Assembly (NCBI GenBank): GCA_927407015.1
Contig: CAKMJT010000016.1
Coordinates: forward strand, 62,001 to 126,000
Direction: 5' to 3'
Length of the DNA: 64,000 bases
Source of the DNA: an uncultured Proteiniphilum sp.
GTDB lineage: Bacteria > Bacteroidota > Bacteroidia > Bacteroidales > Dysgonomonadaceae
A program made the position numbers and the translations under genes. This document shows positions 1 to 64,000 of this stretch, piece by piece. How positions within the stretch are numbered: position 1 is the first letter of the stretch; each line of letters begins with the position of its first letter. Below the pieces are notes generated by a model. It made no database searches and had not been told where the DNA came from. It saw only the letters and a list, made by a program, of their open reading frames with translations.

Positions 1-103
1 CACCCTGCTTTTTCACGTTGACAACCAGCCCGATGTTTTGTTGCTGAGCAAACATGCCTCCCAAAAGGCATATCGAAGCTAAAATTAAAAAAGTTTTCTT
101 CAT
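1..103 (-). CDS. Secreted protein of unknown function, N-terminal fragment cut by the window edge
   Basis: Only the first 34 codons are visible, starting at the ATG that ends at position 103 and running off the left edge. They begin Met-Lys-Lys-Thr, continue with a hydrophobic stretch (about residues 4-17) and end in an Ala-Gln signal-peptidase-I-like site near residue 20, so the product is probably exported. Nothing after the signal identifies a family. The gene starts about 100 bp beyond the stop of the degraded GH43 remnant on the same strand, so it could be the last member of the same operon or an independent gene. The start codon is well supported by the signal peptide; the function is unknown. 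Confidence 0.55.
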   Translation of the reverse strand, partial: MKKTFLILASICLLGGMFAQQQNIGLVVNVKKQG

Positions 104-207
104 TTTATTGGGTTCGTTAAAGGTGTTTCCTGTATTCACATGCTTTTCTTTGATCATTGCCGGAATGCCTGCCCGGGGGCGTGCCGGTTATGAAAAACTG
201 ATTCCTC

Positions 208-444
208 TCATGGAGTGGGGATTACCGGTCTGATGCTTCCGTCTTCGTTAAACTCCATCCGGTTGATACATACTTCCCGGTGGTAACCGGCTGCATCACC
301 CCACTTGATTCCCAAGGGACGGAAAAAGCGATGGTGAACGATGTACCATTCATCGTTACCCTCTTTTTTTAAAGTTGAATTATGTCCCGTTCCATAAATT
401 CCATCATCGGCTCTTTTTGTGAGGATCAGGTTATTTGCCGGAAT
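208..444 (-). pseudogene. Detached C-terminal remnant of the second GH43 domain (out of frame with the upstream gene)
   Basis: This frame encodes about 79 residues homologous to the last part of the tandem GH43 enzyme at 39230-41152: both carry Gly-Ile-Tyr-Gly-Thr-Gly-His-Asn-Ser, Asp-Glu-Trp-Tyr-Ile-Val, Gly-Tyr-His-Arg-Glu-Val-Cys-Ile and an Ile-Pro-Thr C-terminus. It has no start codon or signal of its own at the homologous point. It joins the upstream GH127/GH146-GH43 gene at about 434-445, where the reading frame shifts. Compared with the paralogue, about 106 residues are missing exactly at the join, including the expected catalytic Asp (Ile-Asp-Pro-Asp) and Glu (Arg-Glu-Ala) of the second propeller. 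I read it as the 3' end of a gene broken by an internal deletion that was not a multiple of three. Confidence 0.75.
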
Positions 445-3400
445 CTTTGAAGGTACCTGAGGGATCATCGGATACGGCCACGCCGATCTTTTGTGCGGCC
501 GTGAAGTAATAGTAATATTTATATCCATTGGTTGTTTTTTTCTCGATCATACAGGGCGCCCAGGCATTTCTGTCGGCCCAGGAGACATCCTCGTTCAGAT
601 CGAGGATGATACCCTCATCTTTCCAGTCGGTGAGATTTTTCGAAGAGAAGGTCTTGAAATAGGTCCCCGACCAGCCATGGTAACCATCGCTGGTTGGGTA
701 GATGTAGTACTTGTTTGTTTTATGGGAATAAAGCGCGTCGGGATCGGCAAAGAATCCTTTCAGTACCGGTTTTTTTACCGGCAACGAAAATTTCTCCGGT
801 TTCCCCCATTTCGCGATCAGGCCATCCAGTTCTTTTTGTGTGATGGGAATAACGGATCCGTGGCGGGGATTAAAATCCATGGAAATCTCTTGATCGATAA
901 CCCGGAAATTCATCAGATCGGTGCTTTCGGTAAACTGATAGGCTCCTTTCATATAAACATCGTACATCAGGATATACGTATCGGAATCAATCAGTTGAAA
1001 CACCTCCGATCCTTCTACCGCTTCCGCTGTCTGTTGTTTGTAATCCGGGTATTCGATCCACTTCCCCGAAGTGAGTGACGCTGTTGTGGCCAGTTTGATT
1101 CCGTTCCCATCTCCTTCTGTCTTGTAAAACATGTAGAAGGTACCATCCTTCAGTGTGATATCACCATCGATACAGGATTTCCCGTTCTCCGGCAGAAACA
1201 GCGGCTGCGGTTCACCTTCCAGGTCTGTGAAATCGTCATTGGCATAGGCATAATAGATGATATCCGCCCCGTCGCCATGTTTCATGGACCAGTAGATCAT
1301 ATATTTTCCGGCTTCCGGATCGTAGATGGTCTGCGGAGCCCAGACCCGTTTGAGATCCTCCTGATCCTTGTATTTTTGCTGTATGTTAATGACACTGGAT
1401 GTCCAGTTCACCAGATCGTGTGATTTTAACATCACGAATGCCCTGTTGGAGTCCCACCCCTTGTGAGAGGTCATATCTGTCACCACCATATAGAACATGT
1501 TCTCATCTGCCGAACGCAGTATATGCGGATCACGCACTCCGCCGGTAGAACTGATCTGCTTTGAGTCGATCACCGGCTGATTGTTGTTGAGTGTATAGTA
1601 GCTGTAGCCGTCGCTGCTGATGGCATAGCGTACCGCTTCTTCTTCTACCCTGTTGCCGGTGAAATAGGCGAAGAGGTATGCCACATACTCTTTTTCTCCG
1701 AAAGGTTCACTGAGCAGTCGTACTTCGGTAATCTTGCCGGTGCTACTTCCCGGCAGAGCTGAGAATTTCACGGTGAGGTTCTCTTTTTGAGCCGATTTTT
1801 CCGGGAGAGGGATGACAAGTACCTGTGGTTCCATCCCTTTATATCCGGTGAGTGATAATGATGCTACCCGCTCTTCATCGATCAGTATATCGAAGTTGCG
1901 TGAGCGATCGTTATTGAAATAGGTGATATACAGATATCTGCCTTTTTGGTCGTTGTTTCTCAGCTTGTAGCTGAACCAGCCACCGGCCTCCCGCCATCGT
2001 GTATCTTCAAATACGCCTGCATTTGATTTCTCAGAAGCGATAAAGTGATCAGATTCCGGCTGCTGTTCTCCGCATACGACTTTGTCAACCGTTACTGCAT
2101 CGAGTTGCAACCGCTTTTTCTCCTCATTCTCCATCTTCATCCGAATCTTTTCCGCCTCCTCTTTAGTGGCCTGTGGCCAGTAAATGATATAGCGGGATGC
2201 GTGCAGACTGGTGAAGGGTATCAGCTCCATGCCGGAAGCATACTGCTCAGGATAGAGGTTTGACAGATGAAAGGTAAGCGGTTTACCCGCTACCGGTGTG
2301 ACGAACGATGCCAGATTAGCGGGGTCACCCACGAGCAGAGGCATCTCTTTCGGCGGTATCTGTCTGCCGTGCGCAATATGTCCGCCCCGGCTGTCGTCGG
2401 CAAAGAGACCGGTCTGATCCTCGCTGTTGGTTTTGGCTGCCAGTACGATGGGACCGTACGAGAAAGCGTAATAATTGGAGTGGTCCGGAAGTTGTTCTGC
2501 TCTCACCTGCATCGGCATCTGCATCACCACTTTATCACCTTTCTTCCACCTTCTGCTGATGGGGATATAGCCATTTTTCTTCACAGCGGTGTACTCTTTC
2601 CCATTGACGGTGATCCTGAGGGTTCCCGCTTCGACCCATTCCGGATAACGGAGCTGCAATGTGAATTCCTTTTTGCTGCGGGGATTGACCGTAATCCGGG
2701 TCTCTGCTTCATAGGGGAAGCTGTTCTCCTGAATGATGCCGGTCTCCTTTTCTTTCCACTGCAGCGTGGAAGGAATATAAAGATTCACAAACAATTCATC
2801 ATCGGTATGAGCGTAAATCATCTCTCCATATTTGGAGTGATTCTCGATTCCCGATCCCACGCAGCACCACATGCTTGTGTGTGGCTGTGAATATACACGG
2901 TAGTGCCCCGGCCGCATCGGGGTGAAATAGACCAGGCCTCCAGTTTCTGGATGTTGGGAAGATAAGATATGATTATAGAGTGCCCGCTCGTAATAGTCTA
3001 TGTACTTTGTATCTCCGGATGTCTGATACAACATTTTGGTGAGTCGCAACATATTGTGGGTGTTGCATGTTTCTGGTCCCTCAATGCTACTGATCATCCG
3101 GGAGAAATCATCCACTGGATTGAAATGCTCGGAGACACTGTTTCCACCTATGCAGACTGACCTGTTTTCCACGATCGTCTTCCAAAAGAAGCGGGCTGCC
3201 TGATCCCAGGATTCGTTTCCTTCTATATCTGCAATTCGTTTAAAGCCGATAACTTTGGGTATCTGCGTGTTGGCGTGCTTCCCGGTCAGCTCATCCTTTT
3301 GCTGCAGGAGAGGATTCAATAGGAGCTGATGAGAAAACTGATGTGCCAGCTTCAAATATTTCTTATCGCCCGTGATGGCTGCCACATCGGCAAATGTTTC

Positions 3401-4072
3401 ATTGAGTCCGCCATGCTCACTGCGGAGCATATCCTGTATCTGCTCCTCCGACAGGTTGGCGACAAGCCTGATCGCCCAGTCGGTCATCTTCACCAGCATC
3501 TCTTTGGCCTCTTCTATCCCGGCAACCTGATAAGCATCCCTTAATCCGGCAAAGGTCTTATGAATGTTGTACAGCGGCACCCACTTGCCGTTCAGACTGA
3601 AGCCATCGGCGTCAATCTTGCCGGAAGCGATCTCATTCCACATGGCTTTACCACCCGGAACGCCACCGATATACCCATCGCCATTCGCATCCTGGCACCG
3701 TTTTAATTCCTGGATCATATAGATGAGCCGGTCTCTGATCTCTTTGTCATCGGTCGATGCAGCCATCAAGGAGAGAGCCGAAAGATAGTGGCCTCCGATA
3801 TGTCCGTCGAGGCCGCTGTTTTCCCAGTTGGTATAACTCTCCGCTTTGGCCGGAAGCCCCGCCTCTCTCAGGAAGGGGGCAAGGAGGCGATCAGCGTCCA
3901 TCTCCAGTAAATATTGTTGATTGATTTCTTCCGCATGTTTGAACGGACTGTCCAGAAGTCGTACATCCTGTAGCCTGAAGCTGGCTATCTGCGGTTTCAC
4001 CTGGCCGTTTGCAATGGTCACGCTGATCAAACAGATCATGAACCAGTGAAGCTTTTTTCTATTTTTATCCAT
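431..4072 (-). CDS. GH127/GH146-type beta-L-arabinofuranosidase fused to GH43 propellers; 3' end broken by deletion and frameshift
   Basis: The 1213-residue product begins with a signal peptide (residues 1-23). Residues about 28-620 form a DUF1680-type (alpha/alpha)6 barrel with the zinc/cysteine centre of GH127/GH146 beta-L-arabinofuranosidases: Ser-Glu-His-Phe with Glu315 (acid/base position), Glu-Thr-Cys-Asn with Glu334 and Cys336, and Trp-Cys-Cys with Cys403/Cys404 (nucleophile and zinc ligand). The Cys-Cys-Val-Gly-Ser-Gly context resembles GH146 more than the Cys-Cys-Pro-Pro form of GH127. After beta-sandwich domains (to about 790), a GH43 propeller follows at about 795-1095 with Arg-Asp-Pro-His, Ile-Asp-Gly-Asp and Val-Glu-Gly-Ser. 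A second GH43 domain begins near 1107 but stops at 1213. The ATG overlaps the TGA of the upstream GH51 gene by one base, so translation is probably coupled. The GH146 and first GH43 modules could still be active. Predicted role: exo-release of beta- and alpha-linked L-arabinose in the periplasm. Confidence 0.85.
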   Translation of the reverse strand: MDKNRKKLHWFMICLISVTIANGQVKPQIASFRLQDVRLLDSPFKHAEEINQQYLLEMDADRLLAPFLREAGLPAKAESYTNWENSGLDGHIGGHYLSALSLMAASTDDKEIRDRLIYMIQELKRCQDANGDGYIGGVPGGKAMWNEIASGKIDADGFSLNGKWVPLYNIHKTFAGLRDAYQVAGIEEAKEMLVKMTDWAIRLVANLSEEQIQDMLRSEHGGLNETFADVAAITGDKKYLKLAHQFSHQLLLNPLLQQKDELTGKHANTQIPKVIGFKRIADIEGNESWDQAARFFWKTIVENRSVCIGGNSVSEHFNPVDDFSRMISSIEGPETCNTHNMLRLTKMLYQTSGDTKYIDYYERALYNHILSSQHPETGGLVYFTPMRPGHYRVYSQPHTSMWCCVGSGIENHSKYGEMIYAHTDDELFVNLYIPSTLQWKEKETGIIQENSFPYEAETRITVNPRSKKEFTLQLRYPEWVEAGTLRITVNGKEYTAVKKNGYIPISRRWKKGDKVVMQMPMQVRAEQLPDHSNYYAFSYGPIVLAAKTNSEDQTGLFADDSRGGHIAHGRQIPPKEMPLLVGDPANLASFVTPVAGKPLTFHLSNLYPEQYASGMELIPFTSLHASRYIIYWPQATKEEAEKIRMKMENEEKKRLQLDAVTVDKVVCGEQQPESDHFIASEKSNAGVFEDTRWREAGGWFSYKLRNNDQKGRYLYITYFNNDRSRNFDILIDEERVASLSLTGYKGMEPQVLVIPLPEKSAQKENLTVKFSALPGSSTGKITEVRLLSEPFGEKEYVAYLFAYFTGNRVEEEAVRYAISSDGYSYYTLNNNQPVIDSKQISSTGGVRDPHILRSADENMFYMVVTDMTSHKGWDSNRAFVMLKSHDLVNWTSSVINIQQKYKDQEDLKRVWAPQTIYDPEAGKYMIYWSMKHGDGADIIYYAYANDDFTDLEGEPQPLFLPENGKSCIDGDITLKDGTFYMFYKTEGDGNGIKLATTASLTSGKWIEYPDYKQQTAEAVEGSEVFQLIDSDTYILMYDVYMKGAYQFTESTDLMNFRVIDQEISMDFNPRHGSVIPITQKELDGLIAKWGKPEKFSLPVKKPVLKGFFADPDALYSHKTNKYYIYPTSDGYHGWSGTYFKTFSSKNLTDWKDEGIILDLNEDVSWADRNAWAPCMIEKKTTNGYKYYYYFTAAQKIGVAVSDDPSGTFKDSGK

Positions 4073-6675
4073 CAGTTTGTGGTGTTGTTTTTTGTCTGTA
4101 TCCGGATTACCGAAAAAGAATAGGCCGGTAACGTATAGTTCAATTCATCCGAAACGGAGAGTGTTGATTCTTCCGGTTTGACGGTTCTGTCGTCCGGTTC
4201 TCCATTCATTACCGTCAGGAGCGCTCGCTTGCCGTCGGTTATGTGCATGTCCGACAGATCAATGGAAGAAGAAACGGGGACAGGCAATAAATTAACCAGT
4301 TTGATGATCAATTCATCGGTTTTTGTATCCATCACGAAAGAGGACGCAATACGCTTTCTGATATCTACACGGTCATCAGAAAGGAAGATATTACTTGCCA
4401 GATACTCATCTCCCGAATGATGTCCGAAGAGTTTCTGCACATGATATCCGACGGTCGGCTTCACTTCGGTGTTGTTGAAATAAATCAGATCGGGATTCCA
4501 CTGCGTGAATCCCTCTTTTGCCAGCAGTGGGGCATAGGAGGTCATCTGTACGATATCTCCGTTGCGTTCCACGTTGATCAGGTGGAGTGCTTCGCAGAGC
4601 GCCGTTTCCAAGTTGTTATGCCGTCCGGGAACATGTGCCGCATATTCTCCCAGATAGACTTTTGCTTTTGTCCGGTCGTAGCGGTCATAGAAATCCTGGT
4701 TGTTGAGGTACCAGCCGGGAGGCTGGTAGTAATGCTCATCCACCAGCTCCACTCCCAGCCCGGTTGCCAGGTTCCACCCCTCTGTGTAGTCCGAACCTTC
4801 ACTGAACGGGCCGGCAGTACCGATCACGGTGATCTCCGGATAGTGCTCCCTGATGGCGTGGTATATCATCGTGAACCGTTCCGTGAAAATATCGGAGATC
4901 AGGTCTTCGTTGCCCACACCGATATATTTCAGGTTAAACGGTTCGGGATGACCCGCCTCGGCTCTTTTCCTGCCCCATTCGGATTTGGGATCGCCGTTGG
5001 CATACTCGATCAGGTTCAGGATCGACCGGATGTATGCATCTATCTCCTCCATGGGGATACCTCCCTGTTGTCCCCCAATCGCACAGCCGTGGTGTGCCGA
5101 GTTCTGGCAGGGAACGCCGGCAGCCACCACCGGGATCGGTTCGGCGCCGATATCTTCACAGAACTGGAAATATTCGAAATAGCCCAGCCCGAACGACTGG
5201 TGGTAGCCCCAGAGGTTGCGTTGAGGTTTACGTGCCTCGAGCGGTCCGATGGTGTTCTCCCAGCGATAGATGTTGCCGATGCCGTCGCCATGGGCCACAC
5301 AGCCTCCCGGGAATCGCATGAAACGAGGTTTGAGGTCGGCTAGCGCTTGTGCCAGATCGGCCCGCATCCCGTTTTTGCGCCCCTTGAAGGTCTTTTGTGG
5401 AAAGAGCGAGATCATATCCAGGTCCACCCTGCCCATTTGTTGCGGTATCAGTTCAATACGGGCATCTGCCGCTGTATGTGTCGCCGTAATAACGGCCTCC
5501 AGTTTTTTCCAGTCAGTGCCAATTACACGCGTGCTTGTCTCTCCGTATATTTCTCCGTTTTTCCCTGTCAGCCGCACTAATATGGGGCCTCTCTTTTTTC
5601 CGGGACTGCGGGCAAACAGCGAAAGATCATATTTTTCCCCCGTTTTCACGGGAATACCGCTGAACCCTTCATTGACGAGTTTAACGCTTGTTTTCTCAAT
5701 CTGTAAAGCGGCATAGTGCTTATTGTTGGGATGGATGGGAGAGACCGTATCGATCAAAAACCCCTCCGCATTGATCACCGACCATGCGAAGCTATTGTTC
5801 CAGTTCTGATCGCGGCCTTCCTTGTCACTCAGTGCATATTCAAATCCCCTGTTTTGAACCAGTTCGGCATACAATCCTCCGTCGGCAGCATAGTTGATAT
5901 CCTCATAGAAGATACCGATCAGCAGATCGCTGATTCTCTTCTTCTGATGGATGTCCGGGGTGATGGGAACAGTGATGGGCTCCCGGAAGTGATCGGGATT
6001 TATGGGCACCCGCTCGCTGTTCTGAAGCTGCTTGTAAGCGGTCAGTCGCTCCGCACTGATCAGATGGTCGATCAACTCCCATGCCACAGGGTGAACCGTC
6101 CCACTTTTCAGGGCCCCCCCGACGGCGATCTCGTTCCGGCTGTTTGGATGTTGTTCCGGACTGATTACAGGGGTGTAGTGCCTGAAATCGGTGGTAAAGC
6201 TCTGAAAGAGGCCTTCGGTCTGTTTGTCGCTCTGCCACAGAATATGGAATCCCTGTTTTTGTGCATCATAGATGATTTCAGGGTTGAGGCAGTTGCCATG
6301 GGGCATCAGCACCGGGTATGACTGCGGTTTCCAGTAGACCAGGTCGGAGGAGACCGTGTGTGCCACGGCCCCATCCTCCTGGTTCAGGCTCCATACGCAA
6401 TGCCACTGCCCGTCGGGGGCATGGAAGAGAAACGGATTGTGCATTCTTTTCTGGGAGCCCCATCTTCCGTAGTCCGATTTCAAAAAGGGGTGGCGGTGCC
6501 CGATGGGATGCCAGCGCTGGCCGTCGATGCTCCAGGCAAAATAGAGGCCGCTTCCGTTCTCATCACCATAGGCAAAGAGATACGCTGAATCGGGTTCGTT
6601 GGCGTACAGGCTCTTCTCTGTCGGTAAAACAAACAGGAGTGCTGTAATGAAAACCGGCAAGAAAAAGTTTCTCAT
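4072..6675 (-). CDS. GH51 alpha-L-arabinofuranosidase with an N-terminal degenerate GH43-like propeller
   Basis: The product is 867 residues with a signal peptide (about 1-26). Residues 30-190 look like half of a five-bladed GH43-type propeller, but the usual catalytic Asp is replaced by Asn at the two recognisable blade motifs (His-Asn-Pro around Asn80 and Leu-Asn-Pro around Asn131), so this part is probably a binding or structural domain. Residues about 245-867 are GH51: a start motif Ile-Phe-Tyr-Glu-Asp, an inserted CBM4_9-like sandwich (about 280-428), a (beta/alpha)8 barrel with Gly-Asn-Glu acid/base Glu590 and Leu-Gly-Glu nucleophile Glu677, and a C-terminal beta domain. GH51 enzymes remove alpha-L-arabinofuranosyl side chains and ends from arabinan and arabino-oligosaccharides with retention. 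It sits 10 bp after araB and overlaps the next gene by one base, firmly inside the operon. Confidence 0.88.
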   Translation of the reverse strand: MRNFFLPVFITALLFVLPTEKSLYANEPDSAYLFAYGDENGSGLYFAWSIDGQRWHPIGHRHPFLKSDYGRWGSQKRMHNPFLFHAPDGQWHCVWSLNQEDGAVAHTVSSDLVYWKPQSYPVLMPHGNCLNPEIIYDAQKQGFHILWQSDKQTEGLFQSFTTDFRHYTPVISPEQHPNSRNEIAVGGALKSGTVHPVAWELIDHLISAERLTAYKQLQNSERVPINPDHFREPITVPITPDIHQKKRISDLLIGIFYEDINYAADGGLYAELVQNRGFEYALSDKEGRDQNWNNSFAWSVINAEGFLIDTVSPIHPNNKHYAALQIEKTSVKLVNEGFSGIPVKTGEKYDLSLFARSPGKKRGPILVRLTGKNGEIYGETSTRVIGTDWKKLEAVITATHTAADARIELIPQQMGRVDLDMISLFPQKTFKGRKNGMRADLAQALADLKPRFMRFPGGCVAHGDGIGNIYRWENTIGPLEARKPQRNLWGYHQSFGLGYFEYFQFCEDIGAEPIPVVAAGVPCQNSAHHGCAIGGQQGGIPMEEIDAYIRSILNLIEYANGDPKSEWGRKRAEAGHPEPFNLKYIGVGNEDLISDIFTERFTMIYHAIREHYPEITVIGTAGPFSEGSDYTEGWNLATGLGVELVDEHYYQPPGWYLNNQDFYDRYDRTKAKVYLGEYAAHVPGRHNNLETALCEALHLINVERNGDIVQMTSYAPLLAKEGFTQWNPDLIYFNNTEVKPTVGYHVQKLFGHHSGDEYLASNIFLSDDRVDIRKRIASSFVMDTKTDELIIKLVNLLPVPVSSSIDLSDMHITDGKRALLTVMNGEPDDRTVKPEESTLSVSDELNYTLPAYSFSVIRIQTKNNTTN

Positions 6676-6685
6676 TGTAGTTGGT

Positions 6686-8359
6686 TTAGGATGGGATCAT
6701 CTGCTCTTCGGTGAATTTTCCCAGTTGTTGGTACTTCTTGTAGCGTTCACTGTAGCGTACGTGGTTCTCCCTGTTGGGGTGGTAGGTGAAAGCTATTCCC
6801 TGGCCCATTGCTTTTTGGGCCTCTTCCACCTTCTGGTAGATGCCGGCCACTACGGCTCCGAACATGGCGCTGCCAAAGGCGCAGGACTGTTCCGTGCGGG
6901 CCACTTTGATCGACATGCCCAGCACGTCGGCCATGGTCTGCATCACAAAAGGAGATTTTAACGAAATACCACCAATACCGATCACCTGTTTGATCGCGAT
7001 GTCGTTTTCGAGGAACCGGTCCACGATGGCTTTGGAGCCATAGGCTGTTGCTTCCACCAGTGCACGGAAGATTAAAGGAGCAGAGCTGCCCAGCGTCAGA
7101 CCGGTGACAGAGCCCTGCAGCAGCTGGTTTGCATCGGGTGTGCGCCGGCCGTTCATCCAGTCGGTCGCCAGGATGGTGCTCTCGGATACCGGCACTTTCT
7201 CTGCCTCTTTGGTCAGCTCAGGGATGATGGCATCTGCCGCCTCTGCGATCAGCTTCTCGCGTGTTTCGGCATCGATCAGTTCGCTCTTACCGATGATGTT
7301 CTGCAGGGGCCACTCCAGCACCCTCCTGAACCAGGCATAGATATCGCCGAAGCCGGACTGTCCTGCCTCCAGGCCGATCATGCCGGGGATGACAGATCCG
7401 TCAACCTGTCCGCAGATGCCGGGAATCAGCTTGTCTCCTATCTCTTCGTAGGGGACGGCCATGATATCGCAGGTGGAGGTGCCGATCACCCGGACAAAAT
7501 CACCCGGCTTGATCTCAACCCCCACAGCACCCATGTGACAGTCGAACGCACCAACGGCTACGGCTACGTTGGTGGTCAGTCCCAGTCGGGCAGCCCACTC
7601 CTCTGTGAGGTTGCCCACCTTTGTGTTGCTCGGGTAGGTATCCCGGTAGAGGCGCGAGCGAAAACCGGCCAGCAACGGGTCAAGCGTGGTGAGAAACGCC
7701 TCTGAGGGCAATCCCTCCCAGCTTTCATGCCACATGGCTTTATGCCCGGCAGCACAGCGGCTTCTGGGCATGGTCTCCGGTTTGTGGTTGCCGGTGATCA
7801 GTCCCGGGAGCCAGTCGCAATGCTCTACCCAGGAGTAGGCCGCTTTGCGTACCGCTTCATCTTCGCGCAGGATATGGAGCATCTTGGCCCATACCCATTC
7901 GGAGGAGTAGATCCCTCCTTCATAGGCGGTATAATCGATCTCCCACTCCTTTGCCAGTTTGTTGATCTCATCGGCCTCTTTCACGGCGGCGTGATCTTTC
8001 CAGAGTACGAACATGGCATTGGGGTTGTCGGCGAATGCCGGCAGGAGGGCCAGGGGGGTACCCTGCTCATCTGTCAGTACAGGGGTGGATCCGGTGGTGT
8101 CGAATCCCATTCCCACCACCTTTTCGGCGGTACCCTCCGGTGCTTGGGAGAGCGCCTCACGGATGCTTTCTTCCAGTACCTCGATGTAGTCGAGCGGGTG
8201 TTGACGATAACGGTTGCTGCGCGGATCGCAGTAGCTGCCTTTCATCCAGCGGGGATAATATTTGACCGAGGAGGCAATCTCATTGCCGTTGGCGGCATCC
8301 ACAATGATGGCACGGCAGGAATCGGTTCCGTAATCCAGTCCAATTACATATTTACTCAT
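6686..8359 (-). CDS. araB: Ribulokinase
   Basis: Predicted cytoplasmic ATP-dependent L-ribulokinase (L-ribulose to L-ribulose-5-phosphate), FGGY kinase family. The chosen ATG at 8359 gives 557 residues, the usual AraB length, starting Met-Ser-Lys-Tyr-Val-Ile-Gly-Leu-Asp-Tyr-Gly-Thr-Asp with the phosphate-1 loop directly at the N-terminus. The open frame extends 22 codons upstream to 8425, but that extension looks non-coding and unlike the family. Conserved features include Gly-Phe-Asp-Thr-Thr-Gly-Ser-Thr-Pro-Val, Gly-Ala-Phe-Asp-Cys-His-Met-Gly-Ala, and the C-terminal Gly-Gly-Ile-Ser-Leu-Lys-Ser nucleotide region. It follows the GH43 endo-arabinanase gene by 88 bp and precedes the GH51 fusion by 10 bp. 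Together with araA and araD in the same operon it completes L-arabinose catabolism to D-xylulose-5-phosphate. Confidence 0.95.
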   Translation of the reverse strand: MSKYVIGLDYGTDSCRAIIVDAANGNEIASSVKYYPRWMKGSYCDPRSNRYRQHPLDYIEVLEESIREALSQAPEGTAEKVVGMGFDTTGSTPVLTDEQGTPLALLPAFADNPNAMFVLWKDHAAVKEADEINKLAKEWEIDYTAYEGGIYSSEWVWAKMLHILREDEAVRKAAYSWVEHCDWLPGLITGNHKPETMPRSRCAAGHKAMWHESWEGLPSEAFLTTLDPLLAGFRSRLYRDTYPSNTKVGNLTEEWAARLGLTTNVAVAVGAFDCHMGAVGVEIKPGDFVRVIGTSTCDIMAVPYEEIGDKLIPGICGQVDGSVIPGMIGLEAGQSGFGDIYAWFRRVLEWPLQNIIGKSELIDAETREKLIAEAADAIIPELTKEAEKVPVSESTILATDWMNGRRTPDANQLLQGSVTGLTLGSSAPLIFRALVEATAYGSKAIVDRFLENDIAIKQVIGIGGISLKSPFVMQTMADVLGMSIKVARTEQSCAFGSAMFGAVVAGIYQKVEEAQKAMGQGIAFTYHPNRENHVRYSERYKKYQQLGKFTEEQMIPS

Positions 8360-8447
8360 AACGATTTTTCTCTTTATTGTTTCAGGTTTTTTTGTTTGAC
8401 ACGTTGCAGCAATGCTGCATGACAATCCACGTCGTCAGTCCACTGTT

Positions 8448-9491
8448 TCAGTATACTTCATCATTCAGTACCGGCCATTTTTCTGAATCCCAAGACAAGC
8501 TAAATATCCGAAGTTTCGATCTGCCCTCATCGCTGGCGTCGTAACCGTGGAACAGCAGGTAGTCCTTTCCACAGAAATGGGCAACGGCATTATGACCCAC
8601 GCCATGCCATCGCTCGTCGCCCTCCATCAGGATGGTGCCGCCCCCGAAAAGCAGCTCTTTCCCCTCTTTGTCCAGATAGGGGCCCTCGATCCTGTTGGCG
8701 CGACCGTAGATCATCTTGTAGGTGCTTTCCACCCCTTTGCAGCAGTAGTCGATCGATGCGAAGAGGTAGTAGTAATCGCCTCTTCTCACCACAAAGGGTG
8801 CCTCGATGGCGTTACCGCCGGCATCAACCGGGTTGTTGTCGATTGCCGGAGGGTTCTCGGGTGATCTTGTCCGTTTACGGGAGGCAATGGTAACCGGCTC
8901 TTCTCCGGGGTAGAGGGTCATGAGGTCATCGCTCAGACGTATCATTTGCAATCCGTCCCAGAAAGATCCGTAAAAAAGAAAGGGCCGTCCCTGTTCATCG
9001 ATGATCAGGTTGGGGTCGATCGCATTCCAGTTATCTACATTGGGCGTAGAACAGATTACAGCCCCATGATCTATCCATTCAAATTCAGGATCGTCCGGAT
9101 GTAGTGTCTTGTTGGTTACCAGACCAATACAGGAGGTGTTCTTCCCGAAAGCTGATACCGAATAATAGAGATAGTACTGTCCGTTGTGGAGGCTGATGTC
9201 AGGCGCCCAGATATGTCCCCTGAAGGTTGGAATGGCGTCGACAGCCCATTGTGGGGCTTCGTCGAATACCGGTCTCTCACGGTTCCATGTCTGCATGTCG
9301 TCCGACGACCAGACGCTTATTCCTCTTCCTGTGGTGAAAAGATAGTAGGTGCCATCCTGTTTTATCATCACGGGATCGTGCACCCCTATTCTTCTTTGTG
9401 GAATGTCTTCGGCTTTGATCTGCGCCAGAAACAGAAAGCAGAAACATACAACTGACAGGCTCAATCTATTTCCCTTCACCGCTTTTGCCAT
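8448..9491 (-). CDS. GH43 arabinan endo-1,5-alpha-L-arabinosidase
   Basis: A 347-residue exported enzyme with a signal peptide (about 1-27 or 28, cleaved near Lys-Ala-Glu). A single GH43 five-bladed propeller fills the rest, with the catalytic triad visible as Asp39 in Val-His-Asp-Pro (base), Asp159 in Ala-Ile-Asp-Pro-Asn (pKa modulator) and Glu230 in Ile-Glu-Ala-Pro-Phe (acid). The Gly-His-Ile-Trp-Ala-Pro-Asp segment and Tyr-Gly-Ser-Phe-Trp-Asp-Gly match endo-acting arabinanases of the AbnA type, which cut alpha-1,5-arabinan internally. No lipobox is seen, so it is probably periplasmic, acting on imported oligosaccharides. It starts 8 bp after the araA stop and precedes araB. Confidence 0.88.
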   Translation of the reverse strand: MAKAVKGNRLSLSVVCFCFLFLAQIKAEDIPQRRIGVHDPVMIKQDGTYYLFTTGRGISVWSSDDMQTWNRERPVFDEAPQWAVDAIPTFRGHIWAPDISLHNGQYYLYYSVSAFGKNTSCIGLVTNKTLHPDDPEFEWIDHGAVICSTPNVDNWNAIDPNLIIDEQGRPFLFYGSFWDGLQMIRLSDDLMTLYPGEEPVTIASRKRTRSPENPPAIDNNPVDAGGNAIEAPFVVRRGDYYYLFASIDYCCKGVESTYKMIYGRANRIEGPYLDKEGKELLFGGGTILMEGDERWHGVGHNAVAHFCGKDYLLFHGYDASDEGRSKLRIFSLSWDSEKWPVLNDEVY

Positions 9492-9499
9492 TCATTAAT

Positions 9500-11008
9500 T
9501 TATTGCAGTGATTTATTGAGCAGATAATAAATCTCGTTGACTTTGAGTTCGAATTTAAAGTTATTGATGGACGTATCTTTGTCGATAGTCATCAGTTCGA
9601 TGCCGGCGATTTCTGCATAATCTTCAAAATACTCATTGGTCAGCGCGTAGGAGAAGGCTGAATGGTGCGTTCCACCTGCATATATCCAGGCGGCTGCCCC
9701 AATCTCGAGACTGGGCTGGGGTATCCAGAGGGCGCTGGCTACCGGCAGTTTAGGCAGCGCTGCTTCCGGTTTCAACACCTCCACATTGTTGACCACCATG
9801 CGGAAACGGTTCCCCATGTCGATGATGGTGGAAGCGATGCCGCTGCCTGGGTCGGCCGTGAAGACCAGTCGTGCCGGATCAGCCTTTCCGCCGATGCCGA
9901 GTGGGTGCACCTCTAAGCGTGGCTTTTGACTTGTGATCAGTGGTGATACCTCCAGCATGTGCGATTGTAGGATCGCACTCTTTTCACCCTTAAAGTGATA
10001 CGTATAATCTTCGAGGAAAGAGCATCCTCCCTCCAGCCCTTTCGACATCACCCAGATGGTGCGCAGCAGGGCTGCTGTTTTCCAGTCACCTTCAGCGCCG
10101 AAACCATACCCTTCGGCCATCAGCCGCTGGCTGGCCAGTCCCGGCAGTTGGTTCAACCCATGCAGTGCATCGAAGTTGGTGGTGAACGCTTTCGCATTCT
10201 TATCTTTCAGAAAACGGCGCAGTGCAATTTCGATGCGGGCTGCCTCGCGCACCTGGCCATGATCTTTGGCTCCCTTCTTGCAGTTGTCGGCAAAGGTGTA
10301 GCGTTGTTCAAATTCAGCAACCAGCTCATCCACCTCCTCCTCGGTTACCCTGTCCTGGTAGGCCACCAGGTCACCGATAGCGTAGTAGTCCACATGGTAT
10401 CCCAGCCGCAGTTCTGCTTCGAGTCGGTCCCCGTCGGTGACCGCCACGTTGTTCATGTTGTCGCCAAAGCGGACGATCACCATATCCTGTGCGTCGGCCC
10501 ATGCGGCTGCCACGCGCATCCAGACGGCTATCCGTTCCTGCACGTTCCGTTCCGACCAGTGGCCCACTACCACTTTCCTGTTCTTGCGCATGCGGGTGAC
10601 CATGTGACCAAACTCACGGTCGCCGTGTGCTGATTGGTTCAGGTTCATGAAGTCCATATCGATCTCGCCCCAGGGTATCTCCTTATTGAATTGTGTATGC
10701 AGGTGGAGCAGCGGCTTGTGGTAGTTCTGCAATCCCTTGATCCACATCTTTGCCGGTGAGAAGGTGTGCATCCAGGTGATGATGCCGATACAGCGGGAAT
10801 CACTGTTGGCCTCCTTGAATATTTTCTCCACCTCGGGCGATGAATTGGCGGTACCTTTGTAGACCACCTTCACCGGGAGTGTCCCTGCCTGGTTGAGTTG
10901 TTTCACAATCTCTTCCGAGTGTGCATTCACGGTGATCACCGCATCACCTCCGTAAAGGAGCTGAGCCCCGGTGACAAACCATACTTCCTGGTTGTTGTAG
11001 AATTCCAT
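9500..11008 (-). CDS. araA: L-arabinose isomerase
   Basis: Cytoplasmic aldose-ketose isomerase converting L-arabinose to L-ribulose with Mn2+. At 502 residues it has normal length and family signatures throughout: Phe-Val-Thr-Gly-Ala-Gln near the N-terminus, Thr-Trp-Met-His-Thr-Phe-Ser-Pro-Ala-Lys, and Gly-Asp-Arg-Glu. The metal region reads Leu-Met-Ala-Glu-Gly-Tyr-Gly-Phe-Gly-Ala-Glu-Gly-Asp-Trp-Lys, supplying the two Glu ligands, with His from Ser-His-Met-Leu-Glu and from Gly-Gly-Thr-His-His-Ser. It lies 33 bp after araD and 8 bp before the endo-arabinanase gene. Expression probably follows the whole arabinan operon, since no separate promoter or AraR gene was seen nearby. Confidence 0.97.
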   Translation of the reverse strand: MEFYNNQEVWFVTGAQLLYGGDAVITVNAHSEEIVKQLNQAGTLPVKVVYKGTANSSPEVEKIFKEANSDSRCIGIITWMHTFSPAKMWIKGLQNYHKPLLHLHTQFNKEIPWGEIDMDFMNLNQSAHGDREFGHMVTRMRKNRKVVVGHWSERNVQERIAVWMRVAAAWADAQDMVIVRFGDNMNNVAVTDGDRLEAELRLGYHVDYYAIGDLVAYQDRVTEEEVDELVAEFEQRYTFADNCKKGAKDHGQVREAARIEIALRRFLKDKNAKAFTTNFDALHGLNQLPGLASQRLMAEGYGFGAEGDWKTAALLRTIWVMSKGLEGGCSFLEDYTYHFKGEKSAILQSHMLEVSPLITSQKPRLEVHPLGIGGKADPARLVFTADPGSGIASTIIDMGNRFRMVVNNVEVLKPEAALPKLPVASALWIPQPSLEIGAAAWIYAGGTHHSAFSYALTNEYFEDYAEIAGIELMTIDKDTSINNFKFELKVNEIYYLLNKSLQ

Positions 11009-11041
11009 ATTGTTCTTTTTTTAATTGTTAATCTTCATTTT

Positions 11042-11731
11042 TTATTTTTGTCCATAGTAGGCGTCAGGCCCGTGCTTGCGCGAAAAATGCTTTTCTATCA
11101 GCAGCTTGTTCATGGTCAGCTGCGGGTTTATCTGTCTGGAGATGAAAGCCATTTTGGCGACCTGCTCCATCACCACCGCGTTATGAACAGCTTCGTGTGC
11201 ATCCTTCCCCCACGAGAAAGGACCATGATTCTTTACCAGCACACCGGGGATATGAAGCGGATCCAGTCTCCTGAAGCGTTCAATGATTACACTGCCTGTC
11301 TCCCTTTCATATGCACCTTTCACTTCTGCCTCCGTCATGTCGCGGGTACAGGGTATATTGTCGCTGAAATAGTCGGCGTGTGTGGTTCCGATATTGGGAA
11401 TATCACATCCTGCCTGTGCCCAGGCGGTGGCAAAGGTGGAGTGGGTGTGTACCACTCCGCCGACAGCCGGAAAGGCCTTGTAGAGTTCCAGGTGGGTAGG
11501 CGTATCTGAAGAAGGCTTGTATCTGCCTTCCACCACATTGCCTTCCATGTCAACCACCACCATATCCTCCGCTTTCATATTATCGTAAGAGACGCCGGAA
11601 GGTTTGATGACCACCAGGTTCCTTTCCCTGTCGACCCCGCTCACATTCCCCCAGGTAAAGAGCACCAGTCCGTGTTCCACCAGATCGAGATTGGCCTGGT
11701 ATACCTGCTGTTTCAGTTCTTCTATATGCAT
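11042..11731 (-). CDS. araD: L-ribulose-5-phosphate 4-epimerase
   Basis: A 229-residue class II aldolase-family epimerase, close to the usual length, converting L-ribulose-5-phosphate to D-xylulose-5-phosphate with a divalent metal, normally Zn2+. The metal-binding His pair is seen in [13 protein letters not shown], a third metal His in Lys-Asn-His-Gly-Pro-Phe-Ser-Trp-Gly, and the conserved Ser-Ser-Asp-Thr-Pro-Thr-His precedes them. Cytoplasmic. It starts 10 bp after the upstream GH51 gene stop and is followed by araA, so enzyme supply and sugar catabolism are co-transcribed. Confidence 0.97.
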
Positions 11732-11741
11732 GATTGTCTCT

Positions 11742-13283
11742 TTATTTTAATTCGAGCATCACCACCGATTTGGCCGGCAATACCACGGAGAGATTGCTTC
11801 CCGAAAGAGTCGCTCCCCGGAAATCTTTTACCGATACTTTAGACGGCTGTTCAACCGTATTGTAATCGTTTATTTTATCTGAGGTAAGCATTTGACCGGA
11901 TATATTCTTTACGGATGCTCCTACAAGTTGAGTATTGATACGTTGTTCATGATTGGGGTCGGCATTCACCAGTGTGATGTGAATCCTGCCGTCAGCATCT
12001 TTCGATGCTGAAACACTTACGGCGTCAATTTCCCTGTCACCCTGACGGTATTTGTTGCTGGTGAAGGAGATGGGAAGAAGGGTCGCATCCTGATGTACTT
12101 TGTAGAGATAAAAAACCCAGTAGGTGGGGGTGAGCACCATTTTTTCCTCATCGGTGAGAATGACGGCCTGCAGGACGTTCACGGTCTGAGCGATGTTTGC
12201 CATCTGCACACGGTCGCTGTGCGCATTAAAGATGTTGAGGTTGATACCTGCCACAATCGCGTCGCGCAGGGTATTCTGCTGATAAAGGAATCCAGGGTTG
12301 GTGCCGGGTTCCACATTGTACCATGTACCCCATTCATCCACGATCAGGCCTACACGTTTACGCGGGTCGTATCGGTCCATGATGGCAGCGTGTTTGGTGA
12401 TCAGTTCATCCATGAACAGGGTTTTCTCGATGGTAGTGAAATATTCCTCTTCATCGAAAATGGTGGCGGAACCTTTATCGCCCCAGTCTTTGGGTACTGT
12501 ATAGTAATGCAGTGATAAACCCTGCATATGACGACCTGCATTCTTCATCACGGTTTCTGTCCAGTTGTAGTCCCCTCCGTTGGCGCCGCAGGCGATCCTG
12601 TAAAGACGGTTGTCGCCGTAATTCCGGGCGAAGGTGGCATAGTGGCGATAGAGGTCGGAATAATAGTCGGGGGTCATATTACCGCCGCAGCCCCAGCTTT
12701 CGTTCCCCACGCCCCAGAATTTCACTTTCCATGGTTCCTGCCGTCCGTTTTTCCGGCGCAGGTTAGCCATCGGGCTCTCACCGTCGAAGGTGATGTATTC
12801 TACCCATTTGGACATCTCCTCCACGGTGCCGCTGCCCACATTACCGCTGATGTAGGGCTCGGTGCCGAGTTGCTCGCAAAGGTCAAGGAATTCATGCGTT
12901 CCAAAGCTGTTGTCTTCCACGACTCCCCCCCAATGGGTATTGATCATTTTAGGCCGGTCTTCACGTGGGCCGATGCCGTCCATCCAATGGTACTCATCGG
13001 CAAAGCAGCCTCCCGGCCAGCGCAGGTTGGGGATACGGACATCCTTCAGCGCCTGCACCACATCGTTACGAATACCGCGTGTGTTGGGAACGGATGAGTC
13101 TTCTCCCACCCAGTATCCACCATAAATACAACGGCCGAGATGCTCGGAAAAATGTCCGTAGATGTGGCGGCTGATGGTGTTTTGTCCGTTGTCGGCTTCA
13201 ATAATCAATCTGTTCTGTGCATGAAGGGCTGTGCTGCCAATCAGCAGTATTGCCAAAATCTGGAATGTTCTTTTTAGTCTCAT
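11742..13283 (-). CDS. GH51 alpha-L-arabinofuranosidase
   Basis: A 513-residue exported GH51 enzyme: signal peptide about 1-22 (cleavage after His-Ala), then a compact (beta/alpha)8 barrel plus C-terminal beta domain without the extra sandwich of the other GH51 here. Catalytic residues are Glu195 in Gly-Val-Gly-Asn-Glu-Ser-Trp (acid/base) and Glu317 in Ile-Val-Asp-Glu-Trp-Gly-Thr-Trp (nucleophile). The N-terminal [10 protein letters not shown] is typical of standard GH51 arabinofuranosidases that release alpha-1,2-, 1,3- and 1,5-linked L-arabinofuranose. Likely periplasmic. It begins 132 bp after the GH97 stop and is followed 10 bp later by araD. Confidence 0.93.
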
Positions 13284-13415
13284 AGATTTCAGTCGTTGTT
13301 ATGTTCGTCAGATTATCAATAAAATAAAGATTTTTCGTAGATAGCGTTGACCGGAGAACCGGTTATTTATCAGATCGGAGTTTAATGCGTGTAAAGTTAA
13401 AACTTATTTCTCACA
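13284..13415. other. Spacer between the GH97 and GH51 genes
   Basis: A 132 bp non-coding gap within the operon. It holds one small hairpin with five perfectly paired bases and a four-base loop (arms 13350-13354 and 13359-13363). No TAnnTTTG box on the minus strand and no U-tract beside the hairpin were seen, so there is no evidence that transcription restarts or stops here. Confidence 0.4.
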
Positions 13416-15371
13416 TTACCTACAATCCTCACAATTTGTTATGATTACCCCTCCTTCAGGTTGAATGAACAGCGAGATTTCACCCGTTTTATTCATTTTC
13501 AACTGCTTGTATTGCGGGGTACGATTTTCCTTATCGGAATACACCGAAACATTTTTCCCGGAGAGCATGGGAAGCATTGCTTTCACCTCTTTCACCTCTT
13601 TCCCGGCATTGACAGCTGCCACGTACCACTGTTCACCGTGACGGCGGGCCAGTACCACATATTTACCCGGATAGCCGTCAAAAAAAACCGTCTCATCCCA
13701 TAGGGTGGGCACCTCTTTCATAAAGTCGATCAGGAATGATGGTTGTTCGGTCAAGTTGTTGGGTGTGATGCTAAAGTTCTGTATCGGCGACTGAAACAGC
13801 ACAGCTGTTGCGAGCTGGAAGGTCTCTGTTGTTTTACGAACACTACCTCCGTCGTTATTGCGGTTGTGGCGTTTGTTGAGCAGCACCGGCCCGAAGTCCA
13901 TCGATGCCACGCTGTTCCTGATAAAGGGGTGCAGTGTGGCGTTGTAAGCTTCCTGGTCGTTGGCATGCTGTGTGAAGATCAGGTTCTCGGAGGCGAGTAC
14001 CGCTTCGCTACCGGCGAAGTTGGGGAACATCCGCTCCCAACCGCGTGGGAGGGTGCAACCATGAAAGATAACAGTAAGGCCGTAATCATTGGCATCAGAC
14101 AGGATATCTTCATAAAGTTCCATGGTCTCCTGCTTGTCCCCACCGAAAAAGTCGACCTTGATTCCTTTCACGCCGATGCTTTGCAGCCAGGCCATCTCCT
14201 TTTTACGAGCTACTGATCGGTTCATCCGGTTTGTGGGCCCTTGGGGGGCATCGTTCCAGTATCCGTTGGAGTTGTACCAGAGAGCGATACCTAAATTTTT
14301 TGAGTCGGCGTATCGGGTCAGCTCCTCAATCTTGTCACGGCCGATGCGGCTGTCCCACCAGTTGTCGATCAGTACCAGCTCGTAGCCCATCTCCGATGAG
14401 AGGTCAATGAATGTCTTCTGATCTTTATAGTTGATGCTTCCATCCTGCCACAAGAGCCAGCTCCAGGTAGATCGTCCGAAACTGTATTCCCGGGAGGGTT
14501 CGTATAGCGGTTCCACCAGATCTGTAGCAATGGTGGTTTCCACGATCGGCTTCAGGTTATCGCCCACCGTGATGGTGCGCCAGGGAGTCTCCCCCGGTAG
14601 TGGAATCGCCGGATTGGCGCTGCCAATGCCGTTGTTTTCACCCTCTTCCGGGTAGGCAATGGTGTAAAGTCCGTCAGCTGTTCCCTCGCTCAGTTTTGAG
14701 CCGCAATAACGGCTGTCGACACCTGTTTCGGAGATCAATACCCATCCGTTGTCACCCACGTGAAACAATGCCGGAAAGGTATAGCCGATACCGTATCGGG
14801 AAGGGGTCCCTACCGGTTCATCCGGCACATACTCCTCTTCATAGCTGGGCTTGGTTCTCATCCATCCGGTCATGGGGGTTGCCTGGGGTGTCAGAAAAGT
14901 GGTGGTAAAGGTTGGGAAGTTGAAGCCGGAGAGCTCTTTTAACACGATACAGCGAGCTGTTTCACCGTTTTGTGCCAGTGAATACTTGAATGCGATGTCG
15001 TTGTTGCTCACCCGGAAGATGATGCTGATCTTTTCTTTTTGCGGTGTTTCGAAGGTGCAGGTCACCTCGTTGGCGAGATACTCCACCCTGCTTTTTTTGA
15101 TCTTTGGTTCGTGATAAGCGTGTCGTATGGTTGTCTCATTGGTTTCTAACAGCGTCAGCTCCCGACTGAGATCGCCGATATTGGTGATCAGGCCCAGTGG
15201 CGATTCTTCCAGCAGCACCTTCTCTTTGAAATGGATAGCGTAGGAGAGAGACCCATTGTTTAGTTTGATGTTAACCAGCATGTTCCCGTCGGGACTGCTG
15301 ATTGCTATCTCTTGTGCAGTGAGCGGCATCAAACAGGAGATCAGCAGGAGGCTCAATAAGATTTTTTTCAT
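13416..15371 (-). CDS. GH97 glycosidase of the retaining type (alpha-galactosidase or beta-L-arabinopyranosidase)
   Basis: The ATG at 15371 gives 651 residues beginning with a clear signal peptide (about 1-20, ending Leu-Thr-Ala-Gln). The open frame extends to 15485, but the extra 38 codons would overlap the preceding gene and have no signal character. Domain order fits GH97: N-terminal beta-sandwich (about 22-280), (beta/alpha)8 barrel (about 290-560), small C-terminal beta domain. Asp407 in Gly-Ile-Lys-Val-Asp-Phe is at the retaining-type nucleophile position, and Glu462 lies 55 residues on, the spacing I recall for the acid/base of the retaining B. thetaiotaomicron enzyme. That subgroup includes alpha-galactosidases and beta-L-arabinopyranosidases; the arabinan context favours the second, but that is inference. 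It lies 82 bp after the GH43 lipoprotein gene. Confidence 0.88.
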   Translation of the reverse strand: MKKILLSLLLISCLMPLTAQEIAISSPDGNMLVNIKLNNGSLSYAIHFKEKVLLEESPLGLITNIGDLSRELTLLETNETTIRHAYHEPKIKKSRVEYLANEVTCTFETPQKEKISIIFRVSNNDIAFKYSLAQNGETARCIVLKELSGFNFPTFTTTFLTPQATPMTGWMRTKPSYEEEYVPDEPVGTPSRYGIGYTFPALFHVGDNGWVLISETGVDSRYCGSKLSEGTADGLYTIAYPEEGENNGIGSANPAIPLPGETPWRTITVGDNLKPIVETTIATDLVEPLYEPSREYSFGRSTWSWLLWQDGSINYKDQKTFIDLSSEMGYELVLIDNWWDSRIGRDKIEELTRYADSKNLGIALWYNSNGYWNDAPQGPTNRMNRSVARKKEMAWLQSIGVKGIKVDFFGGDKQETMELYEDILSDANDYGLTVIFHGCTLPRGWERMFPNFAGSEAVLASENLIFTQHANDQEAYNATLHPFIRNSVASMDFGPVLLNKRHNRNNDGGSVRKTTETFQLATAVLFQSPIQNFSITPNNLTEQPSFLIDFMKEVPTLWDETVFFDGYPGKYVVLARRHGEQWYVAAVNAGKEVKEVKAMLPMLSGKNVSVYSDKENRTPQYKQLKMNKTGEISLFIQPEGGVIITNCEDCR

Positions 15372-15453
15372 TGATATGATTGTTGACATTTTTACAAAAA
15401 TAGCACATTTGTCTGATATAATTGCAGATAAAGGAGCAGAGATAGCAGGTTGA

Positions 15454-17127
15454 TTATTTTGTTTTTTTGCCCCAAAAGGTTTCATTCAGATTTTTTTCAG
15501 TACCGGCATATACGAATGTCACACGACGAGGGTTGGCTTCCCAGTCGACTTCCCTTTCAACGCAGACAATCACATTGCCCAGGGTGAGTTGTTTTTTTGC
15601 CTGATTGTAACTCCAACTACCTGTGAGTGCACCCGACAGGGTGCCGTCGGCATTTAGCGTTAAAGCCGTTGCCCTGTTTTGTTGGCCGTATGTGTATTCC
15701 AGTTTAAGGTGCTCCCATGTTCCCACAAGCGAGTCTTTGGTGATGACACCATAATCGGGCACATTGGCATAGCGTTGGGGTAACGCGATCGGCCAGAGGT
15801 TATCGGGTTCACTGGGAGAGGCAGGGCACCATACGATGCGGCGGACATGCCCCATCATGATGGCGTTGGAATAGGGATTGCCACCCACGTTGGCTGGTAG
15901 TCGTCCCTGCGACATGTAGAACCATTCATTGCTGTTTTCCTTTTGGAAAATAGCGCAGTGCGAGATGCCCACCCATCCGTAGCCGAGGTTGAATTTGTAA
16001 GGATGAGTCACGATCGGGTAGCTGTCACCCTCTCCGTTGGTAAAGTTGCGCCCTCTGATGTCGAGGTAGGGGCCCTCAATGTTTCTGCTTCTTACCACAC
16101 GTGTATTGTAGGGTACATCGAGCGCGTCGTAGGCCAGGAAGAGGTAGTAGTAACCATCTTTGTATATGATTTCGGGAGCTTCGCTTCCCTGCCAGCGCGA
16201 TGAAGCTGTGCGGGTGCCTATTCTCTCGCCATAACGAGCAGTCAGCTCGTTCACGCTGTCAGCATAGGGCTCACCCAGCTTGTTGAGCGGCTTGCCTGTG
16301 TTTGCATCCAACTGCAAGAGTGCAAAACCGCTGTGCCACGATCCATGAATCAGGTAATGTTCTCCTTCAGGCGTGACGATATAGGTGGGATCGATAGCGT
16401 TATAGTAGAAATAGGCACTCCAATCGTTTAAGCTGGAACGGCTGAAATTTTTGCCACGATCGGATGAGGAGGTGGTCACGAAACCCTTGTCGCTCCAGAC
16501 AGCAGCCGCAGGATCGGTTGACTCACACATGCCGATAAAGGCGCGTTCTGTCCAGCTTCCGTCGAAGTTGGCAGAAGTGTTGGCTTTTCCTGTTTTGATG
16601 TAGTTGTCGATGATGATGCTATAATACATACGCAGGATCTCCTTTCCCCCCACATTGACCCGGCGTACAACCGGTGCCCAGTAGCCGTAATTGATCTTTT
16701 CCGGGGCAATGGCATCGAGCCCCATGCGTGTCCGAATGGCATTGAGCGAGTCGGCTACCCAGGCAGGGGCATCGTAAAAAGGGCCTCCCACCCACTCCCA
16801 GTTGACCAGGTCGCTTGAGCGCTTGCCCTGAAAATGTCCGTGTCCCTCGTGCTCATTTCCATACGAAGCATCGGTACCGTACATGTAGTAATAACCCTTA
16901 TAGTAAGCGACCGACGGGTCGTGTACGTTGGCCAGGTTCCACTGGTTTCGTTGCGACCATGAGGCGATCGCCGAATAGTCGTCGGCATAGGTTGGGATGG
17001 CCCATCCGGTTTCAGTCCCAGGCTCCGGCTTCTCCACCCCGGGTTCAATTCCGTCATCCTTGCTGCACCCTGCCAGCAGTAGTGAAATTATGCTTATGTG
17101 TAAAAATAACAGATACTTGCGTTTCAT
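15454..17127 (-). CDS. GH43 endo-arabinanase lipoprotein with a lipocalin-like C-terminal domain
   Basis: The ATG at 17127 gives 557 residues starting with a lipoprotein signal and lipobox Leu-Leu-Ala-Gly-Cys21; the frame upstream to 17205 crosses a strong hairpin and is unlikely to be translated. Residues about 55-455 are a GH43 propeller with Asp70 (Val-His-Asp-Pro), Asp246 (Ala-Ile-Asp-Pro) and Glu316 (Ser-Glu-Ala-Pro-Glu). Long insertions, and a C-terminal sandwich (about 470-557) beginning Leu-Val-Gly-Thr-Trp-Glu, match two-domain endo-arabinanases of the AbnB kind. As a lipoprotein encoded directly after susCD it is the best candidate for the outer-surface enzyme that cuts arabinan before import. 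The residues after Cys21 (Ser-Lys-Asp-Asp-Gly) are acidic, as in many surface-exposed Bacteroidota lipoproteins. Confidence 0.87.
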   Translation of the reverse strand: MKRKYLLFLHISIISLLLAGCSKDDGIEPGVEKPEPGTETGWAIPTYADDYSAIASWSQRNQWNLANVHDPSVAYYKGYYYMYGTDASYGNEHEGHGHFQGKRSSDLVNWEWVGGPFYDAPAWVADSLNAIRTRMGLDAIAPEKINYGYWAPVVRRVNVGGKEILRMYYSIIIDNYIKTGKANTSANFDGSWTERAFIGMCESTDPAAAVWSDKGFVTTSSSDRGKNFSRSSLNDWSAYFYYNAIDPTYIVTPEGEHYLIHGSWHSGFALLQLDANTGKPLNKLGEPYADSVNELTARYGERIGTRTASSRWQGSEAPEIIYKDGYYYLFLAYDALDVPYNTRVVRSRNIEGPYLDIRGRNFTNGEGDSYPIVTHPYKFNLGYGWVGISHCAIFQKENSNEWFYMSQGRLPANVGGNPYSNAIMMGHVRRIVWCPASPSEPDNLWPIALPQRYANVPDYGVITKDSLVGTWEHLKLEYTYGQQNRATALTLNADGTLSGALTGSWSYNQAKKQLTLGNVIVCVEREVDWEANPRRVTFVYAGTEKNLNETFWGKKTK

Positions 17128-17143
17128 CTCTCTGATTTTTAAG

Positions 17144-17196
17144 TTAGAAACTTCCTTATCAACATGCAGAAGTGAAGTCAATAAGGAAGTCTCTAA
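17144..17196 (-). promoter_or_regulatory. Intergenic stem-loop between susD and the GH43 gene
   Basis: Arms 17144-17159 and 17181-17196 are inverted repeats of 16 bases with a 21-base loop. In the minus-strand transcript all 16 positions pair, one as a G-U wobble; on the plus strand that position would be an A-C mismatch. No U-run follows, so it is not an obvious intrinsic terminator. A hairpin at this point could protect the upstream susCD mRNA from 3' decay or set a processing point that separates susCD levels from enzyme levels. Confidence 0.7.
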
Positions 17197-17212
17197 ATTA
17201 AGCAATTAATTC

Positions 17213-18967
17213 CTATTGTACAACAGGACGAATATTGTATTTCTCCCTGAATGCAGGTCCGTTATCTTCATTCTTGTTTGCCGAGTTCCCTTCAAGGTGG
17301 GGGTTGGCGTTCAGCGTTGACTGAAAGATGGGAAAATATTCATGTCCCTTGTAGTAATAATTGAATGATGAGTCGTCAGCGGTTTCGGCTGTGAGCTCTT
17401 CGGTTGATGCTGTACCGTCACGCTTGTAATAACCGTGTTCAATGAGCTGATTCAGACGACCCTGGTCGTAGAAAAATCCCCAGCGGAGCAGGTCAATGCC
17501 GCGTCCGTTTTCACAACCGAACTCCTTGGGTCGTTCCACGTTTGCGATCTGTTCGAAAAGAGCATCAGCAGAGGGGAAGTCAGCCAGTTTAAGGTCCGGC
17601 AGTGCCACGCGATGGCGTACCTGGTTGATGTAATCAATTGCCGTTTGGGTAGGGCCATTGATTTCATTCTCGCACTCGGCAGCACGCAGCAACACATCGC
17701 TGTAACGCATCATGCGAAGGTTGACACCACAATGCAATCCGTTGGTAATGGAGCTGTAGATGTTGTTTCTGGCATTGGTGAACTTTGCGATGGAGATACC
17801 TCCCTGGGCATTGTTCGACAGCGGTGTCCTGGTTATCTCATTCTTATAGACCACATTGCTGCGGGGATCGCCATTCGGATAGGCTGCTGTTTTCTGGTTG
17901 GTATAGGTGCTATACTCATCTTCGTAGGTGACCAGTGTCCAGTACAAACGGGGATCAAGACGGCCGTCGGTGGAACTCTCCTTTATAAACAGGTTGTACA
18001 ACCAGGGTGAGCCGGCCAGGTCACCCCAGCTACCCAACTCCTGAGAAGCATAGTTGCTCTCAACAGCGTGACCCTGAGTGGCCTCCGAACTAATGTTTAC
18101 CGGTGTCCACTCTTCGTCGGTACCCCCTGTTCCATAATCCAGAAATTGCACCTCGAAGAGGCTCTCTACATTGTTCTCGTAGGGTGAACCTTCCCGGAAG
18201 TTATCGCCATAGTCGGCAGTGAGAGCATAATGTCCGTACTTGCCTCCAATGATATCTTTCAGGATGGCGTATGCCTCAGAAAATTTATGACGGAACATCA
18301 ATACACGAGCCATGTAACCGGCAGCAGCACCGCTTGTGGCACGTCCCTGTGCCCATTCACCCCCCTTATCGCGTGAGGGAAGCATCTCCATCGCTAAGGC
18401 CAGGTCAATCTCAATCTGGTCGAACACCTCGTCCTGGGTATTGTTGGGAGCATACATGGTGTTGATATCGGAATAGGAGGCGTAGTCGGTAATCAATGGC
18501 ACCGTCTGATAATAGGTAGAAAGGTGATAGTATGCCAGGGATCTCAGGAAGAGTGCCTGTCCGGCAATCTCATTGTATGACTCCTGTGACATCTCAACGG
18601 CATCCACTTTCGACAATACAAAATTTGTGCGGTTAACCACATGATACCAGTCGCGCCAGATCCATTGGTCACCAATATCAATTGTGCCGGGAGAGTTGAG
18701 ATTGTCATACGCCAGGTACCACTGTTGCGATGAATTCCAGACTTCGTCGCCACGCACGGCATCCATGGTATAGCCCACACGGGCAAAAGAACCTTCGAGA
18801 CGGATACGGTTGTAACAGGCGATGACAGCCTCCTGCAGTTCTGACTCCGATTCGCCGAAATCGTAGGTGGTCTGATTGTTGGGGTTCACCACATTGAGCT
18901 GGTCATTGCAGGCTGTCAAGCCTCCAATAAGCGCCAACATCATCAAGAATCTATTTAAATTTTTCAT
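17213..18967 (-). CDS. SusD-like glycan-binding outer-membrane lipoprotein (arabinan locus)
   Basis: A 584-residue SusD/RagB-family lipoprotein with signal and lipobox ending at Cys20 (Leu-Thr-Ala-Cys). The N-terminal region has the usual helical TPR pattern (Ala-Leu-Phe-Leu-Arg-Ser-Leu-Ala-Tyr-Tyr-His-Leu), and the C-terminus has Asn-Gln-Val-Arg-His-Arg-Val-Ala and Glu-Phe-Gly-Cys-Glu-Asn-Gly-Arg-Gly-Ile-Asp-Leu-Leu-Arg-Trp-Gly, the family end signature. SusD proteins form the lid of the SusC channel and bind oligosaccharide for import. It is 26 bp downstream of its susC partner. The substrate, arabinan, is inferred from the surrounding enzymes. Confidence 0.95.
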   Translation of the reverse strand: MKNLNRFLMMLALIGGLTACNDQLNVVNPNNQTTYDFGESESELQEAVIACYNRIRLEGSFARVGYTMDAVRGDEVWNSSQQWYLAYDNLNSPGTIDIGDQWIWRDWYHVVNRTNFVLSKVDAVEMSQESYNEIAGQALFLRSLAYYHLSTYYQTVPLITDYASYSDINTMYAPNNTQDEVFDQIEIDLALAMEMLPSRDKGGEWAQGRATSGAAAGYMARVLMFRHKFSEAYAILKDIIGGKYGHYALTADYGDNFREGSPYENNVESLFEVQFLDYGTGGTDEEWTPVNISSEATQGHAVESNYASQELGSWGDLAGSPWLYNLFIKESSTDGRLDPRLYWTLVTYEDEYSTYTNQKTAAYPNGDPRSNVVYKNEITRTPLSNNAQGGISIAKFTNARNNIYSSITNGLHCGVNLRMMRYSDVLLRAAECENEINGPTQTAIDYINQVRHRVALPDLKLADFPSADALFEQIANVERPKEFGCENGRGIDLLRWGFFYDQGRLNQLIEHGYYKRDGTASTEELTAETADDSSFNYYYKGHEYFPIFQSTLNANPHLEGNSANKNEDNGPAFREKYNIRPVVQ

Positions 18968-18993
18968 ATCAATGTCTTATTTTAATTTCAGTA

Positions 18994-21900
18994 TTAGAAT
19001 GAAAAGTTCACACCAAACATAATGGAGCATGGGGTTGGGTAGGATGAATAGTTGTAACCGGGTGTAAATGTGCCTCCGGCGAAATCCACGTTGTAACCCC
19101 TGTATTTGCTCAATGTAGCCAGATTCTGTGCTGTTGCATATATACGCACATTGTTCAGATAACTGCCAAACCATTTGTCCGGGAAATTATAACCGAGCGT
19201 GATATTGGCAATCTTCAGATAGGTTGCATCCTGAAGGAAGCGTTCGCTGAACATGTCGTTGGTGATTGATCCGGTCGATTTGTAGGCAACGCGCGGCACA
19301 TCGGTGTTCATGTTGTCCGGTGTCCATGCATTCAACATGTCAACGCTCTTGTTGAGTGTGCCGTATGAGCTGCGCAATGTCACATCCACAAAATCGACCA
19401 CCTTGAATCCTGCGGCGCCATATGTCGACAAGCTGAGGTCAAAACCTTTCCATTCAAGACGAGCATTCAGTCCAAAATGTACTTTTGGTAAACCACTACC
19501 CAGGAATGTCTGGTCTTCGTTGGTGATTTCACCGTCGTTGTTAAGGTCGGCGTATGCCACATCACCCGGTTGTGCCCCGGGCTGATTGATGTACATTCCT
19601 TCGTCGTTAACACGGTTATCAATCTCCTCCTGCGACTGGAAGATTCCCTCGTAGACGTATCCGTAGAATGAACCCACTTCACGACCTATCTCTGTGCGGC
19701 TGTAACTATCGTTACGCGGTTCTCCTGAAACACCCAGCTTTGTCACCTTGTTGCTGAGAGTAGAGAAGTTGGCAGTAATATCATACCTGAAATCATTGTG
19801 ACGATTTCGGTATGTTACCAGAAACTCGAGACCTGAGTTTTCCATTGTTGCAGCGTTCATTGTTACGGTTTCATTGGTAGCACCCGCATTTGCCGGTACC
19901 GCAACGCTATAGAGCAGATCTTCAGAGATTGCCTTGTACCAGTCGATGTTGAACTCCAGCTTATTGTTGAACATGCCAAGGTCGAGGCCAATGTCAAGCA
20001 TTTTCTTTTTCTCCCACCGGATGGCCGTGTTTACGTAGTCTGATATGGATGAGCCGGTAACCTTGTTGTTTCCAAAGCTATAGGTGTAGTTTCCTCTCGC
20101 CATCACAGCCATGTACTGGTATTCACCAATGTTCTCATTTCCCAGTTCACCATAGCTTCCGCGAAGCTTCAGCAGGTTGATGATAGAGGGATCTACAGGA
20201 AAGAAGTTTTCACGTTCGATGCGCCAGCCTGCCGATACCGATGGGAACCAACCCCAGCGATCCTCAGAAGAGAGACGACTGGAACCATCGCGACGCACTG
20301 TTGCAGAAAGAAGATACTTTTGATCGAAATTGTAGTTGAGACGACCAATATAGGATGCCAGCACGTGCTCGCTCTCGAAGCTTGTTGCTGATGTTTCCTC
20401 AGCATTGTTTACCTGCAGGTAGTAGGGTTCAGGCAAGTTTACCCCTTTGCCTGTTAGCGTGTGATAGAGCTCGCGTTGGAAGGTTTGACCAAGCACCACG
20501 TTGAGGTGATTGCGTCCGAATTTTCCATCATAGGTCAACAGGTTCTCCATCAGTGCATCACTGTAGTTGCGATATCCCTGCGACAGGTTCTCATTGCTCT
20601 TTGAGAGGTAATTGGTTGTACTCTGGATAAACGCAGGAACAAAGGTGAAGTCCTTTGCAAATGTCTTGCTGTAGGAGAGGTTCAGTTTGTAATCAAAGGT
20701 GTGATTCTCATTTTTCCTGCCAACCATGTCAAAAAGGTCGACCGTTGCCGAACCTGATGCAACAATGCGGTCGACAACTGCATTTCTTTCCAGCAGACTG
20801 TTGGTGAGCAGCACATTGGTGACACGCAGGTCGCCATGTACATCGTCGTAGTAGGTGCCATATCCGTAAGAATCATAGCTGTATTGTGATGCAGCCGAGA
20901 TTTTGTCGTCGAGCACCCAGGTTGATTCATCATAAGCTTTGATGGTTGGGGGTAGAATCAGGGCCGAAGCCATTACAGGGTATTGCGCACCATAGAGGCC
21001 CTGTACGTACTCATTGGCGTTGCTGAGCGCCATGTTGTCTTGATCACTATGGCTATACACAATGCTCGTCTGAAGTTTAACGAACTTGGCATCCATGGAG
21101 TTGTTCAAACGGGCTGTATAACGCTCGAAGTTGGGGCCGGCACCCACCATGGTTCCCTCCTGTTGATAGTAGTCGAGGCCAATGTTGTAGGTGTTGTTGG
21201 TTCCACCTCCTGAGATGTTAATGTTGTGATTCTGACGGATTCCTGTTTTGAACGCTTCGTTGAACCAGTTTGTGTTCACCACATTGGGATCGATGTATTT
21301 TTCACTTGCAGGATTGTAGCCGGCAGGGACATCCATATTGCTGTTCTGGAATGCCATGTTGATGTATTGACCATATTGTTTGGAGTCCATCACATCATAC
21401 ACACCACTTCGCACCTTGTCAACACCCATGTAACCGCTGTAATCGATCTTCATAGGTTTGTTCCTGGCACCCTGCTTGGTGGTGATGATTACTACGCCGT
21501 TTGCCGCGCGTGAACCATAGATGGCAGCGGCAGAAGCATCTTTAAGTACCTGCAGCGTCTCAATATCATTTGGTGAGAAGTCGCGGATGGTTGTTCCCAT
21601 GGGTACACCATCCACAACATAAAGCGGAGCGGTGCTGCCAAACGAGCCGATACCACGAATACGCACCGTGGGGTCGGCACCCGGTTGTCCGTCAGTTGTA
21701 ATTTGAACACCTGCAACTTTACCCTCCAGCATGGTCGATATGTTGGAATGGGAAACCTTCTTCATCTCATCGGTGTTGACCACGGCCACTGAACCGGTAA
21801 GGTCCACCTTGCGTTGAGTACCATAACCCACCACAACCACCTGGTCGAGAACCTGCAAATCAGAGACCATGGTGATGATTCCCAGCTCGTTTCTTCCGGC

Positions 21901-22191
21901 CACGTTTATTTCAACACTTTTGGATCCCACGAATGAGATGACCAGCGTAGCATCTGCGGGAACAGATAGCGTGAAGCTGCCATCGGCGCCGGTCACGGTA
22001 CCAACGGTTGTACCGGGTTGTCGTATGGTAGCGCCCGGAAGCGGGTCTCCATACTCATCGATAACGATACCTTTTACAGTGATCCTGTCTGCTTGTGTTA
22101 TCAGTGCCTGTCCGGCATTGGCGTTACCTTCTGCGTAAGCTTCCGGTGCAAGGGCCAGGATTCCCAACAAGATTATAAATTTGTATTTCAT
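18994..22191 (-). CDS. SusC-like TonB-dependent outer-membrane transporter (arabinan locus)
   Basis: A 1065-residue SusC/RagA-family protein. It starts with a signal peptide (about 1-20), then a carboxypeptidase-regulatory-like domain (about 38-115), a TonB-box region Asp-Gln-Val-Val-Val-Val-Gly-Tyr-Gly, a plug domain with Leu-Tyr-Val-Val-Asp-Gly-Val-Pro, Leu-Lys-Asp-Ala-Ser-Ala-Ala-Ala-Ile-Tyr-Gly-Ser-Arg-Ala and Gly-Val-Val-Ile-Ile-Thr-Thr-Lys, and the beta-barrel ending in aromatic Phe-Ser-Phe. It imports oligosaccharides across the outer membrane using TonB-ExbBD energy, with the SusD downstream as lid. It follows the glycan-binding lipoprotein gene by 111 bp, a gap almost filled by a repeated leader element. 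Confidence 0.96.
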   Translation of the reverse strand: MKYKFIILLGILALAPEAYAEGNANAGQALITQADRITVKGIVIDEYGDPLPGATIRQPGTTVGTVTGADGSFTLSVPADATLVISFVGSKSVEINVAGRNELGIITMVSDLQVLDQVVVVGYGTQRKVDLTGSVAVVNTDEMKKVSHSNISTMLEGKVAGVQITTDGQPGADPTVRIRGIGSFGSTAPLYVVDGVPMGTTIRDFSPNDIETLQVLKDASAAAIYGSRAANGVVIITTKQGARNKPMKIDYSGYMGVDKVRSGVYDVMDSKQYGQYINMAFQNSNMDVPAGYNPASEKYIDPNVVNTNWFNEAFKTGIRQNHNINISGGGTNNTYNIGLDYYQQEGTMVGAGPNFERYTARLNNSMDAKFVKLQTSIVYSHSDQDNMALSNANEYVQGLYGAQYPVMASALILPPTIKAYDESTWVLDDKISAASQYSYDSYGYGTYYDDVHGDLRVTNVLLTNSLLERNAVVDRIVASGSATVDLFDMVGRKNENHTFDYKLNLSYSKTFAKDFTFVPAFIQSTTNYLSKSNENLSQGYRNYSDALMENLLTYDGKFGRNHLNVVLGQTFQRELYHTLTGKGVNLPEPYYLQVNNAEETSATSFESEHVLASYIGRLNYNFDQKYLLSATVRRDGSSRLSSEDRWGWFPSVSAGWRIERENFFPVDPSIINLLKLRGSYGELGNENIGEYQYMAVMARGNYTYSFGNNKVTGSSISDYVNTAIRWEKKKMLDIGLDLGMFNNKLEFNIDWYKAISEDLLYSVAVPANAGATNETVTMNAATMENSGLEFLVTYRNRHNDFRYDITANFSTLSNKVTKLGVSGEPRNDSYSRTEIGREVGSFYGYVYEGIFQSQEEIDNRVNDEGMYINQPGAQPGDVAYADLNNDGEITNEDQTFLGSGLPKVHFGLNARLEWKGFDLSLSTYGAAGFKVVDFVDVTLRSSYGTLNKSVDMLNAWTPDNMNTDVPRVAYKSTGSITNDMFSERFLQDATYLKIANITLGYNFPDKWFGSYLNNVRIYATAQNLATLSKYRGYNVDFAGGTFTPGYNYSSYPTPCSIMFGVNFSF

Positions 22192-22208
22192 ACGATTATT
22201 TTATTTGT

Positions 22209-22285
22209 TTACGCTATGGTGTATGGAACTCGCGATAATCATGTTCTGGTGTGAAAATCATGTTCATGCTCGTTTCATATGATTA
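22209..22285 (-). repeat. Leader element, copy 1, upstream of susC
   Basis: This stretch matches 24040-24112 with conserved blocks in the same order and at the same distance from the following start codon (about 20 nt). In the transcript direction the blocks read ATGAAACGAGCATGA, TCACAC, CATGA, GCGAGTTCCATA and CACCAT. It is non-coding and placed directly 5' of susC. It may be a duplicated 5' untranslated control element, either an RNA structure or a protein-binding site, or a leftover of a gene-duplication boundary. Confidence 0.7.
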
Positions 22286-22302
22286 TAATTATTTCTTCAT
22301 GA

Positions 22303-24018
22303 TTAGTCAACAAATACAACGTAAGCCCCTTCAATTACCAGTGCACAATTCAGATCGGAGCTGTCCACTGTGAAGCCCTCATACTTCTGGAAGTGGGTCT
22401 CACCATTCACGTAAGTAACATTGTACAGCACATCAGCCGTATTGTCACCGTTGTTTGTAACGGTGATAACCACCCTTGAGCCATTGATGCTTGATGCAAA
22501 TGTATCCCAGTTCCAGTCGGACGTAGCGGTGGCAGTGGCAAAGCCGCTACCCCAACCGAAGTTGTCCATGCGAACCACCGCATATTCAGTCAGATCGGCT
22601 TTGTGCAGAATTGTGCTTGGGCTGTGATAGGGTTGCAGATTATTGGAATAGCAATACATGGTCAGCGTCTTGCTCTCACCCGCAGCAACGGGGAAGTCAT
22701 CTGAGAATTCACTCCACCAGGGTGTGGAAAAGTCGGTAAAGCCTACCTGTCCTATTCCCTTTATAAGAGTTAACGGACAATTGACAGTAACAGTACTTGT
22801 GGCACCCTTATAGGTGATTATCGCATTTTGCGATCCTTCGACAGCAGGAATCTTGCTGAATTGGAGACCGGAGTTGGGCAGTACCCCTGTTGTGCCGTCG
22901 GAATAGGTAGCGTTCACTAACAATCCTTTCGGATTGAACAGGACTGAGTCGGGACTAAAGAAATAATACTCGGTTATGTCTGGCATGGCAGTGATCTCCA
23001 TACTGGCAACAGGATTCGTAACCTCCAGTTTATAGAGAGTTGATACGGCCGGGCCGTATGCCCCTTGTTTTGTTTTGCTGTATACTACGATCACTGTCTT
23101 CTCTCCGAGAGTAGTCATGTCAGGAATAACCGAGAATGTGATATCCTCAGGATCTACCTGCTCTGATGATCCATCGGCATAGGTAACAATAGCGACAGCA
23201 TCACCCCAGAAGTCCTCGTTGCCAAACTCCACAAACTCGGGAGCACCCTGCACTTCAATTGAAACCGGATTCACATCCTCCACAACAGTGACCTTTGAGG
23301 GGATGAGGTAGGCTTCCTTCATCTGAAAATGGCTGCCGTCGCAAACCAGGAAAGCGACGATATTTTTAGCGGCAGAAACCGGTTGCTGGTAAGTCATCAC
23401 CAGCTCAACCCCGTTTGTGCCGACCGCAGTGGCTGTCACAAACACATTGCCGGTAGCTGAGTGATCCACTTCCAGTGTAACAGTGGCACCCTGCATAGTG
23501 GTACGGAAGTCGTTCCAGATATCACCATCACCGTCGACGTCGGGATAGTCGAATGAGATCATGCCGGCATCATAGGCATAGCCCTCATCCGCCATGGTGC
23601 CTCCCCAACCATACGCATCGGAACGGAGTACAAAGTACTCTTTGTATCCGTCGGCATCACGATCACCCACTTCGTTTACAACGGCAAGGTTCCAGTTGTT
23701 CCAGTTGTTGACCCCGCTGCTGTGGTTCACAAACTCCAGATGCAACAGTTTGTTTACCGGAATAGTGAAATAATCAGAGAACGCCGTCCACCAGGCTGCA
23801 CTATTGTCTTCAGCCCCCACGATTGTGGTGGCGATGTCGATGAAGGTAGTGTCACCTGTTGATTGTTTGGCCTTTTCGGCAGCAATGGAATCGATTCTGC
23901 TCTGCAGGTCGGATGGAGCATCGATTGAATAAATCTCCAACTTCTCGCATCCAACCAGGGCTATTAGTGCCAGAAGTGATGCGAAAAAAGTGCCTTGAAT
24001 CAGTTTTGATGTTTTCAT
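22303..24018 (-). CDS. Putative surface glycan-binding lipoprotein with duplicated outer modules and Ig-like centre
   Basis: A 571-residue lipoprotein with lipobox Ala-Leu-Val-Gly-Cys24. No enzyme signature is present. Two similar modules flank the protein: residues about 70-250 and about 425-571 share a Trp-Trp-x-x-Phe-Ser-Asp-x-Phe start, a Val-x-Arg-x-Asp-x-(Tyr/Phe)-Gly-Trp-Gly motif, a Trp-Asn-(Asp/x)-Phe segment and a His-Phe-Gln-(Met/Lys)-(Lys/Tyr)-Glu end. Between them lie two Ig-like beta-sandwiches (about 255-340 and 341-422) with bacterial Ig-like Ala-Thr-Tyr-(Ala/Ser)-Asp-Gly motifs. By position beside susCD it is probably the SusE/F-type surface glycan-binding protein of the arabinan system; the conserved paired aromatics could be the sugar platforms. 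Unusually, it lies before susC rather than after susD. Function is inferred from position and architecture only. Confidence 0.75.
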   Translation of the reverse strand: MKTSKLIQGTFFASLLALIALVGCEKLEIYSIDAPSDLQSRIDSIAAEKAKQSTGDTTFIDIATTIVGAEDNSAAWWTAFSDYFTIPVNKLLHLEFVNHSSGVNNWNNWNLAVVNEVGDRDADGYKEYFVLRSDAYGWGGTMADEGYAYDAGMISFDYPDVDGDGDIWNDFRTTMQGATVTLEVDHSATGNVFVTATAVGTNGVELVMTYQQPVSAAKNIVAFLVCDGSHFQMKEAYLIPSKVTVVEDVNPVSIEVQGAPEFVEFGNEDFWGDAVAIVTYADGSSEQVDPEDITFSVIPDMTTLGEKTVIVVYSKTKQGAYGPAVSTLYKLEVTNPVASMEITAMPDITEYYFFSPDSVLFNPKGLLVNATYSDGTTGVLPNSGLQFSKIPAVEGSQNAIITYKGATSTVTVNCPLTLIKGIGQVGFTDFSTPWWSEFSDDFPVAAGESKTLTMYCYSNNLQPYHSPSTILHKADLTEYAVVRMDNFGWGSGFATATATSDWNWDTFASSINGSRVVITVTNNGDNTADVLYNVTYVNGETHFQKYEGFTVDSSDLNCALVIEGAYVVFVD

Positions 24019-24039
24019 AAGACTAAAATATTTATTTTC

Positions 24040-24112
24040 AATGGTGTCATATGGAACTCGCTTTAGTCATGATCTTGTGTGATAATGATTATCATGCTCG
24101 TTTCATACGATT
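24040..24112 (-). repeat. Leader element, copy 2, upstream of the glycan-binding lipoprotein gene
   Basis: This is the second copy of the element seen at 22209-22285, again ending about 20 nt before a start codon. In the transcript it contains a short perfect hairpin (TGATAA and TTATCA arms around TCA), which copy 1 retains only in part. The conserved blocks include ATGAAACGAGCATGA and GCGAGTTCCATA. Confidence 0.7.
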
Positions 24113-24316
24113 GATTTACTTTTTACTAAGGTGTATTTCATTAATGATTTTGATTTTTTTACTTTGGATGACAATTTTCATAAGATGTAAAAATTAAACA
24201 ACTTTTTACTTAAGATACATAATTTAGTAAGTGCAAAGGTTTGCATTGTTGGGTTAGCAATGGTGGACAAACGATTAAATATGGTGGAGAAATGAGCAGC
24301 CCACTACTTTTAACAA
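24113..24316 (-). promoter_or_regulatory. Probable promoter/leader region of the arabinan operon
   Basis: AT-rich non-coding stretch between HTCS1 and the first structural gene of the locus. The best minus-strand candidate for a Bacteroidota -7 box is AACCTTTG at 24241-24234, one mismatch from TAnnTTTG. A TTTG at 24271-24268 lies upstream but with a 26-base gap, longer than the usual 19-21. If used, the leader to the lipoprotein start would be about 210 nt. This is a weak call; activator (HTCS) dependence could explain the poor match. Confidence 0.3.
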
Positions 24317-24350
24317 ATATCTCCTTATTGAGGGCTCATGGAGGAGATAT
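24317..24350 (-). terminator. Hairpin just after the HTCS1 stop codon
   Basis: Inverted repeat arms 24317-24324 and 24343-24350 (8 bp) enclose an inner 4 bp pairing (TGAG with CTCA in the transcript), located 16-50 nt after the HTCS1 stop. The following transcript is only moderately U-rich, so it may be a weak terminator or an mRNA 3' stabiliser that separates the regulator from the operon it controls. Confidence 0.4.
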
Positions 24351-24366
24351 CTTTACACCTTAATTT

Positions 24367-27300
24367 TTATTCAAGCAGTTTGCTCGGAGTGACATTGAAT
24401 TGTCTTGTAAAACAACGGGTGAAATATTTTGGATCGTTGAATCCCACATCATAAGCGATGTCTGAGATATTTTTGTTCCGTGTGGTTTTATTTTGAATGA
24501 TTTCGTTGTAGGCAATTTTCAATCTGTAATCACGGATGAACTGTCCGGTTGACTTGCCACTGAGGGCGTTCAGCTTGTTGTTGAGTGTCGATTTGCTTAC
24601 CCCGGCAGCCGCAGCAAATTCTTCCACTGAGAAATCGGGGTTCCGGTAATTTTCTTTCAGAATCCTGAGCAGCTGATCCATAAATTTTTTGTCGAACGAC
24701 TCTTCATTCATCTCGAAGACATTCGTGTTCATTTTCTCAGAGAAGAGCTGCTGGGATCTCTGACGTGCTTTCAGGATATTGTTGATGCGGGTGGTCAGCA
24801 TCTCTTCATCGAACGGCTTTATCAGGTAGGAGTCCACGCCTACGCGATAACTGTCGAGTCTTGCTGATTCGGATGTTTTAGCGGTTAACATCAGGAAAGG
24901 GATATGGGAAGTGGCGATCTTGCTTTTCACCCTTTTCGATAGTTCAATGCCATCCATTTCGGGCATCATCAGGTCGCTGATGATGAAATCCACATGATGC
25001 TTGTCAAGAATCAGCAACGCTTCTGCTCCGTTGTTTGCTTTCAGGGTATTGTAGGTTGATGAGAGGATGGAGCAGATGTAGTTTTTCATATCGGGATTAT
25101 CTTCAACCACCAGGAAAGTCATTCTGTTTTTTTGCCATTGTTCTTGGTTTGAATCCAGCAAAATGGGTGTTCCCTTTACTGTTTTTTGGGCATCGTTTTC
25201 CACCTCAATCTGCGGCTGGGGGTTGTTTCTGTGTAAGGGTAGCAGCATTCTGAAAGTACAACCCTCTTTTCTGTTGTTCTTGGCCCATATTTCTCCCCCG
25301 AGCATTTGTGTGAGCTGCTTACAGAGATAGAGACCGATTCCGGTACCGCTTTGGCCGTAAACGGGGAATCGTATATGAGACCGTGATTGGTAATAACGGC
25401 GGAAGATATTGGTCAGGTCTTCTTCCGGGATACCTGTGCCGGAATCTCTTACCGAGATATAGAGTTTCTCTTGCTGATCCTCCCTGGCAGTGATTGATTT
25501 GACGAAGAGAGTTATCTCTCCGCCGTTTGGGGTGAATTTGACAGCATTGGCCAGAAGGTTGATGATGATTTTCCGGAGTGATTCATCGTCATAGAAGAAT
25601 TGAGCGTTTTTCAATGAGATCAATCGCCTCAGTCTGATTTCACGTTCATTGATCTGCTGTTCAAATGAGTTGATAACCGAGTCGATAAATGCTGTGAAAT
25701 CACCCATTGTGTAGTTGATCTCCGTTTTACCCGATTCAATTTTCTGAAAATCCATCAACTGATTCACCAGGGAGAGCAGGTATTTTGAGTTTCGCTCCGC
25801 ATAATGTAACTGTTCAATCACATAGGGGTCATTGCTCAGTTTCAATGCGCGCTGTACAGGTCCCATGATCAGGGTTACCGGCGTGCGAAATTCGTGAGAG
25901 ATATTGGTAAAGAACTCCAGTTTATCCCTGTTCATTCTCTCCACCTCTTCGGTCATGGAGATCAGCTGATTCTTCTGCCATGTAATCTGTTCGTTTTGAT
26001 TGCTCAGAACCAAATTTTGGTCGGAAAGTTCTTTTTTCTGCAACATGAGCGTTTCTTTCTGCTTTTCCAGCTCTTTGGTGCGTTCATCCACAATCTGGCT
26101 GAGTTGTTTTTGTTTCTCTTCATAGGAACGGATGTGCCAGAAATACCAGAGCAAAAAGATTGAGATGGCCACGATCAGGCAGAGGAACGCGAACCAAGTG
26201 GTCTTATAGAAGTAGGGTCTGATAATGATTTCCAATTCAGTGATCTCTCCAAACTCTTTTTGGTTTTTAGGGTGATAGGTGACCTGAAAGGTGTATTTAC
26301 CTGCAGGTAGATTCATGAAGCTTGCTGAGTGTATATGTGGCGGCAGTTCAATCCATTTCTCATCATAACCGACAAGTCGGTAAGAGTAGGTGTAGTTACC
26401 GGAATGGATATAATTAAGTGCGGAAAATTCAATGGTAAATGATTTATGTTTTTCATGCAGTGAAATTTTGTTGGAAAGGGTGATATCTTTTTCAATGAGT
26501 TCACCCGGGAAAACCTTCTCATTTTCCAGGAAGAAGTTGGTAAGGGATACCCGATAATTGGGCAACGGCATGTTAATCTGGGAAGGATTGATAGCAATGA
26601 GTCCATTCAGTGTACCGAAATAGAGGGTCCCCCTTTTCGATTTGTGATAGGCGTTCCAGTAGAACTGATCACTCTCAAATCCCTCACTTTTGAAAAAATT
26701 AACAAAACTCTCTTCCTGCTTATCGAAGCGAGAGAGACCGTGGCTGGTGCTGATCCAGAGGTAGCCCATATCATCTTCAAGGATACCTCTCACACTGTTG
26801 TTGGCCAGCCCGTCGGAATTCTTATAGGCTTTGAATGAACAGGTTCCATCTTCATTTACCAATCGCTTGTAAATGCCGTATCCATCGCTGCCCAGCCATA
26901 GTACATTGTCGGAATCGAGGCAGAGGGAGGTGATTTTCTCTACCAGAGACGAGCCGGGGGCATCCAGCTTGTTCCTGTAGTGATGGATGTCAAAACTAGT
27001 ATTCTGCTTACTTTCCAGATCAATGGAGTAGACCCCTTCCTGGCTGCCCGCCCACAGAACACCTTTTTCATCGATGGTCATGCCGATGATTCCCTGTATG
27101 TTTGCAAAGATATTTTCAGGCGAGGGGATGAACAATGAATCATTCATCAGCTCGTAACAGTAGAGACCTTGGTTAGATCCAATCCACATACAGTTGTTGA
27201 TGGTATCGTGCAGCAGCCCCCCTATCAGATCAATCAAGAGTCCGGGGTAGTTACCTGAATTGATCTTGATGGATGTTTTTTGAGCCGGTTTTTTTCTGTT

Positions 27301-28611
27301 GATAACCGATATGCCGTACCCCCAGGTGCCCACCCATAACCGGTCTCTGTCGTCCAGACTGAGAGCGCTTACCGAGTTGTGAGACAGTTGTGTAGAGGAG
27401 CTTTCGGTAAAGTGGGAGAACGACTCTTCTCCCTTTTTTTTCAGGTTCAGGCCTCCTTCAACCGTCCCCACCCACAATTGTGCATCCTGGTCCTCCAGTA
27501 TCACATTCACGGGGTTTGGGGAGAGGCTGCCCTGATCCTGTTCGTTGTAGGTGTAGCTCTGAATACTGAGGTTTTTGGGTTTGATCATGTTGATCCCCCC
27601 TGTTTCAGTACCGCACCAGACAATATCACCCACATTATAAAGACAGTTTATAAAGTTGCTGTTTAATCCTTTGCCCTGTGATGATTGGTCTGCGACGATC
27701 TTTTCGAATCCGTCGGTAAGCGGGTTGAAGATATTGATTCCTCTGAGTGTACCGATGATCAGCTGGTTTGTTTGTGACAGCACAATATCAGCGATATAGT
27801 TGTGTGAGATGGATAATGGATCGGAAGGTTTGTTTTCATAGATCTTTACCACATCTTCATTTCTGAAATAGCGGTGAAGCCCATGTACTGTTCCTATCCA
27901 GACTTCGTTCTTGTCAGGCAGGATCCTGGTGATGATGCTGTTTTCTTTGAAGTTGAATTTTTTTGACACCGGTATGGCTCTCAGGGTGTGGTTGTTCATG
28001 TAGAGTTTAAAGATGTTGTCGTGGTACCCGGCCCAGATGTTGCCATCTTTGTCAACATCCTCCATTGCCACGAAACGCATGGATTGCAGGTTGTCGGGCA
28101 GTTTAAAGATATTGGTAACTTCACCTTTCTCATTCAGCATGATCTTGTAGATGTAATCTGTCACAAGCCAGATGTCACCTGCACTATCTTTTGTGATATT
28201 CTTGACCGGGCTTTTCATGAATGATACCAGTGATGGGTCAGTGCCATCAAAGAGATTCTCTATTCGCTGATATTCGAGGTTCAGGATATCAAGCCCGCCG
28301 TCTGATGCAATCCAGAGTCTGTTAAAGTTATCCTCCCGCACCATATGAACGGCATTGCCATTTAACGAAATGGGGGATGTTCCCATATGATAGTTGATGA
28401 ATGAGAAGCCGTCGTAACGAGACAGACCACTGCTTGTGGATATCCAGATAAAACCTCTTGAGTCCAGATAAATGTCATCGATGAAATCATGCAGAAGGCC
28501 ATTCTCCATTGTGATATAGGAGATGTTGAAATTGTTCCCTGACAGGTACTGGTGCTGAGCAGCGGCAGTCAGGGTGAGAGTTATCATGAACAGCAACAAC
28601 AGTTTTCTCAT
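24367..28611 (-). CDS. Hybrid two-component system regulator (HTCS1), probable arabinan sensor
   Basis: A single-polypeptide sensor-regulator of about 1414 residues from the ATG at 28611, which starts a signal peptide (Met-Arg-Lys-Leu-Leu-Leu-Leu to Ala-Ala-Gln); an upstream ATG at 28635 would lie almost on the predicted transcription start. Domain order: periplasmic propellers with repeated two-component propeller motifs (Ile-Trp-(Ile/Val)-x-Thr, Leu-Trp-Val-Gly-Thr), a Y_Y_Y sandwich (about 710-790), a membrane helix near 813-835, a coiled coil, histidine kinase with Ser-His-Glu-Phe-Arg-Thr-Pro (His906), ATPase with Asn-Leu-Leu-Ala-Asn-Ala-Val-Lys-Phe and Asp-Ser-Gly-Thr-Gly-Ile, a receiver domain with Asp1213, and an AraC-type HTH at the C-terminus. 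HTCS proteins sense imported oligosaccharides in the periplasm and activate the adjacent locus. It is co-oriented with and directly upstream of the arabinan operon. Confidence 0.95.
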   Translation of the reverse strand: MRKLLLLFMITLTLTAAAQHQYLSGNNFNISYITMENGLLHDFIDDIYLDSRGFIWISTSSGLSRYDGFSFINYHMGTSPISLNGNAVHMVREDNFNRLWIASDGGLDILNLEYQRIENLFDGTDPSLVSFMKSPVKNITKDSAGDIWLVTDYIYKIMLNEKGEVTNIFKLPDNLQSMRFVAMEDVDKDGNIWAGYHDNIFKLYMNNHTLRAIPVSKKFNFKENSIITRILPDKNEVWIGTVHGLHRYFRNEDVVKIYENKPSDPLSISHNYIADIVLSQTNQLIIGTLRGINIFNPLTDGFEKIVADQSSQGKGLNSNFINCLYNVGDIVWCGTETGGINMIKPKNLSIQSYTYNEQDQGSLSPNPVNVILEDQDAQLWVGTVEGGLNLKKKGEESFSHFTESSSTQLSHNSVSALSLDDRDRLWVGTWGYGISVINRKKPAQKTSIKINSGNYPGLLIDLIGGLLHDTINNCMWIGSNQGLYCYELMNDSLFIPSPENIFANIQGIIGMTIDEKGVLWAGSQEGVYSIDLESKQNTSFDIHHYRNKLDAPGSSLVEKITSLCLDSDNVLWLGSDGYGIYKRLVNEDGTCSFKAYKNSDGLANNSVRGILEDDMGYLWISTSHGLSRFDKQEESFVNFFKSEGFESDQFYWNAYHKSKRGTLYFGTLNGLIAINPSQINMPLPNYRVSLTNFFLENEKVFPGELIEKDITLSNKISLHEKHKSFTIEFSALNYIHSGNYTYSYRLVGYDEKWIELPPHIHSASFMNLPAGKYTFQVTYHPKNQKEFGEITELEIIIRPYFYKTTWFAFLCLIVAISIFLLWYFWHIRSYEEKQKQLSQIVDERTKELEKQKETLMLQKKELSDQNLVLSNQNEQITWQKNQLISMTEEVERMNRDKLEFFTNISHEFRTPVTLIMGPVQRALKLSNDPYVIEQLHYAERNSKYLLSLVNQLMDFQKIESGKTEINYTMGDFTAFIDSVINSFEQQINEREIRLRRLISLKNAQFFYDDESLRKIIINLLANAVKFTPNGGEITLFVKSITAREDQQEKLYISVRDSGTGIPEEDLTNIFRRYYQSRSHIRFPVYGQSGTGIGLYLCKQLTQMLGGEIWAKNNRKEGCTFRMLLPLHRNNPQPQIEVENDAQKTVKGTPILLDSNQEQWQKNRMTFLVVEDNPDMKNYICSILSSTYNTLKANNGAEALLILDKHHVDFIISDLMMPEMDGIELSKRVKSKIATSHIPFLMLTAKTSESARLDSYRVGVDSYLIKPFDEEMLTTRINNILKARQRSQQLFSEKMNTNVFEMNEESFDKKFMDQLLRILKENYRNPDFSVEEFAAAAGVSKSTLNNKLNALSGKSTGQFIRDYRLKIAYNEIIQNKTTRNKNISDIAYDVGFNDPKYFTRCFTRQFNVTPSKLLE

Positions 28612-28640
28612 GGGTTCACCGTGATCATGTATCATGGTAG

Positions 28641-28648
28641 CAAATATA
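28641..28648 (-). promoter_or_regulatory. -7 promoter box of HTCS1
   Basis: The minus strand reads TATATTTG, an exact match to the Bacteroidota TAnnTTTG -7 element. Transcription would begin near 28634, about 23 nt before the ATG at 28611, which supports that start. No TTTG at the usual -33 distance was found. Confidence 0.55.
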
Positions 28649-28989
28649 AGGCAAAAAAAGTTTAGTCCATATTCTCTGAAGATGGAATCTGTTATTGTTT
28701 ACTCACTGGTACAGGAAGTCCTATTTCCTCCCATTCCCCGTTTTCATTTTCCGTTAAACTGCTTTTGGTGGCTTCCTATTTTCCGGATAAACCGGGAAAA
28801 AAGCCGCAAAGCGGGAATTGGGTGCGACATAAACAACATGCTGAATTAAACAACATGTTGGTAAAGTTGGCGACCTAAGCGCCTAAGCGCCTAATAAAGG
28901 GTAGAGACATAGATACAAATGGAAGACAAATCAATCATCCTTCCTTCAAAAGGAGCACTTATCGCAAATAAAATATTTTTGCAAAAGAA
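28649..28989. other. Intergenic region between HTCS1 and the DUF3823 operon terminator
   Basis: About 340 bp without a convincing gene. It contains a direct repeat of AAACAACATG (28841-28850 and 28848-28860 region), the second copy forming the palindrome CAACATGTTG at 28851-28860, and a short iteration of CCTAAGCG at about 28873-28892. Open frames on the plus strand here show no start signal, family likeness or sensible composition. Confidence 0.45.
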
Positions 28990-29031
28990 ACCAAAAGAAC
29001 AACATCTGACAATGCATGCTGCTCTTTTGGT
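28990..29031 (-). terminator. Rho-independent terminator of the susC-susD-DUF3823 operon
   Basis: Arms 28990-29005 and 29016-29031 form a 16 bp stem with a 10-base loop in the minus-strand transcript. Two positions pair as G-U wobbles there but would be mismatched on the plus strand, so the hairpin is directional. It begins about 14 nt after the DUF3823 stop and is followed in the transcript by a U-rich stretch. Confidence 0.75.
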
Positions 29032-29045
29032 CTTCTTTCAATTTA

Positions 29046-29720
29046 TTAATTCAGGCTTATTTTTTGGACCTGCGTATAATAAAACTCATTTGTCACATTC
29101 GCACGGACACCTACTCTTACGAACACTTCGTCCAGGCTTTTGAGACTTTCAGACAGATTAATGGAGAGAGAGGATTGCTCTCCGGGGGTAATGCCCGATA
29201 AGTCAGCATTCATGGCTTGCTCATTTTTATTTTGATCAGTCAGCACTGAGTGTCCGATGAATAGTCTCACCTGTGCAAGATTCGCATCTTCGGCAATTTT
29301 ATTAACCGTAAAATTTGCCGTAATTGTACCCGCTGTATGCTGGAAGCTTTCATTGGAAATTGTGAAATAGGGTTTTACAGGAACATCATACACCGTATTG
29401 TTTTTCACATTGATGGTAATCGTGTCATTTAGCTGAGGTTCCCAAGGGCCCCCGGCTTTTCGTACCATTTTATATTGTCCGTCAAACAAACTGACGGAGT
29501 AGCTTCCATCATGTGCAATATATACCGGAATAGCGTATCTCAACGCATAGCCGTCTTGCCATAATTCCAGTTGAGGTCCGTTCGTTCTGACTCCGACAGG
29601 CTTTTCATTATATACCACGTTACCGGAAAGTGTGGACTTGGGTTCGTCGAAGTTATCATATTCGCACCCTGCAAACAAGGCACCGATGCATAAAATTATA
29701 TAGAAATAATTCCTTTTCAT
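29046..29720 (-). CDS. DUF3823 domain lipoprotein
   Basis: A 224-residue lipoprotein with lipobox Leu-Phe-Ala-Gly-Cys19. The start Tyr-Asp-Asn-Phe-Asp-Glu-Pro followed by Leu-Ser-Gly-Asn-Val-Val-Tyr is the DUF3823 entry signature; the rest is two beta-sandwich domains (about 30-115 and 116-224) without catalytic motifs. In Bacteroidota this family is found just after susCD, and it is likely a surface accessory or glycan-binding protein comparable to SusE/F. It starts 21 bp after the susD stop and is the last gene before a strong terminator. The sugar it binds is unknown. Confidence 0.85.
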   Translation of the reverse strand: MKRNYFYIILCIGALFAGCEYDNFDEPKSTLSGNVVYNEKPVGVRTNGPQLELWQDGYALRYAIPVYIAHDGSYSVSLFDGQYKMVRKAGGPWEPQLNDTITINVKNNTVYDVPVKPYFTISNESFQHTAGTITANFTVNKIAEDANLAQVRLFIGHSVLTDQNKNEQAMNADLSGITPGEQSSLSINLSESLKSLDEVFVRVGVRANVTNEFYYTQVQKISLN

Positions 29721-29741
29721 TTACATGTGATTTATAGGTGA

Positions 29742-31586
29742 TTAATGGAATGGATTTTTTACCAGTTTCGGATTGTTGTTCAATACTGCCGGATCAATCG
29801 AAGAATAATAGTTGGCCATGCGGAAGAACCGGGCTCTCTTGAAACGGGTAGGTCTTACTCTCTCGAAGATGTATTTACCATCATCGGAGTGTCCGGGACG
29901 TGAAATTCTGTATGGATATAAACCGTGCACTACAGCGTTAGAGTCCGAGTCTTGTCCGTTCCACACCTTATCTGCTATCCTCCAGCGTTTCAAATCAAAA
30001 AACCTGTGGTCTTCAAACGCAAGTTCCACACGACGTTCATTCTGTATGATCTCAATAGTTAGTGCTGTTAAGCTATTCGCTGGAAATCCTCCATGAACTT
30101 CGCGAACCTTGTTGATAAAGCCCAAAGCACTTGGATCATTTAATTCAAATGCAGCTTCACCGGCATTTAAATAAATTTCTCCAAGACGAAACCACGTCCA
30201 CCAATTTGAAGCCAGGCTTGGGCGTACGCCATCCTGTGGATTCTCACTGACAAATTTACGCAGATAAAATCCGGTGTTACTTACATACTGATCATCATCT
30301 TTGGGTCCATCAAATCCGGTGAGCACTTTGCCATCTTCATACGTTGTTCCCAAATTACCAATTCTAAATTTATATTCACCGTCTTCCCAAATGGCAACCC
30401 CAGCTTGCATGTTTACCGGCATATTGCGGAACTGACTTCCCGGGTAGACCACAGTGCCATACAATCGGGCATCTTTATTGGCAAAAATGTCAGCCATGTT
30501 ATTGTATATGATATAATTACCTGCGGCATCCTTATCTTTCAAGGTACCTTCAGAACCATCCAGATATTCATAACTTTCTACCAGACTCAGAGAAGGAGTC
30601 AACATAGAAGATCCTTCAATATCCGATCGAAAACTTCTAACGACATTGTCATACGTAAAACCATGTACCTTACCAGTCATGAAATCCTTGGCAAAGATTA
30701 CCTCCTTTGCATTTTTATCCATAAACAGTTTGTAGAAATTTTCTCCTTTTGAAGAGCCGCCCGGGTTATAAAGTTCATACTCGGGACTGGCGATAATCTC
30801 TTTTGAAGCGGATAAAGATTTTTGATAATAGTCGGCAGCTCTACTCGCAGGAATACCTACTTCTGCACCGGGGGTAGAGATTGGCGCACTCATCAGATTA
30901 TTGTACTTAGCGATAGACCCGGCATAGAGCATCGCGCGACTTTGCAGCGCCAACGCCACATACTTATTTGCACGGGTTCTACTCCCTTCTGTTACAGTGA
31001 AATTATTCTTTATTGCCTGAATTTCATCATAAATAAAATCATATACCTCAGATTCTTTGGCACGAGGTACTTGTAGCGATGACGGGTCTCCGCTTCCGTC
31101 GTAAATCAACTGTGTTGTAATAAGAGGAACTCCTCCCATACGTTTCACCAATTCAAAGTAGACATACGCTCTGATAAAGCGCAGTTCTGCATTAAATTGA
31201 TTTTTTTGAACATCAGTCAGTTTAACACTGTACTTCTCCATATTCTCCAAAGACAAATTGATGTCGCGAATAAAGGTGTAATCCCAGTAACGCGCATAAT
31301 CATCTCCATAGTTAATGTCATTTCTCCAGTTTTGATCAACATGTCCCGACCACATCGCATCGTCAAATTCAGCATTTGTACCGGTATTGAAGACGCCTGC
31401 TAATTGAGGCAACCTGTCGTAGTAATTGGCCAGCAGCCCAAGGATCATGTTTGGATCATTCCAAAGTTGTTCATCGGTAATTCTGTCTTTGGGTGTTCTC
31501 TGCAGCCAATCGTCCTCATTACAGCCTGCAAACAATCCCGCAACAATCAGTAATATAGATAGATAGAATGTATATTTACTATTCAT
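29742..31586 (-). CDS. SusD-like outer-membrane lipoprotein (module A)
   Basis: A 614-residue SusD/RagB-family lipoprotein: lipobox Gly-Leu-Phe-Ala-Gly-Cys22, helical Phe-Ile-Arg-Ala-Tyr-Val-Tyr-Phe-Glu-Leu-Val region, and C-terminal Val-Glu-Leu-Ala-Phe-Glu-Asp-His-Arg-Phe-Phe-Asp-Leu-Lys-Arg-Trp-Arg, the classic RagB ending. It follows its susC by 12 bp and precedes the DUF3823 gene. It is clearly divergent from the other two SusD proteins in the window, so it probably binds a different glycan fragment. Confidence 0.95.
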   Translation of the reverse strand: MNSKYTFYLSILLIVAGLFAGCNEDDWLQRTPKDRITDEQLWNDPNMILGLLANYYDRLPQLAGVFNTGTNAEFDDAMWSGHVDQNWRNDINYGDDYARYWDYTFIRDINLSLENMEKYSVKLTDVQKNQFNAELRFIRAYVYFELVKRMGGVPLITTQLIYDGSGDPSSLQVPRAKESEVYDFIYDEIQAIKNNFTVTEGSRTRANKYVALALQSRAMLYAGSIAKYNNLMSAPISTPGAEVGIPASRAADYYQKSLSASKEIIASPEYELYNPGGSSKGENFYKLFMDKNAKEVIFAKDFMTGKVHGFTYDNVVRSFRSDIEGSSMLTPSLSLVESYEYLDGSEGTLKDKDAAGNYIIYNNMADIFANKDARLYGTVVYPGSQFRNMPVNMQAGVAIWEDGEYKFRIGNLGTTYEDGKVLTGFDGPKDDDQYVSNTGFYLRKFVSENPQDGVRPSLASNWWTWFRLGEIYLNAGEAAFELNDPSALGFINKVREVHGGFPANSLTALTIEIIQNERRVELAFEDHRFFDLKRWRIADKVWNGQDSDSNAVVHGLYPYRISRPGHSDDGKYIFERVRPTRFKRARFFRMANYYSSIDPAVLNNNPKLVKNPFH

Positions 31587-31598
31587 AATTTATTCTTA

Positions 31599-34500
31599 TT
31601 AAAATGTTACATTTAACCCAACCAAAATTGTTCTTTGTTGAGGGTAGACTACCGCTGCCCTTGCTTCTATTTCGGGGTCAATTTCATATTCACTCACATT
31701 GTCCAGAGAGAACAGATTGGAAGCACTGGCGTAAACGCGCAATCTGCTTATATTCATTTTGCCAATGATGTTTTTAGGCAGACTATACCCGAATTCAGCA
31801 TTCTTCAGGCGAAGGAAGCGGACGTCATGCTGCCAGAAATCACTGTTTCTCCCGTTGTTTACACTGGTTCCTTTTCTGATCGCAGGATATTTTCCGGGAA
31901 TCCATTCACTGTTCGGATCGTAGACGTCAGCACGATGCCATCTGTCTTCCAGAATATAGGCAGGAGAGTTTCCGCCTGCATGGAATGGATTCCTTAATTC
32001 GTAATCCTGGAACCATGATTGCATGGCTGCACCCGCAAAATCCATATTTAAATCAAATCCTTTCCATTGCAGACCTATGTTTCCACCAAAGCTAAACATG
32101 GGTGCCCAACCGGTTGGGTATCCAATCGGTCTCTCATCCATGGAGTTGATGACACCATCGCCGTTTATATCTTTATAAATAATGTCACCGGGAAGTTGGG
32201 TCCTATTGTTCTGACCATCATTGTTGATAGTGTAGTTTTTGATTTCTTCTTCCGACTGGAATCTCCCGATAGCCTGATAACCCCACCATATTCCGCCCCA
32301 GCGATTTTCTGCTGAGTTTCGATACTCGTCCCATGAGCTGCCGAAGCGAGGCTTGTAGCTCTCCAGACGTTTAAACCGGGAGTATGTGGCATTTGCACTT
32401 ACAGAAAAGCCTACATCTCCAAATGTGTCACTGAAGGTAATCATACCTTCTGCTCCTCTGTATGCGTTCTTATTAAGGTTTTCATTCGGAAGCGAATAAC
32501 CCACTTCACTTGGAAGAAGCACATCATACCGAGCTGCAGGTATTCCGGAAATTATCTTCGTAAAGACATCGGCTGTAAAAGTGAGTCTATTATCCAGAAA
32601 TCGGGCATCAACGCCTGCATTATAGGTGGTGTTCTTCTCCCAGGAAAGATTGGTGACGGGCAACCCACGTGGTCTTACACCAATCACGTATTTACCGTCT
32701 AAAACGGCACCACCACTTCCGAAGTCATATCCGCTGATATAGCCGAACATATTTACACCTGCTTCACTACCCGTTTGACCAACAGATGCTCGTAATTTAA
32801 GGTCGTTGACCGTTTCCTTCAAACCCTCAAAGAACGGCTCATCAGAAATACGCCAACCTGCAGAGGCACCGGGAAAGAACCCCCACCGCTTACCCGGAGC
32901 ATATAAGTACGAAGCATCGTATCTGCCAAGTAATTCTAACATATACTTATCCCTGAAGCTGTAATTGATCCTTCCTACATAACCCGATCGTGCCTGATAT
33001 GCCCACTGGTCTCCGTAACCCGTTAGTTCCGGTAATGTTTTAAGGGGAATGTAATTGTTCGTTGGAGCAGTATTTGACCATCTGTTTGCCCTGTCGTAAT
33101 CTGATCTCTCGTATGCAGCTACTGCCTCGAAGTTGTGATCACCGAATGCTTTCGCATAGTTCAACATAAACTGCCCGTAGCGCGATTTTGAATCAGTTTG
33201 TTCTTCAAGCCTCCATCTTGCACTCTGTCCTCCGCCAAGGATATATTCATCGTTTGTTCTGTCATATGTGTATAAATCGTAGGAATATTGGAATCCGTCG
33301 AAGTCAAGATGTGTATAGTTGTAGGAGTAGGTGAACTTAGCAGTCAGGCCAAAATCGAACTTATATTGGCCGTACACATTCACATTGAAATTTTTGGTAT
33401 AGTTATCTTTATAACCGGCAATATCCCTTGAAAAGAGTGCAGGGTTCAAGTCAGGCCTGTTGGGGATTGCATTCATATACTGAGGATTGTCATTCGCGTA
33501 TGGCCCATAGGTAGGAATACTGCTAAAGAGGGACAATATGGATGCGAAATATCCGTCGCCACCCGGCAGTCCTACGTCTCTTGTCCTTTCCGCTCTGGCA
33601 CTTGTTTGGGTACCTACCGTAAAACGATCAGTGATTTTGCTTTCCAGATTGACCTGAAAGTTTGTTCTGTTGTAATCAAAATCTTTCATCATAGCCTCCT
33701 GCCCCGTATTTGAAAGAGACAAATAGTAGTTTGAACGATCCGATCCTCCTGAAACATTGGCATTGATATTATATTGCGGAACATTATTTCGCATAATAAT
33801 ATCATAATAATCATAACTCTTATACCCCGGCTCTGTTCCTGCTTGCCATTTGGCAAATTCCTCAGGTGTGTAGAGTGCACTGGGGTCTTTTCCCGAATTT
33901 TGCTCTGCTTCAAGCAAGCCTCTCACATATTGGGGAGCACTGGCCATCGTTGGAAACCGTGTAAGATTTTGCCAGCCATAATATGCATTCACATTCACGG
34001 TAGCGCGATCGTCCTTGCGTCCCTTTTTTGTGGTAACCAGTACTACTCCGCTTGAAGCGCGAAGACCATAAATAGAAGCAGATGCATCTTTTAATATTGA
34101 AATACTCTCAATATCTTCCAGGCTAAGGGCATTGAAAGCATCCTCTCCTGAAACATTTGATTTTCCCAACCAGTTCCTGCTGGCCTCACCTCCATAGGGT
34201 ATACCGTCTATTACATACAACGGCTTACCCATATTACGTATTTCGATGTTGATACCTCTACCGGGACGTGAATCCAAGGCTCTGGTAGAGACACCGGCCA
34301 TTTTACCCGAAAGTGCGCCCGCGGTCGTTGTAGAAGAGGAACGCCTTATATCTTCTGCGTCGATACTGCTTACGGCAGTCGTGACTCTTCTCTTCGATTG
34401 TGTACCATAGCCGACAACAACTACTTCGCTCAGTAAGCCCACATCTTCAGTTAATACCACATCGAGGCTTTTACGTCCGCCCAGTACAATTGTTTGTGTT

Positions 34501-34757
34501 TGCATTCCCACATAAGAAAATTCCAATGTTGCATCTGCAGGTACATCCGGAAGTGTGTAGTTTCCATCATAATCGGTGATTGTTCCCACAGTAGAACCAA
34601 TCACCCTGATTGTAACACCTATCAGCGGTTCATTTTTTGCGTCTTTCACTGTACCGCTTACAGTAATGTTTTGCGCCAACATACCTAAAGAAAATGTCCA
34701 CATTAATAAAAATGCAAGCAAATTCTTTCCCATCTTAAAAAGAGTTGTTTTTCTCAT
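31599..34757 (-). CDS. SusC-like TonB-dependent transporter (module A)
   Basis: A 1052-residue SusC/RagA-family transporter: signal peptide (about 1-28), carboxypeptidase-regulatory-like domain (30-110), TonB-box region Leu-Ser-Glu-Val-Val-Val-Val-Gly-Tyr-Gly, plug with Leu-Tyr-Val-Ile-Asp-Gly-Ile-Pro and Ile-Leu-Lys-Asp-Ala-Ser-Ala-Ser-Ile-Tyr-Gly-Leu-Arg-Ala, and a beta-barrel ending in Val-Thr-Phe. It is transcribed divergently from HTCS2 and heads the susC-susD-DUF3823 operon. That operon holds no enzyme of its own; the substrate is presumably prepared by the GH105/GH43/GH16, GH2 and GH43 enzymes encoded beyond HTCS2. Confidence 0.95.
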   Translation of the reverse strand: MRKTTLFKMGKNLLAFLLMWTFSLGMLAQNITVSGTVKDAKNEPLIGVTIRVIGSTVGTITDYDGNYTLPDVPADATLEFSYVGMQTQTIVLGGRKSLDVVLTEDVGLLSEVVVVGYGTQSKRRVTTAVSSIDAEDIRRSSSTTTAGALSGKMAGVSTRALDSRPGRGINIEIRNMGKPLYVIDGIPYGGEASRNWLGKSNVSGEDAFNALSLEDIESISILKDASASIYGLRASSGVVLVTTKKGRKDDRATVNVNAYYGWQNLTRFPTMASAPQYVRGLLEAEQNSGKDPSALYTPEEFAKWQAGTEPGYKSYDYYDIIMRNNVPQYNINANVSGGSDRSNYYLSLSNTGQEAMMKDFDYNRTNFQVNLESKITDRFTVGTQTSARAERTRDVGLPGGDGYFASILSLFSSIPTYGPYANDNPQYMNAIPNRPDLNPALFSRDIAGYKDNYTKNFNVNVYGQYKFDFGLTAKFTYSYNYTHLDFDGFQYSYDLYTYDRTNDEYILGGGQSARWRLEEQTDSKSRYGQFMLNYAKAFGDHNFEAVAAYERSDYDRANRWSNTAPTNNYIPLKTLPELTGYGDQWAYQARSGYVGRINYSFRDKYMLELLGRYDASYLYAPGKRWGFFPGASAGWRISDEPFFEGLKETVNDLKLRASVGQTGSEAGVNMFGYISGYDFGSGGAVLDGKYVIGVRPRGLPVTNLSWEKNTTYNAGVDARFLDNRLTFTADVFTKIISGIPAARYDVLLPSEVGYSLPNENLNKNAYRGAEGMITFSDTFGDVGFSVSANATYSRFKRLESYKPRFGSSWDEYRNSAENRWGGIWWGYQAIGRFQSEEEIKNYTINNDGQNNRTQLPGDIIYKDINGDGVINSMDERPIGYPTGWAPMFSFGGNIGLQWKGFDLNMDFAGAAMQSWFQDYELRNPFHAGGNSPAYILEDRWHRADVYDPNSEWIPGKYPAIRKGTSVNNGRNSDFWQHDVRFLRLKNAEFGYSLPKNIIGKMNISRLRVYASASNLFSLDNVSEYEIDPEIEARAAVVYPQQRTILVGLNVTF

Positions 34758-35138
34758 TCTTTCATGCTTTTTTTAGATTAATAATACATCGAAAATCATA
34801 AAAAGTTATTGTCAATTTAATTTTTAAAGACTTAATAAAATTGAAATGATTGCCAAAAAGTTTTTTTTAATTGTTCGCTTTTATTTCTCTCCATCATCAC
34901 CTCTTTGGGTACTACAATTGAATGATCTTATCCATTGTGTTAAAAAAATACTTTTCTCATGTGTTTTAATTAAGCTTTTATAACCTTATCGAACTGTTTG
35001 CAAAATTACAATTAAACTTCTTCCTTACGTAATTTAAGACAGCCGTGAATCATTCATTAACGGGTCTTAAATCATGCATCAAAAAAATAACTTTTTAATA
35101 ATTATGACTTTTATCGTATATTTGAACCAGATATTTTG
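34758..35138. promoter_or_regulatory. Divergent promoter region between susC (module A) and HTCS2
   Basis: A strongly AT-rich 380 bp region. On the plus strand TATATTTG at 35117-35124 is an exact -7 box for HTCS2, with a weak -33 (TTTT) about 20 bases upstream, placing transcription start near 35131. On the minus strand TAATTTTG at 35008-35001 is an exact -7 match for susC and would give a leader of about 240 nt. No -33 box accompanies it, as expected for an activator-dependent promoter. Confidence 0.5.
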
Positions 35139-35144
35139 ATGCAC

Positions 35145-38100
35145 ATGATGAAGATTATTCAGCAAATACTATTCTTACTATTATCTCTTCAATTATACTC
35201 CCAATCCTCTCCTGTTACATACATCGGTGTTGAACAGGGATTGTCAAACAATCACGTGGTGAGCATAACCCAGGATAAAGATGGTTTCCTTTGGTTTGCC
35301 ACCGAAGAAGGATTGAATAAGTTCGACGGTCTCCGATTCACCCGTTTTTTTAAACATACCAATGACATTAGCGGCAATGAACTGAATTATGTTCTTGCCG
35401 ACCCGAAAGAACCTGTCATATGGATTGCTACACAGCGGGATGGATTGAACGCTTATAATTATGCGAAGGATTCTCTTGAGGTGTTTCAGCATGTCAACGG
35501 GGATGGGAATAGCTTGGCTACGAACGATGTAACAGCTATTGCCCATTCATCGGACGGCAACTTGTGGCTTAGCACTTATCATCGTGGTGTGGAATACTTT
35601 GATAAAAAAAACAAAGCGTTTTCTCATTATAATACTTCAACTTTATCCGGGTTGCCGTCAGATAATGTCTGGACAATACTGGATGATCAGGATGGACATC
35701 TTTTTATCGGACATGTGTCAGACGGTTTGAGTGTGCTTTCTTTAGGAAGTAAACTGGTGAAAAACTATCGTCATGATCCTGCAGATTCCGAGTCAATTCC
35801 CGGTAATGAGGTACGGCGAATTTATAAGGACAGTCATCAGAATATTTGGGTTGGAACAGACATGGGATTGGTGCTTTTTAACTCCGAAAAAGGAATTTTT
35901 ATCAGACCGGATGAATCTCCAGAAAGCCCTTTGAATTCGGCTATTTTTGATATTCGGCAGACAGAAGACAATAAACTGTGGATTGCCACAGAGCTGAACG
36001 GTGTTTATGTACTGGATTTGCGACAACACTTTTTCACCACGCCGGCGCAATTGAATATGCAGCACTACACGGTAGGGTATAACAGGAATAGCCTCTCCAA
36101 TCCAACTGTACGTTGTGTGTTTCAGGACTCTTTTCATAATATCTGGTTCGGAACTTACGGCGGAGGAATCAACTTTATCGGTCATGCAGCACCACTGTTT
36201 GATAAATACAGCTTTTCACCTATTCCTGAAGATTTGTTCAGTATAAACAACAGAACGGCTCTCAGCCTGGAGCTTGATGGAGAAAATAGATTATGGATTG
36301 GGACTGACGGAGGAGGCATAAATGTTTTTGAAAAGGGCAAACGGATTGATCTTTTTTCTAAAGAGTCGGGTGACCTCTCTCATAATACGATACAGGCAAT
36401 CTTAAAAGACTCATTTAATAATATTTGGATCGGTTCTTTTATGGGAGGAGTCAACTATTATAATCATCAATCCAAAAGATTTTCTATACTGCTGCTTGAT
36501 GAAAAGGGTAATCAGGATATTCGTTGTTTTTATGAAGACCGTGACAATAATATCTGGGTGGGTACAAGTGCCGGAATCTATCTGCTTGATGCGAAAGGAA
36601 AAAAGCAAAAAGCCCATTACACCAGCGTAGGGAATGGATTGCCGGAAGATCTTGTTCGCTGTATCGGTCAGGATCGAAAAGGGCGCATGTGGATTGGTAC
36701 CTTTGGAAGAGGTCTTGCTGTTTTTACACCCGATATGCAACCCCTGCAGTATTTCAATGAACAAAATGGTTTCAGCTCAAACTCAATTAATTATATTTTC
36801 ATCGATTCTCAGGAACGTGTTTGGATAGCTACCGGAGAAGGATTGGTCTGCTTTACGGAAGAAGATTCATTCGAATACCACCTTTATGGAAGAGAAGAAG
36901 GACTCATCAATACCTATATTCGTGCTATCACGGAAGATAATGATAGAAATATATGGTTCAGTACCAATCTGGGCGTTAGCTGTTACATCTCTGACGGTGG
37001 AAAATTTCAACACTACGATCATGTGGGTAAAACTCCCATGAGCAGCTTTTTGAGTGCCGTTGTTAAAGACAATGAGAATGAGGTAATCTATTTTGGTTCA
37101 GTCAGCGGTGTCTATTTTTTTGAACCATTCTCCGTATTGCGGGAGCTGGATCTTCCTCCTGCAATTGTTACTGGAGTGAAAGTTTATGAGGCTGGAACTT
37201 CACTGGGTGAGGAGTTTATTTTGAATTATTTTGATAAGAATAGCAGTAAGATCAGGCTGACCCACAGGCAGAATACTTTCAGCATCTCTTTCAATGTGCA
37301 GGATTATGCGCTTGTAGATCGGATGGGTTATGTGTACCGGTTAAAAGGAGTAGGAGATTCGTGGCAAGAGATTGAGGATAACAATGTTACTTTTCGTAAT
37401 ATGCCTCCAGGACACTACGAGTTTCAGGTAAGTACGCATATGAAAAATCAACTCCGCCCCGATGAAATATATACCCTTTCCATTAGAATAGAACCGCCTT
37501 TTTGGCTCACCTGGTGGGCAAAGTTTATCTATGGCATCATCATCGCAGCGATTCTTGTGTCCATCCTGTTCATCTATAAAAAGAGGGTTGAAGTTCAGAG
37601 TTCATATGAAATAGAAAAGAAGAAGCTTGCCCATGAACAGGAATTGAACGATGAGCGTTTAAGATTCTATACAAATATTACTCATGAGCTGCGTACACCT
37701 CTTACATTGATTATCGGCCCACTGGACGATTTGCAGAATGATCTACAGCTCCCGCCACCACAACTTCACAAAATAGCCCTGGTCAGGAAGAGTGCTCTGC
37801 GTCTTCTGAATTTAATCAATCAGTTATTGGAGTTCAGGAAAACAGAGACACATAACAAGAAGTTATGCGTGGCTAAGGGGAATATTGCTGCTCTTGTAAA
37901 GGAAGTGGGATTAAAATACAAGGAGCTCAACATAAAACCGAATGTTGAGATAATAATAGAGTTGGAGAGCGAAGAGATAATGCTTTATTATGACAGAGAA
38001 GTTGTTAATACCATTTTGGATAATTTGATGTCAAATGCTGTGAAATATACCGATAGCGGGAAAATATCACTTTCCCTTTATACATTCTGCAAGAATGATA

Positions 38101-39215
38101 TCTCATACACGGAGATGAAGGTTGAAGATACAGGAGCCGGTATACCTGAAGAAGAGCTCGATCGGATTTTTGAGCGCTATTATCAGGTACAGAGTAAAAA
38201 ACAGGCCTCTGGTACCGGTATAGGATTGGCGTTGATTAAGAAACTGGCTGAGCTGCACGAGGGAGAGATTAATGTTGTCAGTGAGATCAACAGGGGTAGC
38301 AGTTTCAGTTTTACAATTCTTACCCAAAACAGTTATCCGGATGCTTTGCATGCTGATTATGATGAGGTAAGCATGTTAGAGAATGGCAATGTTGTAGAGA
38401 TTGAATCGGATGAGGAAAGAAGTAACAATGGAAAACCGGTTTTGTTGGTGGTTGAAGACAACAATGAAATCCGGGATTATATATCTGAATCGCTCTCGGA
38501 CAGATTTGAAGTGATGACTGCCATTGAGGGTGAAGAGGGTTGCAAGGTCGCATTCAGCCGCATACCAGATATTATTATCAGTGACATCATGATGCCTGGA
38601 ATGGATGGTATCAGTTTTTGTAAAAAGGTGAAGGAGGATATCCGTACAAGCCATATCCCTCTGATTTTGCTAACTGCGAAAGGCTCTTTACAGGATAAGG
38701 AAGAAGGCTATATCTCAGGTGCGGATTCTTACCTTACCAAGCCTTTCAGTGCCAGGTTGTTGCGAAACCGTATTGATAATCTGTTGGATAATAGAAGGAA
38801 ACTGGCAGAGCAGTTTAAGCTACAACTGAAGCTGGACAGCAAAAGTGTGTTATTGAACCAATCGCTAAGTCAGTTGGATAGAGAATTTATTGTAAATGTG
38901 ACACAACTCATTGAAGATAATCTTGAGCAGGAAAAGATTGATGTAGGCTTTCTCTCGGATGCACTTTCAATGAGCAGTTCCACACTTTACCGAAAAATAA
39001 AAGCACTGACAGGGATATCCACCAATGAGTTCATTCGAAAAATCAGGATGAACAGGGCTGAGCAGCTGTTATTGACGGGAAAATATACCGTTTCAGAAGT
39101 TGGCTATCAGGTTGGGATGAACAGCCCCATCTATTTCAGACAATGTTTCAAAGAGGAATTCGGTATGGCGCCATCCGATTATCTGAGAAAAATCAAGGAT
39201 GGCGTAATAGCTTAA
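35145..39215 (+). CDS. Hybrid two-component system regulator (HTCS2)
   Basis: About 1356 residues from the ATG at 35145, which begins a signal peptide ending Leu-Tyr-Ser-Gln; other in-frame starts at 35136 (TTG), 35139 and 35148 cannot be excluded. Domain order: two-component propeller repeats forming the periplasmic sensor (residues about 25-690), Y_Y_Y sandwich (about 700-775), membrane helix about 788-810, histidine kinase with Thr-His-Glu-Leu-Arg-Thr-Pro (His847), ATPase with Asn-Leu-Met-Ser-Asn-Ala-Val-Lys-Tyr and Asp-Thr-Gly-Ala-Gly-Ile, receiver with phosphoacceptor Asp1147, and AraC-type HTH at the end. It is divergent from susC of module A, with its own -7 box about 20 nt upstream, and its stop lies 14 bp from the stop of the convergent tandem GH43 gene. 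Expected role: periplasmic oligosaccharide sensor activating module A. Confidence 0.95.
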   Translation: MMKIIQQILFLLLSLQLYSQSSPVTYIGVEQGLSNNHVVSITQDKDGFLWFATEEGLNKFDGLRFTRFFKHTNDISGNELNYVLADPKEPVIWIATQRDGLNAYNYAKDSLEVFQHVNGDGNSLATNDVTAIAHSSDGNLWLSTYHRGVEYFDKKNKAFSHYNTSTLSGLPSDNVWTILDDQDGHLFIGHVSDGLSVLSLGSKLVKNYRHDPADSESIPGNEVRRIYKDSHQNIWVGTDMGLVLFNSEKGIFIRPDESPESPLNSAIFDIRQTEDNKLWIATELNGVYVLDLRQHFFTTPAQLNMQHYTVGYNRNSLSNPTVRCVFQDSFHNIWFGTYGGGINFIGHAAPLFDKYSFSPIPEDLFSINNRTALSLELDGENRLWIGTDGGGINVFEKGKRIDLFSKESGDLSHNTIQAILKDSFNNIWIGSFMGGVNYYNHQSKRFSILLLDEKGNQDIRCFYEDRDNNIWVGTSAGIYLLDAKGKKQKAHYTSVGNGLPEDLVRCIGQDRKGRMWIGTFGRGLAVFTPDMQPLQYFNEQNGFSSNSINYIFIDSQERVWIATGEGLVCFTEEDSFEYHLYGREEGLINTYIRAITEDNDRNIWFSTNLGVSCYISDGGKFQHYDHVGKTPMSSFLSAVVKDNENEVIYFGSVSGVYFFEPFSVLRELDLPPAIVTGVKVYEAGTSLGEEFILNYFDKNSSKIRLTHRQNTFSISFNVQDYALVDRMGYVYRLKGVGDSWQEIEDNNVTFRNMPPGHYEFQVSTHMKNQLRPDEIYTLSIRIEPPFWLTWWAKFIYGIIIAAILVSILFIYKKRVEVQSSYEIEKKKLAHEQELNDERLRFYTNITHELRTPLTLIIGPLDDLQNDLQLPPPQLHKIALVRKSALRLLNLINQLLEFRKTETHNKKLCVAKGNIAALVKEVGLKYKELNIKPNVEIIIELESEEIMLYYDREVVNTILDNLMSNAVKYTDSGKISLSLYTFCKNDISYTEMKVEDTGAGIPEEELDRIFERYYQVQSKKQASGTGIGLALIKKLAELHEGEINVVSEINRGSSFSFTILTQNSYPDALHADYDEVSMLENGNVVEIESDEERSNNGKPVLLVVEDNNEIRDYISESLSDRFEVMTAIEGEEGCKVAFSRIPDIIISDIMMPGMDGISFCKKVKEDIRTSHIPLILLTAKGSLQDKEEGYISGADSYLTKPFSARLLRNRIDNLLDNRRKLAEQFKLQLKLDSKSVLLNQSLSQLDREFIVNVTQLIEDNLEQEKIDVGFLSDALSMSSSTLYRKIKALTGISTNEFIRKIRMNRAEQLLLTGKYTVSEVGYQVGMNSPIYFRQCFKEEFGMAPSDYLRKIKDGVIA

Positions 39216-39229
39216 AAAGAACTTCTTCG

Positions 39230-41152
39230 TTATTCCGTTGGGATCACCTGCCTGATGTTTCCATCATCATCGAACTCCATTTTATCGATGCATACCTCCC
39301 GGTGATAGCCCGGCCCGTTGTTCAATGAATGCTTGTTGATCCGGTGGTAGACGATATACCACTCATCCTTTCCGGGAATCTGCAACACCGAATTGTGCCC
39401 GGTTCCGTAAATACCCCTTGCTTCATCTTTCATGATGACGATATTGTTGTCAGGGATATGCAGAGGCCCCAGTGGTGATGTAGCGGTGGCATAACGTACC
39501 TTGTAGTTCGGGCTGCCGGTATCATCTTCCGACCAGAGAAAGTAATATAGACCGTTCCTGTAAAACAGGTTAATTGCCTCCCTGAAGGTGTGATCGGGCG
39601 TCATCTCTTTTACGGTTTCCCTCTTTATGGAAACCATATCTTTATTTAGCTCGGCACCTGCCATGTAGCCATTGCCCCAATAAATGTAGTTCTTTTTGCT
39701 TACCGGATCGAAAAAGAGGTCAGGATCGATCTCCTGTCCGTCCTTTACTCCTTCAGGCTTGAAGTCGATCAGTGGTTTTCCTGAATCAACAAAAGGTCCG
39801 GCGGGATGGTCTGCAACTGCTACTCCTATTTTCTTGGGCTCTCCATTCTTTCCTCCGCTGAAGTAATAATAGTATTTGTATTTGTTTCTGCCTGTTTTTT
39901 TCTCGATAATGGTTGGAGCCCATGCATTTTCGTCGGCCCACGAGACATCTTTCAGGTCCAGGATCACCCCCTCATCTTTCCACTCACTGAGATCCTCCGA
40001 TGAGAATGCTTTGAAGTAGTACCCTCCCCATCCCGGAAAACCATCGCTGGTAGGATAGATGTAATATTTACCGGTTTGCTCTGAATAGAGCACCTCCGGG
40101 TCAGCATAATATCCGGTCAGTACAGGGTTTTGATTGGTTGGTATCTTAAATCCTTCGGGTACTCCCCATCTACCGGTGATGGCTTCCAGCTCTTTTTTCG
40201 TGATTGGAATTATGCTCCCGTGCCGTGGCTTGAAATCCATGCTGATCTCGTGATCAATCACCTTGAAATTATCGAGATCCACGCTTTCACAGAACTGGTA
40301 TTCACCCCTGCCATATACATCATAGAGCAAGATGTATTTTTCCTGATTAGCCAGTTTAAAGACAGAGGATCCTTCCACTGCATGGCGGGTCTGCTGTTTG
40401 TAGTCGGGCTGCTCAATCCAGCATCCTGAAGTGAGGTTATCCGTCATGGCTTTCCTGATGCCGTTTCCATGTCCCTCGGTTTTGTAAAACATATGGAATA
40501 TCCCGTTCTTGTAAATGATATCGCCATCGATGGAGGATTTTCCGTTTTTCGGGAAGAAAAGTTGTTTGGGCGTCCCCTCCAGGTCGGTGAAATCCTCATT
40601 GGCATAGGCGTAATGGATGATATCCGGTCCATTCCCGTGCTGCATCGACCAATAGACCATGTACTTCCCGGCATGTGGGTCGTATATGGTTTGAGGCGCC
40701 CATACCCGTTTCAGCTCTTCTTGTCCCGGGTATTTTTTCTGGATGTTGATCACCGAAGAGCTCCAGTTGACCAGGTCTTTCGATTTTAGGAGTACCATTC
40801 CACGGTTAGAGTCCCATCCTTTCGACGAAGTCATATCAGTTACTACCATGTAAAAGGTTTCCCCATCCTGGGCCCTCAAAATATGCGGATCCCTGACTCC
40901 TCCTGTTTCACTGATTTCTTTCGAATCAATCACTGGTTGGTCGTTGTTGAGCGCTCTGTAGTGATAGCCATCGAGGCTGACTGCGAAGCAAATCTGCTCT
41001 TGTTCCACATTGTTCCCGTGAAAATAGGTAAAAAGATAAGCCACATAATCTTTCTCGGCTATATTTGGTGCATAGCCCTCGCCGGCTCTAATGCCTGTCC
41101 AAATTGCAGCAAAAGATATTATAATGGCGGTATAATTGAATCGTTTACTCAT
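39230..41152 (-). CDS. Tandem GH43 glycosidase (two five-bladed propellers)
   Basis: The ATG at 41152 gives 640 residues beginning with a signal-like segment (Met-Ser-Lys-Arg-Phe-Asn to Gly-Ile-Arg-Ala); the frame reaches back to 41227 but then overlaps the GH2 stop. Two GH43 propellers follow. The first has Arg-Asp-Pro-His (base), Ile-Asp-Gly-Asp and Val-Glu-Gly-Ser (acid). The second has Tyr-Ala-Asp-Pro-Glu, Glu-Ile-Asp-Pro-Asp-Leu and Arg-Glu-Ala-Ile-Asn, so both could be active. The protein is a close paralogue of the C-terminal part of the GH127/GH146 fusion in the arabinan locus and shows what that gene lost. GH43 enzymes of this kind are usually alpha-L-arabinofuranosidases or beta-xylosidases; arabinose removal from arabinogalactan fits the context. 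Confidence 0.85.
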   Translation of the reverse strand: MSKRFNYTAIIISFAAIWTGIRAGEGYAPNIAEKDYVAYLFTYFHGNNVEQEQICFAVSLDGYHYRALNNDQPVIDSKEISETGGVRDPHILRAQDGETFYMVVTDMTSSKGWDSNRGMVLLKSKDLVNWSSSVINIQKKYPGQEELKRVWAPQTIYDPHAGKYMVYWSMQHGNGPDIIHYAYANEDFTDLEGTPKQLFFPKNGKSSIDGDIIYKNGIFHMFYKTEGHGNGIRKAMTDNLTSGCWIEQPDYKQQTRHAVEGSSVFKLANQEKYILLYDVYGRGEYQFCESVDLDNFKVIDHEISMDFKPRHGSIIPITKKELEAITGRWGVPEGFKIPTNQNPVLTGYYADPEVLYSEQTGKYYIYPTSDGFPGWGGYYFKAFSSEDLSEWKDEGVILDLKDVSWADENAWAPTIIEKKTGRNKYKYYYYFSGGKNGEPKKIGVAVADHPAGPFVDSGKPLIDFKPEGVKDGQEIDPDLFFDPVSKKNYIYWGNGYMAGAELNKDMVSIKRETVKEMTPDHTFREAINLFYRNGLYYFLWSEDDTGSPNYKVRYATATSPLGPLHIPDNNIVIMKDEARGIYGTGHNSVLQIPGKDEWYIVYHRINKHSLNNGPGYHREVCIDKMEFDDDGNIRQVIPTE

Positions 41153-41216
41153 ATAGTTGATGGGTTGATCGATGATATTTCTGAAAAAACTGTTCCATTG
41201 CACCGGTTGCACACCG

Positions 41217-43712
41217 TTATTCAGCATATAGCGTAACTTCGTCCGGTTCCAGCCAGGGAGAGGTGAAGTTAATTTTTATTTCACCCTCCTCACCGGTGGC
41301 CTGCACATATGCCAGTATACGGCCGTGATACACACGATGCCGGTTATCGGTATAATCGCTCATATCTGTATTGTTGCTTGCTTCCAGGCCAAGCAGCTTA
41401 GCCGGTCCGGAGATACGGCAGGTCACCTCGTTGTCTGACAGCATCACCGGTATGCCATCTTCATCCACCACTTGCAGCACGATCTGAGCCAAACCGCTCT
41501 CTTTGTTTATCTCTTTCTCAGCTTGTACGATCTGTAAGGCATGAGGGCGTTTCGATGTCTGTATGGCATAGCCTGAAACGGGCTTGTTATCACCATCCAT
41601 TCCCACCACTTCCAGTTTACCGGCTTTATAGGAAATATCCCAGAAAATGATGCCGGTATTGTCGTCATATTCTTTTGTCTGACCCACCTCTACGCCGTTG
41701 AGCAATAACTTTGCTTTCTCTGCATTGGTATAGCATACCACCCGGATCGATTGCCCTTCACGATAGTTCCAGATGGGCCATGCATCCATGGAGGGCACTC
41801 TTTCCATGTAGTTGGATTCGCTCCCTGCTTCGGTTTGCGACAATACATCTCTCGACTGGCTCCGGGCTCCACTTCCCGGTGTGGGGTAGGTGCCCAGGTA
41901 GGCCATCGGCTTTTCAGACCACAACGACTGTCTGAAATATCCTCTCGGCTTGATGAATCCGCCGAAGTCGAGCAGTCCCGAATAGAAGCCTCTCGAAGGC
42001 CATCTGCCCGATTCCCCCAGGTAATCAATCCCTGTCCAGAGAAACTGGCCAAAAATAAATTCCCTGTCGCGCGTATCTTTCCATGCAGCCATATCGTGCC
42101 TGTTTTCACTTCCGTAGATCACCCGGTCGGGATACTTCTCATGATCACTGTCGTACCTGTCTTCCGTGTAGTTATACCCCGCGATATCCAGTGCACCTGG
42201 GTATTCGGTTTCGTTCGACATGGCCACACCGGCAAGACCGGCAGTCACGGGGCGTGCCTGATCGTAGGCTTTTACCACTTTCGCCAGGCGTTTAGCGATA
42301 ACACCCAACTCCATTGCATTGGGTGCATCGGGGTTATATCCGCCGTAGGAAGCTTGTGTAAATCCTGCTTTTTCTCCTCCGAGTACCGGATGTGAATAGG
42401 GGTCGTTCGGATAATCCACCTCATTGCCGATGCTCCAGGCGAAGACAGAGATATGGTTGCGGTCGCGCCGTACCAGGTCGGCCAGGTCAATATCGCCCCA
42501 CTCCTTGAAAATATCATATGATCCCTGAAAGCCGGCGGTACCCACGTTCCATCCTTCCAGCCACTTTCGCTTGGGATACTCCCATTCATCATACATCTCG
42601 TTGATCACCAGGATACCCAACTCGTCGCAGAGGTCATACAGATCGGGTGCCTGCGGGTTGTGGCTTGTACGGATGGCATTCACACCAATCTCTTTCAGCG
42701 TTTGTAGGCGTCTTTTCCATACATCTCGCGGAACTGCTGCCCCAAGGACGCCGGCATCGTGGTGCATGCAGATACCTTTCACCTTCATCCACTCCCCGTT
42801 AAGCGCAAACCCTTTGTCCGGGTCGAAAGTGTAGGAACGGAATCCCGTACGGGTAGCAGACTGATCTATCACAGTTTTCCCTCTCAGCACGGTCGTCTTC
42901 AACTCATACAGATTGGGGTCGGTCAGAGACCAGAGTGCAGGTTTATTCACTTTTAAAGAGGTTTTCAGTTTGTTCTCACTGCCCGGTTTCGCGACCAGCT
43001 TTTTAGACTCTTTTGCCACCAGTTTTCCTTCCGGGGAGAACAATTCATTTACAACGGTTAATGAGGCATTGCTTTTTTCTTCGTTGTGAATATTCACCTC
43101 CACGTTCAGCCTGTAACCGTTTTTCACTTTTTCCGGATAGACATAAACCCCCCATTGGGCAATGTGCACCGGGTTGGCATATATCATCCAAACATTACGG
43201 TAAATGCCGGAGCCGGTGTACCATCGTGAATCGGCATGCTGGCTGTGATCGACCCGCACGGCAATCATATTTTCCTCTCCGTATTGAATGTAGGGTGTGG
43301 CATCATACATAAAAGAGATATACCCGTTAGGACGCTTGCCAAGAGATTGCCCGTTCAGGAATACTTCGCTGCGGTTATAAATTCCCTCGAAATAGAGATA
43401 TACTTTTTGTCCCTGTTTGTCGGCTGGAATATCAATTGTTTTACGGTACCAGCCGATGCCTCCCGGCAGGTAGCCCGTACAACTGGCAAGCGTAGGGCTT
43501 AACTGGCCTTTTACGCTCCAATCATGGGGTAACGATATCTTTTGCCATCTTGTGTCGTCCAATGTAACCGATTGTGCGTCCTGCACATCGCTCAGGATAA
43601 ACTTCCAGTTTTCATTGATCTTTTCCGGCTTGCCAAATGAGACCTGTGCCCGGAGAGATGGGGCAATGCACATAATCAGTAAAATAACGATTGACAGAGT
43701 TTTTTTTCGCAT
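41217..43712 (-). CDS. GH2 beta-galactosidase-type enzyme
   Basis: The ATG at 43712 gives 831 residues with a signal peptide (Met-Arg-Lys-Lys to Leu-Arg-Ala-Gln); an upstream ATG at 43760 lies inside a likely promoter. Domains: sugar-binding jelly roll (about 30-190), Ig-like linker (about 195-300), TIM barrel (about 305-600), then DUF4982-like and C-terminal Ig-like domains. Glu431 in Ser-Ile-Gly-Asn-Glu-Val-Asp-Tyr is the acid/base and Glu536 in Tyr-Gly-Ser-Glu-Asn the nucleophile. Trp-Thr-Gly-Ile-Asp-Tyr-Leu-Gly-Glu is a family signature. Predicted exo-beta-galactosidase acting on galactan fragments; beta-glucuronidase activity cannot be excluded from sequence alone. It follows the three-enzyme gene by 150 bp and leads to the tandem GH43 gene. 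Confidence 0.88.
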   Translation of the reverse strand: MRKKTLSIVILLIMCIAPSLRAQVSFGKPEKINENWKFILSDVQDAQSVTLDDTRWQKISLPHDWSVKGQLSPTLASCTGYLPGGIGWYRKTIDIPADKQGQKVYLYFEGIYNRSEVFLNGQSLGKRPNGYISFMYDATPYIQYGEENMIAVRVDHSQHADSRWYTGSGIYRNVWMIYANPVHIAQWGVYVYPEKVKNGYRLNVEVNIHNEEKSNASLTVVNELFSPEGKLVAKESKKLVAKPGSENKLKTSLKVNKPALWSLTDPNLYELKTTVLRGKTVIDQSATRTGFRSYTFDPDKGFALNGEWMKVKGICMHHDAGVLGAAVPRDVWKRRLQTLKEIGVNAIRTSHNPQAPDLYDLCDELGILVINEMYDEWEYPKRKWLEGWNVGTAGFQGSYDIFKEWGDIDLADLVRRDRNHISVFAWSIGNEVDYPNDPYSHPVLGGEKAGFTQASYGGYNPDAPNAMELGVIAKRLAKVVKAYDQARPVTAGLAGVAMSNETEYPGALDIAGYNYTEDRYDSDHEKYPDRVIYGSENRHDMAAWKDTRDREFIFGQFLWTGIDYLGESGRWPSRGFYSGLLDFGGFIKPRGYFRQSLWSEKPMAYLGTYPTPGSGARSQSRDVLSQTEAGSESNYMERVPSMDAWPIWNYREGQSIRVVCYTNAEKAKLLLNGVEVGQTKEYDDNTGIIFWDISYKAGKLEVVGMDGDNKPVSGYAIQTSKRPHALQIVQAEKEINKESGLAQIVLQVVDEDGIPVMLSDNEVTCRISGPAKLLGLEASNNTDMSDYTDNRHRVYHGRILAYVQATGEEGEIKINFTSPWLEPDEVTLYAE

Positions 43713-43757
43713 GCGATTATTCGTTTGAATTGGATGAATAGTGAATAGAAGTTTTGA

Positions 43758-43765
43758 CAAAGGTA
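43758..43765 (-). promoter_or_regulatory. -7 promoter box upstream of the GH2 gene
   Basis: The minus strand reads TACCTTTG, an exact TAnnTTTG match, placing transcription start near 43751 and a leader of about 39 nt to the ATG at 43712. No -33 TTTG is seen. It suggests the GH2-GH43 pair can be transcribed apart from the large gene upstream. Confidence 0.4.
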
Positions 43766-43863
43766 TGCAATTGACATCTTTCTAATCATAAAAATCGTGC
43801 AAGATGGGGTATTGAATCATTCATTGTGTCATATTGTGATTTAATTTATATTGGATCATATTC

Positions 43864-46800
43864 CTATTTTTGCTGATACACCCGCACATAATCGATCTCG
43901 TAATGCAGGGGAAATGCCGTATCGTCGGGTGTACCGCCGTGTTGTCCCCCGATTGCCAGGTTTAATAACAGATAATGAGGTTGTTTAAACGGATTTTTAA
44001 ACTCTCCCAATGAACCATTGATGGTTTTTGACAGAAGTGTTTCGTTCAGCAGCTCACCATCCAGATACAGACGGATGGCCCCTTCATCCCAATCCATGCG
44101 CCAGATATGGAATTTATCCGCCCAGTAGGGATCCTGATTGGTGAAATGGGTAAAGGGTATGGCTGAGCTGTCCCATTTGGCGTTCCATCTTTGTTCTGTT
44201 CCCCACGCTGCATTGGCCAGTATATGGGGTTCACCGTTGATACGGTAGTACTCCATAATATCAATCTCCCCGTTGGAGGGCCATTCCATCTCCTTCCCCA
44301 GCGTCCAGATGGCGGGCCATGACCCTCCGGCAGTGGGTATCTTTGCTCGTATTTCGAAACGTCCGTATTGGAACTCCTTTTTACCCTGGGTTTTGATAGA
44401 TGACGAGGTGTATTCGATTTGTGTTCTTTCCTTTCTCCAGTCGCTGCTTCCCTGCTCATAGAGCGGATTGTCGCGTTGGTCCCTGCGCGCCGTAATAGTC
44501 AACATACCGTTACTGCATGCTGCGTTGTCTTCCTGATACCATTGCAACTCATTGTTGCGTACAAAACCCTCTTCAAATGACCAAACGTTGCTGTCCGGTG
44601 ATCCGTCTGTATTGAATTCATCGCTCCATACCAAATTATACCCGTCATATACCTCAGCTCCTTTCCTGTCAGGCTGCAGTTTGTCAAAAATATCCAGCGA
44701 CCAGTTGTCCATCCATTTAAGCAGAGGATAACCATTTTCAAACAGGACAGGGAGCCATATGTACCGGCTGTCACCCAAATTGTCGGGTCTCCATCGGTCG
44801 GCCATAAAGATAAACGAATCTTTTTTTCCTGCTACCGGAAGAATATATGTTCCCTGTGACGCAAAGGTGCGATGGGCCCCTCTTCCTCTTGCCGGGTTGG
44901 GTATAATTGTCCATTCGCCCATGATGTTGTCTGCCACCAGTAGTCGTGCTGCGTTAGGTTCCCATCCTGTGCATCCCGATGTGATCATGAAATAGCGGCC
45001 ATCTTTTTTGAATATTGCAGGTGCTTCGTTGTGTCCGCCCGGCGCAACGCGAATGTAACGGCCTGTATGGTTTAAATAATCATCCGTCAATTCGGCAATA
45101 TGCAATGTCAGATTCTCTTCGGAAGCATAAATGTGGTACGCTTTTTTGTCGTCATCTACAAAAAGAGTCATATCGCGCGACATCTGCCCTCCCCGGAAAT
45201 CGTGACGGACAAACATACCTTTCTCAATTTCCTTTCTCCACTCCGGAGTCCACCATTCCGGGAAATCACTTAATTTGACAGACAATTGCTGTTCTTCCTT
45301 TGTCATGTTCACGGGCCAGTGTCCTGCATTTACTCTGGAAGATTTAATATAGGTAAAAGGACCTGCGGGAGAATCACTGATTGCCACACCAAACTGTGCA
45401 GCAGCATATCCCTGCCCTTTCAGCTCAAGGTGGAAGTACATGACGAATTTATCGGTCAATTCATTGTATATTACTTTGGGTCGCTCTATGATACAGCCCT
45501 TTACGATAGGGCTATTTTTGTCTTCTGATAATGGCAGCACAACACCTTCGTTTTTCCAGTTGTAGAGATCCCGGGATGTGTAGCACATCACGCCTTCTTC
45601 CGTGATATACCCTTTACTAGGCCGATGTTCACCGTACCAGTACCAGGTACCGTCATGGTAGAGGATACCACCTCCATGGGCATTGATATGTTTTCCCTGG
45701 TCGTCTCTCCGTACTGCACCGGGTGTAAAGGAGGTTTTTGATTGGACATATTTTACCCGCTCCGATGCCGCGAGTAAAAAAGCTCCAACGCCAAAGTCTT
45801 CGGTAGTCTGCGGGCCTACATTTTTATGCTGATTGGCTCTCTCGCCGATAGGTTGCACATACCCAACTTTTCCATCGTCCTGCAGAGCGATTGTGGTAAG
45901 ATATTTCCATCCGCTTTCTACAACAGGTGAGAACTCTTTTTCTTCGAGAAGGCCGTTATTGATTCCCCATAAGAAGCCGTAAACAAAGAATGCGGTACCA
46001 CTGGTCTCGTATCCCGGAGCATGTTGAACATCCAGTATGCTTCTGGACCAGTATCCTTCTTCCTGCTGCGATGCTTTTAAAGTTACGGCCATCGATTGAA
46101 ACATTTTCACATATTCATTGCGGTGCGGATTGTTCTCCGGCAGGTCCTGCAATACTTTGGCTAATCCGGCAAAGACCCATCCGTTTCCGCGTGCCCAGAA
46201 ATCCTTCTTTCCGTTCGCCGTTTGATGTTTCGGATAAATATATTTAGCATCCCTGTAAAACAGACCTGCCTCATCATCGTACATCAGCTCTTTCGCATAC
46301 CTGAAATAGTCATATAATTTGCTTAGATAGAGCTCATTTCCTGTGATTTTGTATAACTTAGTCATCACCGGCATCACCATATAAAGACCGTCGGCCCACC
46401 ACCAGTAGTCGTTCCGGGGTGTGCTCATCTGATACTCCATCACCTCTATTGCGCGGGCAATCTTGAGATCATCCGGATTTACATTGTACAGATCTGCATA
46501 TACCTGAAAACAGGTTTGCCAGTCGCCAAAAAGCACATACTCATCCGATTCTCCGTAAGAATATTTCCACTGACTGCGATCGTTGGATTTCGCCCCTTTC
46601 CACTCGTTATGCCTTGCCCACGCTTCAGAAAAATCAAGATATCGTTTATCCCTGGTTACCTCATACGCGGCCATATTTCCGGTATGATAGGCCGCATGAT
46701 GCCAGAAGGCATTGCCATGTTCAGGATGAGTGGATTGCCAGTAATCATTTGCTTTTTTGATTGTGGCGATGATTGTAGTCTGTTCAACAGGTACTGCGGA

Positions 46801-46917
46801 ATTGTTAGCGTTTCTTTTCTCCCATACAGTTACTGAATTGCACGTATATATTGATACAAAGACTGTACACAAAAGAGATAATATAATTTTATTACGCATA
46901 CAAACAGTGTTATTCAC
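43864..46917 (-). CDS. Three-enzyme fusion: GH105 unsaturated uronidase, GH43_24-type galactosidase, GH16 endo-galactanase/glucanase
   Basis: A 1017-residue exported protein (numbering from 46917; an ATG at 46899 is equally possible and begins a better signal peptide). Residues about 50-390 are GH105: Trp-Trp-Trp-Ala-Asp-Gly with catalytic Asp176, and Ala-Arg-Gly-Asn-Gly-Trp. Residues about 397-750 are a GH43 domain starting His-Gly-Gly-Gly-Ile-Leu-Tyr-His-Asp-Gly, with Glu478 (Ile-Glu-Arg-Pro-Lys), Glu631 (Asn-Glu-Ala-Pro), Ser-Gly-Cys-Thr-Gly-Trp, Gln688 and no usual base Asp, as in subfamily GH43_24 exo-beta-1,3-galactanases. Residues 758-1017 are GH16 with Glu-Ile-Asp-Ile-Met-Glu (nucleophile Glu884, acid/base Glu889). 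Together these would cut the galactan backbone and remove 4,5-unsaturated uronic acid from type II arabinogalactan. The gene follows a strong terminator after susD and begins a separate enzyme operon. Confidence 0.88.
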   Translation of the reverse strand: MNNTVCMRNKIILSLLCTVFVSIYTCNSVTVWEKRNANNSAVPVEQTTIIATIKKANDYWQSTHPEHGNAFWHHAAYHTGNMAAYEVTRDKRYLDFSEAWARHNEWKGAKSNDRSQWKYSYGESDEYVLFGDWQTCFQVYADLYNVNPDDLKIARAIEVMEYQMSTPRNDYWWWADGLYMVMPVMTKLYKITGNELYLSKLYDYFRYAKELMYDDEAGLFYRDAKYIYPKHQTANGKKDFWARGNGWVFAGLAKVLQDLPENNPHRNEYVKMFQSMAVTLKASQQEEGYWSRSILDVQHAPGYETSGTAFFVYGFLWGINNGLLEEKEFSPVVESGWKYLTTIALQDDGKVGYVQPIGERANQHKNVGPQTTEDFGVGAFLLAASERVKYVQSKTSFTPGAVRRDDQGKHINAHGGGILYHDGTWYWYGEHRPSKGYITEEGVMCYTSRDLYNWKNEGVVLPLSEDKNSPIVKGCIIERPKVIYNELTDKFVMYFHLELKGQGYAAAQFGVAISDSPAGPFTYIKSSRVNAGHWPVNMTKEEQQLSVKLSDFPEWWTPEWRKEIEKGMFVRHDFRGGQMSRDMTLFVDDDKKAYHIYASEENLTLHIAELTDDYLNHTGRYIRVAPGGHNEAPAIFKKDGRYFMITSGCTGWEPNAARLLVADNIMGEWTIIPNPARGRGAHRTFASQGTYILPVAGKKDSFIFMADRWRPDNLGDSRYIWLPVLFENGYPLLKWMDNWSLDIFDKLQPDRKGAEVYDGYNLVWSDEFNTDGSPDSNVWSFEEGFVRNNELQWYQEDNAACSNGMLTITARRDQRDNPLYEQGSSDWRKERTQIEYTSSSIKTQGKKEFQYGRFEIRAKIPTAGGSWPAIWTLGKEMEWPSNGEIDIMEYYRINGEPHILANAAWGTEQRWNAKWDSSAIPFTHFTNQDPYWADKFHIWRMDWDEGAIRLYLDGELLNETLLSKTINGSLGEFKNPFKQPHYLLLNLAIGGQHGGTPDDTAFPLHYEIDYVRVYQQK

Positions 46918-46974
46918 TAGCTCATTCTAAAGTAAATTGATGGAGGAACTCTTCAGTTTCAATTTTTAAAACAA

Positions 46975-47008
46975 AAGAGAGTTCAGAAAAGCTTTTCTGA
47001 ACTCTCTT
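46975..47008 (-). terminator. Rho-independent terminator after susD (module B)
   Basis: A near-continuous perfect inverted repeat, arms 46975-46991 and 46992-47008 (17 bp, minimal loop around AAGCTT), begins about 45 nt after the susD stop. In the minus transcript it is followed by TTGTTTT. It separates the susC-susD transcript from the three-enzyme gene, so the latter needs its own promoter or read-through. Confidence 0.78.
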
Positions 47009-47053
47009 CCGTGAATTCAAATTCGAATTTGCTAAGTGGATTGATTTACATCA

Positions 47054-49078
47054 TTAATACCCGATAGGTCCTTGCCCACTTTCTGTTGGCCATCCCGGAT
47101 TCTGATAGATCGGGGATGTGGATGGTGTCTGACCATCTTCTGCGGTATCCAGAAAATGTTCTAATGCAATAGGATCCAGATAATGTGCTTCAGTAAAGAA
47201 TAATCCATCGTAGAAGTTATTGTTGGTGACAACCACCTGGAATGGCCTCATATACAGACTGAGATTGGGGGAAGACATCGTGTTCTTGGTGGGGTTGGAT
47301 TGATCAGCGAGTAACACTCCTTCTCCATATCGATCCTTCATAGGACCCCATACCTTACATCCTTCAATCTGAAAACCGTTCAGCTGATCCATTGCCCTCC
47401 AGCGAATCAGGTCGGCATAGCGGAATCCTTCATTCATCAGTTCTGAACGACGTTCACGACGGATATTATAGAGTGTGGGATCAATGAGCACACCTTTTGA
47501 ATAAGCACCCCAATCGTTCTTACCTTCGATACTCATATCAGTTGCAGCGATGGTTTTGTTGTAATCGGGATCCACCCCGGCACGTGTGCGGATGGTTCTC
47601 CAGTATTTGTCAGCTTTGCTGTCGATGGTTCCGCTTTTCATATAAGATGCTTCCATATATATCAGATAGGCTTCCACCGCACGAAAGATGACAGCGGCAG
47701 TTACATCCTTTTCCAATACCTGGTTATTATAATCGTGAGAAAAAGCTTTTCCCAACATATAACCGGTTGATGTAGACCATTTCACGTCGGTACTGTAAAT
47801 CACGGGGGCATTGGGAAAATATTCCAAAGTATTGGTATTTATGAAAGCTTTCACTTCATTGGGAGCTTTCATAAAGAGCTTCCAGCGCCAGTCGCGATCA
47901 ATCTTGGTATCTTCAATGAAATCATCCCCTGCATAAGCGCTACCCGGTGCGTAGACAGGAAGACCGTTTGCCATCAGTTGGTTCTGTTCCATCTGGTGGG
48001 TGAAGCCGCTTTGTGCACCATGATAGTTTCTGTGATTGTAGGAGTGGGTGCTCAATCCATCCACATAACCACGATACATCAGCACCTCGGCGTACTTGGA
48101 CGGATCAACCGTCGCAAACATATCGTAGTATGGATTGATGGGTTGTGCTGTTGATTCACGAATGATCTTGTTATTCTCCACCAGAGGGATTACAGAAGCG
48201 ACCTGGTCGGCAGCAGCCATTGACTGGGTTAGGAAGAAATCAATCTCGCTCTCAAGACTACCGCCGGGGAACTGATAGGAAGCATCGCCCGGCCATCCGT
48301 TACCTTTGGGTACCAGAGCCGTGCCTGCATGGTATTTCAACCAGGATGCTTCAAAGAGAGCCACACGTGCCTTCAGCAAAAGCGCTACATTCTTAGTTAT
48401 TCTTTGCTTGGTAACATTGTTGTTTAACAGGCCAATGGCTTTGTCCAGATCGCTCAGGATGAAACGTGCGACCTCATTGCGTGGCTGACGAACCGAAGCG
48501 GCAACCAGATCTTCCTTGATATCAGGCAATGTTTGGGTGATAATAGGGAAATCGCCCAGCTTGCGCAAACGGAAGAAATACTCATGTGCACGCAGGAAAT
48601 AGCCTTCACCCACGTAATGGGATACCATGGTAGGATTACCTTTCAGTTCTCCTGCCTCGAGTCTGGGTGCCACGGTTTGCAGGTAGTAGTTCAACGCATA
48701 GATGTTACTGAAATTCCAGAATCCTCCGGTCGTACCTGTGCGCCATAATCCCGGTTTAAATCGATCGTTCGTGGATCGGGTGATTGCATTGTCTGTAGCA
48801 TCGTCATCACGATAGAATGACTCACTTCCTCCTCCCAGATGGCTGGGTATCATGCCACCGGCAGTGGCACTGTTCTGGTTCCAGCTGCCATACTCTGCAT
48901 AATATCTTAACGTATACGCAGCCATCTGATCTTCCGATAAAAGATAGTTCTCAGGTGAGATCGATGATGGGGGAGCGATTTCAAGGAAATCGTTACACCC
49001 TGTCACCGACACGATAAAAATGCAAATAAGAAATGCTTTGATTGAATGGGTATATTTTATTTTTTTCATTGTATTCAC
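47054..49078 (-). CDS. SusD-like outer-membrane lipoprotein (module B)
   Basis: A 674-residue SusD/RagB-family lipoprotein, longer than the other two. Lipobox Ser-Val-Thr-Gly-Cys28 follows the signal peptide; an ATG three codons downstream is also possible. Family motifs include Gly-Tyr-Phe-Leu-Arg-Ala-His-Glu-Tyr-Phe-Phe-Arg-Leu in the helical region and Glu-Arg-Arg-Ser-Glu-Leu-Met-Asn-Glu-Gly-Phe-Arg-Tyr-Ala-Asp-Leu-Ile-Arg-Trp near the C-terminus. It lies 3 bp after its susC partner. With HTCS3 divergent from susC, it forms module B, proposed to import arabinogalactan fragments. Confidence 0.95.
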   Translation of the reverse strand: MNTMKKIKYTHSIKAFLICIFIVSVTGCNDFLEIAPPSSISPENYLLSEDQMAAYTLRYYAEYGSWNQNSATAGGMIPSHLGGGSESFYRDDDATDNAITRSTNDRFKPGLWRTGTTGGFWNFSNIYALNYYLQTVAPRLEAGELKGNPTMVSHYVGEGYFLRAHEYFFRLRKLGDFPIITQTLPDIKEDLVAASVRQPRNEVARFILSDLDKAIGLLNNNVTKQRITKNVALLLKARVALFEASWLKYHAGTALVPKGNGWPGDASYQFPGGSLESEIDFFLTQSMAAADQVASVIPLVENNKIIRESTAQPINPYYDMFATVDPSKYAEVLMYRGYVDGLSTHSYNHRNYHGAQSGFTHQMEQNQLMANGLPVYAPGSAYAGDDFIEDTKIDRDWRWKLFMKAPNEVKAFINTNTLEYFPNAPVIYSTDVKWSTSTGYMLGKAFSHDYNNQVLEKDVTAAVIFRAVEAYLIYMEASYMKSGTIDSKADKYWRTIRTRAGVDPDYNKTIAATDMSIEGKNDWGAYSKGVLIDPTLYNIRRERRSELMNEGFRYADLIRWRAMDQLNGFQIEGCKVWGPMKDRYGEGVLLADQSNPTKNTMSSPNLSLYMRPFQVVVTNNNFYDGLFFTEAHYLDPIALEHFLDTAEDGQTPSTSPIYQNPGWPTESGQGPIGY

Positions 49079-49081
49079 TTT

Positions 49082-52000
49082 TTAGAAACCAACACTAACA
49101 CCAAACGATAAGGTTTTCGATAACGGATAAACCGTGCCACCCTGTCTACCGACACCTGCTGTTTCAGGATCCATCACCGTGGCCATTCTCGTTAAAGTTA
49201 AAAGGTTCTCACCTGAAACGAAAAGACGTACATTCTGTAATTTAATCCTGTTCACCATATTCTGCGGGATTGTATAACCTATCATCATGTTCTTCAGTCG
49301 CATATATGATGCATCCTGCAAATATTTGCTCTGAATATTCTGATTCTTGCCACTAAATAATGGACGGGGATAGTAGGAGTCAAGGTTTTGGCCGAAAGGA
49401 TGATTTTCATCTGCCCTGAAATAATCGAGATGATCCTTCAAGGCTGTTGACCACCATTGTCCGCCGCCATTGGCACCCCAGAATACCATTCCGGTAGGAT
49501 AAAAATCACGCTTCAATACTCCCTGCCAGAACATTGAGAAATCAAATCCTTTCCAGGACATATCAAGATGAATTCCGGTAAGATAGCGGGCATGATTATT
49601 GCCCAACAGTTTTTTATCCCCCATATTATCGAGTGAGTTGTTACCCTCGTTGATTTTTCCGTCATCATTGAGATCGGCATACATGATGTCACCTGCAGTC
49701 CAGTTAGAACCCAATGCGCTCTGACCACCCTCTGGCAGTGAAGCAAGGTGATCCTGCATCTCCTGGTCTGTTTTGGCAATGCCAATTGTCTCATAACCAT
49801 AGATGTTCCCGATAAGCTCACCTGCAATATAGGAACCCAGGTTTTTAGTAGGGTTGGCATACCGGTCGATACGGGTTCTTGAGTCAGCCAGATTGAATTT
49901 CACACCATATTTGAAATTACTTATCTGATCTCTCCATCCCAGTTCCAGCTCCCATCCGAATGTAGTCAAGTCGGTATTGTTGGTTGCAGGAACACCCGTT
50001 CCGAGAATTAAAGGAAGCTTTACAGCCTGTCCTACCATATCACGGGTTTCTCTTACGAAATAGTCAAAAGATCCGGTCAATCGGGAGTTCATTGCGGCAA
50101 AATCAACACCCAGATTGGTGTTAAACACCTTTTCCCATGTAAGTGTCGATGATACCAACCCGGGAACGGTAGCTGTGTTCATTCTGGCGCCGTTAATCAG
50201 CCAACGGCTATTGCTGGATCCTGTTGACATTGTCATATAGGTTGGATACCAGTTAGAAGTATTCTGGTTTGCCAGCGCACCATAGGATGCTCTAACCTTG
50301 AGCATCTGAATCTGATCAGTCAGACTGCTGAAGAAATCTTCGTGAGCTATATTCCAGCCCACAGACAAAGAGGGGGTATATACCCATCGTTGATCGGCAC
50401 GATAACGGGATGATCCGTCGTAACGAAGGTTGGCCTCCAACAGATACCTGCCCATATAATCATAATTTAAACGGCCGAAGAAACCGGCTGTTGCCCAGTT
50501 CTGATAGTTTCCTCCTATCTCAGGAGCTGAATTGGTTGTAAGATCGAGAATCGGTTGATCGGGATTGATCAGATCTTTCCTCTGTGCCTGCAATTGTCTC
50601 TGTTTTAGCTGTTCTGCCTGGAATCCTCCAAGAATAGTAAAATTATGGTCATTCAGACTGAATTGATAGTTGGAGTAAATATTCGGATTCAGGAAGGTTG
50701 ATCTGTAGGAGTACTCATGCACCTGATTCTGTGTGCTACCGGTAGTAGGAGGCACATAGGTATTCTCGGGATTGTCGGCGAAGTGAGAATAGGTAATCTG
50801 CTGATCCCAGTGAGTCCAATCATTGTCGGTCCTGTAGTTCATCTCACCAATAATATTCCAGTCTTTCAGCGGTGTAAAGGTCAGTTTGAACTGCTGATAC
50901 ATCACATCATTCTGTTCCTTGTGACGGCCACCGTTTTCCATTGCCTCAATGTAATTATTGTCTGACATGTTGAACCCATTGGGATCGTTGATAGAACGGG
51001 TGGGGCGTGCACGACGAAGTATATTGTCATAAAAACCGTCATTCCATGAAGATGGTCTTCCGAACTCAGTACGTGCATAACGGTTTGAGTAATCTGCTTT
51101 CAGGTATTCTGTCAGTTGAGCCGATATCTTTGCTGTGATATTGTAACGGTTAAACTCATCGGTACCGTATCGCATAAACCCTTCCTGATCGAGCATGTTG
51201 CCTGATACATAGTAGGTCCATTTTTCATCACCGCCGCTTATGCTTACATTGTGTTCCTGCGATGGAGACCAGTCCTTGTAGTACTCTTTCATCCAGTCGT
51301 GATTTCCGTTAGACCAGTCGTAGTTCCATTTGGCCCCATTCCTTCCGGTTCCATCCTTACTCCACATCACATCATTGGGATCGAGTTTACCATCGTAATA
51401 ATCCTTTACCTTCTGCATGTAGGAGATATCGGGATACCAGTGGTTGTTGGAACCATTGAAGTTGGCATCATCAAAGTAATTCACAAATTCCCATGAATTC
51501 ATCATCTCGGGCATATGCACAGGTGTGTTGAAACGGAAACTGTTATTATAGTTAATCACAGGACGTCCCTTTTTTCCCGATTTGGTGGTAATAAGGATCA
51601 CGCCAAACGGAGCTCTTGAACCATAAATAGAGGAAGCTGCCGCATCTTTCAATACCGATACAGATTCAATATCCTGTGGGTTAATATTGTTAATATCACC
51701 TTCCATCCCATCAATGAGTATAAGGGGACTGCCACTCGTATAGTTGTTTGCACTTACGGTACCTGTACCTCGTACATTGATTGATTTGGTTGCATTCAGT
51801 TCCCCTCCGTTCCCTCTGTTGGTTATATTCAAACCCGGAACCACACCCTGCAAGGCTGAGACAGCATTTTGCACAGGTCTTGCCTCGAAGTCCTCTGCGG
51901 TGGCAACACCAACGGCACCGGTAAGATTGACTTTCTTTTGCACACCAAATCCTACTACCACCACTTCGTCCAGCAGTTCTGTGTCTTCCTGCAGGACTAC

Positions 52001-52303
52001 ATTCAGCACAGTTCTTCCGTTTAATTCAATTGTTTGTGAATTCATCCCCACATATGAAATGACTAACGTTGCTCCTGCTGGTACACCGGACAACACATAA
52101 TTACCATCCATGTCTGTAACGGTTCCGATGGTTGTTCCATGTACCTGGACTGTCGCACCAATTAGTGGCTCGTTTCCCTGATCTGTCACTGATCCTCTTA
52201 CAGATATGTTTTGTGCAAGTACAGTTAGGGAAAACGTCCACAACAGCATAAACATGATCCCCTTTGATAGATTTAAAATTTTCTCTCTCATTTCACTTTT
52301 CAT
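49082..52303 (-). CDS. SusC-like TonB-dependent transporter (module B)
   Basis: The ATG at 52303 (or 52291) gives about 1073 residues; the longer frame to 52357 adds an AT-rich non-signal stretch. Features: signal peptide ending Leu-Ala-Gln, carboxypeptidase-regulatory-like domain with Gly-Asn-Glu-Pro-Leu-Ile-Gly-Ala-Thr-Val, TonB-box region Leu-Asp-Glu-Val-Val-Val-Val-Gly-Phe-Gly, plug with Leu-Ile-Asp-Gly-Met-Glu-Gly and Leu-Lys-Asp-Ala-Ala-Ala-Ser-Ser-Ile-Tyr-Gly-Ser-Arg-Ala, and a 22-strand-type barrel ending Gly-Val-Ser-Val-Gly-Phe. It heads a two-gene susCD operon closed by a strong terminator and transcribed divergently from HTCS3. Confidence 0.95.
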   Translation of the reverse strand: MKSEMREKILNLSKGIMFMLLWTFSLTVLAQNISVRGSVTDQGNEPLIGATVQVHGTTIGTVTDMDGNYVLSGVPAGATLVISYVGMNSQTIELNGRTVLNVVLQEDTELLDEVVVVGFGVQKKVNLTGAVGVATAEDFEARPVQNAVSALQGVVPGLNITNRGNGGELNATKSINVRGTGTVSANNYTSGSPLILIDGMEGDINNINPQDIESVSVLKDAAASSIYGSRAPFGVILITTKSGKKGRPVINYNNSFRFNTPVHMPEMMNSWEFVNYFDDANFNGSNNHWYPDISYMQKVKDYYDGKLDPNDVMWSKDGTGRNGAKWNYDWSNGNHDWMKEYYKDWSPSQEHNVSISGGDEKWTYYVSGNMLDQEGFMRYGTDEFNRYNITAKISAQLTEYLKADYSNRYARTEFGRPSSWNDGFYDNILRRARPTRSINDPNGFNMSDNNYIEAMENGGRHKEQNDVMYQQFKLTFTPLKDWNIIGEMNYRTDNDWTHWDQQITYSHFADNPENTYVPPTTGSTQNQVHEYSYRSTFLNPNIYSNYQFSLNDHNFTILGGFQAEQLKQRQLQAQRKDLINPDQPILDLTTNSAPEIGGNYQNWATAGFFGRLNYDYMGRYLLEANLRYDGSSRYRADQRWVYTPSLSVGWNIAHEDFFSSLTDQIQMLKVRASYGALANQNTSNWYPTYMTMSTGSSNSRWLINGARMNTATVPGLVSSTLTWEKVFNTNLGVDFAAMNSRLTGSFDYFVRETRDMVGQAVKLPLILGTGVPATNNTDLTTFGWELELGWRDQISNFKYGVKFNLADSRTRIDRYANPTKNLGSYIAGELIGNIYGYETIGIAKTDQEMQDHLASLPEGGQSALGSNWTAGDIMYADLNDDGKINEGNNSLDNMGDKKLLGNNHARYLTGIHLDMSWKGFDFSMFWQGVLKRDFYPTGMVFWGANGGGQWWSTALKDHLDYFRADENHPFGQNLDSYYPRPLFSGKNQNIQSKYLQDASYMRLKNMMIGYTIPQNMVNRIKLQNVRLFVSGENLLTLTRMATVMDPETAGVGRQGGTVYPLSKTLSFGVSVGF

Positions 52304-52743
52304 TAGTTTAAATTTATAGAAATTTATTATATTATTTATTTGTTTTGTCACGGTCATGATTCGTGCGGACTTACAGCAACAGCATATTTTTCACCTGATT
52401 GAATCATACAAAGCGATTCCATTCTTACCGGTTTAACAAGGAGAACAGGATCATAAGGTGCTTTTAGTCATGTTTTCATGATTTCACTTAGTACTTTTCC
52501 ACGAATGGGAGAGTAGACGCTGCGTACTGTTCCGGTAGATCGATGAGCACATTGAAACGTTAACAAAAGTAAGAATGAGCGATGAGATTCAACTCTAATT
52601 ATCACTAAAAAAGGGAGAAAATCAAAAAAGCGTTCTCTTTTTAACACGACGAACGATGTCGAGAAATTAATCAAAGGCATTATTGGTTGTTTTGTTTTTA
52701 ATTAGCATGGACATTGCTTATTTTTGTCATAAATAATATTTGA
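52304..52743. promoter_or_regulatory. Divergent promoter region between susC (module B) and HTCS3
   Basis: A 440 bp AT-rich region. On the minus strand TACTTTTG at 52571-52564 is an exact -7 match, giving susC a leader of about 250 nt. On the plus strand TATTTTTG at 52719-52726 is an exact -7 match for HTCS3, with TTTG at 52691-52694 upstream at a 24-base gap. Layout and leader lengths resemble the other divergent region at 34758-35138. Confidence 0.45.
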
Positions 52744-55700
52744 ATGAAAGACTCTCAGTTCTCATTGGATTCTATTTGTATGCGGCTATCTGCATTTCTC
52801 TTACTGTGCCTTTTCACAGGGATGGTGTATTCCGGGCAACAGCAGACGCTATCGGTATTGAACTTTAAAGTACTGAGTACCTCTGATGGCTTTCCCAATA
52901 ATGAAATTCAGAAAGTCTATCAGGACAGGGAAGGATTTATGTGGTTTGCCACCCGCAATGGATTGTGCAAATACGATGGTTATCAGATTACTGTATACAA
53001 CACTGATCCGTTGAAACACCATCAGCTCTCGGGTAACAACATCATGTGCCTCACTGATGACCACAAGGGAAACCTCTGGATCGGAACGTTTAACGGCATA
53101 AACCGTTTCGATAAGACAACGGGAAAATTTGAGCAGGTTGAGATACAAAACAGTACTTCCAAGTCGGTGGCCTGCATGTTGATAACAAAGGGAAACAGTA
53201 TACTGATTGGGATGGATGACGGATTATTTGTGTATGATCCGCAAAAAAACATCTTTGTGCATCACAGTCTGCGAAATATGGGAGATGAACGGATCAATGC
53301 TCCGGTTAAGTCACTGATGGAAGATGAGGAGGGTGAAATATGGATTGGCACGTGGAACAGTGGTTTGTTCAGATTTGCACCCTCTCAGAACGTGATATAC
53401 AGCTATCCGAAACTAAATCCACGCAATTCTGCACATGTGATCTATCAGGATAGTAAACAGCATATCTGGGTAGGTACGTGGGAAGGAGGATTGCATCTTT
53501 TGGAGAACCCGAAGGATATGAAGCGTTTCCGGTGGAAATCATACGTGCATGATCCACATGATCCCGCCAGTTTGCTGGATAATATTGTCTATGACATTTG
53601 TGAGGACATTCATACAAATTCCTTGTGGGTGGGAACACGCAGTGGTCTAAGCATTCTGGAATATGACAGACCGGATGCATTTATCAATTACAGTGCCACA
53701 CTTCCGACAAATAAGCTTCCCGGCAATGAGATCAACTCCATTCTCAGTGATCACGATGGTAACATCTGGCTGGGTTCCATTGGAGGAGGTGTGATGTTCA
53801 CAAATACCGAAAAACCCAAATTTAAATTATTCGACGTCAATCTCCCGGAAATGCCTACAGGGGCTATTCGCTCGATTCTGATGGATGAAGAGCGGAATAT
53901 GTGGCTGAGCATTGGTACCTATGGGATTGTATATTATGACAATAATTCTCAAATGATTACGTCACAATTTGAATTGCCGGAATTTCGGGAAATGAAGCAA
54001 AATACAACGTATGATATCAAACGGCTTAACAACAATGAAACAGTGTTTGCAACCTATGGCGACGGACTTTGGGTCTACGAAAAAGGAAAGCCTGTCAGAA
54101 TATTTACTACCCGGAACAGCAATTTTATCAGTGACGACAGGATCCGATGTCTGTATGAAGATCGGCAAAATAATTGCTGGATTGGCACACAAAGCGGCCT
54201 GGGGGTTCGGTTCAATGATGGTACCGGTGCAACATTCGGAGAGATCATCGTGAATGGAGAACATCTGGAAAGTACGAGTATGATTGACATCACACAAGAT
54301 AAAGCAGGGAGAACATGGATTGCCTCTATCAATCATGGGATCATCGCCATGGAAGGTAATCCCCGCTATCCCGCTTCAATAACCTGGAAAAATTACACCA
54401 TCGCGAATAAAAAAATCTCATCCAACACTGTGATTTCTCTTTTTTTAGATCGATCAAACCGTTTATGGGCAGGAGCAGAAAGTGGTAAACTTTACCTCTA
54501 TGATGAAAAAACGGACAGTTTTACCGATAAATCACCCCGCTTTTCCATTTTGGGGAACACCATCAGTTCTATTCAGGAAGATAGCCGCGGAAATCTGTGG
54601 ATCGGTACCAACAAAGGGCTTGCCCGGTTGTCGTTCAACGATCGGGGTGAGCTGGGCGAATACCGCATTTACACCACAGCTGACGGTCTTCAGGATAATT
54701 TTTTTATTCCGAAATCCTCGTTCAACCACTATGGAGAGCTGTTTTTCGGCGGATATAAGGGGTTGATCTATTTTTTCCCGGAGCAGATCGATACCCACAT
54801 CGGTCAAATCCCTTTCTACATTACCGATATTCAAATATTCAACCAATCATTTTCGAATCAACCGCCGGAAACGGCTAGCCGTATTTCGGAAAAAACGGCT
54901 CCTTTTACCGATAGAATTACCATCTCCCACAAATACAACAATTTCAGCATTCACTTTGCGACGCTGAACTATAAAAACCCGGAACTGAATAAATATGCCT
55001 ATAAGCTGGAGGGATTCGATGACGAATGGCGTTTTGCCGATTCCAAACAAAACGCAGCGCATTACAACAATCTCCCCGCGGGAAGATATACCTTTTTATT
55101 GCGGGCAACTACCCACAACGGTGTGTGGAATGATGCCGTGAAAGAACTGAAAGTTACTGTATTGCCTCCTGGATGGCTCTCCTGGTGGGCAATGTTGATT
55201 TACCTTTGCCTTCTTGCATTCATCGGATATGCCATTTATCAGAATATCGTAAACCGCATTCATCTCCGTAATCAATTGAGATACAAAGAGATAGAACAGA
55301 TGAAAGCGGAAGAGCTGAATCGTGCCAAACTTCAGTTTTTCACGAACGTGACCCATGAGTTTTTAACTCCTCTGACGATTATCTCTGCCACTGTAGACGA
55401 GTTACAACTAACTGCACACCGTAAAGACAACCTGTATCAGACGCTGACACGAAATATCAACCGGCTTACACGCCTGTTGCAACAGATTCTGGAATTCAGA
55501 AAAGCAGAATCCGGGAATCTTAAACTTCGTGTGTCATACGGGAATATTTCCCAATTTATCAAAAAATCCACCGATTCATTTTATCCGTTGATCAGAAAGC
55601 GGAAGATTCATTTCTCCTACGTGAGTGATCCGGAACATATCCAGGGGCTGTTCGATACCGATAAACTTGATAAGATCCTTTACAACCTGATCTCCAATGC

Positions 55701-56886
55701 CGCCAAATATGTGAACGAAGGAGGCACCATACAATTAACGCTGACATATCTGGACGAAACCAGAGATCATATCCGCATTTCCGTGAAGGACGATGGCGCC
55801 GGCATCCCGAAAGAAGATCAGCAGTCTCTGTTCCAGCGGTTCTATGAAGGTGATTACCGGCGCCATCATACTACGGGAACGGGCATCGGACTCTCACTGG
55901 TCAAAGACCTTGTCACCTTGTCTCACGGCACAATACAAGTGGAGAGTGATCTTGGGAAAGGGAGCGAATTCACGGTAATCCTCCCTGTTGACACCTCTTA
56001 TTTTGAAGATTCAGAGATTGATTCCCACAGTTCTGATTACATTCAATCTCCGGCCATGGATGATGCTGACACAAAAACAGAAGAAAAGAATAGCACAAAG
56101 GATCAGAAAAAATCGTCCTCCATATTGGTTGTAGAAGATAATGAAGAGATTTTGCAACTTATTCAACGGTTATTAAATAAGGAATATCATGTTTTTACGG
56201 CAATGAACGGAAATGAGGCCAGGCTGGTATTGGAACATGAGAAGATTGACCTGATCGTATCGGATATCATGATGCCGGAGATGGATGGCATTGAGTTATG
56301 CAAAATATTGAAAAATGATATCGAGTATAGTCATATACCGATTGTCCTGTTAACAGCAAAAACTGATGAAAGAGATCGGGCAGTAGCCTACGAATCGGGG
56401 GCTGATGCATTCATCAGTAAGCCATTTAACATGAATGTGCTTCATGCCCGCATCAAAAACCTGTTGAAAAGTCGCGAACGCATGGCGGCTGATTTTAAAA
56501 ATCAACTTGTTTTCGAAATAAAAGATCTGAATTTTACCAATCTCGATGAAGAATTTTTACAGAAAGCGATCGATTGTGTAAACAGGCATCTGGGTGATTC
56601 CGATTTCGACCAGCAGCAGTTCTCAGATGAGATGAACGTGAGCAAATCTACCCTCTATAATAAATTAAAGACTCTGACCGGATTGAATACATCGGCTTTC
56701 ATTACAAATATCCGGATGAAAGCAGCTTGCCGGATCATGGATCAAAACCACGCTATCCGTATCTCGGACCTTGCATACAGTGTAGGTTTCAATGATCCGA
56801 AGTATTTCAGCTCCTGTTTTAAAAAGGAATTCAATATGCGACCGAGTGAATATATCGAGCGGTTTTCAGGGTCCGTAAATACGTGA
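52744..56886 (+). CDS. Hybrid two-component system regulator (HTCS3)
   Basis: A 1380-residue HTCS from the ATG at 52744; an in-frame ATG at 52780 begins a more typical signal peptide and may be the real start. Domain order: periplasmic propeller repeats (Met-Trp-Phe-Ala-Thr, Leu-Trp-Ile-Gly-Thr, Ile-Trp-Leu-Gly), Y_Y_Y sandwich (about 730-800), membrane helix about 812-832, histidine kinase around His871 in Thr-His-Glu-Phe-Leu-Thr-Pro (Leu in place of the usual Arg), ATPase with Asn-Leu-Ile-Ser-Asn-Ala-Ala-Lys-Tyr and Asp-Asp-Gly-Ala-Gly-Ile, receiver with Asp1174, and AraC-type HTH. It is divergent from susC of module B, and its stop lies 14 bp from the stop of the convergent BNR_4 gene. Expected to activate module B and possibly the BNR_4 gene. 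Confidence 0.95.
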   Translation: MKDSQFSLDSICMRLSAFLLLCLFTGMVYSGQQQTLSVLNFKVLSTSDGFPNNEIQKVYQDREGFMWFATRNGLCKYDGYQITVYNTDPLKHHQLSGNNIMCLTDDHKGNLWIGTFNGINRFDKTTGKFEQVEIQNSTSKSVACMLITKGNSILIGMDDGLFVYDPQKNIFVHHSLRNMGDERINAPVKSLMEDEEGEIWIGTWNSGLFRFAPSQNVIYSYPKLNPRNSAHVIYQDSKQHIWVGTWEGGLHLLENPKDMKRFRWKSYVHDPHDPASLLDNIVYDICEDIHTNSLWVGTRSGLSILEYDRPDAFINYSATLPTNKLPGNEINSILSDHDGNIWLGSIGGGVMFTNTEKPKFKLFDVNLPEMPTGAIRSILMDEERNMWLSIGTYGIVYYDNNSQMITSQFELPEFREMKQNTTYDIKRLNNNETVFATYGDGLWVYEKGKPVRIFTTRNSNFISDDRIRCLYEDRQNNCWIGTQSGLGVRFNDGTGATFGEIIVNGEHLESTSMIDITQDKAGRTWIASINHGIIAMEGNPRYPASITWKNYTIANKKISSNTVISLFLDRSNRLWAGAESGKLYLYDEKTDSFTDKSPRFSILGNTISSIQEDSRGNLWIGTNKGLARLSFNDRGELGEYRIYTTADGLQDNFFIPKSSFNHYGELFFGGYKGLIYFFPEQIDTHIGQIPFYITDIQIFNQSFSNQPPETASRISEKTAPFTDRITISHKYNNFSIHFATLNYKNPELNKYAYKLEGFDDEWRFADSKQNAAHYNNLPAGRYTFLLRATTHNGVWNDAVKELKVTVLPPGWLSWWAMLIYLCLLAFIGYAIYQNIVNRIHLRNQLRYKEIEQMKAEELNRAKLQFFTNVTHEFLTPLTIISATVDELQLTAHRKDNLYQTLTRNINRLTRLLQQILEFRKAESGNLKLRVSYGNISQFIKKSTDSFYPLIRKRKIHFSYVSDPEHIQGLFDTDKLDKILYNLISNAAKYVNEGGTIQLTLTYLDETRDHIRISVKDDGAGIPKEDQQSLFQRFYEGDYRRHHTTGTGIGLSLVKDLVTLSHGTIQVESDLGKGSEFTVILPVDTSYFEDSEIDSHSSDYIQSPAMDDADTKTEEKNSTKDQKKSSSILVVEDNEEILQLIQRLLNKEYHVFTAMNGNEARLVLEHEKIDLIVSDIMMPEMDGIELCKILKNDIEYSHIPIVLLTAKTDERDRAVAYESGADAFISKPFNMNVLHARIKNLLKSRERMAADFKNQLVFEIKDLNFTNLDEEFLQKAIDCVNRHLGDSDFDQQQFSDEMNVSKSTLYNKLKTLTGLNTSAFITNIRMKAACRIMDQNHAIRISDLAYSVGFNDPKYFSSCFKKEFNMRPSEYIERFSGSVNT

Positions 56887-56900
56887 TAACGGATGATTTA

Positions 56901-58796
56901 CTAAACCGGGATCGCTTTAACTTCATCCTGTGAAAAGGCCCGGTCGTAGATTCTCAAATCCTCCACGCTGCCTGCAAATCCTCCCAAAACAATATCAGAA
57001 AGCGATAATCTGTCCATAGCAACAGATTGATCAATTAATCCGTTGATATAGGTACGCAGTATTTGTTGATCATACGTGATCACCAGTTGAAAAGAGTTGA
57101 CCATCACCGGCAAATACCATTGCCCGTTGGTGCCCCTGTTTTTTTGCTTCCAGATATCCGAATTTCCTAACACGTTGGTACTGATGTACGCTGTTTTCCC
57201 TGACTTTAAGCAGGGCCTGGGTCTCCTGCCGGAATCAATTCCATATGCCAGGCCGGCAAATTGTAAGATTTCACCATATCCGGTCGCGGAATCAAGCGAT
57301 AGTGTGAGGGCAATCGTAAACGAGCCGGTGGGTGGTACACTGAGTGTAACGGGATCTTCTGCAGCTATTTTCCCGGGTCTCTTCTGAAGCCTGAGTCCTC
57401 TCCTCAGGTTAATATCATCGGTCGGCACAGAGACGTTTGTCCGGATAGCAGTGGGGTACCCTTGCGGTCGTTGTGAACTGACAATCCAGTCGTAATAATC
57501 GCCCTGCATCCACACCAACGGTTGAGTGTCCGGAAGGCCGGCAATCATAAAGGGGCGAACATTATTTTTGGGAGAATCAAAAGTAAGCTGTTCCTCAAAA
57601 ATGGCTCCTCCGTCAGTGGGCACTGTGAATTTTTTCAATTCATATATTTTACCATACTTACCCTCCACGGGAACTGATCCGTAGATGATCTTCGGATTAT
57701 GTTTGTCAATGGTCATCCCGCCGCTGTAACATTTCTCAATATCGGGAGACTGATGAAAATGACCACCGGCATTTGACAGGAATGTTTTCTGCCACCGGTT
57801 GCCCGTCCATTTGACATGAAAGTAATCATGCGATAATTTGTCGTCACTGATACTGACCGTTGCCATCACGGGATTCTCGTTTTGGTCAAGCGTCAGCTCC
57901 CAGATCCAGTTGCGAAGGGGAGAATCATCAACCACCGCTAAAGGATGACTTTTCCTGTAGGCAGCAGAGTTGTCTACCTCATGCAATAGTGTATCTCCAA
58001 TAGTTGAAAGTACATTTCCCGCAATATCCTTCAACGCTTTGGTATGGATATCCATATAATTGAGATAAATCCAATTCTCGCTTTGATTATCCGGATGCGT
58101 AGTGGTATAGGCAAGAAAAATCCTATCCTTGCCGTCAGAGGCATATTTGGCATAAGGTCTGACTCCGCCCGCACCTTTCAGGGAACGAATAATCTGAAAG
58201 GGTCCCCAGTCGATCCGCACCTTGTCCTCCGCATCCGGGAGGGTTAGCCGCGCAATGGTGGGATGCCATCCTACCCCTCTCCAGCAGAGATAGACATGCT
58301 CCGGATCGTCTGACAGGATAAAAGGGGTAGGGTAGGTCGTATTGTGCTCCGTCTCCAGCCTGCTCTCTTTTCCGAGGGTGGTGATATCCCCCGGTTCGCG
58401 GGATACACGGTAATAGAAACAGGGTTCATCGGTATGCCGCGAGTAGAATATCATGATGCGTTCGTCGGGCAGCACCAGAAAAGTGGGATTGTTGTGATCA
58501 TCCGGCTGAAACCAGGAACGGATCAGCACCTCGTTGGTCCGGTTGTGCAAATGGTCGATCTGTGTTGCCTTGATTGTTCCCTGTACATCGATATAACCGA
58601 TATAGGTACTGTTGATGGTACCGCAATCATTTTCATAATGAAGGGCACGCGGATCTGCAAACCAGCACCAGGCGCCTTTTTCCGCAATGGTGTGGACCTG
58701 GAACGTACCCTCTGTTAACGAACCGGTTGTATTTTGTGCGAAAGTGTTAACCGCTGTGTGCAAACAGATAAGAAAAAGACCAATGACAATACGCAT
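56901..58796 (-). CDS. BNR_4 seven-bladed propeller enzyme with LamG-like C-terminal domain; possible rhamnose-glucuronate cap-removing enzyme
   Basis: The ATG at 58796 gives 631 residues with a signal peptide ending Thr-Phe-Ala-Gln. Residues about 25-450 match the BNR_4 propeller pattern: Trp-Cys-Trp-Phe-Ala-Asp-Pro-Arg-Ala near the start, Asp-Asp-His-Asn-Asn-Pro, Tyr-Ser-Arg-His and Gly-Gly-His-Phe-His-Gln-Ser-Pro, with His and Arg residues that could form the active pocket. Residues about 475-625 form a concanavalin/LamG-like sandwich ending with the typical Gly-Ser-Val-Glu-Asp-Leu-Arg-Ile-Tyr-Asp-Arg-Ala. BNR_4 families include lyases and hydrolases on Rha-GlcA linkages (GH145/PL42 and ulvan lyases). 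Next to a GH105 and galactanases, removal of the rhamnose-alpha-1,4-glucuronate cap of arabinogalactan protein is plausible but unproven. It converges on HTCS3. Confidence 0.7.
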   Translation of the reverse strand: MRIVIGLFLICLHTAVNTFAQNTTGSLTEGTFQVHTIAEKGAWCWFADPRALHYENDCGTINSTYIGYIDVQGTIKATQIDHLHNRTNEVLIRSWFQPDDHNNPTFLVLPDERIMIFYSRHTDEPCFYYRVSREPGDITTLGKESRLETEHNTTYPTPFILSDDPEHVYLCWRGVGWHPTIARLTLPDAEDKVRIDWGPFQIIRSLKGAGGVRPYAKYASDGKDRIFLAYTTTHPDNQSENWIYLNYMDIHTKALKDIAGNVLSTIGDTLLHEVDNSAAYRKSHPLAVVDDSPLRNWIWELTLDQNENPVMATVSISDDKLSHDYFHVKWTGNRWQKTFLSNAGGHFHQSPDIEKCYSGGMTIDKHNPKIIYGSVPVEGKYGKIYELKKFTVPTDGGAIFEEQLTFDSPKNNVRPFMIAGLPDTQPLVWMQGDYYDWIVSSQRPQGYPTAIRTNVSVPTDDINLRRGLRLQKRPGKIAAEDPVTLSVPPTGSFTIALTLSLDSATGYGEILQFAGLAYGIDSGRRPRPCLKSGKTAYISTNVLGNSDIWKQKNRGTNGQWYLPVMVNSFQLVITYDQQILRTYINGLIDQSVAMDRLSLSDIVLGGFAGSVEDLRIYDRAFSQDEVKAIPV

Positions 58797-58883
58797 ACAG
58801 GTAACCTTTATTAGAATCAAGCCAGATAGCAACAGGCTAAATGGCTTGATAATTTTAACTGACAGTTGAAAAGGATATTACCC

Positions 58884-60785
58884 TTACCATAACAGTATGT
58901 ATATCAGGGTGACGATCAGGCAGATACCCAGGGCACCCAAAGCAAACCCTTTGTCCGTTTTGAAAAGCTCCAGTTCGAAGGGTACCGCTTTTTTGTCTTT
59001 GTATTGCGAATTTGCATTGGAGAACAAAAATAGTGAGATGGAGAATATCAGCGAACCAAAGAAGAAGAAGGCTTCAAAACCAATGTTTTCAAGGTAGATA
59101 ACCCTTTCATTGGTGCTGCCATTAACGAACAGTATTTTGTGAACTGCAGCGGCCAGAATGAAAAATAAGGAGAAAAACAGGGTGATCCCGCCCCATTTCA
59201 ACATCTTCTTCCTGTCAGCTTCATCCGCTTTCTCCGTTTCTACTTTGGTGCTGTCAACAAAGGTGATCGCCACAAATATCACGAACAGAATGATAAAGAT
59301 ATAGCCCATCCTGAACTGGAATGGCATGTCCGGTAGTGCTATTTTGAACAGCAGACCCATCGGTATGGTGAGTATAGAGGTCCATACTGCTGCCTTCGAT
59401 GAGGCCCTTTTCCACAACAATCCTAAACCAAACACCACGATAATGCCCGGATAGATAAATCCGGAGTATTCCTGAATATACTGGAATGCCTGATCCAGAC
59501 CACCCAGCAACGGTTCAACAGCGATGATGGCAATGACTAATGCCAGGAAAGCGGTGAAACGACCGACTCTTACCAATTGTCTGTCCGTCGCATTCTTCTT
59601 GATGTGCTGCTTGTAAATATCCATCGTGAAGATGGTAGAAGTAGAGTTCAACATGGATGCCAGGGATGAGATGACCGCAGCAGCCAGTGCGGCAAAGGAG
59701 AGTCCCTTGATGCCTATCGGGGCAAAATTCCTGATCAGCCAGGGATAGGCATCATCAGAAACATTGATGGTTCCGCCCAAATCAACATACCCCTGTTGGA
59801 TACCGGGGATATCCTGTGGGTAATTGAACATGATAAATGCGGTAACACCGGGAATAACCACGATGAAAGGGATCAATATCTTCAGGAAGCCGGCAAAAAT
59901 AAGCCCTTTCTGTGCTTCACCGATACTCTTGGCTGCAAGGCCTTTCTGGATGATATACTGGTTGAAACCCCAATAGCCGATATTGGTCAGCCAGACTCCT
60001 CCCACGATAGCGGCAATGCCGGGCAGGTCTCTGAAAGCATCGGGTGATTTTGATTTATCTACAATCAGGTTAAAATGGGTGTCATTGGGAATGCTCTTCA
60101 ACTTCTCGTAAATGATGGTCAGCCCTTCCCATGCTCCTTTTCCTTCGCCCGATACTGCTTCCAGTGCAAAGTAAGCGGTGATTAATCCGCCGCCTATCAG
60201 GAAGATAACCTGAAGGACATCGGTCCATGCCACGGATGCCAATCCACCGTAAATGGAATAGATACCGGCAATGATAAACAGTGCCAGCACAATCTGCATG
60301 CGAAACCCTTCCAGTCCGAGAATCTGTTCGATGGCGATGGATCCCAGCCATGCCACGGAGGTGAGATTCACAAAAATGTAGAGGAAGAGCCAAAATACCG
60401 AGAAGGCCATTCCCACTCCTTCATTATAGCGCTCACGCAGGAACTGCGGGATGGTATAAATATGTCTTTTTAACATGACCGGTAATAAGAACTTGGCCAC
60501 AATGATGAGTGTTACGGCTGCCATTATTTCATAAGCAGCCACACAGATGCCAATTTTATACCCCGACCCCGACATCCCGATAAACTGCTCAGCAGAAATG
60601 TTGGCAGCGATCAGAGAGGCACCCACGGCCCACCAGGTAAGTTTGTTCCCCGCAAGGAAATAGTCGTTGGCTGTTTTATCCACTCCTTTCTTGTTCCTGG
60701 AAAGGAAAAGGCCCAAACTCACCAAAAGAATCATGTATACCCCGACTATAATGTAATCAATTGTCTGAAATCCCGAATTACTCAT
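58884..60785 (-). CDS. Sodium/solute symporter of the SSS (SGLT) family, probable sugar transporter
   Basis: A 633-residue inner-membrane protein with about 14 predicted helices. It starts Phe-Gln-Thr-Ile-Asp-Tyr and contains the SSS signature region Asn-Ile-Ser-Ala-Glu-Gln-Phe-Ile-Gly-Met-Ser-Gly-Ser-Gly-Tyr, the Ser-Val-Ala-Trp-Leu-Gly segment, and Thr-Asn-Ile-Gly-Tyr-Trp-Gly-Phe-Asn-Gln-Tyr-Ile-Ile-Gln, which strongly resembles the galactose-binding helix of Vibrio SGLT. SSS proteins couple sugar uptake to Na+. At the end of the arabinogalactan region it would carry released galactose, arabinose or a uronic acid sugar into the cytoplasm. It is 87 bp upstream of the BNR_4 gene and probably co-transcribed with it. 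Confidence 0.9.
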   Translation of the reverse strand: MSNSGFQTIDYIIVGVYMILLVSLGLFLSRNKKGVDKTANDYFLAGNKLTWWAVGASLIAANISAEQFIGMSGSGYKIGICVAAYEIMAAVTLIIVAKFLLPVMLKRHIYTIPQFLRERYNEGVGMAFSVFWLFLYIFVNLTSVAWLGSIAIEQILGLEGFRMQIVLALFIIAGIYSIYGGLASVAWTDVLQVIFLIGGGLITAYFALEAVSGEGKGAWEGLTIIYEKLKSIPNDTHFNLIVDKSKSPDAFRDLPGIAAIVGGVWLTNIGYWGFNQYIIQKGLAAKSIGEAQKGLIFAGFLKILIPFIVVIPGVTAFIMFNYPQDIPGIQQGYVDLGGTINVSDDAYPWLIRNFAPIGIKGLSFAALAAAVISSLASMLNSTSTIFTMDIYKQHIKKNATDRQLVRVGRFTAFLALVIAIIAVEPLLGGLDQAFQYIQEYSGFIYPGIIVVFGLGLLWKRASSKAAVWTSILTIPMGLLFKIALPDMPFQFRMGYIFIILFVIFVAITFVDSTKVETEKADEADRKKMLKWGGITLFFSLFFILAAAVHKILFVNGSTNERVIYLENIGFEAFFFFGSLIFSISLFLFSNANSQYKDKKAVPFELELFKTDKGFALGALGICLIVTLIYILLW

Positions 60786-61182
60786 TATTCAAAATAATTT
60801 AAGTTAGTATGTATTTCAAGTTAGTAGTATGTTTATGGAGAAACTTCAGTGAATCCGGAAAATATGCGCCCTATTTGAATGACTGTGTAGGTACACGGTT
60901 TAGGATAATAGAATAAAAATTGCTGTTATCCGACCGCATTTTCCAGGAACATTAGTTTCAATGCTTTGTTTTTCAATGTTTTTGTTTATGATCGAAATCC
61001 GAAATGATCAGCATTCCATTTAAATGTGCCAAAGATAAATAAATTTCCTCAACAAACGAATAAAAATGTTTCCAATAGATAAAATTCGATCGAAAGAATG
61101 ATTGATTTGAAATAAGTCAATCCGAAATTAAAAACGATCAAACTTTTCAATTCCTTTTTAGGAACATATCGGTGCGTAAACA
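60786..61182 (-). promoter_or_regulatory. Promoter and long leader region of the symporter gene
   Basis: A 397 bp AT-rich non-coding stretch. The minus strand holds an exact -7 box TATCTTTG at 61037-61030 with a TTTG at 61056-61053 upstream (15-base gap, shorter than the common 19-21). Transcription would begin near 61023, giving a leader of about 240 nt to the ATG at 60785. No open frame in the region is convincing. Confidence 0.4.
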
Positions 61183-61219
61183 ATAAAGAGGATATATCTC
61201 GGTGAGATATCCTCTTTAT
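61183..61219 (-). terminator. Terminator hairpin after asnB
   Basis: Arms 61183-61195 and 61207-61219 form a 13 bp AT-rich stem with an 11-base loop, starting about 19 nt after the asnB stop. The arms themselves are A- and T-rich at their outer ends, so the structure could work in either direction. Confidence 0.65.
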
Positions 61220-61237
61220 CAGGTTCAATAGAATGGA

Positions 61238-62905
61238 TTATACATAACCATGCTCATGTATATTGCCTACTGCACGGCCGGAGGGATCTGCATTTTTCCG
61301 GAAAGCCTCGTCCCATTCCAGTGCTACCGGTGTACTGCAGGCTACCGACGGTACCGACGGTACACATTGTGCCGCACTGTCTGAAGGGAACAACTCGGAA
61401 TAGATCGAGCGATAGACGTACTCTTCCTTAGTCATCGGCGGATTGATCGGAAAGCGATGGTGCACGCTGGCCATCTGCTCATCAGTCACTTTCTGGCTGG
61501 CGATAGTCTTGAGCGTGTCGATCCAGTTGTAGCCCACACCGTCTGAGAACTGCTCTTTCTGGCGCCATGCCACCTCAGCAGGCAGGTAATCCTCAAACGC
61601 CTGCCGGAGGATATGTTTCTCGATCCTGCCGTTGCCGGCCATCTTATCTTTCGGGTTGAGGCGCATGGCCACATCCAGAAACTCCTTGTCGAGGAAGGGC
61701 ACACGCCCCTCCACACCCCATGACGCGAGCGATTTATTGGCACGGAGGCAGTCATACTGATGCAGTTTGCTCAGTTTTCGCACCGTTTCCTTGTGGAACT
61801 CTTCCGCATTGGGCGCCTTATGGAAGTAGAGGTAACCGCCAAAGATCTCATCGGCCCCTTCACCGGAGAGCACCATCTTCACCCCCATCGATTTGATATA
61901 GCGGGCAATCAGGTACATGGGCGTGCTGGCACGTACCGTCGTCACATCGTAGGTCTCTATATGATAGATCACATCGCGGATGGCATCCAGCCCTTCCTGG
62001 ATGGAGTATTGCAATTCGTGATGGATGGATCCGATATGCGCGGCTACCTTCCTGGCTGCTTTCAGATCGGGTGAACCCTCCAGACCGATGGCGAAGGAGT
62101 GCAGTTGCGGCCACCAGGCATCCTCCCTGTTGTCTGTCTCCACCCGTTTGGCAGCAAACTTCTTCGCCACGGCCGAGATAATGGACGAATCCAGTCCTCC
62201 GGAAAGCAATACACCGTAGGGCACATCACTCATCAGCTGCCGCTGTACCGCATCTTCCATTGCCTGTCTCAGGGTGTCAATATCCGACACGTTCTCTTTC
62301 ACGTTCTCATATTCCATCCAGTCGCGTACATACCATTTCGTCATTTTTTCATCGGGACTGTAGTAATAATGGCCCGGCAGGAACTCTTCAATTTTATTGC
62401 AGATGCCCTCCAACGCTTTCAATTCCGATGCCACGTAGTAGGCACCATCCTGATCCCATCCCTGATAGAGGGGGATGATACCGATATGATCGCGACCTAT
62501 CAGGAAGAGATCTTTCTCCATATCGTACAGGGCGAATGCGAAAATGCCGTTCAGGTCCTCCAGGAATCCGGCTCCCTTGTCGCGATACAGCGCCAGGATC
62601 ACTTCGCAATCCGATTGGGTGAGAAATTCGTAACTCTTTTCGTACCGTTTCCGGATCTCCCTGTGGTTATAGATCTCACCATTCACCGCCAGCACCAGCT
62701 TCCTGTCTTTGCTGAAGAGCGGCTGTTTGCCGGAAGCAGGATCGACGATCGAGAGGCGTTCATGCGCCAGTATGGCATTGGGGCTGGTGAAGATGCCGGA
62801 CCAGTCCGGACCGCGGTGACGCAGTTTCTTTGACATCTTCAACACTTGAGGACGCAATTGCTCCTCCGGTTTTTTCACATTGAATGTACAAACGATTCCA
62901 CACAT
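61238..62905 (-). CDS. asnB: Asparagine synthase B (glutamine-hydrolysing)
   Basis: A 555-residue cytoplasmic enzyme making asparagine from aspartate, glutamine and ATP. The protein begins Met-Cys-Gly-Ile-Val, so Cys2 becomes the N-terminal glutaminase nucleophile after Met removal. The glutaminase domain (about 2-200) has Arg-His-Arg-Gly-Pro-Asp and Ala-Val-Asn-Gly-Glu-Ile-Tyr-Asn. The synthetase domain has the PP-loop Ser-Gly-Gly-Leu-Asp-Ser-Ser and Gly-Glu-Gly-Ala-Asp-Glu-Ile-Phe-Gly-Gly-Tyr. Length matches Escherichia coli AsnB. It is followed by a terminator hairpin and separated by a low-complexity repeat from the glutamate synthase gene upstream, a common nitrogen-metabolism pairing in Bacteroidales. 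Confidence 0.97.
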   Translation of the reverse strand: MCGIVCTFNVKKPEEQLRPQVLKMSKKLRHRGPDWSGIFTSPNAILAHERLSIVDPASGKQPLFSKDRKLVLAVNGEIYNHREIRKRYEKSYEFLTQSDCEVILALYRDKGAGFLEDLNGIFAFALYDMEKDLFLIGRDHIGIIPLYQGWDQDGAYYVASELKALEGICNKIEEFLPGHYYYSPDEKMTKWYVRDWMEYENVKENVSDIDTLRQAMEDAVQRQLMSDVPYGVLLSGGLDSSIISAVAKKFAAKRVETDNREDAWWPQLHSFAIGLEGSPDLKAARKVAAHIGSIHHELQYSIQEGLDAIRDVIYHIETYDVTTVRASTPMYLIARYIKSMGVKMVLSGEGADEIFGGYLYFHKAPNAEEFHKETVRKLSKLHQYDCLRANKSLASWGVEGRVPFLDKEFLDVAMRLNPKDKMAGNGRIEKHILRQAFEDYLPAEVAWRQKEQFSDGVGYNWIDTLKTIASQKVTDEQMASVHHRFPINPPMTKEEYVYRSIYSELFPSDSAAQCVPSVPSVACSTPVALEWDEAFRKNADPSGRAVGNIHEHGYV

Positions 62906-62927
62906 ATTGGGTTGATTTGTTGAATTG

Positions 62928-63000
62928 TTGATGCGCTGATTGTCGATTTGCTGATGCTTTGATTGATGCGCTGATTGACGTATTGTTTGATTCGTTGATT
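62928..63000. repeat. Short imperfect repeats between gltD and asnB
   Basis: The spacer is built of repeated TTGAT-type units. A 15-base unit, TTGATGCGCTGATTG, occurs exactly at 62928-62942 and 62963-62977 (35 bases apart), with shorter variants between and after. This looks like a slippage-prone simple repeat. It could alter the gltD-asnB spacing among strains; no function is evident. Confidence 0.65.
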
Positions 63001-63030
63001 TTTCGATTTCATTATTGAATCATCACATCA

Positions 63031-64000
63031 TCACATTAATTTCCGGTGAATATCTTCCGCCGCTTTCCTGCCCGAAGCGATGGCCTTCACCACCAGAGTG
63101 GCACCCATCATGGCGTCGCCGGTAGCGAACACTTTATCGACGCTGCTGCTGTGTTGCTTGTCTACAGCCACATTGCCCCGCACGTCGTAGGTTATACCCA
63201 GCTCGTTGAGTAATCCCTCGTGCACAGGGTGGACGAACCCCAGTGCCAGCAGCACCAGATCGGCTTTCAGTGTCTCTGTATTTCCGGTAGAAACCATCGT
63301 GAACCGTCCATTTTCGTCCTTATCCCAGCGGATCTCTTCCACCACCACCTCTTTCACCTCGCCGTTCTCACCACGAAATGCCAGGGTGTTCAACAACCAG
63401 CGGCGTTCACAACCCTCTTCGTGCGAAGAGGAGGTCTTCAGCACCTGCGGAAAGGGATTGGGCCATGGTGTAGACGGATTTTTACCCACCGGTGGTTTGG
63501 GCATGATTTCGATCTGTGTCACGCTTTTGGCTCCCTGTCTTATCGAGGTGCCCACGCAGTCGGAACCGGTGTCGCCTCCGCCAATCACCAGTACCTGTTT
63601 ATCCTTTGCTGATATCCTTTCGGCATCCGCAGATTCTTCGCCCTGAAGAATACGTATCTCCTGCGATAGAAAATCCATGGCGAAGTGAATTCCTTTCAGT
63701 TCCCTTCCCTCGGGAGTGATATCTCTCGGTTTCCCTGCACCCACCGCCAGACAAATGGCATCATACTCAGCCATGATCTGGCGCCCCGGTATATCCCTGC
63801 CGATTTCGGTATTGTTGACAAACTCTATTCCTTCCTCCATGAGCAATGACAGCCGGCGATCGATGATGTGTTTGCTCAGTTTGAAGTTGGGAATGCCGTA
63901 CCGGAGCAATCCGCCCGGACGGTTGTCTTTCTCAAAAACCGTCACATGATGACCTTTGCTGTTCAGCTGCTGGGCGGCAGCCAGTCCTGCCGGTCCTGAG
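63031..64000 (-). CDS. gltD: Glutamate synthase [NADPH] small subunit, 5' end beyond the window
   Basis: The visible 322 codons are the C-terminal part of GltD, the FAD/NADPH-dependent subunit that feeds electrons to the glutamine-dependent GltB. The frame is open to the window edge and includes the FAD-binding Ser-Gly-Pro-Ala-Gly-Leu-Ala-Ala-Ala with Val-Thr-Val-Phe-Glu-Lys and Pro-Gly-Gly-Leu-Leu-Arg-Tyr-Gly-Ile-Pro, the NADPH motif Val-Ile-Gly-Gly-Gly-Asp-Thr-Gly-Ser-Asp-Cys, and the C-terminal Ala-Thr-Gly-Asp-Ala FAD signature. The apparent first residue at 63945 is an internal GTG; the real start lies to the right. The N-terminal iron-sulfur domain is outside the window. Lies upstream of asnB on the same strand. 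Confidence 0.95.
   Translation of the reverse strand, partial: SGPAGLAAAQQLNSKGHHVTVFEKDNRPGGLLRYGIPNFKLSKHIIDRRLSLLMEEGIEFVNNTEIGRDIPGRQIMAEYDAICLAVGAGKPRDITPEGRELKGIHFAMDFLSQEIRILQGEESADAERISAKDKQVLVIGGGDTGSDCVGTSIRQGAKSVTQIEIMPKPPVGKNPSTPWPNPFPQVLKTSSSHEEGCERRWLLNTLAFRGENGEVKEVVVEEIRWDKDENGRFTMVSTGNTETLKADLVLLALGFVHPVHEGLLNELGITYDVRGNVAVDKQHSSSVDKVFATGDAMMGATLVVKAIASGRKAAEDIHRKLM

Follow-up and report, generated by a model that had tools for sequence, protein, structure and literature searches.

The question raised by this locus of a gut-type bacterium is whether three glycoside hydrolases, of the families GH105, GH43 subfamily 24 (GH43_24) and GH16, are really joined in one protein and, if so, what the protein would do and what the joining would bring. 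A single open frame occupies positions 43864..46917 on the minus strand of the window (the whole stretch of 64,000 nucleotides analysed) and encodes 1017 amino acids counted from the GTG at 46917; an ATG at residue 7 (46899), directly ahead of the signal peptide, is the likelier start. The gene and its parts are the following:

43864..46917, minus strand: the trimodular gene, GH105-GH43_24-GH16 (open reading frame, Pfam and PDB sequence matches)
46840..46899, minus strand: signal peptide with a probable lipobox, read by eye, with Cys26 as candidate lipidated residue
45739..46791, minus strand: GH105 module, residues about 43-393, with catalytic Asp176 at 46390-46392 (Pfam, PDB matches, conservation, fold)
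44683..45738, minus strand: GH43_24 module, residues about 394-745, with E478 at 45484-45486, E631 at 45025-45027 and Q688 at 44854-44856 (PDB matches, motifs, fold)
43867..44649, minus strand: GH16 module, residues about 757-1017, with E884 at 44266-44268 and E889 at 44251-44253 (Pfam, alignment, tree, motifs)

The Pfam search returned, in this order, Glyco_hydro_88 for GH88/105 (E 1.7e-88, residues 52-390), Glyco_hydro_43 (E 1.2e-15) and Glyco_hydro_16 (E 4.1e-13). Against PDB sequences, the protein matched 5noa (“Family 88 glycosyl hydrolase”, 561 bits) over residues 47-393 and 6eug (BT3683, GH43; 533 bits) over residues 393-742, and the best matches of the GH16 part were 4dfs and 6t2n (139 bits), starting at 757-758. 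The GH105 match runs directly into the GH43 match, and GH43 and GH16 are about 14 residues apart. In the AlphaFold2 model (mean pLDDT 86.8, pTM 0.76) each module falls on its own PDB family by fold, with identities of 66% to 5noa, 63% to 6euh/6eug, 34% to 6t2n and 30-36% to laminarinase-type chains. The fusion is not an assembly artefact, since the same single open reading frame is complete in five other genomes of the genus, at 73-91% identity. The gene is a real, conserved arrangement of known enzyme families.

The features that define the three families are present in the protein. For GH43 subfamily 24 they are the fold, a close homology to proven members, a Glu for C4-OH recognition, an acid Glu and a Gln replacing the base Asp; for GH16, the E-x-D-x-x-E catalytic motif and the fold; for GH105, the fold, with the Glyco_hydro_88 profile, 4ce7 and other GH105 chains as matches. 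Among the modules taken from related loci, near-duplicates included, D176 is kept in 101/101 GH105 modules, E478, E631 and Q688 in 78/78 GH43 modules, and E884, D886 and E889 in 65/65 GH16 modules. D176 would fall on position 143 of 1nc5, counted from the match start as if ungapped, and Asp143 of YteR is catalytic. Among the matches listed, 4ce7 (ulvan type) is the one GH105 chain whose activity is stated; it is 30% identical to the module. The closer 5noa (entry titled BACCELL_00875, 66% identical) resembles it in sequence, although its solved chain is the GH105-type module alone.

The comparison of the GH43 module with BT3683 of Bacteroides thetaiotaomicron (GH43_24; 6eug, 6euh and 6eui) is the most detailed one. 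In the available text of PMC7939473, GH43_24 enzymes are described as having no base Asp, with Gln in its role, and eight subsite -1 residues are given. All eight have motif counterparts here (E430, E478, R479, Y504, D582, E631, W652 and Q688), and E367, W541 and Q577 of BT3683 in that text correspond to E478, W652 and Q688 with a constant offset of 111. Seven of the eight are found in 78/78 GH43 modules and Y504 in 77/78, the remaining one having X. Thus BT3683 and the module are alike in identity (63%), fold and Glu/Glu/Gln site but the module, unlike BT3683, shares its protein with GH105 and GH16. From their sequences, all three modules look active; the GH43_24 module would be an exo-beta-1,3-galactanase, by close homology to BT3683, and the GH105 module an unsaturated uronide hydrolase, by family and gene company. 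We rate the evidence as strong for GH43, as good for membership in the GH105 family and as moderate where the activity of GH16 is concerned. The first-pass annotation had already placed the three families in one protein, named D176, E478, E631, Q688, E884 and E889 and remarked that the GH43 base Asp is missing, as in exo-beta-1,3-galactanases. The fusion is borne out by Pfam, PDB matches and fold, the residues are all at the positions it gave and invariant in the modules compared, and Q688 indeed stands in place of the Asp.

The genes around the trimodular gene give a context to these activities. The domain search and the profile matches identified:

39230..41227, minus strand: protein whose N-terminal domain resembles alpha-arabinofuranosidase (91 bits, under the cut-off of 500) and whose C-terminal domain is GH43, after the GH2 gene
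41217..43760, minus strand: GH2, next gene downstream of the trimodular gene; matched best in NCBIfam by beta-galactosidase GalA (556 bits, under the cut-off of 900)
47054..49078, minus strand: SusD-like lipoprotein, directly upstream of the trimodular gene
49082..52357, minus strand: SusC-like TonB-dependent transporter
52744..56886, plus strand: hybrid two-component sensor/regulator (HTCS), divergent from susC
56901..58832, minus strand: BNR_4 protein with a LamG-like C-terminus

The susC/susD pair, the HTCS and the CAZyme genes lie together here, as in a polysaccharide utilization locus of Bacteroidota. The window also holds an arabinan-type cluster (431-28635) with GH127-GH43, GH51 twice, araBAD-like genes, GH97, GH43, SusCD and HTCS. 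The order susC-susD-trimodular gene-GH2-GH43 is found in the window and in genome G029; in G005 the trimodular gene, GH2 and GH43 lie downstream of a different SusC-like gene, and in G018 susC, susD and the trimodular gene occur with no GH2 of the window's type adjoining. In G025 and G016 the gene lies in another context, and the flanks examined contain no susCD, GH2 or GH43 of the window's type. In G006 GH105 is encoded separately, about 65 nt ahead of a gene for GH43-GH16, and the same GH2 and GH43 come next, which makes this a partly unfused version of the cluster. Within its own genome (94.7% complete), the trimodular protein is the only close GH43_24 match, and the next-nearest GH105 and GH16 sequences share 34% and 45% identity with it. 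Among 393 matching plasmid records, none had one place covering 80% of the gene.

A GH105 enzyme needs an unsaturated uronide, and two kinds of maker are described: GH145-type lyases, in the accessible part of PMC8406133, and the GH154 family, proposed in 2025 as dehydratases making unsaturated glucuronate for GH88/GH105, in that of PMC12269599. BpGH105 (BACPLE00337), which acts on the unsaturated AGP product made by GH145, resembles the GH105 step proposed here, as likened from its description in the same part of PMC8406133; it is, however, encoded by a separate gene, whereas the module here is fused. Relatives of the module are also joined to other partners. GH105-DUF2264 fusions account for nine junctions, eight by Pfam and one by phmmer only (L054), and the DUF2264 part of L065 scores 738 bits to 8oi4 and 411 bits to 9o4u (“Beta-D-glucuronic acid dehydratase”). 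Such GH105-GH154 fusions (e.g., L059, L060 and L065) have the GH105 family in common with the window's protein and another partner, of the proposed dehydratase family. Furthermore, L071 joins GH105 to a GH145 protein, L061 joins it to GH51 and L183 (B. cellulosilyticus) to a protein related to the BNR_4 protein of the window, whose homologues adjoin GH105 or are fused with it.

The one DUF2264 protein of the genome lies on another contig, and the BNR_4 protein (56901..58832), the only BNR_4 of the genome, is the nearest candidate source of the GH105 substrate, with a presumed specificity. It is not a close GH145: BLAST against GH145 gives an E value of 0.043 and hhalign a probability of 2.3%, no match was found among PDB sequences, and its structural model is poor (pLDDT 55). 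In the weak alignment, H113 and Y167 stand opposite H101 and Y154 of GH145 (chain positions 90 and 143 by match ends), which we regard as no more than a lead.

Within the genus, 8 of the 39 genomes carry GH105-GH43-GH16 as one open reading frame, the window's own genome included. The frames are complete in G000, G005, G016, G018, G025 and G029 and cut by a contig end in G009 (with a run of N) and G020; 25/39 genomes match at 1e-50. The genus set takes in P. acetatigenes plus MAGs named Fermentimonas and Proteiniphilum. Among 101 genomes of the family, with up to 8 candidates scored per genome, the same 8 genomes have this arrangement among the matches at 1e-100. Among 393 genomes sampled from the order, with only 2 candidates scored per genome, the rows listed at 1e-120 show the window's order only in the window's own genome, and G177 and G280 of this sample have GH105-GH16-GH43. 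A Prevotellaceae MAG (L030) has the window's module order and a Dysgonomonadaceae MAG (L073) has GH43-GH105-GH16.

We counted fusions stop to stop from the sequence in 202 loci, calling modules by score thresholds; since the loci were mostly fetched by similarity to the trimodular gene or lie around such matches, the counts are not frequencies. Counted by exact sequence, 45 distinct proteins from these loci combine two or more of the three modules, 12 of them all three, and 11 architectures are represented. All six pairwise orders occur in relatives, the adjacent pairs being 43-16 (30), 105-43 (11), 16-43 (eight), 105-16 (four), 16-105 (two) and 43-105 (two). In the relatives, the connectors among the modules measure 0 to 24 residues by match ends, except in one protein where a run of N prevents counting. 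An apparent GH105-GH16 fusion in G089 was rejected, as it consists of two open reading frames with one stop between. The GH43_24-GH16 proteins (20 proteins, from Dysgonomonas, P. acetatigenes, B. cellulosilyticus and others) keep the window's order for two modules, whereas their GH105 is encoded by a gene of its own or did not turn up in the stretch examined. No paper on the B. cellulosilyticus protein was found in the open-access literature.

The GH43 tree includes 72 modules, and 37 of its 69 inner branches are well supported. On this tree, the 67 modules from complete open reading frames require a minimum of 20 architecture changes and 13 fused/single changes, frames fused solely to other domains being scored as single. 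Long-branch, truncated or duplicate rows (L047, L181, L189, L193, L200 and L202) were dropped from the tests and the change counts. With L015 and L154 placed inside their clade and groups picked after viewing a quick tree, the AU test rejects one clade for the trimodular GH43 of the genus (G029/G020 plus the rest, p 0.0036) and the placement of the L030 GH43 within the window's clade (p 0.0006). The GH16 tree leans toward two origins in the genus (unstarred forks of 93 and 90), but the GH105 tree joins G029 to G021 amid other trimodular rows, with separate GH105 genes mixed in; module exchange or the splitting of a fused gene is possible. The case for two origins of the trimodular fusion within the genus rests mainly on GH43.

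The alternatives concern the substrate, the location and the meaning of the fusion. We infer that the GH16 module is likely an endo-beta-1,3-galactanase. That it is instead a laminarinase-like beta-1,3-glucanase or another beta-galactan/glucan enzyme, so that the whole protein is a mixed-substrate one, appears improbable. In its favour, the laminarinase 4dfs and 6t2n give practically the same sequence score (142.8 and 142.6 bits) and nearly equal fold matches, and section 14 of PMC7419316, as far as its available text goes, gives GH16 no conserved means of distinguishing glucose from galactose. However, in a tree of 65 GH16 modules and four references (three laminarinases and 6t2n) the laminarinases part from the rest at a starred fork (97), and 6t2n is on the side of the module, with a very long branch (2.27); the grouping of the 65 is partly built in because they were picked by similarity to this module. 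A loop at about residues 817-835 is common to the module and 6t2n, whereas the aligned laminarinases are gapped there, but by pattern it is found in 37/65 modules and so is not universal in the clade. The two chains have in common the catalytic motif, W871 and W879 and a long loop before YTS, at 34% identity. We infer that 6t2n is Amuc_0724, which the available text of PMC7419316 places near endo-beta-1,3-galactanases. Also against a glucanase, many of the loci show members of the clade next to GH43_24 and GH105 or joined with them in one protein.

The galactanase reading leaves the site of action to be considered. BT0264, which is among the GH16 enzymes near endo-beta-1,3-galactanases, is described as a surface enzyme making the first cut on polymeric arabinogalactan, and the export of lipoproteins to the surface follows a rule (LES) of an acidic run after the lipobox Cys. 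It is possible, although the less probable reading, that the trimodular protein works on the surface as BT0264 does: it carries a probable endo module and its gene comes after susC-susD. Conversely, the lipobox Cys is also present in the five other complete orthologues of the genus, and none of the six has D or E at +2 to +5, whereas the SusD of the same cluster reads C-N-D-F-L-E. Because the Cys is without acidic residues at +2 to +5, the LES rule, if it holds in this family, points to the periplasmic side, which suggests a periplasmic lipoprotein. Many two-module relatives outside the genus have ordinary signal peptides by eye. As for the fusion, it would be neutral if adjacent in-frame genes occasionally lost a stop codon and the modules went on working independently. 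Such near-fusions exist, in G006 with its GH105 only about 65 nt before GH43-GH16 and in L117, where a single in-frame stop separates the GH105 and GH16 frames. Nevertheless, the 45 fusion proteins with their 11 architectures and six pair orders, and the 20 or more architecture changes among the 67 complete GH43 rows, make neutrality rather unlikely; the repeated joining of the same three enzymes in varied orders suggests that keeping them together is useful.

Taken as a whole, it is reasonably probable that the protein is secreted, probably lipid-anchored, and acts by a division of labour among GH16, GH43_24 and GH105 on fragments of type II arabinogalactan that the adjacent SusC/SusD pair brings in. 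The GH43_24 module would take galactose, either bare or carrying a beta-1,6 side chain, off non-reducing ends, as its homology to BT3683 indicates, and the GH105 module, given its family and gene company, would take unsaturated glucuronate caps made by another protein off side chains. Breakdown of the oligosaccharides would be completed by the GH2 and GH43 proteins encoded alongside, and arabinose and beta-1,6-galactose would presumably be removed by such neighbours. Since in relatives the order is free and the partners recur, the joining would most likely provide equal amounts and one location. The copies in G025 and G016, with no susCD, GH2 or GH43 of the window's type in the flanks examined, count against this explanation.

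The target proposed by the first-pass annotation, type II arabinogalactan, is supported, as are the module families and active-site residues, but “self-contained” was too strong a description, as the lyase or dehydratase that prepares the uronide and the removal of arabinose and beta-1,6-galactose lie outside the protein. Its statement that no such trio had been described is not contradicted by any description found in the open-access literature, although a two-module relative may be described elsewhere; the families are known and the trimodular architecture is apparently undescribed. A frequent, already characterised fusion would have spoken against it: the fusion does recur, in the 8 genomes of the genus and in the 12 three-module proteins, whereas no characterised trio was found in that literature. 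The recurrence and the lineage-dependent module order go beyond that annotation, and the greater surprise lies in how these modules have been rearranged again and again.

Arabinogalactan proteins occur commonly in plants, and how they are degraded is known chiefly from work on separate Bacteroides enzymes. A bolder and rather doubtful view is that selection acting on arabinogalactan breakdown in Bacteroidota favours a physical link among GH105, GH43_24 and GH16, to which GH154-type dehydratases and GH145-like lyases would be added; the kit would have been fused repeatedly, independently and in any order, and the protein would be a periplasmic machine passing capped oligosaccharides between closely packed active sites. 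The GH105-GH154 fusions fit the 2025 proposal, as given in the available part of PMC12269599, that GH154 dehydratases prepare the substrate for unsaturated uronyl hydrolases. A natural enzyme with three probable activities, together with its natural alternative orders, offers a direct way to find out if fused enzymes work faster and if their order matters.

Between susD and the trimodular GH105-GH43_24-GH16 gene, we found a hairpin:

46966-47012, minus strand: hairpin of 19 pairs with a T-rich 3' side

Its computed folding energy was −25.8 kcal/mol (z −6.4), and it was absent from the list returned by a consensus terminator scan. It is possible that this hairpin acts as an attenuator or as a protector of the transcript end, which would make expression of the trimodular gene lower than that of susCD.

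The window also contains another fusion, located in the arabinan-type cluster, and other architectures were present among the loci (L-numbers) mostly retrieved by similarity to the trimodular protein:

431-4072, minus strand: GH127 with C-terminal GH43/GH32-like domains
L167, 2534-4912: GH43_24 fused to an alpha-L-fucosidase domain
L066, 17560-20184: beta-helix domain followed by GH43_24
L117, 1450-3534: in-phase frames for GH105 and GH16 with a single stop codon between them

The L117 arrangement gives a picture of a fusion nearly formed or recently split.

Two further observations concern proteins that accompany GH105 or are fused to it, the first of them a candidate source of its unsaturated substrate:

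56901-58832, minus strand: BNR_4 protein, with homologues accompanied by GH105
L058, 1-4740: four-enzyme GH127-GH16-GH105-GH154 ORF, at least 1580 aa, 5' end cut

GH105 adjoins homologues of the BNR_4 protein in L020/L048, L076, and L078, and is joined to one of them in B. cellulosilyticus (L183). No solved structure was related by sequence to the BNR_4 protein of the window, which is possibly a member of a lyase family so far unrecognised. Furthermore, DUF2264/GH154 is joined to GH105 in L054, L057, L058, L059, L060, L064, L065, L069, and L164. These fusions would unite, in a single protein, the maker of the unsaturated sugar (GH154, proposed to be a glucuronate dehydratase) and its user (GH105).
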